Source of the DNA: SAR324 cluster bacterium
GTDB taxonomy: Bacteria; SAR324; JACQKK01
NCBI GenBank assembly: GCA_027297205.1
Contig: JAPUIH010000031.1
Span: 1-32,064 of the forward strand
DNA length: 32,064 nucleotides
Reading direction: 5' to 3'
This document shows positions 1 through 32,064 of this stretch, piece after piece. Numbering within the stretch: the stretch's first letter is position 1; each line of letters opens with the position of its first letter. Made by a program: the position numbers and the translations under genes. Under the pieces are notes generated by a model. It made no database searches, was not told where the DNA came from, and was given only the letters and a program-made list of their open reading frames with translations.

Positions 1-2
1 CC

Positions 3-44
3 CCCGCGGAGGCATCGGCAGCCGAAGCGGCGACCGGCACCTAG
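3..44 (+). CDS. Possible 3' end of an upstream CDS (Ala-rich tail PAEASAAEAATGT*)
   Basis: Open frame from the window edge to TAG at 42-44, with a low-complexity Ala/Glu/Thr tail. No domain visible. Confidence 0.25.
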   Translation, partial: PAEASAAEAATGT

Positions 45-190
45 CATTTCCCGCCATGGCCGGCGCCCAGCCCAGGGGGTCGTCAGGGCGGAGTCTGGGC
101 GTGCATCGCCCGGCACGGGCCGCGGTACGGCTGCCAGCGCCCATTATCTTTTCCCCAAATTCAATCATCCAACCAGACCCCGGCAGGGCC

Positions 191-784
191 ATGGGCCACG
201 GCCATAAATTTGACGTAAAAAAGCTGGAGCGGCTGCGGGACCCGGAGCGGCTCAGCTACCTCAATCCCGACAAAATCTGGGCAGTGATCGGCGATGACGG
301 TATGAAGACCGTGATCGACCTTGGCGCGGGCATTGGGTTTTTCGCCATTCCCTTCAGCCGCAAACTCTCTGCCGGGGTGCTTTATGCCTGCGATCTTTCC
401 GCGGAGATGATCGCGCATCTCAATGAAGCGTTGCGGCATGAAGGGGTCGGCAATGTCGTAGCGGTGAAGACCGGGGAAGTGGAGGTGCCCCTGGATGACG
501 GTATCGCGGATCTGGTCTTTATGGTCAATCTGCATCACGAGTTCGACCAGCCCTTGCAGTCCCTGCGGGAATGCCGGCGCTTGCTGCGGCCTGGCGGCCG
601 CATCGCGGTGATCGATTGGGCGCCCGTGGATTCCCCGTCCGGCCCGCCGCGCCATGTGCGCTTCGAGCCCGAAACGGTGCGCGATCAACTGCGCGGTGTA
701 GGCTTCGAGGATGTGCAATCCCACTCATTGCTTCCCTACCACTTTGTGATAACGTCACGGACAGCCGAGACGGAGGACAATTAA
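191..784 (+). CDS. Class I SAM-dependent methyltransferase (UbiE/Methyltransf_11-like)
   Basis: Glycine-rich motif VIDLGAGIGFFAIPFS, acidic motif YACDLSAEMIAHL, and LRPGGRIAVIDW. ORF opens at 56, but the internal ATG at 191 (MGHGHKFDVKKLERL) is the more credible start. Confidence 0.85.
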   Translation: MGHGHKFDVKKLERLRDPERLSYLNPDKIWAVIGDDGMKTVIDLGAGIGFFAIPFSRKLSAGVLYACDLSAEMIAHLNEALRHEGVGNVVAVKTGEVEVPLDDGIADLVFMVNLHHEFDQPLQSLRECRRLLRPGGRIAVIDWAPVDSPSGPPRHVRFEPETVRDQLRGVGFEDVQSHSLLPYHFVITSRTAETEDN

Positions 785-1040
785 TCTCCGGGCAAAGGAT
801 AATCCCCCTATTGGCCTGACCGGGTAAAGTCCCACGCGTTCTTCGCTCCGGATGCTTGCCGTACGGCGTAGTGCCGGCCGGATCAGTTGCCAGTGCCGCG
901 GACAGAAGCAACTGACCCTGTCGCCGTTCTGGGCCATGGAATGGGCCTGGCATTCCGGAGATCGAGGGCTCCACACCCTGTATTTTCAATCTCTTGGGCC
1001 GGCGCCTCCTCCTGATCGAACTCGGCATGAACAGGCGAGC

Positions 1041-2657
1041 ATGAATTACGGATTCATAATCGACAATCGCAAATGCATTGGCTGCCATGCCTGCACGGTG
1101 GCCTGCAAGGCCGAACACGACGTTCCCGTGGGTGTCAACCGCACCTGGGTCAAATATGTGGAGAAGGGAATTTATCCTCATACCCGCCGCGTGTTCAGCG
1201 TGCTGCGCTGCAATCATTGCGAGGCGGCGCCCTGCGTGGAAATCTGCCCGGTGACCTCCCTGTTCATGCGTGAGGACGGCATAGTCGACTTTGATAGCGA
1301 GCGCTGTATCGGCTGCAAAGCCTGCATGCAGGCCTGTCCCTATGATGCCCTCTACATCGATCCCCAGAGCAACACCTCGGCCAAATGCAACTACTGCGCG
1401 CACCGCATCGATGTCGGGCTGGAGCCGGCCTGCGTTAACGTCTGCCCCGTGCACGCCATCGTGTCCGGCGACATGCAAGATCCGGATACGGAGATCGCGC
1501 GGCTGCTGAGCCGGCAACAGGTGACCGTCCGCAAACCGGAGAAGAATACCCGTCCCAAGTTGTTTTATATTGACGGGGACGAGGCGGCCCTGCGGCCGCA
1601 AGAGGCCCCTCCGCGCAATGAGTATACCCAGGCCGAGCAGGTCACCGGAGTGGGGCATTTCGCGGCTTACGCGGAACAATTGGCGGGGCTGAGCAATCGC
1701 TCCCTGCGCAGTAAAGTGCTGGCGGCGGACGAGCGTAAAGACAACGCCGCGGCCAGCGCCGCGAAGAACAATGGCGCGGCCCTGGCGGCCCCGCGGCGCA
1801 CCTACGATGCGCCCCACAAGGGTGTGCTGTGGGACTGGGAGGTCTCTGGCTACCTGTGGACCAAGTCCATCGCCGCGGGTGTGCTCTTTCTCCCCCTGCT
1901 GCTGGAACTGGCCGGGGGGGCGGCTTTGCCCGATCGGCTGGCGCGGGCGGCCGGGATCGTTTCCCTGCTTTTTCTGGCGCTCACCGGGGTTTTGCTGGTG
2001 AAAGACCTGGATCGCCCCGAACGATTTCTCTACGTGCTGCTACGGCCCCAATGGCGCTCCTGGCTGGTGCGCGGTGCGTATATCGTGCTGGGTTTCGGCT
2101 CGCTTACCACTCTGTGGACGCTGCATCTGTTTTTTGGGGACGCCGATTCGGCGGCGGGGGCTGTTGTATTGCTAAAAGCCCTGGTAATGCTGCTGGGCGG
2201 GCTCACCGCGGTGTACACCGCCTTTCTGTTCGCCCAGGCCAAGGGCCGGGATTTCTGGCAGAGCCCGCTTTTGCCGGTGCATATGCTGGTGCAAAGCGCC
2301 CTGGCCGGGCTGGCGGTGCTGCTGTTGATGGGCCGCCTGGCCGAGCTGGACGTGAGCGCCCAGCTGCTGCCCGTGTTGCAGGGGGGGCTGGTGCTGCACC
2401 TGGGCCTGCTGCTGTTGGAATTCAACCTGACCCATGTCACCGCGGATGCGGCTTCCGCCGCCGCGCTGATATTGCGTGGCCCCCTGCGCGCGCCGTTCTG
2501 GTCGGCGGTGCTGTTGGGCAATGCCCTGCCCCTGCTGATGCTGCTGCTGGACGGGGGTGGCCTGTTCCTGCTTCCGGCCTGCGTGCTGGTCTTGCTGTTC
2601 GCCCTGGTGATGGAGCATGTGTGGGTGCGCGCCCCACAACTGATCGCGCTAAGCTAG
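1041..2657 (+). CDS. Fused four-cluster ferredoxin (DmsB/PsrB/SoeB-like) and NrfD/PsrC-like membrane anchor
   Basis: Four Cys groups (CIGCHACTVAC, CNHCEAAPCVEIC, CIGCKACMQAC, CNYCAHRIDVGLEPACVNVC) followed by a multi-TM NrfD-like region (GYLWTKSIAAGVLFLPLLLEL...LLVKDLDRPERFLYVLLRPQWRSWLVRG). Natural start MNYGFIIDNRKC at 1041; the ORF is open from 852. Confidence 0.88.
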   Translation: MNYGFIIDNRKCIGCHACTVACKAEHDVPVGVNRTWVKYVEKGIYPHTRRVFSVLRCNHCEAAPCVEICPVTSLFMREDGIVDFDSERCIGCKACMQACPYDALYIDPQSNTSAKCNYCAHRIDVGLEPACVNVCPVHAIVSGDMQDPDTEIARLLSRQQVTVRKPEKNTRPKLFYIDGDEAALRPQEAPPRNEYTQAEQVTGVGHFAAYAEQLAGLSNRSLRSKVLAADERKDNAAASAAKNNGAALAAPRRTYDAPHKGVLWDWEVSGYLWTKSIAAGVLFLPLLLELAGGAALPDRLARAAGIVSLLFLALTGVLLVKDLDRPERFLYVLLRPQWRSWLVRGAYIVLGFGSLTTLWTLHLFFGDADSAAGAVVLLKALVMLLGGLTAVYTAFLFAQAKGRDFWQSPLLPVHMLVQSALAGLAVLLLMGRLAELDVSAQLLPVLQGGLVLHLGLLLLEFNLTHVTADAASAAALILRGPLRAPFWSAVLLGNALPLLMLLLDGGGLFLLPACVLVLLFALVMEHVWVRAPQLIALS

Positions 2658-2699
2658 GGCCTTCCTTGCCAAGGCATTTGTTAACCGCGAACTCTTAGT

Positions 2700-5570
2700 A
2701 TGGTGATGATCAACAAATCCTGGATCGAGAAAACCGCCGAGCGGCTGAAACTGATCAAACCTCTTGAAACGGGGGATGGCGAGGCTTTGCCGCGCCTGAG
2801 CGTGACCGACTTGCAGGGCTTTCCGCCCCCGGAGCGGTGGCGGGATTGGGAGGAGTATGATGCCGGAGCCTGGCCCCTGAAAAAGAAGAAGCACTACCAG
2901 ATTATTCCCACCACCTGCTTCAACTGCGAATCCGCCTGCGGCATGGTGGCCTATGTGGACAAGGAGACGGGCAGCGTACGCAAATTCGAGGGCAATCCCT
3001 ATCATCCCGCCTCGCGGGGCCGCAACTGTGCCAAGGGCCCGGCCACCATCAACCAGATCAACGATCCCGAACGGATTCTCTACCCGCTGCGGCGCAAAGG
3101 GGCGCGGGGCTCCGGGCAATGGGAACGGGTGAGCTGGGGGGAGGTGCTGGACGATATCGCGGGCAGAATCCGCAAGGCCATCCAGGAAGAGCGCCGTAAC
3201 GAGGTGGTGTATCATGTGGGCCGTCCCGGGCATGAAGGTTATATGGACCGCGTCCTCAAATCCTGGGGCGTGGACGGCCACAACAGCCATACCAACATCT
3301 GCTCCGCCGGCGCGCGCCTGGGCTATGCCCTCTGGCAGGGCATCGACCGTCCATCCCCGGATTACGCCAACGCCCGCTTTATCCTGCTCATCAGTTCCCA
3401 TCTGGAAACCGGGCATTACTTCAACCCCCACGCCCAGCGCATCATGGAAGGCATGCAGGCCGGCGCGGAGCTGGCGGTGATGGACCCCCGCCTCTCCAAC
3501 ACGGCCAGCATGGCCCGTTACTGGATGCCCACCTATCCCGGCTCGGAAGCCGCCGTGCTGCTGGCCATGGCGCGGGTGATCCTGGCGGAGGGGCTGTACA
3601 ACCGGGAATTTCTGGAAAACTGGGTCAACTGGCGTGCTTACATGGGCGCGCACCATCCCCGCGCGCCCCAGCAATTTGAGAGTTTCATCGAAAAGCTGCT
3701 GGAGCATTACGCGGAATTCACCCCCGCATACGCGGCCGCCGAGGCCCAGGTGGACGAGGAGACCATCGTCTCCGTGGCGCGCCGCATCGGGGCGGCGGGC
3801 ACCCGCTTTGCCTGCCACAACTGGCGCAGCGCGAGCTCCGGGAACCTGGGGGGCTGGCAGGTCGCGCGCTGCCTGCATTTCCTGAGTGTGCTGACAGGTT
3901 CCGTGGGCACCGTGGGGGGCACCCTGCCCGCGGCATGGAGCAAGTTCAAGCCCACCCTGTTCGACAATCCGCCGGCCCAGAAACTTTGGAACGAGTTGCA
4001 TTTTCCGGACGAGTACCCCCTGGCCCACTTCGAGATGAGCCCGATTCTGCCCCATATGATCAAGGAAGGCCGGGGCAGGATTGACGTGTATTTCACGCGG
4101 GTATTCAACCCGGTCTGGACTTTCCCGGACGGCTTCTCCTGGATCGAAACCCTGCGGGAGGAGAAGTACTTCGGCTGCCACATTGCGCTTACGCCGACCT
4201 GGAACGAGACTGCGTATTACGCGGATTACGTGCTGCCCATGGGTCATGCCTCCGAGCGCCACGACCTGAACAGTTACGAGACCCACGCGGGCATGTGGAT
4301 TGCCTTCAGGCAGCCCGTGCTGCGCCGGTTCGCCGAAGAGAACGGTCAGGCCGTGGAGTTCACCTATCAGGTCAATCCGGGTGAAGTGTGGGAAGAGGAC
4401 GAGTTCTGGATCGAGCTGTCCTGGCGCATTGACCCGGACGGCTCCCTGGGCATCCGCGAGCACTTCCTCTCCCCCTACCGGAAGGGCGAGAAGATCACGA
4501 TCGAGGAATACTACCGTTATATATTCGAGCATACCCCCGGCCTGCCCGAGGCGGCCCAGGCGGAGGGCATGAGCCCGCTCGCATACATGTGCCACTACGG
4601 GGCCTTCGAGATTTCGAGCAATGTGTACGAAAAGCACAACACCGTGCTGGACAAGAAAACCCTGCAAGGCACGCAGACCGACCAGGCCAGCGGTCTCATC
4701 ACCCGCGACGGCGCGCCCACGGGCGTGATGGCGCGGGGCGAGCCCCGGGAAGGCTTTCCCACCCCCTCACGCCTGCAGGAGTTTTACTCGCCCACCATGG
4801 AGGAGTGGGGTTGGCCCGAATATGCCCTGCCCGGTTACATCAAGAGCCATATCCATCCGGAAAAGCTGGCGCGGGACAAGCACGAATACGTGCTGGTGCC
4901 CACCTTCCGCCTGCCCAATCTAATTCACAGCCGGTCGGGCAACGCCAAGTGGCTGGTGGAGATAGCGCACCGCAATCCGATCTGGATTCATACCTCCATG
5001 GCCGAGGCCCTGGGCGTTGGCACCGGAGACCTGCTCAAGGTAAACACGGATATCGGTTATTTTATCGATAAGGTATGGGTGACCGAGGCCATCAAGCCCG
5101 GCGTGGTGGCCTGTTCCCATCACATCGGGCGCTGGCAGCTCGATGGAGGGCAGAAGGGCAACCAGTGGATGGCCAACACGGTGCGATTGGAGGAGGGCGG
5201 CGGCAAATGGCGCATGCATACGGTGACCGGCGTGCAGCCCTTCGCCAGTGACGATCCCGACTCCCGGCGCATGTTCTGGCGGGATGGTGGCGTGCACCAG
5301 AACATCACCCATGCGGTGCATCCGGACCCCGTCAGTGGCATGCATTGCTGGCACCAGCGGGTGCGCCTGGAAAAGCCCGGCCCGGAAGAAAAATACGGCG
5401 ATATCCTGGTGGATACCAAGCGCTCCTTCGCGGTCTACAAGGAATGGCTGGAAATGACGCGGCCCCCGCGGCGGGCGGACGGCCTGAGACGGCCCCTGTG
5501 GCTGGGGCGCCCCCTGCGCCCGGCCGATGAAGCCTTTTACAAGACCCCACGGACGGATGCGGCGGATTGA
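2700..5570 (+). CDS. Molybdopterin-dependent oxidoreductase catalytic subunit (DMSO reductase superfamily, SoeA/PsrA-like, no Tat signal)
   Basis: N-terminal Fe4S4 motif CFNCESACGMVAYVDKETGSVRKFEGNPYHPASRGRNCAKGPA, HTNICSAGARLGYALWQG at the Mo-ligand region, and C-terminal molydopterin-binding region (GNAKWLVEIAHRNPIWIHTSMAEALGVGTGDLLKV). 956 aa. No twin-arginine signal at the N-terminus. Confidence 0.9.
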   Translation: MVMINKSWIEKTAERLKLIKPLETGDGEALPRLSVTDLQGFPPPERWRDWEEYDAGAWPLKKKKHYQIIPTTCFNCESACGMVAYVDKETGSVRKFEGNPYHPASRGRNCAKGPATINQINDPERILYPLRRKGARGSGQWERVSWGEVLDDIAGRIRKAIQEERRNEVVYHVGRPGHEGYMDRVLKSWGVDGHNSHTNICSAGARLGYALWQGIDRPSPDYANARFILLISSHLETGHYFNPHAQRIMEGMQAGAELAVMDPRLSNTASMARYWMPTYPGSEAAVLLAMARVILAEGLYNREFLENWVNWRAYMGAHHPRAPQQFESFIEKLLEHYAEFTPAYAAAEAQVDEETIVSVARRIGAAGTRFACHNWRSASSGNLGGWQVARCLHFLSVLTGSVGTVGGTLPAAWSKFKPTLFDNPPAQKLWNELHFPDEYPLAHFEMSPILPHMIKEGRGRIDVYFTRVFNPVWTFPDGFSWIETLREEKYFGCHIALTPTWNETAYYADYVLPMGHASERHDLNSYETHAGMWIAFRQPVLRRFAEENGQAVEFTYQVNPGEVWEEDEFWIELSWRIDPDGSLGIREHFLSPYRKGEKITIEEYYRYIFEHTPGLPEAAQAEGMSPLAYMCHYGAFEISSNVYEKHNTVLDKKTLQGTQTDQASGLITRDGAPTGVMARGEPREGFPTPSRLQEFYSPTMEEWGWPEYALPGYIKSHIHPEKLARDKHEYVLVPTFRLPNLIHSRSGNAKWLVEIAHRNPIWIHTSMAEALGVGTGDLLKVNTDIGYFIDKVWVTEAIKPGVVACSHHIGRWQLDGGQKGNQWMANTVRLEEGGGKWRMHTVTGVQPFASDDPDSRRMFWRDGGVHQNITHAVHPDPVSGMHCWHQRVRLEKPGPEEKYGDILVDTKRSFAVYKEWLEMTRPPRRADGLRRPLWLGRPLRPADEAFYKTPRTDAAD

Positions 5571-5575
5571 CAGGC

Positions 5576-5588
5576 CGCCTGGGAGGCG
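5576..5588. terminator. Short GC hairpin between two convergent genes, possible weak bidirectional terminator
   Basis: CGCCT-GGG-AGGCG stem-loop in the 21-nt gap between the oxidoreductase stop and the acyl-CoA dehydrogenase stop. Confidence 0.3.
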
Positions 5589-5591
5589 CGA

Positions 5592-7448
5592 TTAAAATGC
5601 CAGGGAGAATCCGCTGTCGGGAATTTCCATCGCGCTCAAGTCTCCCTCGGCAAGCACCTCGTTCAGGCTGAACACGGTGGGCAGGATATTGCGCGCATAG
5701 AAGCGGGCCGTGGCAATCTTACCTTGATAATACTGGGCGTCCTGGCTGTCTTCGGCGGCATTCTTCAAGCCTTCCTCCGCGGTGAGCGCCCCTTCCAGCA
5801 GCAGCTTTGCGATGAGCGTCTTGGACATGCTTTCCAGAAAGCGCGTCGCGGTGAGCAGGACTAACTCCCGTTTGTCCTGGGCGAAGAATTCCATATACTT
5901 GCCCAAGACCACGTTGAATCCTTCCATGGCCCGGCCCAGCGCGGCACTCTCGGCCTCGTAGCCCTTGTGGCCCCCGAGGGCTTTTACGAATTCAGCCATT
6001 TCACCGGTAAAGCGGCCGATAACCGCCCCGCCGTTCTGGGTCAGTTTGCGCCCCACCAGGTCCAGGGCCTGAATGCCGTTGGTGCCCTCGTAGACAGGGA
6101 ATATTCTGGAATCGCGCATATACTGCTCCGCCGGGTAGTCGGCCGTGTAGCCGGCTCCGCCATAAACCTGGAGCGCCAGGGAAGACACATGCACCGCCAT
6201 GTCGGAGACGAAGGATTTGGCCAGGGGGATGAACAGCCCGAAGTAATCCGTCAGGGCGTCAGCCGCCTCGCGGTCCGACTTGCTCAATGTTGTGGCTTCG
6301 TCCATCAGCCGTACTGTAAAAAAGATCAGCGCACGGCAGCCCTCCACGGTGGATTTCATCTCCATCAGCATGCGCCGCACGTCGGGATGCTCAATGATGG
6401 GCACCGCACCGCTTTCCGGCCGGCCATCGCGGAAGTGCGCCCCTTGCTTGCGGGTGCGGGCATAACTGAGGGCGTTCAGATAGGCCGTGGAGGCTACGGC
6501 CAGGGACTGCACGCCCACGCCTATGCGGGCTCCGTTCATCATGAGGAACATCTTGCGGATGCCTTCGCCCGGCTCCGCGCTTTCCTCCCTTTCGCCGCCC
6601 AGCAAATAGCCATCGCAGTTACCCGCCTCGCCAAAGGCCAGCGCCGCGGTGGCGGAGCCGTGAATGCCCATCTTGTGCTCGATACTGGTGCAAGTGACGT
6701 CGTTGAATTCTCCCAGGGAGCCGTCGGGGTTGACCTTGAACTTGGGCACGATGAACAGGGAGAGGCCGCGGGTGCCCTTGGGCGATCCTTCGATCCGCGC
6801 CAACACCAAATGCACGATATTTTCAGTGATATCGTGATCGCCCCCGGAGATGAAAATCTTATTTCCGGTGATCTTGTAGCTGCCGTTGGAATTGGGCACG
6901 GCCTTGGTGCTGCTCAATCCCACGTCCGAGCCCGCGTGCGATTCCGTGAGCACCATGGTGCCGCCCCAGGTGCCGTTATCCAGCTTGGCGCTGTAAATCT
7001 CGCGCTGCTCCGGAGTGCCGAAGGCGCGTATCACGTTCGCCGCGCCGTTGGTGAGCGCGGGATACATCTGAAACGCGGTGTTGGCTCCACTCATCATTTC
7101 CGTAACGGCGATGCCGAGCAAGTTGGGTGCGCCCTGCCCTCCCGCCTCTTCGGACATGGACAGGGTGTTCCAGCCGCCCTCATAATACTGCTTCCAAAGC
7201 TCGTGCATCTCCGGGGGCACTTTTACGCCATCCTCCGTTTTCTGCACGCCGGTCCTGTCCGAGGATTGCAGGGTCGGCCCGATTACTTCCGATGCGAAAT
7301 GGTGGGCTTCCTTGAGAATCATGCGCGCGTCTTCCTCGCTGAAATGGTCGAAGGGCGGGGAAGAAAACAGATCGGTTAGCCTGAACTGCTCGAACAGGGT
7401 AAATTCCAGCTCCTTCAGATCGGCTTTGAAAAAATTAACATCGCTCAT
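5592..7448 (-). CDS. Acyl-CoA dehydrogenase (large, about 600 aa, with C-terminal extension)
   Basis: GGTMVLTESHAGSDVGLSSTKA, ISGGDHDI, LALQVYGGAGYTADYPAEQYMRDSRIFPVYEGTNGIQALDLVGRKL. Start taken at MSDVNFFKADLKELEF (7448); ORF open from 7496. Confidence 0.93.
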   Translation of the reverse strand: MSDVNFFKADLKELEFTLFEQFRLTDLFSSPPFDHFSEEDARMILKEAHHFASEVIGPTLQSSDRTGVQKTEDGVKVPPEMHELWKQYYEGGWNTLSMSEEAGGQGAPNLLGIAVTEMMSGANTAFQMYPALTNGAANVIRAFGTPEQREIYSAKLDNGTWGGTMVLTESHAGSDVGLSSTKAVPNSNGSYKITGNKIFISGGDHDITENIVHLVLARIEGSPKGTRGLSLFIVPKFKVNPDGSLGEFNDVTCTSIEHKMGIHGSATAALAFGEAGNCDGYLLGGEREESAEPGEGIRKMFLMMNGARIGVGVQSLAVASTAYLNALSYARTRKQGAHFRDGRPESGAVPIIEHPDVRRMLMEMKSTVEGCRALIFFTVRLMDEATTLSKSDREAADALTDYFGLFIPLAKSFVSDMAVHVSSLALQVYGGAGYTADYPAEQYMRDSRIFPVYEGTNGIQALDLVGRKLTQNGGAVIGRFTGEMAEFVKALGGHKGYEAESAALGRAMEGFNVVLGKYMEFFAQDKRELVLLTATRFLESMSKTLIAKLLLEGALTAEEGLKNAAEDSQDAQYYQGKIATARFYARNILPTVFSLNEVLAEGDLSAMEIPDSGFSLAF

Positions 7449-7594
7449 GAAACAGCTCCTAATTGGCTGCGAAGTCGCCTTGGTCTCCCTATGCACTCCC
7501 CATTGCCGACGGCGTCAGGTGCAGGTTTAATAACGCCTTTTTGTTAATTATGACCCAGAATATAATGACTCCCCAAATTTTAATATGGGATCGG

Positions 7595-8158
7595 TTACGG
7601 ACTGTACAAATAGGGGCGCATCCGCCGAGTGTAGTCCCTGATACTGTAGAACAGCCGCAGCAGCAGGAACGCCAGCAAATAATACAGCCCCAGGCCGTGG
7701 ATTTTGCTCCAGATCAGGAATGGGCTGTCCGGCAGCAGGGAGTAGCCATATCTGGCGGTCATGAACATTTCAATTCCGGAAATCAGCACGGCGCAAAGGC
7801 TGATCCAGTATCCAAGCCCGGCCACGACCCGCATGGGGGGGCGCGCTCTGATGACCGGCCATGGCCATCCGTTCCTGGCCGCACGAAACCCGCGCGGAAT
7901 GCTATGGACCAGCATGACCAGGCGGCACAGGCACTCGATCAAAATGACCAGTGCAAACAGCCAGTGCAGTACGCGCAGCGCCGGATAGGGCAGCAGCGTC
8001 CCGCCTGTGGAAAATTTCAGGTAGAGGCCCGTCGCGATCAGGCCCAGCAGGGCGAGCAGACCGGCCGCCCTGCCCGTTTGCACCAGCATACGGTCGGTGT
8101 TGGCCAGCCAGTCCAGCAGATCGCCGCTGCTGATTTGCGGAATTTTAATGAACCGCAT
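7595..8158 (-). CDS. Cytochrome b (HupC/HyaC or cytochrome b561-like) membrane subunit of the hydrogenase-like complex
   Basis: About four TM helices (AAGLLALLGLIATGLYL, LHWLFALVILIECLCRLVMLVHSI, VVAGLGYWISLCAVLISGIEMF, KIHGLGLYYLLAFLLLRLF) with candidate heme His residues (LHW, VHS, IHG). Start ATG at 8158 overlaps the large-subunit stop. Confidence 0.75.
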   Translation of the reverse strand: MRFIKIPQISSGDLLDWLANTDRMLVQTGRAAGLLALLGLIATGLYLKFSTGGTLLPYPALRVLHWLFALVILIECLCRLVMLVHSIPRGFRAARNGWPWPVIRARPPMRVVAGLGYWISLCAVLISGIEMFMTARYGYSLLPDSPFLIWSKIHGLGLYYLLAFLLLRLFYSIRDYTRRMRPYLYSP

Positions 8159-9635
8159 CGCTGGCACTGAAGAAATATGAATGCACAATCTGCGAGGCGC
8201 GCCGGCGGTCCCGCTCCGACCGCAAATCCAGGCCGGCTGAGTTGAGCGCAAGTTCGATACCGCTCGAGTTTTCGTTCTCGTCCCGTGGGGCGCCATTCCA
8301 GGTGCTGGCCGAGACGATGTCATATAAGGCGATACGGCCATTTCGCAGTACAAGGCGATGTTGGACAATGCCGGCGGGCGCCTCGATATGCGCCACCGCT
8401 TCGCCGTGCCCCTTGGAGGCGCCGTTGTCCTTTGCGATCGTGGGTTGCCCTGGATTCAGATGGTCCAGCAGAGATTCGCATCTCTCCACCAGTGGATGCA
8501 ATTCCCCCAACCGGGCCAGAATGCGCCCTCCGGTGGTGTTGGCATCCAATACAGGCACCCCCAGCACTTCCTGGATGCGTTCCACCAGTGGCGCCACATG
8601 GCTGCGCGATCCGCTGAGATGGGTGATCACCAGGCGCGCCAAGGCGCCGGTTTCCGCCCGGCGGGCTTGATATAGGGGAGCCTTGATCCAACTGTAGGCG
8701 CCTTGTTTTTGCGGAGCTTCCTCCAGCAATTGGAAATTCCCGCCGGCCTTGAGCGGAACACGGTAGAAGGCGTACTGGAGATTTTCCGTGACGTTTGGCT
8801 GAAAGGATTCCAGGGTATTGCCGAACAGCACGCCCCCGGGGAATAAGGACTCTTCGGGGCCCGTATCGTCTCCGATTGTGCCGGCGCTCAGATATGCCTG
8901 GGAGCCCTTGCCCAGGGTTTTCGTCTCCTCCCGCTTTTCGAGCAACAGCAGACCGTCCTCCAGGGGCGTCTCCCGCAGGAATGGCCCGATCTCGCGCATC
9001 AGGGTGCGCAGCCTGAACACGAGCGGCTCCCGAAGCGGAGTCGTAGCTCCGCCAGGGACAATGGACATCACCAGGGGAAATTTCCCTCCAATAATGGCCA
9101 TCATGCGCTGCAGGAGGGACAGCGCCCGCAACGCCCGGGCCTGATTCTCGGCGAGCTGGTTGATTTCGCTGTCCGAAAATCGGTGCGGGAAGCGGTGGCG
9201 CGCCCAGGAGCCCGGCGGTTGTGCACCCATGGCTTGGGCCACGCGCCGCAGCTCCGGCGAAGGGCCCTTGTATGCGGCCAGGGCGCTGGGGGGAATGAAA
9301 TCGGGCAGCGCCTGAAAATAAAACTGCCGCAGATTGGCATGAAGAAATGACAAGGTATGCAACAGCTCCCGCAACAACAGCCCATTTTGCGCTGTCCCGG
9401 TATCCGTGGCCGCCTCCCACGCGCTAATGGCTGCAAGGGCATGGCTGACGCCGGAGTCCGCGCCAATGAGCTGGGTCATATAAACCGCGTCCAGGGGAGC
9501 CCTGCCGCGCAGCAGCTTTTCAAATCCCCGCGGCCGCGAGGCAGCCACCATGATGGTCCCCCCATCATCCTGGACAAGTTGCGCGGCGCCCTCGATCCGC
9601 TTGATTTGCATGCGCAAGGCCGCCATATCAAGCAT
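8145..9635 (-). CDS. [NiFe]-hydrogenase large-subunit homologue lacking all Ni-Fe cysteine ligands
   Basis: Hydrogenase framework: RIEG near the N-terminus, GVSHALAAISAWEAA after the L1 position, LLHTLSFLHANLRQFYFQALPDF, STWNGAPRDENENSSGIELAL, C-terminal VHSYFFSASDAVH*. L1 is TQLIGADSGVSH where RVCGICxxSH is expected. L2 is YFFSASDAVH where FDPCxxCAVH is expected. Confidence 0.85.
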   Translation of the reverse strand: MLDMAALRMQIKRIEGAAQLVQDDGGTIMVAASRPRGFEKLLRGRAPLDAVYMTQLIGADSGVSHALAAISAWEAATDTGTAQNGLLLRELLHTLSFLHANLRQFYFQALPDFIPPSALAAYKGPSPELRRVAQAMGAQPPGSWARHRFPHRFSDSEINQLAENQARALRALSLLQRMMAIIGGKFPLVMSIVPGGATTPLREPLVFRLRTLMREIGPFLRETPLEDGLLLLEKREETKTLGKGSQAYLSAGTIGDDTGPEESLFPGGVLFGNTLESFQPNVTENLQYAFYRVPLKAGGNFQLLEEAPQKQGAYSWIKAPLYQARRAETGALARLVITHLSGSRSHVAPLVERIQEVLGVPVLDANTTGGRILARLGELHPLVERCESLLDHLNPGQPTIAKDNGASKGHGEAVAHIEAPAGIVQHRLVLRNGRIALYDIVSASTWNGAPRDENENSSGIELALNSAGLDLRSERDRRRASQIVHSYFFSASDAVH

Positions 9636-10635
9636 CCTCCTTGTCGCCAGTCTCCACCCCCCGCCTTTCCTCCGGCGTGAGCGCCCTGCGGATCAGGTGC
9701 AGCCCAATGCCTGCCGCGGCCAGGGCGGCCGTGCCCATACCGAGCGCCTCCAGATTTTGCAGCAGGGCCGACTGACTGCCGAACATGCCGCCGCTCAACC
9801 GGCCATAAAGGCCCACACCGCCATGATCGGGAAAGCCCGGCTCGGCGCAGCCCGTGCAGGGACCGCCGGCTCCCACACACCAGTTGGCGCCCCCGTTCCA
9901 GCGCACCGCGGAGCAGCTGTTATGGGTAATTGGTCCCTTGCAGCCCAGTTGCAGCAGGCAGCCCGCGGAGCCAAATTCCTGAGCAAAGCGGCCGGTTTCC
10001 AGATCGTCCCGGCGCTCGCAACGTTCGCATACGGTTTCACCGTAATAGAGCAGCGGCCGCCGCTTTCCGTCGAGTCGGGGAAAACCGTAATATTCCAGAT
10101 GGTTAAGAATGCCCAGCAAATGATGGGGCGGCACCGGAATGCCGGGCAACTTTATCAGTGGGGTCTTGTGCTGCCTGCACAGTGCCACGAAGTCGGCGAT
10201 GTCCCGTCTGTCCGTGGAAATTCCACCGAAGCAGGCCTCAGTGCCCAGCAGCAATGCCGCCTTGGCCTGGGGCAGGACGGCACGCACCTTGGCAGCAATC
10301 TGCAATCCCGGGCCGTGCCGGCTGGGGACAGCCTCCATGACCAGTATGGGCGCGGCGGAAAACGGCCCCTGATTCGCCACGAAGCCCGTGGGTTGCACGG
10401 GGCCGTAGTCCCGCAAATCCCATTGGACGGCGATTAGGTCTAGAAAAGTCGGCAACTGCTGGCCCAACAGGGCCAGGTGGTCCTGGTCGCTGACCCCGTC
10501 TTTGATCCACACGAGCGGCGTGACTGGGACCCGTTCCGCCAGGGAGGCGGCCATGGCTTGCAGGGAGGGCAGACCCGCAGCGCCCGAGGTGCCAAGGAGT
10601 ATTCCTTTAATAATTTCCCGCCTGGAAAATTTCAT
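9628..10635 (-). CDS. [NiFe]-hydrogenase small-subunit homologue with Tat signal and C-terminal anchor
   Basis: MKFSRREIIKGILLGTSGAAGLPSLQAMA (Tat-like). VCERCERRDDLETGRFAQEFGSAGCLLQLGCKGPITHNSCSAVRWNGGANWCVGAGGPCTGCAEPGFPD is diagnostic of hydrogenase small subunits. Terminal TM LGMGTAALAAAGIGLHLI. Start at 10635 preferred over 10695. Confidence 0.87.
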   Translation of the reverse strand: MKFSRREIIKGILLGTSGAAGLPSLQAMAASLAERVPVTPLVWIKDGVSDQDHLALLGQQLPTFLDLIAVQWDLRDYGPVQPTGFVANQGPFSAAPILVMEAVPSRHGPGLQIAAKVRAVLPQAKAALLLGTEACFGGISTDRRDIADFVALCRQHKTPLIKLPGIPVPPHHLLGILNHLEYYGFPRLDGKRRPLLYYGETVCERCERRDDLETGRFAQEFGSAGCLLQLGCKGPITHNSCSAVRWNGGANWCVGAGGPCTGCAEPGFPDHGGVGLYGRLSGGMFGSQSALLQNLEALGMGTAALAAAGIGLHLIRRALTPEERRGVETGDKEDA

Positions 10636-10810
10636 CCGCCTGATTATTCCCTTTGCAATCGGATTGGCGATTTCGTGTGATTGGAAGAGGTGCATGGCCT
10701 CCCCTCCTGTTTATAGCCCTCGGGCATCGCGCTTTCAACCTTGGACTTGCGGCAGCCGCAAGCAATCTGATGGTTATCCGCTCAAAAAGATAATTATTTC
10801 GGGTTTATGC

Positions 10811-10839
10811 TTGTCAAACAAGAATAGTTTGTGTAGAAC
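10811..10839 (+). promoter_or_regulatory. Candidate sigma70-type promoter for the S24 regulator and its leader
   Basis: TTGTCA (10811-10816), 17-nt spacer, TAGAAC (10834-10839). Lies in the divergent region upstream of the structured leader. Confidence 0.35.
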
Positions 10840-10868
10840 TTGACATGCCCCGAGAGGGTTTACCTGAA

Positions 10869-11158
10869 CCGCAGCGGTGTGAGGTGTAACGGCACGAACC
10901 GCTGCGGCTAAGGTGGGGAAGGGAAGTTGCAGTAACGAAACCCGGAGAAGGGCGAAATGCCGAAAATGCTGCTCTTACGGGAAGGGTGGTTCAGGGATCG
11001 GAACGGAACTGGCCCAAGGATGGCACCCTTGCCATGGTGCGCCACCGGCTGGCAGCCTTTCTCCGGGCTTTCGATGGGGCAGGGATTGCGCCATTGATTG
11101 ACCATGCCGGATGCCACGAGCGGCGGCGAAAACCGTCAGGAACCACCCTTATGGGAGG
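10869..11158 (+). ncRNA. Candidate structured 5' leader RNA or cis-regulatory element upstream of the S24 regulator
   Basis: Perfect complementary pairs: 10869-10877/10899-10907 (CCGCAGCGG/CCGCTGCGG), 10941-10949/11059-11067 (CCCGGAGAA/TTCTCCGGG), 10982-10992/11140-11150 (AAGGGTGGTTC/GAACCACCCTT). Hairpins at 11020-11035, 11036-11046 and 11047-11057. No convincing ORF. Confidence 0.55.
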
Positions 11159-11167
11159 GATTCAAGG

Positions 11168-11827
11168 ATGAAGACACTCGCCGAGGTTTTACGGAATCGC
11201 ATCCAGGAGATGGGCTTTGAGGATATCAAGGAGTGCGCCCGTCAGTTTGACGTGCCCTATGAATTGCTCCGGAAGGTGATATCCGACGGCCATCTACCCA
11301 AGGACAAGACCCTGTTGTTCTACGCGGAGAAGTTCGGACTAAACGCGGCGGACCTGATTTCCATCGTATACCGGCAACGTGCGCCCCAGCATCTCAAGTA
11401 CTTGTTTGACAGCCCCTCGGGCCTGACGCCCGCGCCGATGCCCGAAACCAGCAGGCAGGCGCCCGTGCTGGGCCGCGCAGCCTGCGGCGAGTGGTTGGAA
11501 TCCTACCAGGTGGAGCCGGACGCCTACGAGCCGGTGGACCTCGGCGATGATGATGCGTTCTTTGTAACGGCCGAGGGGGAAAGCATGGTGGGAGGCAATA
11601 TCCCGCCAGGCGCATACCTGTTGGTATCGCCCCGGGCACGGGTCAGCAATGGGGACATTGTGCTGGCCCGATTGGGTGAAGAGGAATTTACGGTCAAGAG
11701 CTACTTCCGTCAGGCAAGCGGCACCACCATTCTCCAACCCATGAATTCGGCCTACGAGCCGTTGGTGCTCGGGCCGGAAGAGCCGCTTACCGTGATGCGA
11801 ATTACCGAGATTCGTATTAAAACCTGA
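11168..11827 (+). CDS. HTH plus S24/LexA-CI-like peptidase-domain transcriptional regulator
   Basis: N-terminal HTH-like region (ECARQFDVPYELLRKVISDGHLPKDKTLLFYAEKFGL). S24 features: GRAACGEW cleavage-like site, AEGESMVGGNIPPGAYLLV (Ser) and EEFTVKSYFR (Lys). GGGAGGG SD upstream of ATG 11168. Confidence 0.85.
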   Translation: MKTLAEVLRNRIQEMGFEDIKECARQFDVPYELLRKVISDGHLPKDKTLLFYAEKFGLNAADLISIVYRQRAPQHLKYLFDSPSGLTPAPMPETSRQAPVLGRAACGEWLESYQVEPDAYEPVDLGDDDAFFVTAEGESMVGGNIPPGAYLLVSPRARVSNGDIVLARLGEEEFTVKSYFRQASGTTILQPMNSAYEPLVLGPEEPLTVMRITEIRIKT

Positions 11828-11891
11828 GTTGCTGCAGGCCGCCTGCGGGTCCGCCATTTTCCTGTCGCGTAATTTGCACCGTCCCAGGTTC

Positions 11892-11921
11892 ACTGTTCCA
11901 AGCACACTGTTCCAAGCACAC
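11892..11921 (+). repeat. Short tandem repeat, 14-bp unit ACTGTTCCAAGCAC, just over 2 copies
   Basis: Exact consecutive copies at 11892-11905 and 11906-11919, in the non-coding gap between the S24 regulator and fliR. Confidence 0.8.
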
Positions 11922-12087
11922 GATCCCGCGCACCGTCCGTGCCAGGGAGTGCCGCCGGTGCTGCTGTCCGCCTTGCTTATCCGGCGAGTCCGGGCCAATC
12001 CAGCCCAATCCAGCTCATCTGAACAGGCGCCGCCGCGTTCTTTGCGCGGGCAGTTTCCATGACTGGCAGTAGGCGGCGGGCTCGGTG

Positions 12088-12103
12088 TGGCTTTGCCTGT
12101 GCA
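12088..12103 (+). promoter_or_regulatory. Weak candidate sigma54 (-24/-12) promoter upstream of fliR
   Basis: TGGCTTTGCCTGTGCA keeps GG-N10-GC spacing and a partial TGGCAC-N5-TTGCA match, about 150 nt upstream of fliR. Confidence 0.25.
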
Positions 12104-12253
12104 TTGCCGTGCCGCGTATGGGGGAGGTTGTGGTTTCCCATTAATTCCTTGAAATTTTTGCGTTTTTGTTGAAAAGTATCGGTAAGGATTGTTATCCGTC
12201 ACGGCGGTTTAACACCTAACCGGGAAAAAGGCTTTTCCCGTAAGTATGAGGCA

Positions 12254-13039
12254 ATGATGCCGAACCTGCTGCAGTTCGATCCCACCCAAATCATTGGATT
12301 TGTAGTCATATTCACCCGAATTACGGGGATTATGGTGATATCGCCCATTCTTGGCGACACCAATATCCCCATGCAGATCAAAGTCGCTATCGCCTTTGTG
12401 TTTTCTCTGGTTTTCTTTCCGGTCGTTGGAGCGGCGGATTTGGGTCCAAATCCGGAGCTAAGCCGAATCTTGTATGTGGCCGTGACTGAATTCGGCCTGG
12501 GTCTGGTGATGGGATTTGCCGTGCGGATGTTATTCACGGGCGTGAGCCTTGCAGGGGAAGTGGCAGGCTTTCAGATGGGTGTGGGTGTGGCCAATATCTT
12601 CGATCCGAGTTCCGAGCAGCAAGTCTCTCTGATCGGTCAGATTCAGGTCATATTTGCCCTGCTGCTCTTTGTTACGCTGGACGGGCATCACTTGCTGATC
12701 AAATCCCTCGTGGAAAGCTACGCCATTGTTCCGCCGGGAGGGCTGGCCCTGAGCGAACAGGGAATGCGCTTTTTTGTAGCGCAAGCGGGCAATATATTCC
12801 TGATCGGCCTGCAGATCGGCGCACCCTTGATCGTGGCCTTGCTGGCGGCCAACTTCAGTATGGGTCTGATCGCGCGCTCGGTGCCGCAAATGAACGTAAT
12901 CGTGGTCGGGTTCCCGTTTTCGATAGGCCTGGGGCTGCTGTTCCTATTCTTGGGATTTCCGTATTTTATGCGTTCCATGATGGTCATTATCGAGCGGCTG
13001 GATGACATCCTGATGGCCGCACTGAAGCTGCTGGGATAG
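12254..13039 (+). CDS. fliR: Flagellar export apparatus protein FliR
   Basis: VVIFTRITGIMVISPILGDTNIPMQIKVAIAFVFSLVFFPV, EVAGFQMGVGVANIFDPSSEQQVSLIGQ. Size and gene order fit FliR. Start may be 12254 or 12257. Confidence 0.95.
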   Translation: MMPNLLQFDPTQIIGFVVIFTRITGIMVISPILGDTNIPMQIKVAIAFVFSLVFFPVVGAADLGPNPELSRILYVAVTEFGLGLVMGFAVRMLFTGVSLAGEVAGFQMGVGVANIFDPSSEQQVSLIGQIQVIFALLLFVTLDGHHLLIKSLVESYAIVPPGGLALSEQGMRFFVAQAGNIFLIGLQIGAPLIVALLAANFSMGLIARSVPQMNVIVVGFPFSIGLGLLFLFLGFPYFMRSMMVIIERLDDILMAALKLLG

Positions 13040-13052
13040 GCGAGGATTATCC

Positions 13053-14129
13053 ATGGCGGAAGCCGAAGCACAAGAAAAAACCGAGGTTCCAACCCAGAAA
13101 AAGCGGGAGGATTCCCGTAAAGAGGGCATGGTGGCATCCAGCCGTGAGGTTTCCTCCGCGGCGTTGCTGGGCGCCTTCGCGCTGTATTTTCTGGTTGCGG
13201 GTCAGAGCAACATGGGCACCATGAAATCCGTGTGGCGCCACTCCTTTACCAATCTTGCGGCGGGCGATCTCACCATCGCGGAATTGGGACGAGTGTTCAA
13301 GGATGTCACGATGACCCTTGCGCCCATGCTGCTCGGGGTGTTCGGGCTGATATTTATCGTGGCGCTGCTGGCCTCCTACATTCAGGTAGGCGCGGTTTTT
13401 AACGCCCTGAAGTTTCAGCCGAACCGCCTCAATCCCCTCAACGGCATCAAGCGTATCTTCTCTTCCGTGGGCCTGGCCGAGTTTCTGAAGAGCTTGTTCA
13501 AGATGGGGGTGATTGGCTACATCACCTACTTTTCCTACCAGCAGGAAACGGAGGGGATGCTGCAACTGTCCAGGTTGTCCGTTGAGGGAATCCTGGCTTT
13601 CAATGCCTCTCTGCTGGGCGTTTTGTTCGGACGGGTGGCACTGGCTTTGGTGATTTTGGCTATCTTCGATTATCTGTTTCAGCGCTGGAACATGGAGCAG
13701 CGAATTAAGATGACCCGCCAGGAAGTTAAGGACGAATTAAAACAGACGGAAGGTGACCCACAACTGCGCGCAAGGGTACGACAAGTGCAAAGAGATGTAT
13801 CACGGGCCCGGATGATGCAAAATGTGCCCAAGGCCGATGTGGTTGTCACCAACCCGACCCATTACGCGGTGGCCCTGATGTACGATCGTGAGGTCATGAC
13901 AGCTCCTAGACTGGTGGCCAAGGGAGCGGGCCATATCGCCCAACGTATCAGGGATATAGCCGAAGAAAACGAGGTGCCGATCGTGGAAAATCCACCCATG
14001 GCCAGGGAAATATACGCTCAGGTGGAAATCGGCAATGAAATTCCCGAAGAATTTTTCAAAACAGTGGCGGAAATTCTTGCCTATGTGTACCGCATCAAGG
14101 GGCAGACCGCCGAGCCTCCGCTAAACTAA
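13053..14129 (+). CDS. flhB: Flagellar export apparatus protein FlhB
   Basis: EKTEVPTQKKREDSRKEGMVASSREV N-terminus; autocleavage motif VVTNPTHYAVALMYD. Confidence 0.97.
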   Translation: MAEAEAQEKTEVPTQKKREDSRKEGMVASSREVSSAALLGAFALYFLVAGQSNMGTMKSVWRHSFTNLAAGDLTIAELGRVFKDVTMTLAPMLLGVFGLIFIVALLASYIQVGAVFNALKFQPNRLNPLNGIKRIFSSVGLAEFLKSLFKMGVIGYITYFSYQQETEGMLQLSRLSVEGILAFNASLLGVLFGRVALALVILAIFDYLFQRWNMEQRIKMTRQEVKDELKQTEGDPQLRARVRQVQRDVSRARMMQNVPKADVVVTNPTHYAVALMYDREVMTAPRLVAKGAGHIAQRIRDIAEENEVPIVENPPMAREIYAQVEIGNEIPEEFFKTVAEILAYVYRIKGQTAEPPLN

Positions 14130-14202
14130 TCAGGGCTTTTTTCGCGCTGGCCCATAGTCCGGGCCCCGCAGAGTTTCAATCTTCGCTTCAGACGTAGAAG
14201 GC

Positions 14203-16290
14203 ATGGCCGTAGGAACCGCAGAAACTACATTGATGAAGGTCGGCCGCCATACCGACTTTATGCTGGCCATTGGTGTGGTCAGTATCATCATGGTGTTGGT
14301 GCTGCCCCTCGCGCCGATCCTGCTGGATTTGCTGCTGACGACCAGCATCGCCGTGGCGGTGTTGATTCTATTCGTTTCGCTGTTTACCAGGACGACGCTG
14401 GACTTTTCGGCTTTTCCGACCATCTTGCTTATTTCCACCTTGTTCCGCCTTTCGCTGAACGTTGCGTCCACCCGGCTCATTCTGGTGAATGGCAACCAAG
14501 GCTTGGCCGCGGCGGGGAACGTCATCAAATCCTTCGGCGATTTTGTGGTCGGCGGTAACTTTGTGGTGGGGATTATCATTTTCCTGATCCTGGTGGTTAT
14601 CAACTTTGTGGTAATCACCAAAGGCGCGGGGCGGATCGCCGAGGTGGCGGCACGCTTTACCCTGGACGCCATGCCGGGCAAGCAGATGGCCATCGACGCC
14701 GATCTCAATGCGGGCATCATCGAAGATACGGAAGCCAAGGAGCGCCGCGTCAGGATTCAGCAAGAGGCGGATTTTTACGGTGCCATGGATGGTGCCAGCA
14801 AGTTCGTACGGGGGGATGCTATCGCGGGTTTGATCATCACCGGCGTCAACATCATCGGCGGACTGGTGATCGGGGTCTTTCAATTCGGCATGGATCTGGA
14901 AACGGCCCTAGACACCTACACGGTCTTGACCGTGGGCGATGGCCTGGTCGCACAGATTCCGGCTCTGATCGTCTCCATGGCCGCTGGTATCGCCGTTACC
15001 AAGGCTTCGGGCGACGAAACCCTGGCCGATGACATCAAAAAGCAGTTGCTGGGCAATCACCGGGCCATGTCCGTGGCGTCGCTGGTGATTTTTGGCTTCG
15101 CCATCATTCCCGGCATGCCCACTTTGCCCATGATGGTGGTGGCGTCGACCGTGGGCTTAATTGCCTATTTGACCTACAGCGGAAAACAGCGGGCAAGCGC
15201 GGAAGAGGTGGAAGCCACGGCTGCCGAAGCGCAGCAGGCCGCCGAGGAGGCCCCGGAAGACATCGAGGCATTGCTGCCCATCGACCGCCTTGGCATTGAG
15301 CTTGGGTTTGGGCTGATTCCTCTGGTTGATGCCGAGCAGGACGGGGAGCTGCTGGAGCGGATCAAGTCCATCCGCCGCCAGTTGGCGACGGAAATGGGCT
15401 TTATCGTTCCGCCCATCCATATCAAGGACAATCTGGATCTGGCCCCGGGCGCCTATTCCATCATCATCAAAGGGGTGGAAGTGGGGCGCTCCGAAGTGAT
15501 GCTGGATCACTTGCTGGCCATGAAGACTGGCGATGTGGACGAGGATATTGCCGGGGTGGACACCATCGAACCCGCATTCGGTTTGCCCGCCCTGTGGATT
15601 CCACCCGAAGATCAGGAGCGCGCGCAGTTCGCCGGCTTTACCGTGGTCGATCTGCCCACGGTGCTGGCCACGCACCTGATTGAAGTTGTAAAGCGTCATG
15701 CGCCGGAGTTCCTGGGCAGGCAGGAAGCACAACGGCTGATCGACAATTTCGGCAAGGATGAGCCCAAGGTGGTGGAGGAGTTGATCCCCAACGTACTCAC
15801 CCTGGGTGTGGTGCAGAAAGTGATGCAGAACCTGCTGCGTGAGCGGGTGTCCATTCGCGATCTGCACACGGTGATGGAAACCCTGGCCGACATGGGGGGA
15901 TTAACCAAGGACCCGGACCTGCTCACCGAGTATGTGCGCCAATATATGGCGCGCACCATCACGCGCCAGTATCAGACGCCTGACGGCACGCTGCCGCTGG
16001 TTTCGCTCTCCCAGGACTGGGAGGACAAGCTGGCCGCCGCCATCCAGACCACGCCCCAGGGCACTTATCTGGGCCTGGATCCCGAAATGGCGCAAAACGT
16101 TATTCAGAACATTGAAGGGCAGATGGAAAACTTCGCCGTATTCAGTTACCAGCCCATTTTGCTCTGTTCGCCGTTGATCCGGCCCCATGTGAAGAAATTG
16201 ACTGAACGGTTTATTCCGAATCTGGTGGTGCTGTCCCACAACGAGGTCTCCCACGACGTGCGAATCGAGTCTTTGGGACTGGTAGGCTAG
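14203..16290 (+). CDS. flhA: Flagellar export apparatus protein FlhA
   Basis: TLFRLSLNVASTRLIL, GDFVVGGNFVVGIIIFLILVVINFVVITKGAGRIAEVAARFTLDAMPGKQMAIDADLNAGII. 695 aa. Confidence 0.98.
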   Translation: MAVGTAETTLMKVGRHTDFMLAIGVVSIIMVLVLPLAPILLDLLLTTSIAVAVLILFVSLFTRTTLDFSAFPTILLISTLFRLSLNVASTRLILVNGNQGLAAAGNVIKSFGDFVVGGNFVVGIIIFLILVVINFVVITKGAGRIAEVAARFTLDAMPGKQMAIDADLNAGIIEDTEAKERRVRIQQEADFYGAMDGASKFVRGDAIAGLIITGVNIIGGLVIGVFQFGMDLETALDTYTVLTVGDGLVAQIPALIVSMAAGIAVTKASGDETLADDIKKQLLGNHRAMSVASLVIFGFAIIPGMPTLPMMVVASTVGLIAYLTYSGKQRASAEEVEATAAEAQQAAEEAPEDIEALLPIDRLGIELGFGLIPLVDAEQDGELLERIKSIRRQLATEMGFIVPPIHIKDNLDLAPGAYSIIIKGVEVGRSEVMLDHLLAMKTGDVDEDIAGVDTIEPAFGLPALWIPPEDQERAQFAGFTVVDLPTVLATHLIEVVKRHAPEFLGRQEAQRLIDNFGKDEPKVVEELIPNVLTLGVVQKVMQNLLRERVSIRDLHTVMETLADMGGLTKDPDLLTEYVRQYMARTITRQYQTPDGTLPLVSLSQDWEDKLAAAIQTTPQGTYLGLDPEMAQNVIQNIEGQMENFAVFSYQPILLCSPLIRPHVKKLTERFIPNLVVLSHNEVSHDVRIESLGLVG

Positions 16291-16339
16291 AACGCCGGAT
16301 GTGGGGGAGCGCATCCGCAATTGAGGCAATAGGTCAGTA

Positions 16340-17644
16340 ATGCAAATCAAACGTTACCGCGCAGCGGATATGCACGAGGCGTTGAGCAAGGTCAAAAAAG
16401 ACATGGGCGCGGATGCCGTGATTCTATCCACCCGCCAGGTGCGGGGGGGAGGCGGAACTTTCGGCCTGTTCGGCAAACCCATGCTGGAGGTCACCGCCGC
16501 CCGCGAGACGCCGGGCGACGACGGGGGCAACAGTACCCTGCGCGCCGCTTTGACCGGGGGCGACAGGGCGCTGGCCGTCAATGAGGGGGAGCATCGGCCC
16601 GCGGATGGCGCGGCAAGCGAATTAATGCGCCAGATGCTTTCCAGGAACAAGATGGAGACCGAAAGCTTGCTGGCACCCTTGCAGGATGACATCCACGATC
16701 TGAAAGAGATTATGCAGTCCGTGGGGGATTCCCAGAAAAATGGCCTGCGCGAGGAGACCGCGCTGCAGCAAATCCGTAGCGACCTGGCCAACATGCACCA
16801 GTTGCTGCACTCCCTGACCGCTCAATCCACAACCCTGCGCGGGGCGGAATATCCCGACAACCTGGTGGTGCTCTACCAGCAGTTGATCTTTAACGGGATG
16901 GAGGAAAAATTCGCGCGGCGGCTGGTGGAAGAATCCCTGAAAAGCATCCCGGGCAAGGAGATGGAAGATTTCTCCTACGTAAAGATCTTCCTGGCCCGCA
17001 TGCTGATGAAGATCATCAACACCACAAACGGCATCCAGGCCGATGGAGATCAGCAGAAAGTGGTGGCGCTGGTCGGTCCCACAGGCGTGGGCAAGACCAC
17101 CACGGTGGCCAAGCTGGCCTCCGAGCAACTGCTCAAGCATCGCAGGAAGGTGGCGCTGATCACCATCGACACCTTCCGTATCGCCGCGGTGGAGCAGCTC
17201 AAGGTGTATGCGAAAATCATGGGCGTTCCCGTCTCGGTGGTGCAGAGCAAGGGGGAACTGCGCCAGGCCATTGACAGAAATGCCGGCGCGGATGTCATAT
17301 TCGTGGATACAGGCGGGCGTTCCCAGCGCGACGACTTGCAAATGTCGGAAATCTACAAGCTCTTTGGAGATGCGGAAAACATCGACATCCTGCTGACCCT
17401 GAGCGCCACCACCAAGGATGCGGACCTGACCGAGATAACCCGGCGCTTCAATGAAATCCCTCTTTCCGGAGTGGTGTTTACAAAGCTGGACGAGAGCACG
17501 GCCTTTGGTTCTATGTTCAACCATGCCATCCGCTTCAAAATGCCAATTGCCTATTTGACCACGGGTCAGAAGGTGCCCGAGGACATGGAGTTGGCCACGC
17601 GGGAGCGCTTGGTCGACCTGATGTTGAATATCACCGATGCCTGA
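16340..17644 (+). CDS. flhF: Flagellar SRP-like GTPase FlhF
   Basis: MQIKRYRAADMHEALSKVKKDMGADAVILSTR; GTPase motifs VGPTGVGKTTTVAKLA, TIDTFRIAAVEQL, VDTGGRSQRD, TKLDE. Confidence 0.97.
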   Translation: MQIKRYRAADMHEALSKVKKDMGADAVILSTRQVRGGGGTFGLFGKPMLEVTAARETPGDDGGNSTLRAALTGGDRALAVNEGEHRPADGAASELMRQMLSRNKMETESLLAPLQDDIHDLKEIMQSVGDSQKNGLREETALQQIRSDLANMHQLLHSLTAQSTTLRGAEYPDNLVVLYQQLIFNGMEEKFARRLVEESLKSIPGKEMEDFSYVKIFLARMLMKIINTTNGIQADGDQQKVVALVGPTGVGKTTTVAKLASEQLLKHRRKVALITIDTFRIAAVEQLKVYAKIMGVPVSVVQSKGELRQAIDRNAGADVIFVDTGGRSQRDDLQMSEIYKLFGDAENIDILLTLSATTKDADLTEITRRFNEIPLSGVVFTKLDESTAFGSMFNHAIRFKMPIAYLTTGQKVPEDMELATRERLVDLMLNITDA

Positions 17645-17723
17645 GCGCCGGGCCGGATGATCGCCGCGGGAGCTGTCCCGCGGCAACCACCTCTTACGAA
17701 ATTACGCGTCGAGCAGCCCATCC

Positions 17724-18638
17724 ATGGATCAAGCAACCACCCTCCGCAAAATCGTCAATCTCAACAAATTCGAAGAAGGCCCGCAGCCCAAGTTGAGCGG
17801 CCGCATGCGCGTGATCGCCATTACCAGCGGCAAAGGCGGAGTCGGCAAAACGAATATTGTGCTCAATCTGTGCATGGCCCTGAGCAGTCGTAATCGCCGC
17901 GTATTGTTGCTCGATGCGGACATGGGGCTGGCCAATGTGGATGTGTTGCTGGGGCTCACTCCCAAATATACCCTTGAACACGTGATGAATCGGCAGAAGG
18001 ATGTGCGGGACATCATGCTCACCGGTCCCGCCGGATTCCGCATCCTTCCCTCGGGTTCGGGCATCAGCGAGCTCTCTGAAATGACCTATGAGCAGCAAAT
18101 GCACCTGTTTCAGGAGCTGAGCAAGATCGACGACGATCTGGATTATCTGTTTATCGATACGGGCGCGGGCATATCCTCCAACGTGCTGCGTTTTAATGCC
18201 TCGGCCAACGAGATTCTGATTATCGCCAATCCGGAGCCCACCTCCATTACGGATGCCTATGCGCTGATGAAGCTGCTGGCCATTAAGTACCACATCCGAG
18301 ATTTTGGCCTTATTGCCAATTCCGTCACTTCCCGGGCCGACGGGCAGGGGGTCTACGACACTCTGGAGCGGGTGTGCAGCCAATTTCTCAAAGTGAACCT
18401 GAACTTTCTGGGCTGGATTCCCTTCGACGCCAATTTCCGCAGGACCGTGCGCCAGCAAAAGCCGCTGCTGGAGTTGTATCCGGATTCCCCCGCGGCAAAG
18501 AGTATTTCCCGCATCGCCGATCTGCTGGACAGCCACTCCGTCACGCAATTGCCTCCTCAAGCCGCCGCCGGCGCTGAAATCGGGCCGGAAAAAGCCTCCA
18601 GTTTTTGGGACCGTTTATTGCATTGGAAGAAGATGTAA
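17724..18638 (+). CDS. flhG: MinD-like ATPase FlhG/FleN, flagellar number regulator
   Basis: ITSGKGGVGKTNIVLNLCMAL deviant Walker A, LLDADMGLANVDVLLGL; directly downstream of flhF. Confidence 0.95.
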   Translation: MDQATTLRKIVNLNKFEEGPQPKLSGRMRVIAITSGKGGVGKTNIVLNLCMALSSRNRRVLLLDADMGLANVDVLLGLTPKYTLEHVMNRQKDVRDIMLTGPAGFRILPSGSGISELSEMTYEQQMHLFQELSKIDDDLDYLFIDTGAGISSNVLRFNASANEILIIANPEPTSITDAYALMKLLAIKYHIRDFGLIANSVTSRADGQGVYDTLERVCSQFLKVNLNFLGWIPFDANFRRTVRQQKPLLELYPDSPAAKSISRIADLLDSHSVTQLPPQAAAGAEIGPEKASSFWDRLLHWKKM

Positions 18639-18720
18639 CGACTGCCCGGAGGTGCGTCTTCGCGCCTGTGGGTTGCCGCCGATGCAGTGGAACGCAGTCT
18701 CTGGAAAACTGGAGCAGTGC

Positions 18721-19503
18721 ATGAACAACCCCTATGCCCAGTACGCATACCAGGGGAAGTCCAGGGAGGAGATGGTGCTGGAATACGCGCCGCTGGTGAA
18801 GCAGATCGCCAACCGGCTGGCAGCCCGCCTTCCCGACAATCTGGACAGGCAGGATCTCATCCAGGCGGGCATGATCGGCTTGCTGGATGCGATCGAAAAG
18901 TACGACCCCCAGAAAGAGACCCGCTTCCGCACATACGCGGAGTTCCGCGTCCGGGGGGCCATGCTGGATGACCTGCGCGCCTCCGACTGGATTCCCCGCT
19001 CGGTGCGGGAAAACGCCGACCGCGTAGGCCGGGCCATTCGCTCCCTGCAATCGGAACTGGGCCGCCAGCCGGAAGAAGCCGAAATCGCCGACAGCCTGAA
19101 AATCTCCCTGGCGGAGTACCACACCCTGCTGCTCAAGGCCAAAGCCGTGCCCCTGCTCTCCCTGGAAAATCTGGGAAGTTTTGAAGGCGATGAGCAGCAC
19201 GGTTCGATTTTCGACCTGCTGGAAGATCCCGACTGTACCGATCCCCTGGATACTCTGGCCCTGCAACACTTGCAGGAGCGGCTCAGCGATGCCATCCGCG
19301 AGCTGCCGGAAAAGGAGCAGTTGCTGCTCACTATGTACTATGATGAAGAGTTGAATCTGAAGGAAATTGGCGCGGTGATGGGTGTCACCGAGTCCCGGGC
19401 CTCGCAAATCCGCACCCAGTCCATCATGCGCCTGCGCAATGCGCTCAAAAGCACCGCCCCCACCGATCTCATCGACCGAATGCTCGACCGCCGGGCCACC
19501 TAG
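18721..19503 (+). CDS. fliA: Flagellar sigma factor FliA (sigma28)
   Basis: LVKQIANRLAARLPDNLDRQDLIQAGMIGLLDAIEKYDPQKETRFRTYAEFRVRGAMLDDLRASDWIPRSVR, and a region 4 HTH at MYYDEELNLKEIGAVMGVTESRASQIRTQ. Start MNNPYAQYAYQG at 18721. Confidence 0.96.
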   Translation: MNNPYAQYAYQGKSREEMVLEYAPLVKQIANRLAARLPDNLDRQDLIQAGMIGLLDAIEKYDPQKETRFRTYAEFRVRGAMLDDLRASDWIPRSVRENADRVGRAIRSLQSELGRQPEEAEIADSLKISLAEYHTLLLKAKAVPLLSLENLGSFEGDEQHGSIFDLLEDPDCTDPLDTLALQHLQERLSDAIRELPEKEQLLLTMYYDEELNLKEIGAVMGVTESRASQIRTQSIMRLRNALKSTAPTDLIDRMLDRRAT

Positions 19504-19688
19504 CCACACCGCCGCTTCCTCCCGCCAAGTTTCTGCCTGCTTTTCCTGCAAGCCACTGCCGGCCCTGTGCTTTCTTGCGTGCGCCGTGCGGAAGCCCCTG
19601 CGATTCCCATAGGTTCTTGCGTTCCGGTGCGGCCTTCGGGCTAGGCACTGCCTGAGAGACTGCGCGCCGGCCCGGCCCCCTGCGAGAC

Positions 19689-19736
19689 GCCCGCCCACTC
19701 GCGAGTGGGTGGGCGCCTCAGGGAGGCGGCTTTTTT
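19689..19736. terminator. Double-hairpin intrinsic terminator downstream of fliA
   Basis: GCCCGCCCACTCGCGAGTGGGTGGGC (19689-19714), then GCCTC-AGG-GAGGC (19715-19727), then GGCTTTTTT. Confidence 0.75.
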
Positions 19737-19753
19737 ATATAACTGAAATTTTA

Positions 19754-19857
19754 GGACTCCGCGTTGCTGAGGAGCGGGCCTGTCCTGAGCGAAGTCGAAG
19801 GGCGAAGCTCACGTCTCGCCTGTCCTGAGCGAAGTCGAAGGGAAGTACGCGGAGTCC
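19754..19857. repeat. Composite intergenic repeat: 11-bp terminal inverted repeats enclosing two 25-bp direct repeats
   Basis: GGACTCCGCGT (19754-19764) and ACGCGGAGTCC (19847-19857) flank two exact copies of GCCTGTCCTGAGCGAAGTCGAAGGG at 19778-19802 and 19818-19842, 40-bp period. Confidence 0.85.
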
Positions 19858-19902
19858 GTAGCACCAACTAAATTCGCGCATTCCACAACTCTCAGACAAA
19901 AC

Positions 19903-20556
19903 CTAGGCGATGATGTCCAGCAGGCCATCCATGCGGTCAATGATGAAATCGGGCTGTTCGGCAATCATTTCCTTCCGGCTTGCCACGCCATAGGTTACGG
20001 CGACGGTCATCACGCCTGCCGCCTTGCCCGCACGCACGTCGTTGATGCCGTCCCCAATCATTACCACTTGCTCTGGCCGCAAACCATGCTTGCATATGAA
20101 ATGGGTGAGGGGCAGGGGGTCGGGCTTCATGCGTGCCAGGGAGTCTCCACCCAGCACGGTGCCAAAGCGCTCCCGCACGCATAGCCCGGTCAGCAGGGTT
20201 TCCGTCTGCCGGATCGGCTTGTTGGTCACCACACCCAGGGCGCGATTGCGAAAGTGATCCAGCACGAATTCCACGCCATCGTGGAGCCTGCTTTGGTCAA
20301 GCATGTGTTGCTCATAAAAGGCGCCATAGTGGCCATGGGCCTCTTCGAACAGGTGCTCCGCCACCGGCACCGTCTGCCGCACCAGGTAGGCGGTGCCGTT
20401 CCCCACCTGCCCGGTAATCTGATCGGCCGGCAGGGGATCCATGCCATATTGGCCGCGGGTCAGGTTGATGGCGGTGGCAATGTCCGGCAAGGTATCCACG
20501 AGCGTGCCGTCGAGATCGAATATCAAACCCTCCTTAGGTTGCGGAATGCTGCTCAT
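19903..20556 (-). CDS. gph: HAD-family phosphatase, probable phosphoglycolate phosphatase
   Basis: LIFDLDGTLVDTLPDIATAIN, GVVTNKPIRQTETLL, KPDPLPLTHFI, MIGDGINDVRAGKAAGV. Confidence 0.88.
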   Translation of the reverse strand: MSSIPQPKEGLIFDLDGTLVDTLPDIATAINLTRGQYGMDPLPADQITGQVGNGTAYLVRQTVPVAEHLFEEAHGHYGAFYEQHMLDQSRLHDGVEFVLDHFRNRALGVVTNKPIRQTETLLTGLCVRERFGTVLGGDSLARMKPDPLPLTHFICKHGLRPEQVVMIGDGINDVRAGKAAGVMTVAVTYGVASRKEMIAEQPDFIIDRMDGLLDIIA

Positions 20557-22199
20557 GGTTGTGATGAGTCCTGTGATTGATTGGAGGCCCGGCTCAACAC
20601 ACGCTTTGCCAGCGCCACCCAGTTACGCGCCTGGGCGTCCCCCAGCATCAGGGTGGCGGCCAGGTAGAGCGCCGCGGCACCCGTCAGGGTCAACCCGAAC
20701 ACGATCCAGTTGTTGAGGGAGAACGGGCCGTGCCGCCATTCTCCGAATCCGATCGCCCACCAGGCCAGCAGGCCACAGGCCAGCGCCGAGACCCCTTGCA
20801 CCACCAGGGGCCGCCAGGGAAACCAGTTGCTGAGATGGCTGGCCTTGCGCCTGAGCAGAAAGCCCAGCAGGGCGCATTGGAACCAAGTGCCGCCGCTCAA
20901 TCCCAGGGCCAGCCCCTGCACTTCCCAGCGCTGACTGAGCCACCATCCCAGGGCGCCGGTGACCAGCAGCGTCGCCGCGGACACGGCCACCGGTGTGCGG
21001 GCGTCACCCATGGCGTAAAAGACAGGCACCATCACCCGTACCCCCGCCAGGGCCGGCAGGCCCAGGGCCAGCAGGCGCACGGCGTCCGCGGTGGAGACCA
21101 CGTCGCCATACTGGAAGGCGCCGTGCAAGTAGAGCATGGCCACGATTCCAGGCGCCGCCGCAATCAAACCCGCCATGGCGGGCAGAATGGTATAAAGCAC
21201 CGCGGCGAAGGTGAGTCGGATCGTCTGCCCAAGGCGTTCCCAGTCCTGATGGGCCTGGTGGCGGCTCAGCTGCGGCAGTCCGGCGGTGGTAAAGGCAAGG
21301 GCGAACAGGCCCATCACCAGTTCGGAAAGGCGGGTGGCGTTGTGATATTGAAAAATCTGTCCCGCGGGCAGGAAACTGGCGATCACACCAAGAATGATGA
21401 TGTTCAACTCGTACACCGCCACCCCGAACAGGGATGGCAACAGCAGGCGGAACAATTGACGTACGTGCGGGTCGCTCCAGCCGGCTTTCGGCAGGAGTGG
21501 TATGCGGTGGCTGCCCAGGGAAGGCAATTGCAGCAACACCTGCGCCACGCCCCCCACGAGCACGCCACCCGCGATGGCCAGCACGGGCTGTGCCAGGAAT
21601 CCGGAGAAGCCGATGACTGCGGCGATGATGCCCACATTGAGAAATATCGGCGCGGCCGCCGGGGCCGCGAAACTGCCCTGGGCATTGAGGATGCCCATGG
21701 CCCATGCCACCAGGGAGACCAGAATCAGATAGGGAAAGGTCAGGCGCAGCAAATCGGCGGTCAGGGCAAATTTTTCCGGATCATTCAGGAAGCCTGGCGA
21801 GAACAGCGCGGTGAGCGGGCCGGCCAATAATATGCCCGCCAGGGTGAGCACCAGGGTCGTGACCAGTACCAGGCCCAGCACGCGCCGTGCAAACTCAATG
21901 GCCGCCTCCGGCCCCTGCTGTTCGCGTACTTGCACGAATATGGGGACGAAGGCGATGGTCATGGAGCCTTCCGCCGTAAGGCGCCTCAGGGCGTTGGGAA
22001 TGCGGAAGGCCTGCACCCAGGCATCGGTGGCGCCGCTGGCGCCAAACCGATGGGCAATTGTAAGGTCCCTGGCCATGCCGAGCACCCTGGAAATCAGGGT
22101 AAACGCGGTGACGATGCCCGCGTGACGGTAAATTATCGCGGCTTCCTCGCTGTGCGCCGCCGGAGAAGATGATGGGCCGGGCGAGACTGGATCACTCAT
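20553..22199 (-). CDS. murJ: Lipid II flippase MurJ (MviN)
   Basis: TLISRVLGMARDLTIAHRFGASGATDAWVQAFRIPNALRRLTAEGSMTIAFVPIF; polytopic, 548 aa. Confidence 0.95.
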   Translation of the reverse strand: MSDPVSPGPSSSPAAHSEEAAIIYRHAGIVTAFTLISRVLGMARDLTIAHRFGASGATDAWVQAFRIPNALRRLTAEGSMTIAFVPIFVQVREQQGPEAAIEFARRVLGLVLVTTLVLTLAGILLAGPLTALFSPGFLNDPEKFALTADLLRLTFPYLILVSLVAWAMGILNAQGSFAAPAAAPIFLNVGIIAAVIGFSGFLAQPVLAIAGGVLVGGVAQVLLQLPSLGSHRIPLLPKAGWSDPHVRQLFRLLLPSLFGVAVYELNIIILGVIASFLPAGQIFQYHNATRLSELVMGLFALAFTTAGLPQLSRHQAHQDWERLGQTIRLTFAAVLYTILPAMAGLIAAAPGIVAMLYLHGAFQYGDVVSTADAVRLLALGLPALAGVRVMVPVFYAMGDARTPVAVSAATLLVTGALGWWLSQRWEVQGLALGLSGGTWFQCALLGFLLRRKASHLSNWFPWRPLVVQGVSALACGLLAWWAIGFGEWRHGPFSLNNWIVFGLTLTGAAALYLAATLMLGDAQARNWVALAKRVLSRASNQSQDSSQP

Positions 22200-22329
22200 G
22201 GAGTATGGATGCTGTGTGATGGGACTCGGGAATGCCGTGCATGCCGTGAATGTAAATTTGACGGGATAATTCCGAGCCCCTTCCCGGTCCGGTTATTGCG
22301 CCGGTTGCGGCGGGGCCGCGCCTTTTCCA

Positions 22330-24192
22330 TCAGACCGATCCCTTGCTGTTGATGGCGCGGTCCAGATTATACGCGGCGCTGATCAGGGCGAAATGGCTGA
22401 ACGCCTGGGGGAAATTCCCCAGCAGCTCGCCCGTGGAGGAAATTTCCTCGCTGTACAGGCCCAGGTGATTGGCGTAGCTGAGCATCTTCTCGAAAATCAG
22501 GCGGGCCTCCCGCAGCCGGCCGGCCCGGGTGAGGGCTTCCACCAGCCAGAAGGTGCACATAGTGAAAGTGCCCTCCTCCCCTGTAATGCCGTCGTCGGCG
22601 CTGTCTCCCGAATCTTCTCCGTGTTTGTAGCGAAACACCAGGGAGTCGGATACCAGATGCTGCAAGGTCTGATTCAAGGTGGCCTGCATGCGCGGATCCT
22701 GCGGCGAAACGAAGAAGACCAGGGGCATGATCAGGTTGCTCGCATCCATCGCGGTGGAGTCGTAATATTGCACGAAGCATTGCAATTCCTGGTTCCAGCC
22801 CCGGCTCATAACCTCGCTGTAAATTGTCTCGCGCACCTTGCGCCAGCGGCCGCTGTTGGAGGGGAAGCCGCGTTTTTTGGCAAGGCGGATACCCCGGTCC
22901 AGGGCGACCCAGCACATGACCTTCGAGTAGATGAAGTGCTGGGGCTCACCGCGCACCTCCCAGATTCCCATGTCGGGCTTGTCCCAGTTGTCGCAGACCC
23001 AGTCCAACAGGGGTTGCAGGGAAATCCACAGGCCGGACGAGATGGGCGTGCCATATTTGTTGAACAAATAAATGGCGTCCATCAGTTCGCCATAGATATC
23101 CAGTTGCAGTTGATGGGCGGCGCCATTGCCGATGCGCACGGGCGCGGAACCTTTGTAGCCTTCCAGATTGTCCAGGATGGTTTCCGGTATGTTGTGCTGG
23201 CCGTCAATCTTGTACATGATCTGCAGGGAGCCGTCCGGGTTGCGTTCCTTGGCCCGGGAAGTGAGCCAATCCATGAACTGCGCGGCCTCCTTGGTGAATC
23301 CGATGCGCAGCAGCGCGTAGAGGGAAAATGACGTGTCGCGAATCCAAGTGTAGCGATAGTCCCAATTGCGTGTGCCTCCTATTTTTTCCGGCAGGCTGGT
23401 GGTGGGGGCCGCCACCATGGCGCCGGTGGGCGCATAGGTGAGCAGTTTCAGGGTGAGCGCGGAGCGATGCACCCACTCCCGCCAACGGCCCTGATAGGTG
23501 CATTGGGAAATCCAGCGATGCCAATAATTGATGGTTTCCGTGTAGGCGCTTTCTCCTTCCACGTCGTTCAGGAGCGGATCGCCCCCATCCATCGTGTGAT
23601 TTAGAATGAAATACACGGTTTCCCCCTCTGAAAGGGAAATCTCGCATTCCACGCCTTTATTCTTTACCTGCAGGGGCAGCGGGCTTAGCAAGCCCATGGT
23701 TGTATCTCCCGAACGGAACACTGCGCCGGCCTCGGCCACCTCCACCGAGTGGGTGTCCCGGCCGTAATTGAAGGCGGGATGACATTCCAATTGAAATCGG
23801 ATGGAACCCCGTACGCAGCTCAGCCCGCGGATAATCTGATGCGGTGGATCGTCAACTTCATCGGCCTCGCCGGAAACCGGCATAAAATCGTTCAGTTCAC
23901 CCACACCGTCGGTATGGAGAAAGCGCGTGATCAGTACGTTGGTTTCCGGATAGTAAAATTGTTGGCGGCGGAGGGATTCCTTGGGCGCGATCTTGAAGTA
24001 GCCGCCCCGCTTGTCGTCGAGAATGGCGCCGAACACGCTCGGTGAATCGAAATTTGGCAGGCAATACCAGTCAATGGAGCCGTCGGAGGCCACCAGGGAT
24101 GCGGTATACATGTTTCCGATCAGTCCGTACTCGGAAATTTCCTTATATGCCAAGACCAACCTCTTGCTTGGGTTGTCAGTTTGCCGCGGCAC
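22330..24192 (-). CDS. Glycoside hydrolase family 15 protein (glucoamylase/trehalase-like)
   Basis: EYGLIGNMYTASLVASDGSIDWYCLPNFDSPSVFGAILD, GGTRNWDYRYTWIRDTSFSLYALLRIG, GEEGTFTMCTFWLVEALTRAGRLREARLIFEKML. Confidence 0.93.
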   Translation of the reverse strand: MPRQTDNPSKRLVLAYKEISEYGLIGNMYTASLVASDGSIDWYCLPNFDSPSVFGAILDDKRGGYFKIAPKESLRRQQFYYPETNVLITRFLHTDGVGELNDFMPVSGEADEVDDPPHQIIRGLSCVRGSIRFQLECHPAFNYGRDTHSVEVAEAGAVFRSGDTTMGLLSPLPLQVKNKGVECEISLSEGETVYFILNHTMDGGDPLLNDVEGESAYTETINYWHRWISQCTYQGRWREWVHRSALTLKLLTYAPTGAMVAAPTTSLPEKIGGTRNWDYRYTWIRDTSFSLYALLRIGFTKEAAQFMDWLTSRAKERNPDGSLQIMYKIDGQHNIPETILDNLEGYKGSAPVRIGNGAAHQLQLDIYGELMDAIYLFNKYGTPISSGLWISLQPLLDWVCDNWDKPDMGIWEVRGEPQHFIYSKVMCWVALDRGIRLAKKRGFPSNSGRWRKVRETIYSEVMSRGWNQELQCFVQYYDSTAMDASNLIMPLVFFVSPQDPRMQATLNQTLQHLVSDSLVFRYKHGEDSGDSADDGITGEEGTFTMCTFWLVEALTRAGRLREARLIFEKMLSYANHLGLYSEEISSTGELLGNFPQAFSHFALISAAYNLDRAINSKGSV

Positions 24193-24351
24193 CGGCGCAC
24201 CCGCCCGCGGTGAACCGGGGAAGTGACGCAGCGGCCCATGCTCCCCGCCACCGGTGGTCTCCGGTGCGGCGCCCCGCCGCCTACATTTTAGTCCTGCCTA
24301 TCTTTAACGTAAATATTCCCGCAGGCCGGTGGGAGGCTGCTCCCAATCCTG

Positions 24352-25767
24352 TCAATTCATGCCCGCCTTCCCAAGGTATTGCAACGGCCGCGCCTCCTGC
24401 AGAAAGTGCCCGCCACAAATTGCCATCATCAGGTCCTTGAACAGCAACGGCGCCAGCCGGGCGTTCCGCTTCAGGGCAATATCCAACTCCGCCAGGGCAC
24501 GCAGCATGCGCTCCAGTTCCGTGGCGGAATATTGCCTGGACTGCCTCACCAGTTTGCGGGCGATGAATGGGGGCAGTTTCAATTGCGATGCCAGTTCCGC
24601 TTCTCCGGCGCCCGCGGCGTTCATGGCATGGATGCGCATCAACTGCCGGAAGTAGCGCGCCAATATTCCAATCAGCACCGGATGCTCGTGGGGAGACTCG
24701 CGCATCAGTTGATCCAGCACCGCCAGGGTGCCGTCCAGGTCCTTCGTCCCCAGCTTTTCGGTGATCTGGAAGGGAGAATGGCGGCTGTTGCCGTGCAGGG
24801 CGGCCAGCAGAGCCTCCTCATCGGGCTCCGTGCCGGCGGGAAAAAGCAATGCCAGCTTATCCAGCTCCGATGCCAGTTGACCCAGGTCATTCCCCACATG
24901 GCGCAGCAACTGCTCCATGGCGGGCCGATTGAGGGCAAGTCCGCGTGCGCGGGATTCCTTGCGCAGCCAGTCCAGAGGTGCATAGTCGTCATAAGTGACG
25001 AACTTTTCCACGGTGCCATGCCGCTTCAGCAGCCGCAGCAACGGCGCCGAAAGATCGCCCTCCCGGCCCTCGGCGGTGAAGATCAGCCGGCAGCCGGGGG
25101 GCGGGTTGGCGATCAGTTTTTCCAGCAGGGCGTGCAGCCTGCCCACGGCGGAGGCTGGCTCCGCAGATGTGGCGGATTCTCCTTCCTCATCGGCAAACAC
25201 GATCTTGCCTTTTACTTTGAGGCGCAGAAAGGCCTTCAGGCCGAGCAGTTCGTGCCCGGCATCATTGGGCACAAGAAATTGCGGCGATTCCGCCGCGACA
25301 TCCAGCAGCACCTGTCCCCCGGGCAAGGAGGTGACCTCACCCACCCAGCCGCGCAGGTTGGCCTCGTCTGTGCCGGACTGTCCGGCGGGCAGTTCGCCGG
25401 CTTCCGCCCACACGCTCCGGCCCTCCCATGTGCAGCGGCGCATCTGAATGGCCTCCAGGGCCTCGGCCAGGTTTGCCGCGGCCCGGCCCGTCATCTTCAC
25501 GCATTCCAGATGATCCAGGCGCACCACATATTGCCCGGTCAGAAAGGGCACCGTCTGGCAGGCGATCTGGAACTCATCCACGCTTTCGCTGAGTGCCTCT
25601 CCGGAAGCGGCTCTGAACATTTCCTGGGCGTCGAAGCGGTGATAGGCGAATTCCGGCAGAGCATCTCCCAGCGCATCCGCAACCAGGCGCTGGGCGGTCT
25701 CAGCCACGGCATGGCGCTGGTTGCCGAAGACGAGCGATACATTTTGGGATGAGGAGGCAGCCGGCAT
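24352..25767 (-). CDS. holA: DNA polymerase III delta subunit HolA-like (enlarged)
   Basis: LVFGNQRHAVAETAQRLV, DWLRKESRARGLALNRPAMEQLLRHVGNDLGQLASELDKLALL, PFQITEKLGTKDLDGTLAVLDQLM, HPVLIGILARYFRQLMRIH, ELERMLRALAELDIALKRN. 471 aa with extra sequence in the N-terminal part. Confidence 0.8.
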   Translation of the reverse strand: MPAASSSQNVSLVFGNQRHAVAETAQRLVADALGDALPEFAYHRFDAQEMFRAASGEALSESVDEFQIACQTVPFLTGQYVVRLDHLECVKMTGRAAANLAEALEAIQMRRCTWEGRSVWAEAGELPAGQSGTDEANLRGWVGEVTSLPGGQVLLDVAAESPQFLVPNDAGHELLGLKAFLRLKVKGKIVFADEEGESATSAEPASAVGRLHALLEKLIANPPPGCRLIFTAEGREGDLSAPLLRLLKRHGTVEKFVTYDDYAPLDWLRKESRARGLALNRPAMEQLLRHVGNDLGQLASELDKLALLFPAGTEPDEEALLAALHGNSRHSPFQITEKLGTKDLDGTLAVLDQLMRESPHEHPVLIGILARYFRQLMRIHAMNAAGAGEAELASQLKLPPFIARKLVRQSRQYSATELERMLRALAELDIALKRNARLAPLLFKDLMMAICGGHFLQEARPLQYLGKAGMN

Positions 25768-25792
25768 CGGGGCACGGTCGGATGATGGGAAT

Positions 25793-28096
25793 TCAGGAAC
25801 CGATGGACAATTGGATATTGCGGCGCACGTTCTCCGCAGTGGTGGAATCCATGGCGATATCCGAAAGCCGCTGCAACTCGGCCAACGTGTATTGGGACAG
25901 CCGGTCCTTGACGATGGGAATAAGCGGGGCGTTCATGCTCAATTCCCGCAATCCCATTCCGGCCAGCACCAGGCAGCCTTCCGGATCGGAGGACATCTCC
26001 CCGCAAAGCTCGATCGGCTTGCCGTGGCGGTTGGCCGTCTCGATCAGGCGCTTGATCATGATCAGCACCGCCGGGTCAAGCGGGTCGTAAAGATGGCTCA
26101 CGTTGGGATTGTTGCGATCCACCGCCAGCACATATTGGGTGAGGTCATTGCTGCCGATGGAAAGGAAATCCAACTCGCCTACAAAATGCTCGCACATCAG
26201 AACCGCGGACGGCACCTCGAACATCATGCCCAGCTTGATTTCCGGCAGCGCCTTGCCGGATTCCTGCTCCAGTTCCCGCCGGCAGTCCAGGTAAATGCGC
26301 TTTACTTCGTGCAACTCGTCCAAATGGCTGATCATGGGAAACATCAGTTGCGTATCTCCCATGTGGGCAACCTGGAGAATGGCCTTGATCTGCTCTTTGA
26401 GCAGGGATTGCCACCGCAACTGGTAACGGATAGAGCGGATGCCCAGAAACGGATTTTCCTCCTTTGGGAAATGCAGGTAGGAGGGAAACTTGTCTCCGCC
26501 CAAATCGAGCGTGCGGAAGATCACAGGCTGCCCGTCGGCGGTTTTCAGCACTTTGCTATAGGTTTCCACCAACTCCTCGATTGTGGGGCAGGTGGAGCGC
26601 ATCAGGTAATAAATTTCGGTGCGGTACAGGCCTATGCCCTCGGCGCCGTACCGGGTAAAATCCTCCAGGTCCTGCGCCAGTCCCACATTGGCCCGCAGGA
26701 TTATGCGCTCCCCGTCCTTGGTGGTGCAGAGGACATCGCGCAACTCGTCCAGGTGCGACAGATAGGCCGCCTGCGACACCTGATGGCGTTCGTACACCTG
26801 CACGAGACCGGCATCCGGATTGACGAATACAGTCCCCGACTCGCCGTCAACCAGCACTTCCTCGCCCTCCAGCAGTAACTCCACGGCGTCGGTGATGCCG
26901 CTCACCGCGGGGATGCGCAGGCTGCGCGCCAAGATGGAGGCGTGGGACACATGGCCGCCGTAAGTGGTGACGATGCCCTTCACAAATTGGGGATCCAACT
27001 GGGCGGTGTCGCTGGGCGTGAGGTTTTCCGCCACCAAAATCACGGGCCGCTCCATTACCAGGCGCCTGGGCTGACTTTGTCCCAGGTGATGCAACAATCG
27101 GAAGCCGATGTCTTCCAGGTCCGCGCCCCGCTCCTGGAGATAAGGGTCTTCGATGCTTTGGAAGGCTTTCAAGTGCTCCCGCACCACGTGAGAAACCGCC
27201 CAGGACGCCGAGGCGCCCTCCTGGATCTGGTCGACGATGCGCTGAATGAAATTGCGGTCTTCCAGAAACAGCAAATGGGCGTGGAATATCGCCGCGTCCT
27301 GTCCACCGATACGCGTGGTCACGTCCTGGATCAGGTGCAGGATTTCCTCCACGGACTCCTCCACCGCCTTGCGTAGCGCCTGCTCTTCCTGCTGTGGCGA
27401 GTTCTTGGAAGCATATGCGGGCTCTTCGATGCGGTGCTGGGTAAGCACCATCACCTTTTCCTTGGCAAGGCCAGGCGCAATGGGAATGCCTTCCAACTGG
27501 AAGGCGTGCTCAGGCCGCTCGCGTTTGGGAATTTTACCGGCCACTTCTTGTACCCGCTCCACCACGATCGCCTTGGAGATCAGTCCGGAAATCTGTGAAG
27601 CGATCGTGATCAGCAACCGTTCTTCTTCCGCGGTGAATTGACGGTGTTCCTGATTTTGAATGGCCAACACGCCGATGGGCTTGCGGTATTCGATCAGCGG
27701 CACGCCCAGAAAGGAAGACAGCTTGTCCTCGTCAATAGATGGGAAGTACTTGAAGCGGGGATGGCTGGCCACATCGAGTACGTTGACGGGCGAGCGGGTT
27801 TCAATGGCCATGCCGATCAGGCCCTCGGTGGTGTTCATGCGCACCTGTCCCACGGCCGTCGGATTAAGCCCGTGCGTGGCCTTCAGCTCCAGGCGCTGAT
27901 CGTCTTCCTCGTAGAGGTAAATCGAACAGACATCCACACTCATGCGCTCGGCGATCAGGTGCACGGTCTGGGAAAGGGTCTCGTCCAGATTGTGGGAAGT
28001 CGTGATAATGCGGCTGATATCGATCAGCGTCTGCAGGATGCCCTCATGGCCATCCGCCCCGCCGCCACGATGGTCAATTCCCACGCTATCGCTCAT
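25793..28096 (-). CDS. ptsP: GAF-domain phosphoenolpyruvate-protein phosphotransferase (EI-Ntr, PtsP)
   Basis: N-terminal GAF (DETLSQTVHLIAERMSVDVCSIYLYEED); EI phospho-His region GIVTTYGGHVSHASILARSLRIPAV; PEP-binding region GAEGIGLYRTEIYYLM, FRTLDLGGDK, FLSIGSNDLTQYVLAVDRNN. Start 28096 or 28108 preferred over 28189. Confidence 0.94.
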   Translation of the reverse strand: MSDSVGIDHRGGGADGHEGILQTLIDISRIITTSHNLDETLSQTVHLIAERMSVDVCSIYLYEEDDQRLELKATHGLNPTAVGQVRMNTTEGLIGMAIETRSPVNVLDVASHPRFKYFPSIDEDKLSSFLGVPLIEYRKPIGVLAIQNQEHRQFTAEEERLLITIASQISGLISKAIVVERVQEVAGKIPKRERPEHAFQLEGIPIAPGLAKEKVMVLTQHRIEEPAYASKNSPQQEEQALRKAVEESVEEILHLIQDVTTRIGGQDAAIFHAHLLFLEDRNFIQRIVDQIQEGASASWAVSHVVREHLKAFQSIEDPYLQERGADLEDIGFRLLHHLGQSQPRRLVMERPVILVAENLTPSDTAQLDPQFVKGIVTTYGGHVSHASILARSLRIPAVSGITDAVELLLEGEEVLVDGESGTVFVNPDAGLVQVYERHQVSQAAYLSHLDELRDVLCTTKDGERIILRANVGLAQDLEDFTRYGAEGIGLYRTEIYYLMRSTCPTIEELVETYSKVLKTADGQPVIFRTLDLGGDKFPSYLHFPKEENPFLGIRSIRYQLRWQSLLKEQIKAILQVAHMGDTQLMFPMISHLDELHEVKRIYLDCRRELEQESGKALPEIKLGMMFEVPSAVLMCEHFVGELDFLSIGSNDLTQYVLAVDRNNPNVSHLYDPLDPAVLIMIKRLIETANRHGKPIELCGEMSSDPEGCLVLAGMGLRELSMNAPLIPIVKDRLSQYTLAELQRLSDIAMDSTTAENVRRNIQLSIGS

Positions 28097-28530
28097 TGTT
28101 GCCGCCATGCGCGTTGTGTTGATCCCAGGCCCGGCACCCGTCCGAGGAGCCCCGGTTCGCCGCCGCGAACGCCGGCCGGCAGAGGGCATGAATTGTTCCT
28201 GGATATCAGGATTTCGAATTTTTCCCTCACAAACTCCTCAAATCTTCAACCGGTATTGCGGTGCGATTTTGTAGCCGTATCCGAAATATTAATTAACCAG
28301 TCTAGCCGAATCGAAGGGACAAGCAAAAGCAATAAGCTGTAAGCTATTGATAAAAGAAGTAAAATCCCTTTCGTCCCTGCCGGACGGAATCTGTAAAATT
28401 GGGACTTGCGGAATTCTCGCCGGTTTGGCAGACCGTGAAGAAGTTTTGCGGTTAATCGTGACCCTGTCCAAGCTGGGAAGACCCGCCAGCACCTGGGGCC
28501 AGTGAGCCTTGCACACCGTCTGGACCTGAC

Positions 28531-29640
28531 ATGAGCAGCACCACCATCGTGAATTTCTCCCGCAACCGCCGCCAGGAATTGCAGGCGTTGGTTGAGGCCG
28601 CGATCCGGCAAAGGATATTTCCAGGCATGGAGTTGCTGGTGGCCAAAGGAGAGGAGGTGCTCCTGCACGAAGTCTGGGGAAATATCGAGGCGGGTCCCGA
28701 AGCCGCGCGGCTTGGGCGAAATACCCTTTTCGACATCGCCTCCATGACCAAGCCCATCGCCACCGCCATTTCCATGATGGTGCTGATTGAAAAAGGAACC
28801 CTGGCCCTGGAAGACAAGGTGCGCGATTTCATTCCCGAATTCGAGCATCCGGAAAAAGACGGGATCGCGTTGCGTCATCTGCTTACCCATACCTCCGGGC
28901 TGCCCGACTGGGCGGATTTGTTCAGCAATACGGAGAGTCAGCAGGACGCCCTGCAAAAGCTGCTGGCCATTCCTTTACAGTATCCAACGGGTACGGCGAT
29001 AGTTTACAGCGATCTGGGTTTCCTGCTGCTGGGAGAAATTATCCGGCGCGTGAGCGGCCAGAGCCTGGGAGAGTTCTTCTACCAGAATGTGAGTCACCCG
29101 CTGCAGATGGCCCGCACGGCCTTTAATCCGCTGCTGATGGGCTGGGATTTGCCCATCGCGCCCACTCTGTATTGCACCATGCGCCAGCAGTTACTGCGGG
29201 GCATCGTCCATGACGAGAACTGCTTCCGCTTTGGCGGGGAAGGGGGCAACGCCGGGCTGTTTTCCACCGCCGGTGATGTGCACCGCTTTTGCCGGATGAT
29301 TCTGGGCGAGGGGGAGTTGGAAGGTGTGCGCGTGCTTACGGCGCGGACAGTGGACATGATGACGGCCAATCACAATCCCCGCAAGCTGGCCCCGCGTGGC
29401 ATGGGCTGGGACATGAAGGGCGAGGGCTTTGGCTATATGAGCTGTGGCGAACTGATGGCCGTGGGCTCGATCGGCCACACGGGATTTACCGGCACGTCTT
29501 TTTGGATAGAGCGCAAAAGCGGGTTGACCGTGATTCTGCTTACCAACCGGGTCAATATCGCCCGTGACAAGAACCAGCCCGATATGATGAGCTTCCGGCC
29601 GCGTCTGCACAACCTGGTGGTCTCGCTGGTCGACGGGTGA
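28531..29640 (+). CDS. Serine hydrolase, class C beta-lactamase/PBP4*-like
   Basis: SxxK in FDIASMTKPIATA, YSD in IVYSDLGFLLLGEI, and IGHTGFTGTSFW. Confidence 0.92.
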   Translation: MSSTTIVNFSRNRRQELQALVEAAIRQRIFPGMELLVAKGEEVLLHEVWGNIEAGPEAARLGRNTLFDIASMTKPIATAISMMVLIEKGTLALEDKVRDFIPEFEHPEKDGIALRHLLTHTSGLPDWADLFSNTESQQDALQKLLAIPLQYPTGTAIVYSDLGFLLLGEIIRRVSGQSLGEFFYQNVSHPLQMARTAFNPLLMGWDLPIAPTLYCTMRQQLLRGIVHDENCFRFGGEGGNAGLFSTAGDVHRFCRMILGEGELEGVRVLTARTVDMMTANHNPRKLAPRGMGWDMKGEGFGYMSCGELMAVGSIGHTGFTGTSFWIERKSGLTVILLTNRVNIARDKNQPDMMSFRPRLHNLVVSLVDG

Positions 29641-29663
29641 GCGCCGCCCCGATTCCGCCCGTG

Positions 29664-30212
29664 CTATTTCTTCCTTGTAAGATTATCCCAGTAGGTATCG
29701 AACTCCCCCGAATTCTTGAGCAGCTTGCGGCGGAAAGCCACCACTTTCCCGAATGGGGTTGCCGGTGCCGCGAGGGCATGGAAGGCGACCCAATTGTCCT
29801 TGCGCAGCCGGTCCACCACCTGTTCCTTGAAACCCGCCAGGGAATATTGCTCATTGCGGTAGAATATTGTGCCGTCCTGGCGGATGCGGTAGTTCAGCCT
29901 GACCGTGGGGCGGGCCTTGCGCCTCAAGTCCCGCGCCGCCAAGGCCCGCCTGCGCATCGCCTCCTTGTGCTCGATAAAGGCGAACTTTTCCATGATGGGA
30001 GCAAGTTGGGCCAGAGCCGCCTCGATCACGGTCTTTTCCTTTTGCACCACGGCCAGTTGTTCCTGGGCCGCCTCCAGGCGCACTTCGGCTTCAGATTCGG
30101 TGGTCCTGACGAAAAACAGGATCAAGACCAGGAACGCCACCAGCAAAAACAGCAGGTCAATGAACGCGATAAACGGTCCCTGGGAGCGCTTTTCTTCCGG
30201 TGCGACGATCAT
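29664..30212 (-). CDS. ExbD/MotB-like single-TM protein with coiled-coil linker
   Basis: N-terminal TM with Asp (FIAFIDLLFLLVAFLVLILFFV), a Glu/Ala/Gln-rich helix, then ExbD-like LNYRIRQDGTIFYRNEQYSLAGFKEQVVDRL. Confidence 0.7.
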   Translation of the reverse strand: MIVAPEEKRSQGPFIAFIDLLFLLVAFLVLILFFVRTTESEAEVRLEAAQEQLAVVQKEKTVIEAALAQLAPIMEKFAFIEHKEAMRRRALAARDLRRKARPTVRLNYRIRQDGTIFYRNEQYSLAGFKEQVVDRLRKDNWVAFHALAAPATPFGKVVAFRRKLLKNSGEFDTYWDNLTRKK

Positions 30213-31768
30213 CTCCGTCCTCTTAACATGCGGCTCGCGCGGGACCTGATGCTACGGCCGCGCCGGCTCTTTCCGCGAGCCTCCTCCCCGGTCAACTCTG
30301 CCAAGGAATCGCCCGGCGGAGGGCTCTCGGACAATACCTGACCGCGGGTGGAAGGATTCTGGCTGAGCAGGCCGCTCTTGCCCGCCCCCAGCCGCTCCAA
30401 CTGATTGGCCATCTGATCCATCAGCAGCAGGGTGTCGTGGTTCAACATCCTCAGTTGCAGCAGATCGTGTTCGATCTGTTTGGAAGACCCGCCCTTCTCG
30501 CTGCCCTTGCCCACCATGTGATCCAGCTTGCTTGTCATGGTCTGCATGGCTTCGGTGAGTTTTGAGAGGGCCTGGGCCGAGAAATTCACCTGGATCGGTT
30601 CGGTCTCCTTGAGGGCTTCCACCGTGCTTTTCATGTGTTCAGCGATTTCCAGGGCCTCCTTGGAAGACCCCCCACCGGCCAACTGCTTTTTCTGGGCGTT
30701 CATCACCCCTTCCAGGGTGTGGGTCAGTTCCTGTACGGTATTGGCCAGCCGGGCCGGATTGCCCGCGGACGAGAGCGGCCCCGCCTGCATGGGATTGAAT
30801 CCCGGCTCGGCGCCGGGCCCCAGCCCCCGCAGGGCGTAGTTCTGGGTGGGCAGAATGAAAGTTGCCATCAGAATCTGCAGGGAGTTCAGGATTTCGAACA
30901 TAGCCCGCTCGTTTCGCATGTAAAGCGGCCTGAGAATCAGCACGAACAAGTTTGCAAGGATGGTCGTTCCCAGAGCGGTGCCGAAGCCGGTGATGATGGA
31001 CAATTCGGGCAGTTCGGCATTCACGCTGAAGGCCAGAAACATCCGGGTTAGTCCGATCAGAGTGCCGATCAGGCCCAACTGCGGAAGCACCTCGATGAAG
31101 GTCCACACCAGTTTCATGCTGCGCTGAGTGAGCAGGGTATGGATGTCCGCGATTGAGCTCTCCTGATTCACCCGGGCCCGGCGGCTTCCCTGCTGGAAGG
31201 TGCGCAGTACGTTCTGATAGTGAATCTGAAGCAGGGTGCTGCGGAAAATACTGGACTTCCTGCGCACCAGGGACTGTAGGAAACCGCGGGGTTTATCCGG
31301 TTCCTTGACCGGGTCGGGACCGTCGACGTTTTCGTTGATCATGTCGCAGTCCTGCTCGAGCCGGTGGCCCTCCAGATGGTAGAAGATGCCATCCCGAACG
31401 ATCAAGAACATGGCCACCAGGAAGAGCAGCATGATCGCCCCGTAGACAAAATAGGGCGCCCATTCCGGCTTGGCATAGCCGATGGCCAAGGAGGCGGCGA
31501 CCAGCAGGAAAAAAAGGAAGTTCCACTGCAAGGGGGAGCTTATGAACACCCGGTGGGGCGGCAGGTCGATCAGTCCCTGTTCCTTGGCCTGCGCCTCGTC
31601 GAGCTTTTGCTGCGAATATTCTTCCCAGGACGGAAAATCCTCCTCCACGCGGCTGTAGATTTCACGCCGGGTGAAGAATTGATTAACCCACCTTACCAGC
31701 CGCGCGGCATATCCACCCCGCTCGTGGGAGGTCCGCCTCGCACCACCGCTGTTTTTCGAATCAGCCAT
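30209..31768 (-). CDS. MotA/TolQ/ExbB-family proton channel protein with long cytoplasmic tail
   Basis: TFIEVLPQLGLIGTLIGLTRMFLAFSV and ITGFGTALGTTILANLFVLILRPLYM are signature TM helices. About 230-residue helical tail, Arg-rich C-terminus. Overlaps the ExbD-like gene by 4 nt. Confidence 0.8.
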   Translation of the reverse strand: MADSKNSGGARRTSHERGGYAARLVRWVNQFFTRREIYSRVEEDFPSWEEYSQQKLDEAQAKEQGLIDLPPHRVFISSPLQWNFLFFLLVAASLAIGYAKPEWAPYFVYGAIMLLFLVAMFLIVRDGIFYHLEGHRLEQDCDMINENVDGPDPVKEPDKPRGFLQSLVRRKSSIFRSTLLQIHYQNVLRTFQQGSRRARVNQESSIADIHTLLTQRSMKLVWTFIEVLPQLGLIGTLIGLTRMFLAFSVNAELPELSIITGFGTALGTTILANLFVLILRPLYMRNERAMFEILNSLQILMATFILPTQNYALRGLGPGAEPGFNPMQAGPLSSAGNPARLANTVQELTHTLEGVMNAQKKQLAGGGSSKEALEIAEHMKSTVEALKETEPIQVNFSAQALSKLTEAMQTMTSKLDHMVGKGSEKGGSSKQIEHDLLQLRMLNHDTLLLMDQMANQLERLGAGKSGLLSQNPSTRGQVLSESPPPGDSLAELTGEEARGKSRRGRSIRSRASRMLRGRR

Positions 31769-32064
31769 AATTTACGGTCTCTGGGGACTGCCCGGGCGTC
31801 GTGAATGTGCGCCGCTAGGAGGTGATCGTCCCCGCGTTGGGCATGCAGGCTCCCTTGCCTGTGCGCACTCGCATGCACCGCCCAGTGCGGGCAGCCGAGG
31901 CGCTTAAGTATAACACCAAGTTTCAGTGTTCTCCCAGCAAATACATGACAGGCCACCGCCTCACTGGACAGGGAAAATAATGAAAAGCCGTTGAAATTGT
32001 TAAGTTAATCGCTTGGAATGCGAGGAGATCGCCCGTCAGCCAGCCGGGCAAGCCAGATACGCCG

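Follow-up and report, generated by a model that had tools for sequence, protein, structure and literature searches.

What is the role of a complex that has the three subunits of a membrane-bound [NiFe] hydrogenase and has lost all four cysteines that bind the NiFe centre? The question is raised by three overlapping genes of a SAR324 cluster bacterium, encoding a small subunit, a large subunit, and a cytochrome b (the trio; Table 1), which lie in a 32,064-nucleotide stretch of DNA (the window).

Table 1. The trio and neighboring features in the window, with strand and the evidence for each assignment.
Feature	Position	Strand	Evidence
Acyl-CoA dehydrogenase, next gene downstream of the trio	5592-7496	-	Pfam; synteny
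Cytochrome-b subunit, 187 aa, b561/Ni_hydr_CYTB-like	7595-8158	-	Weak Pfam PF01292 match (E=2.6e-5); His columns
Large-subunit homologue without NiFe ligands, 496 aa	8145-9635	-	Pfam NiFeSe_Hases (E=1.6e-54); ligand columns
Small-subunit homologue, 355 aa, Tat RR, C-terminal hydrophobic segment	9628-10695	-	Pfam NiFe_hyd_SSU_C (E=1.4e-25); ligand columns
Promoter-like site TTGACA-16-AATTAT (10/12), upstream of the small subunit	10790-10817	-	Consensus match only; 2 found vs 1.1 expected
LexA/CI-like repressor (peptidase S24 domain), transcribed divergently from the small subunit	11111-11827	+	Pfam PF00717; synteny
fliR	12254-13039	+	Pfam
flhB	13053-14129	+	Pfam
flhA	14203-16290	+	Pfam
flhF	16340-17644	+	Pfam
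flhG-like	17724-18638	+	Pfam
fliA-type sigma factor	18652-19503	+	Pfam

Ligand positions of the large subunit

By overall similarity the protein belongs to the hydrogenase large-subunit family: it scores 186 bits against Pfam NiFeSe_Hases (cut-off 25.8), and solved [NiFeSe]/[NiFe] hydrogenases match it at E~1e-35, the nearest being a [NiFeSe] hydrogenase (E=3e-35); its NCBIfam equivalog score (221.8) is far under the cut-off of 600. The ORF is intact, and its two ligand motifs, L1 (MTQLIGADSGVSHALAA, coded at about 9436-9480) and L2 (VHSYFFSASDAVH, coded at 8145-8190), align without gaps with those of CxxC homologues, the ligand positions reading G58, S61, S490, and D493. An earlier note on this DNA, which had reported the replacement of all four cysteines, was right in both motifs and coordinates.

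We compared these columns in 18 members (from the window's family, f1, represented by ten genomes including the window's, and from a second family, f3, of another order of the same class) and 19 canonical relatives. Each of the four ligand columns has cysteine in 19/19 of the canonical relatives and in 0/18 of the members; since the pattern recurs in 18 separate genomes, an assembly error is excluded and the pattern is far from chance. As read from the alignment, the replacements are patterned and non-random: position 58 is Ser in 15 of the 18 members, position 490 holds Ser in one family and Gln in most members of the second, and position 493 (the bridging cysteine in hydrogenases) is Asp in 17 members and Glu in one (Asp/Glu in 18/18), while Glu15 and His65 are invariant (18/18). 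Substitutions this specific and conserved would be expected if Ser/Ser/(Ser or Gln)/Asp, together with Glu15 and His65, made up a catalytic or metal site of a new, non-NiFe kind in the old pocket. We consider such a site improbable, since the residues at the old-ligand positions are not the same in both families (Ser or Gln at 490) and since, with the proximal Fe-S cluster lost (see below), an added cofactor would be needed to connect it electronically to the medial cluster. AlphaFold models, made from three-row alignments, reached only low pLDDT values (44 and 35).

The large-subunit gene also stops at the His of L2, so that the C-terminal maturation peptide is absent. We rejected this absence as a diagnostic feature, because some CxxC relatives (L022, L039, and L087) stop at the L2 His as well.

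HypD is required to make the Fe(CN)2CO of the NiFe centre. Its gene is absent from 8 of the 10 f1 genomes, including the window's own genome (G000) and G003 (97% complete), and from the f3 genome G042 (98% complete); it is present in the f1 genomes G004 and G009, the latter of which also encodes a canonical hydrogenase. The missing HypD in these eight f1 genomes provides independent support, beside the ligand columns, for the view of the earlier note that this protein should hold no NiFe centre.

Clusters of the small subunit and hemes of the cytochrome b

The large-subunit gene is overlapped by the small-subunit gene (8 nt) and by the cytochrome-b gene (14 nt), in agreement with the earlier note, and the Tat-type RR of the small subunit is confirmed and invariant (R25, R26). 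The four proximal-cluster positions (69, 72, 153, and 186) have cysteine in none of the small subunits compared (0/17), position 153 being Glu/Asp in 17/17. The eight cysteines of the distal and medial clusters are invariant (17/17). In addition, the distal-cluster His is changed to Cys, and position 273 carries an additional Cys (medial cluster), each in 17/17 small subunits. A Pro-to-Cys change such as that of the E. coli Hyd-1 P242C variant yields a medial [4Fe-4S] cluster. Cys273 is aligned with the Cys of that variant in the matched structure (chain 4gd3), and the structure of E. coli Hyd-1 P242C with its cytochrome b has been described (PMC4771823). Two four-Cys Fe-S sites are thus predicted in the small subunit, and we infer that both are [4Fe-4S].

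The cytochrome b subunit has lost half of its heme ligands. All four heme His are found in the canonical cytochromes (5/5); in the trio, those at column 103 (TM2) and column 222 (the first of TM4) are kept in 17/17 sequences, and those at column 61 (TM1) and column 236 (the second of TM4) are lost in 17/17. If an N-in topology is assumed, the surviving bis-His heme would be the periplasmic-side heme. A phmmer search with the cytochrome b gave no relative of known structure.

Distribution, conservation, and relation to known complexes

Searching 58 genomes, we found the large subunit in all nine other f1 genomes, no two of them from the same genus (41-51% identity), and in f3 a further eight homologues (26-32% identity). 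The phylum has a single class; a 16S gene of an f2 genome contains the exact target of the FISH probe SAR324-1412, that of an f1 genome has one mismatch to it, and other genomes of the phylum have more. SAR324 genomes from an aquifer were reported to have group 1d hydrogenases by HydDB (PMC9031357). Among 52 genomes of the SAR324 phylum, the trio is present in 10/10 f1, 8/10 f3, 0/31 f2, and 0/1 f4 genomes; the weaker matches in f2 and f4 score like canonical small subunits. In a wider set of 383 genomes, some 330 of which lie outside the phylum, the other strong small-subunit matches come only from CxxC hydrogenases, and the best matches outside the phylum (G188, G248, G157, G135, and G275) all retain CxxC; in this sampling, the trio is restricted to one phylum. 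A maximum-likelihood tree, from which group 4 hydrogenase rows were left out, places the Cys-less rows in one clade (100/99), within which f1 and f3 are each monophyletic. The earlier note had allowed that this copy might be the sole exception among CxxC-bearing homologues, by recent decay; CxxC is absent throughout the 18-member clade.

One further locus, a divergent hydrogenase-like pair (L086:1138-3626, G041:C53) with intact CxxC, an odd small subunit, and no C-terminal peptide, is placed beside the Cys-less clade in the tree. Its branch is very long, and the placement may reflect either an intermediate or a long-branch artefact.

In comparisons inside a single genus, four-fold sites approach saturation (22-24 of 76-82 are identical), whereas protein identity is 60-61% in the large subunit and 68-72% in the small subunit; the proteins are therefore under purifying selection. 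Together with homologues that also have no CxxC, this supports a maintained non-hydrogenase function, as the earlier note had proposed. If the trio were a degenerate hydrogenase on its way out, a functionless pseudo-enzyme, we would understand why the loss in the active site extends beyond the four cysteines (e.g., R421, D488, and H17 are gone in 18/18 large subunits); but the ORFs are intact in 18 genomes, the gene order with its overlaps is kept, selection is purifying, and the eight cluster cysteines and two heme His do not vary, so that this reading is already contradicted by conservation and strikes us as highly implausible. In every genome, the NiFe centre, the proximal cluster, and one heme have been lost together, a pattern that suits a remodelled circuit and not scattered decay. 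The linked loss of the proximal cluster and one heme goes beyond the earlier note, as do the restriction to one phylum and the flagellar linkage described below.

In architecture, the trio resembles the group 1 membrane-bound [NiFe] hydrogenases (such as E. coli Hyd-1, HyaABC), with which it shares three subunits, a Tat-exported small subunit with a C-terminal anchor, medial and distal clusters (the distal one altered), a cytochrome b, and the large-subunit fold, in which E15, H65, R89, K318, R371, H426, and W446 are conserved. It differs from them in having neither NiFe ligands nor proximal-cluster ligands, in the change of the distal His to Cys, and in the missing one of two heme sites. As predicted from these residues, the product of the trio is not a hydrogenase by the ligand test, and by architecture it is hydrogenase-derived. 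The earlier note recognized no named family with these features. This holds for the periplasmic group 1 type: our literature keyword searches for a NiFe-less architecture of that type found no description, and the reports read among the results concerned only Ehr. It does not hold more widely, since CxxC-less relatives are known in Ehr and complex I.

Ehr complexes contain a hydrogenase-like large subunit without CxxC, of the group 4 lineage, and their function is unknown or unrelated to H2 (PMC6349859, PMC10284858). Their relatives are group 4 hydrogenases and Mrp-type subunits, and they are not exported by the Tat pathway, whereas the trio groups with periplasmic group 1-type subunits and a cytochrome b. 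The best matches of the trio are group 1-type subunits, which sets it apart from Ehr, and the neighboring gene is the cytochrome b, with no Mrp-like gene observed there. In respiratory complex I, Nqo4/49-kDa and Nqo6/PSST have the fold of the hydrogenase large and small subunits, have lost NiFe, and work with quinone. Complex I keeps the cluster at the proximal position (N2) and has neither the medial nor the distal one, whereas the trio shows the reverse. Complex I is thus a precedent for a hydrogenase fold that loses its metal; the trio appears to be a second, independent case, from a periplasmic lineage and with the complementary clusters kept, and offers a natural experiment on which hydrogenase parts serve what. 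It also bears on surveys: homology-based counts of H2 oxidisers (by HydDB, or by Pfam without a check of the ligands) may misassign genes of this kind.

From these comparisons we consider it reasonably likely that the trio encodes a maintained, Tat-exported, membrane-anchored redox module that is derived from a periplasmic group 1-type [NiFe] hydrogenase, is not a hydrogenase itself, and exchanges electrons with quinone and a periplasmic partner. Such a complex would no longer react with H2. Its cofactor chain would lie at the outer face of the membrane and lead from the medial cluster over the distal cluster to heme b; both ends of the electron wire would have been removed, leaving a three-cofactor core with neither the transmembrane heme pair nor the catalytic metal. 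We propose that one party to the electron exchange is the quinone pool, which would meet the heme at its periplasmic side, and that the other is a partner or ligand in the periplasm, which would dock at the former place of the proximal cluster and the active site, the large subunit being retained as a scaffold and a partner-binding surface. Against this proposal, the medial cluster has no obvious redox partner, so that electron transfer to anything beyond it would be hypothetical.

Flagellar gene neighborhood

In f1 the trio is divergent from the S24 repressor, which is followed by fliR-flhB-flhA-flhF-flhG-fliA, and this order is found in six f1 genomes in all; the repressor itself is at the same place, between the trio and fliR, in at least eight. 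On the other side, the acyl-CoA dehydrogenase adjoins the trio in most f1 genomes and is probably a co-oriented neighbor. In f3, the trio lies downstream of fliI and is linked to it in 7 of 8 genomes; for example, locus L036 reads flgB-flgC-fliE-fliF-fliH-fliI-phosphoesterase-SSU-LSU-CYB-coaE-vanY, with overlapping genes (4-nt overlaps). The trio genes are not downstream of fliI in the fliI clusters of the f2 genomes and of the f1 genome G003.

That the trio adjoins two different flagellar clusters exceeds what chance would lead us to expect. It could also reflect ancestral synteny (one cluster that was later split) or hitchhiking. Co-occurrence of the trio and flagella is uninformative, since FlhA is found in 51 of the 52 genomes of the phylum, and the trio is not required for flagella, since genomes without it have them too.

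The neighborhood bears on a reading in which the trio is a redox sensor: the clusters and heme b would come to redox equilibrium with the quinone pool, and the cofactor-free large subunit would signal, by changing its conformation, to the flagellar apparatus or its export system (energy taxis or a motility switch), so that net electron flow would be unnecessary. A wire that is dead-ended, with no catalytic terminus, agrees with such a sensor, as does the position beside fliR-flhBA in f1 and beside fliI in f3; yet the trio contains no signalling domain, and the flagella of genomes without the trio are a reminder that linkage is not function. We regard the sensor as possible, with low confidence. 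For the electron-exchanging module that we prefer, an output tied to motility, through redox sensing or assembly, would likewise be a guess from the flagellar linkage, and one that we hold to be rather unlikely. Similarly tentative, and doubtful in our view, is the broader suggestion that, in much of the phylum, a shorn hydrogenase was recruited into the flagellar system as a periplasmic redox component linked to quinone (a sensor, or an accessory of the motor or of export). The trio nevertheless provides testable candidates for a link between redox state and motility.

Several other genes near the trio or in the window deserve mention. The S24/LexA-like repressor is a candidate regulator of the trio and the flagellar genes alike. 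In four f3 loci, a calcineurin-like phosphoesterase gene (L036:11063-11959) is found between fliI and the small subunit. At 852-5570 (forward strand) of the window, an Fe-S protein with a fused NrfD-like membrane part is encoded together with a large molybdopterin oxidoreductase; these proteins resemble the thiosulfate/tetrathionate/DMSO reductase families, at scores far under the NCBIfam cut-offs. Finally, a 519-aa protein of the MotA/TolQ/ExbB family, with a weak Pfam match, is encoded at 30209-31768 (reverse strand), and its gene is overlapped by a 182-aa ORF with one apparent membrane segment (29664-30212, reverse strand).

Follow-up and report, generated by a model that had tools for sequence, protein, structure and literature searches.

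A predicted hydrogenase-derived membrane redox module without NiFe ligands in SAR324 bacteria

Introduction

What is a membrane-bound hydrogenase operon for when its large subunit carries no ligands for the NiFe site? The question is raised by three overlapping genes in a 32,064-nucleotide stretch of DNA from a SAR324 cluster bacterium (here, the window), which have the small subunit–large subunit–cytochrome b order of group 1 membrane-bound [NiFe]-hydrogenases (Hyd-1 HyaABC, MBH HoxKGZ and the periplasmic NiFe/NiFeSe enzymes). Loss of the NiFe site is already known for cytoplasm-facing relatives, namely complex I and Ehr. NuoD of complex I is a hydrogenase large-subunit homologue without the NiFe cysteines, and the Ehr-type operon Mhun_1817–1822, which resembles a membrane-bound hydrogenase, has lost its NiFe ligands (PMC2686161). 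The latter, a group-4-type case, was the only one that we found when searching the literature for group-1-type homologues without NiFe ligands, and this search returned no periplasmic group-1-like heterotrimer that lacks the NiFe and proximal sites yet keeps its other clusters and one haem. A SAR324 survey describes hydrogenases of group 1d in some of the aquifer genomes and reports that every genome has flagellar genes; in the portion considered, no mention of a module of this type was found (PMC9031357). Such a module would mean that respiratory modules other than hydrogenases have arisen from hydrogenases by a second route, and would provide a natural 'hydrogenase minus active site' in which to study electron exit from the medial cluster.

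Results

Layout of the three genes

The module comprises the following genes.

9628–10635, minus strand: small subunit (SSU), 335 aa, ATG at MKFSRR; Tat small subunit with a C-terminal anchor
8145–9635, minus strand: large subunit (LSU), 496 aa; [NiFe]-hydrogenase family, without the Ni/Fe cysteines
7595–8158, minus strand: cytochrome b subunit, 187 aa; about four hydrophobic helices and two invariant His

The original prediction had placed the genes correctly (SSU from 10635 to 9628, LSU from 9635 to 8145, cytochrome b from 8158 to 7595), as it had both overlaps, which span 8 nt between SSU and LSU (9628–9635) and 14 nt between LSU and cytochrome b (8145–8158). The homology of SSU and LSU to hydrogenases is far above chance: the SSU matched NiFe_hyd_SSU_C at E = 1.4e-25 and PDB hydrogenases at E = 8e-34, and the LSU matched NiFeSe_Hases at E = 1.6e-54 and PDB hydrogenases at E = 3e-35. 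The module would warn against inferring hydrogen metabolism from Pfam matches in SAR324 genomes. The Tat motif SRREIIK (10606–10626) and a hydrophobic C-terminal helix (SSU residues 297–315) were both present as predicted, and the twin Arg of the signal is invariant among SSU homologues. An Rfam scan of the window gave no matches.

The NiFe site is lost from the large subunit

The window LSU has a single Cys (C386) in its 496 residues, located at no ligand position. Its L1 motif, RxCGxC in hydrogenases, reads LIGADS, and its L2 motif, HSFDPCxxCAVH in hydrogenases, reads HSYFFSASDAVH-stop (FFSASDAVH-stop); RxCGxC and DPCxxC were each present in none of 17 homologues. When the 17 SSU–LSU pairs were aligned with active hydrogenases, all four NiFe cysteines were missing in every module LSU: Cys1 is replaced by S, G or T, Cys2 by S, G or N, Cys3 by S in family 1 (that of the window) or by Q or V in family 3, and the bridging Cys4 by an acidic residue throughout (16 Asp, 1 Glu). 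The catalytic Arg of EAPRG is likewise a small residue (A, G, S or T) in 17 of 17, and all 11 active references retain both the cysteines and the Arg. The LSU ends exactly at the maturation His, the cleavage point in hydrogenases (window: AVH), with no C-terminal extension. In Hyd-5, an LSU His points at the proximal cluster (PMC3940037); the His located there in hydrogenases was found in 9 of 11 active references versus none of the 17 module LSUs.

Two cluster sites remain in the small subunit

All four cysteines of the proximal cluster are replaced in 17 of 17 SSUs. The Cys of GTCA has become E or D and the Asn that precedes the PGCP Cys by four residues has become K or R, each in all 17, and the two may plausibly form a salt bridge that fills the cavity. 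A Cys in the family-1 motif GTEACxGG (C135) was considered as a retained proximal ligand and rejected, as it is the E/D that aligns with the ligand, and family 3 lacks the Cys. With the proximal cluster lost, electrons cannot reach the old catalytic cavity via the normal chain; the medial cluster is the end of the chain, and a new entry point must be postulated.

Eight other cysteines, C203, C206, C226 and C232 at the distal site and C241, C253, C260 and C263 at the medial site, are invariant in 17 of 17. The distal His is a Cys in the homologues, and the medial site has a fourth Cys. A Pro-to-Cys replacement at the medial site favours a [4Fe-4S] cluster. The change seen here is that of the P242C variant of Hyd-1 (PMC4771823).

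Searches outside SAR324 turned up two best-scoring SSU matches, at 7977–9065 of locus L068 and 2774–3877 of locus L069, which belong to intact hydrogenases whose SSU carries Asp for the first proximal Cys (TDAGC).

The cytochrome subunit keeps one haem pair

The cytochrome b subunit matched PF01292 weakly (2.6e-5, below the curated cut-off), and the profile of its own family matched the formate dehydrogenase subunit FdnI (1kqf_C, 1.2e-7), likewise a multi-helix cytochrome b. In formate dehydrogenase N, H57 and H155 hold the periplasm-side haem (bP), and H18 and H169 the cytoplasm-side haem. Across the 17 cytochromes, of which the others are 10–33% identical to that of the window, only H65, G128 and H154 are invariant. 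In the family profile alignment, H65 in the second transmembrane helix aligns with FdnI H57, whereas the position of FdnI H18, the first-helix His of the cytoplasm-side second haem, is not His; H154 would correspond to FdnI H155 by topology only. Di-haem hydrogenase and formate dehydrogenase cytochromes b use four His for two b haems, and the two invariant His found in the 17 sequences would be ligands enough for one bis-His b haem. The suggestion that a haem-b subunit had been kept thus holds for one bis-His pair and fails for the usual two, which makes classical transmembrane electrogenic electron transfer unlikely.

Comparison with known systems

Besides gene order, the module shares with group 1 [NiFe]-hydrogenases a Tat SSU with a C-terminal anchor, both subunit families, a b-type anchor and the medial and distal cluster positions (eight invariant ligands). 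Unlike them, it is without NiFe ligands, catalytic Arg, proximal cluster and C-terminal maturation extension, has Cys for the distal His and one haem His pair rather than two, and occurs in carriers without Hyp proteins. Ehr-type operons and NuoD resemble it in having hydrogenase large-subunit homologues minus the NiFe cysteines; however, they are relatives within group 4/complex I that face the cytoplasm and carry ion-pumping subunits in the membrane, whereas the module is predicted to be periplasmic and group-1-like, and its conserved gene set has only a b-type cytochrome in the membrane. Complex I also keeps the proximal-type cluster N2, which the module has lost. HupK and HoxV are inactive large-subunit homologues as well, but work inside hydrogenase operons with HypC-type proteins, whereas the module has its own SSU and cytochrome and neither a hydrogenase nor HypD. 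Judged by the defining features of each, the module appears to be neither a [NiFe]-hydrogenase, nor a HupK/HoxV protein, nor an Ehr/complex I system. Its workings would instead resemble those of a membrane-bound hydrogenase's electron-transfer half.

Distribution and selection

With an SSU profile, the module was detected in 17 of 52 SAR324 genomes, distributed as 9/10 in family f1, 0/31 in f2, 8/10 in f3 and 0/1 in f4. In a genome search, LSU relatives turned up both in the window's family (9 of 10 genomes, 41–51% identity) and in another family belonging to the same class (26–32%). Among 84,980 named species, of which we considered the best 80 of 550 matches, so that rarer relatives elsewhere are possible, the 15 best matches were loci of the module type; they came from metagenome-assembled genomes (MAGs) labelled SAR324, Candidatus Lambdaproteobacteria, Deltaproteobacteria or 'bacterium'. 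Beyond these, the best matches among the same 80 were ordinary hydrogenases with both Cys motifs. All 17 LSUs formed one clade with support of 100/100 and one change of label, in a tree in which long branches meet, so that the depth at which the clade joins the hydrogenases is uncertain.

The three-gene synteny, whose lack in other genomes had been named as grounds for abandoning the original prediction, was conserved, and the 17 homologues strongly support the predicted hydrogenase layout from which the active site has been removed and in which the redox module has been kept. Reading frames are intact in all 17 genomes. In same-genus pairs, pS was saturated (0.76–0.92) and pN was 0.18–0.27 for SSU and LSU and 0.30–0.39 for cytochrome b; the module is under strong purifying selection, with function retained. 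As far as sequence can establish them, the loss of the NiFe and proximal sites, the two cluster sites, the single haem pair, the Tat signal and anchor, the selection and the synteny stand firm.

Hydrogenase and maturation genes in carriers

No other PF00374 protein was found in the window genome (91% complete), and HypD was found neither there (G000) nor in eight further carriers (9 of 17), including G003 (97% complete) and G042 (98% complete). These absences speak against both a NiFe enzyme and a HupK-type role in those genomes. Among the carriers that do have HypD, several also encode a genuine hydrogenase.

Family-1 neighbourhood

In the window, the module is flanked by the following features.

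5592–7496, minus strand: acyl-CoA dehydrogenase (PF00441 and PF12806), 98 nt downstream of cytochrome b
10810–10831, minus strand: conserved candidate for an operator/promoter, CAA-N11-TTGRCAAG, situated between regulator and SSU; window copy CAAACTATTCTTGTTTGACAAG
11111–11827, plus strand: divergent S24/LexA-type regulator with Ser-Lys dyad (GESM/TVK) and Cys-Gly cleavage site
12254–13039, plus strand: fliR, conserved flagellar neighbour
13053–14129, plus strand: flhB, conserved flagellar neighbour
14203–16290, plus strand: flhA, conserved flagellar neighbour
16340–17644, plus strand: flhF, conserved flagellar neighbour
17724–18638, plus strand: flhG, conserved flagellar neighbour

The divergent regulator, whose true start is likely near 11168 from comparison with homologues, occurs in 8 of 9 family-1 loci, and the seven copies checked have both the Ser-Lys dyad and the Cys-Gly cleavage site. 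At L038 (G005), an enoyl-CoA hydratase (7682–8455) lies directly upstream of the module in place of the regulator. The dyad-like element was found in six family-1 loci in one orientation (window, L033, L035, L036, L037 and L040). With up to three mismatches to the consensus, no further sites were found in nine genomes, nor were any with a reversed control, suggesting only local control; the window's own divergent site fails the consensus at this limit.

Of the 8 family-1 loci whose sequence extends 600 nt or more past cytochrome b, 7 have the acyl-CoA dehydrogenase next to that gene; at L038 (G005), none was present within 604 nt. The Fe-S domain of ETF:quinone oxidoreductase (ETF-QO; PF05187) had no match in the 52 SAR324 genomes despite the presence of acyl-CoA dehydrogenases, so electrons must pass from ETF to quinone in some other way. 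Replacement of ETF-QO by the module was rejected as the explanation, because the absence is phylum-wide and hence not specific to carriers.

Association with flagellar genes

The flagellar neighbour of the module differs by family: fliR–flhBA in family 1 versus flgBC–fliEFHI in family 3. Beyond the regulator, fliR–flhB was present in 5 of 9 family-1 loci (window, G001, G003, G006 and G008), a count in which one further contig ends too early. The module follows flgBC–fliEFHI in 7 of 8 family-3 loci. In four genera (G041, G042, G043 and G045), flgB–flgC–fliE...fliI, a metallophosphoesterase gene, SSU, LSU and cytochrome b all have the same orientation, and the genes around the module mostly overlap or are closely spaced (a spurious gene call on the reverse strand lies over fliF–fliH in G043); in three g24 genomes, a reverse-strand gene separates fliI from SSU. 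The copy L041 of G050 lies elsewhere, away from this run, and no flagellar neighbour was seen for it or for the modules of G004, G005 and G009.

Flagella do not need the module: FliF was found in 48 of 52 SAR324 genomes, including 29 of 31 in family 2, where the module is absent (0/31) and the same flagellar run occurs without it. In family 3, the module and FliF are missing from the same two genomes (Fisher p 0.022, with small numbers and incomplete MAGs).

Several features of these runs were observed in passing. The metallophosphoesterase upstream of the family-3 modules in the four genera looks exported, and a VanY-type D,D-carboxypeptidase lies downstream in all seven flagellar loci (metallophosphoesterase/VanY-type flanking genes at 7256–8209 of L042 and 7539–8207 of L045). 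The SAR324 flgBC–fliEFHI runs have no fliG between fliF and fliH (L045, L163, L165, L168 and L171); FliG is encoded elsewhere, often as several FliG-domain proteins, including ones of about 600 aa. This gap was rejected as the reason for the module's position, as it is found in all SAR324 families examined.

Proposed role and alternatives

Loss of the active site, together with long retention in many uncultured SAR324 bacteria, usually beside motor genes, suggests that the electron transfer is probably not for hydrogen. We think it reasonably probable that the complex is a non-hydrogenase, derived from a group-1-like periplasmic uptake hydrogenase and converted to a membrane-anchored relay that connects with the quinone pool through two clusters and one haem and is probably brought into use together with motility. 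SSU and LSU would be exported together by Tat as a dimer, with a predicted periplasmic location, and the LSU would serve as a rigid cover and docking surface for a putative partner at the medial cluster or LSU. If both cluster sites are occupied, electrons would pass, in one direction or the other, between this periplasmic partner, the medial cluster, the distal cluster and the periplasm-side haem, where they would be exchanged with quinone; with a single haem, no charge would be carried across the membrane. In family 1, quinol from acyl-CoA oxidation may be one electron source, as suggested by the co-located acyl-CoA dehydrogenase.

The flagellar placement and the dedicated S24-type repressor suggest production within the motility programme or its stress control. 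That the relay is specifically a redox module of motility, a quinone-linked two-cluster, one-haem complex made with flagellar basal-body genes (in family 1 controlled by a dedicated autoproteolytic repressor) through which respiratory redox state is coupled or reported to flagellar function, is possible but doubtful. Through the module, a connection between flagella and redox chemistry in the periplasm could be tested.

It is unlikely that the complex senses rather than carries electrons, with clusters and haem reporting quinone or periplasmic redox state to an LSU-bound partner and so adjusting either motility, as energy taxis, or the flagellar operon. The invariance of the redox ligands after loss of the catalytic site and the flagellar association would suit such a role, and a precedent for sensors of hydrogenase origin is offered by the regulatory hydrogenases (PMC5665086). 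Those, however, are cytoplasmic, whereas this complex is predicted to be periplasmic and membrane anchored, and its conserved neighbours include neither a kinase nor any other signalling partner.

A mainly structural or assembly role, such as a periplasmic scaffold near the flagellar basal body in which redox centres serve only fold stability, strikes us as quite improbable. Conserved charged or small residues fill the active site and proximal cluster, and the flagellar context, including the tight gene run shared with fliI in four genera, agrees with a scaffold; but in cytochromes only 10–33% identical, the conservation of just two His and one Gly fits haem binding, not shape.

We give as little credence to a fatty-acid oxidation accessory in family 1, which would take electrons from the adjoining acyl-CoA dehydrogenase via quinol and stand in for the hydrogenase or formate dehydrogenase that syntrophic beta-oxidisers have in the periplasm. 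The dehydrogenase downstream in seven family-1 loci, the enoyl-CoA hydratase upstream in G005 and the lack of a Pfam ETF-QO domain in the 52 genomes are in keeping with it. However, the dehydrogenase is unlinked to the module in family 3 and is of a cytoplasmic type that cannot contact periplasmic subunits directly, and ETF-QO is also absent from SAR324 bacteria without the module.

A hydrogenase maturation scaffold is barely credible: HupK and HoxV are also large-subunit-like, and HoxV has no enzyme activity (PMC12134894), but here the LSU is accompanied by its own Tat SSU and cytochrome b, and the window genome has neither a hydrogenase to mature nor HypD. A decaying pseudo-operon without function, as the lost catalytic residues might imply, has next to no probability against conserved synteny, frames intact in 17 genomes, invariant ligands and purifying selection.

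Other genes in the window

On the plus strand, 852–2657 and 2700–5570 encode a Psr/Phs-like molybdoenzyme, in which the catalytic subunit is preceded by a single ORF that fuses a four-cluster Fe-S (B) subunit with an NrfD membrane (C) subunit. A methyltransferase gene precedes the pair.

Follow-up and report, generated by a model that had tools for sequence, protein, structure and literature searches.

A complex on a group-1-type [NiFe] hydrogenase frame in SAR324 bacteria lacks the cysteines of the NiFe site and of the proximal cluster

The SAR324 operon described here encodes a three-subunit complex built on the frame of a [NiFe] hydrogenase. The use of hydrogen by this complex is hardly conceivable, and its role is probably to carry or to sense electrons. 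The cysteines of the NiFe site, the proximal cluster ligands and the catalytic arginine of [NiFe] hydrogenases are each missing from all 17 orthologues, and HypD is missing from the window genome and from eight of the nine genomes that have only this complex. The complex is thus a non-hydrogenase on a group-1-type frame. We see an even chance that it was inherited vertically and acts at the periplasmic face of the membrane, to which it would be anchored, as a two-cluster redox relay or sensor linked to quinone.

The operon (Table 1) lies in a window of 32,064 nucleotides, by which we mean the whole stretch of DNA analysed. The small-subunit gene comes first, followed by the large-subunit and cytochrome b genes, in a tightly packed arrangement in which the large- and small-subunit genes overlap by 8 bases and the cytochrome b and large-subunit genes by 14 bases; in most genomes, these genes either overlap or are almost contiguous. 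The first-pass annotation had placed the small-subunit gene correctly in coordinates, strand and frame, with an ATG start reading MKFSRREIIKG. Another in-frame ATG is located further upstream, at 10695; nevertheless, the orthologues align to the start at 10635. Both main subunits belong by descent to the [NiFe] hydrogenase superfamily, as seen from their Pfam matches and from fold homology (Foldseek). The small subunit matches PF14720 (hydrogenase small-subunit C-terminal domain, E 1.4e-25) and the large subunit PF00374 (nickel-dependent hydrogenase, E 1.6e-54), both above the Pfam cut-offs; the small subunit falls under the NCBIfam cut-off of TIGR00391 (131.7 bits vs 179.5 required). Because both subunits pass the Pfam cut-offs, a survey of genomes may mistake these SAR324 bacteria for users of hydrogen. 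The Tat signal, the C-terminal membrane helix and the cytochrome b together give the complex the architecture of group 1 uptake-type enzymes.

Table 1. Features of the window discussed in the text.
Feature	Position	Strand	Remarks
Small subunit	9628..10635	minus	335 aa; Tat signal RR, Fe-S domains, C-terminal transmembrane helix (model residues 290-319)
Large subunit, hydrogenase fold	8145..9635	minus	496 aa
Cytochrome b561-like membrane subunit, four-helix	7595..8158	minus	187 aa
Acyl-CoA dehydrogenase gene	5592..7496	minus	co-directional, downstream of operon
24-base motif CMCAARMWAWWHTWKKTTGRCAAG	10810..10833	minus	divergent promoter region, upstream of XRE/S24 repressor
XRE/S24 repressor (LexA/CI-like, self-cleaving type)	11111..11827	plus	divergent from operon
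fliR, flhB, flhA, flhF-like and flhG-like flagellar export/regulation genes	12254..18638	plus	next to operon
Fused ferredoxin/NrfD membrane protein, then molybdopterin oxidoreductase (Psr/Phs/Ttr-like)	852..5570	plus	convergent on operon
Protein with MotA/TolQ/ExbB domain	30209..31768	minus	519 residues, longer than typical members

The ligand columns of the small subunit were read from an alignment of the 17 SAR324 orthologues, which come from two families of this group (f1 and f3), with 39 cysteine-bearing homologues used as controls. It had been proposed from the window protein that S, D, E and I occupy the four proximal ligand positions, and the alignment bears this out position by position. 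None of the four proximal [4Fe-4S] cysteines is present in any of the 17 orthologues, the loss being a trait of the whole protein family, and no other cysteine is found at these positions. The third position is always Glu or Asp (17/17), and His172 is likewise invariant. Apart from the constant acidic residue, the residues of the proximal site vary by family, being mostly D..N in f1 and S..H in f3, and therefore no common metal-binding or cofactor set can be read from them. A cysteine two residues past the third ligand (GTEAC), to which the first-pass annotation had also pointed, is indeed present and is kept in all nine f1 sequences, but it is Ala or Ser in all eight f3 sequences and thus is not a family-wide replacement ligand.

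In contrast to the proximal site, the outer clusters are kept. Exactly eight cysteines of the small subunit are invariant across the 17 orthologues, namely the distal (203, 206, 226 and 232) and medial (241, 253, 260 and 263) sets, with none besides. The earlier statement that the distal and medial motifs are preserved therefore holds for these eight cysteines (17/17), but not for the motifs as such, as the distal His has become Cys and the medial motif has a fourth Cys. Indeed, the distal His ligand, found as IHxxC in 39/39 controls, is Cys in every member of the family and in none of the 39 functional homologues, so that the His-Cys3 distal cluster of the group 1 uptake type is replaced by Cys4. 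The fourth medial Cys stands where most [NiFe] enzymes have Pro. It is common to several functional relatives (L024-L026, L028, L033, L110, L111 and L119) and not special to this family, and it leads us to expect a medial [4Fe-4S] rather than a [3Fe-4S] cluster. Altogether, the invariance of four distal and four medial cysteines predicts two [4Fe-4S] clusters. The structural model of the small subunit still matches hydrogenases (Foldseek), with a pLDDT of 73 that is weakest in the cluster-binding C-terminal part. Such low confidence can be expected for a prediction made without clusters, and no conclusion on cluster geometry is drawn from the model.

The large subunit retains none of the four NiFe cysteines (RxCGxC ... 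DPCxxC) in any of the 17 orthologues. The Asp of DPCxxC is also replaced in all of them, and in place of the catalytic-site Arg over the NiFe site they have Ala, Gly, Ser or Thr (Ala in the window protein). Other pocket residues are retained, including the Glu of RxEG, the His after the first motif, the Asp of LPDY in most sequences, and the Pro and His of the EAPxGxxxH motif. The model of this subunit (pLDDT 89) aligns to solved hydrogenases with TM scores of 0.82-0.87. Its C-terminus coincides with the His at which maturation proteases usually cleave; the absence of a C-terminal extension was considered as a mark of the family and rejected, since the real SAR324 hydrogenases L110, L111 and L119 also stop at that His (..ACSVH). 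These real [NiFe] hydrogenases share with the complex the phylum, the medial four-Cys motif and this end of the large subunit. They differ in that their own NiFe and proximal cysteines are all present where the sequence is available and that their distal site has His, and in the tree of small subunits they stand apart on a long branch. The cytochrome b subunit is very divergent, yet two His (65 and 154) and one Gly never change among the 17 orthologues. Canonical members of this cytochrome type carry two hemes; here, the presence of exactly two invariant His makes a single heme b the likely prediction.

The distribution of the maturation genes agrees with a complex that does not carry the NiFe cofactor. 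Nine of the 17 genomes with the complex have no real small subunit, and eight of these nine also have no HypD. HypD is thus found in 1/9 genomes with only the complex vs 16/17 genomes with a real small subunit (one-sided hypergeometric, ~5e-5, kinship between genomes ignored). As HypD is mostly missing where only the complex occurs, the latter most likely does not need the pathway of NiFe cofactor synthesis for its own production. The same counts already contradict the idea that the complex serves the real [NiFe] hydrogenases of the genome as a scaffold in maturation or as a regulator, comparable to HupK/HoxV or HupUV, which we regard as very improbable. HupK and HoxV do offer a model of large-subunit-like proteins that are not enzymes (PMC3534401), a likeness the SAR324 large subunit shares. 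However, they are single-gene maturation scaffolds beside a working hydrogenase, with no partner small subunit, whereas the SAR324 complex includes a Tat-type small subunit and a cytochrome b of its own. Furthermore, HupK-like proteins carry Cys motifs resembling the large-subunit ones, and HoxV is a binder of the cofactor precursor (PMC3534401), while the SAR324 large subunit is devoid of these cysteines, and neither cofactor-precursor Cys motifs nor co-occurrence with hydrogenase maturation is seen.

In a search of 52 SAR324 genomes, the family was found in 9/10 f1, 8/10 f3 and 0/31 f2 genomes, with a clear score gap separating it (311-509 bits) from the real hydrogenases of SAR324 (146 bits at most). 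The 17 orthologues form one clade with support 100/100, dividing into f1 and f3, so that vertical inheritance is the simplest history. No member was found outside SAR324 in about 330 other genomes, where the best matches were inspected, nor among the best matches listed in a scan of GTDB; these scans, on which the absence outside SAR324 rests, were non-exhaustive. The best non-SAR324 matches (G192, G278, G251, G139, G161 and G247) were rejected as relatives, being real hydrogenases with all cysteines, as were plasmid matches, all of which have less than 60% identity and the five listed of which are annotated as ordinary hydrogenases. The loss of every catalytic residue might suggest a decaying relic of an uptake hydrogenase, an explanation to which we give next to no credence. 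It is already contradicted by reading frames that are intact in 17 genomes of two families, by dN values (0.21-0.33 within one f3 genus) far under a saturated dS in both main subunits, and by the invariance of the eight cysteines and two His. Both main subunits are thus under purifying selection, judging from these substitution rates, and the complex has been retained over long evolutionary time in this uncultured group.

As a relay or sensor, the complex would be exported to the periplasmic face and would exchange electrons with the quinone pool via heme b. The distal and medial clusters would hold or pass electrons without reaching the old active site, and the large subunit would be a docking or structural partner. 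In hydrogenases, the established cluster spacing leaves over 20 angstroms between the medial cluster and the NiFe pocket when the proximal cluster is absent, too far for useful tunnelling. Quinone, heme b and the distal and medial clusters could therefore exchange electrons with one another while the old active site stays out of reach, and the complex would act as a redox relay or a sensor of redox state. Nevertheless, two clusters that end blindly inside the protein would make an unusual wire. The first-pass annotation had imagined an electron conduit with a rebuilt inner terminus. Its first part stands, in that the sequences point to a conserved two-cluster conduit that would no longer reach the NiFe site; its second part is not borne out, as the residues at the proximal site differ between f1 and f3 and offer no shared metal-binding set. 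The other possibility raised there, a module that stores or senses electrons, would be compatible with the anatomy of the complex.

The main rival to a relay or sensor is a true oxidoreductase with a new substrate. By analogy with other hydrogenase-derived systems, the emptied proximal/NiFe pocket could bind a substrate or cofactor (an organic cofactor, a mononuclear metal or a small molecule), with electrons passing to or from the medial cluster, a scenario that is unlikely but carries some weight. The fold and several pocket residues of the large subunit are kept, and the acidic third proximal position and His172 never vary, all of which would suit such an enzyme. A precedent also exists, since loss of NiFe opened a cavity for quinone or polysulfide in complex I and MBS (PMC7684303), two cases in which such a loss gave rise to new chemistry. 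However, both of these keep the proximal cluster as a catalytic or donor centre (PMC7684303), the very cluster lost from the SAR324 complex, and the family-specific residues at the proximal site leave no common cofactor site to be read.

The operon usually has flagellar genes for neighbours. Among the 16 loci with enough sequence on the contig (the f1 locus of G007 was left out, its contig being too short), 13 have the operon adjoining flagellar genes: 6/8 in f1 and 7/8 in f3, the exceptions being G005 and G009 (f1) and G050 (f3). The two families' operons adjoin different flagellar clusters. In f1, the operon is usually divergent from the S24 repressor, behind which come fliR-flhB-flhA-flhF-flhG. 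The f3 operon comes after flgB-flgC-fliE-fliF-fliH-fliI, often behind a calcineurin-like phosphatase gene, with overlapping frames in some genomes. This metallophosphatase gene lies between fliI and the small subunit in L020, L021, L128 and L129, and a VanY-type carboxypeptidase gene is located downstream; in some cases the frames overlap. From this synteny, a flagellar connection of the complex is possible. FliF is present in all 17 genomes with the complex, but also in nearly all f2 genomes, which have no complex, and was rejected as a co-occurrence marker because it is nearly universal in SAR324. Both FliF and the operon are missing from two f3 genomes, which are incomplete; as one of them (G049) has FlhA, the missing FliF is probably an assembly gap.

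These arrangements could point to a complex that serves mainly in structure or assembly around the basal body of the flagellum and whose Fe-S clusters would help it to fold, which we find rather improbable. Such a role would agree with the frames that in some f3 genomes overlap after the phosphatase gene behind fliI, with the S24-fliR-flhB-flhA-flhF-flhG neighbourhood of most f1 operons, and with FliF in every genome that has the complex. However, eight invariant cysteines and two invariant heme His point to a redox function, the near universality of FliF makes its co-occurrence uninformative, and f2 bacteria are flagellated without the complex, while the linkage is broken in three genomes of f1 and f3. 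The adjacency may therefore reflect either function or an old inherited synteny. For a redox relay or sensor, the place beside flagellar genes suggests that its output would concern motility. A more specific and rather doubtful version is a flagellum-coupled redox device, in which the state of the quinone pool would be read on the periplasmic side via one heme and two [4Fe-4S] clusters and fed into motility, through energy taxis or motor function.

Other neighbours of the operon are less constant. The XRE/S24 repressor, which has a conserved Ala-Cys-Gly cleavage-like site in the window and in L136, is a possible regulator. The 24-base motif occurs in one copy per genome in 7/10 f1 genomes; it was rejected as an operator of the small-subunit gene, as it goes with the S24 gene, even in G005, where the operon is located elsewhere. 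The acyl-CoA dehydrogenase gene is a neighbour in 7/9 f1 loci (the window, L014, L016, L017, L018, L019 and L123), the contigs of the remaining two ending soon past the cytochrome b gene. It does not adjoin the operon in f3, and its association with the operon is uncertain. The ferredoxin/NrfD and molybdopterin oxidoreductase genes of the window have no conserved counterpart beside the operon in other loci.

A full-text search of the literature found no earlier description of the complex, and a survey of SAR324 mentions group 1d hydrogenases only (PMC9031357). Compared with group 1 uptake [NiFe] hydrogenases (E. coli HyaABC, Ralstonia HoxKGZ and Allochromatium HydAB), the SAR324 complex has the same Tat/C-terminal-helix small subunit, large subunit and cytochrome b, and its medial and distal cluster regions align well with theirs. 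Unlike them, it lacks the NiFe cysteines, the catalytic Arg and the proximal cluster, and it has an all-Cys distal site instead of His-Cys3 and one His pair in cytochrome b. The best profile and fold match of its large subunit is to the [NiFeSe] hydrogenases of Desulfovibrio/Desulfomicrobium, from which it differs by the loss of all metal ligands. Complex I (NuoB/NuoD) and MBS (MbsJ/MbsL) are likewise hydrogenase-derived, with the NiFe site lost wholly in the former and partly in the latter; these are of group 4 descent, face the cytoplasm, drive the pumping of ions and have retained the proximal cluster as their working centre (PMC7684303). The contrast with complex I drawn in the first-pass annotation remains valid, as complex I keeps the proximal-type cluster and the SAR324 complex loses it while keeping the outer two. 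Hydrogenase-derived modules without NiFe are therefore already known; what we did not find in the literature searched is a periplasmic, group-1-type one that is also without the proximal cluster and has its outer wire kept. The loss of NiFe with the rest retained is best known from the complex I line, and the SAR324 complex appears to be an independent, periplasmic case on a group-1-type frame, in which the wire is cut at its other end. It offers a natural experiment on the uses of a hydrogenase frame that no longer catalyses.
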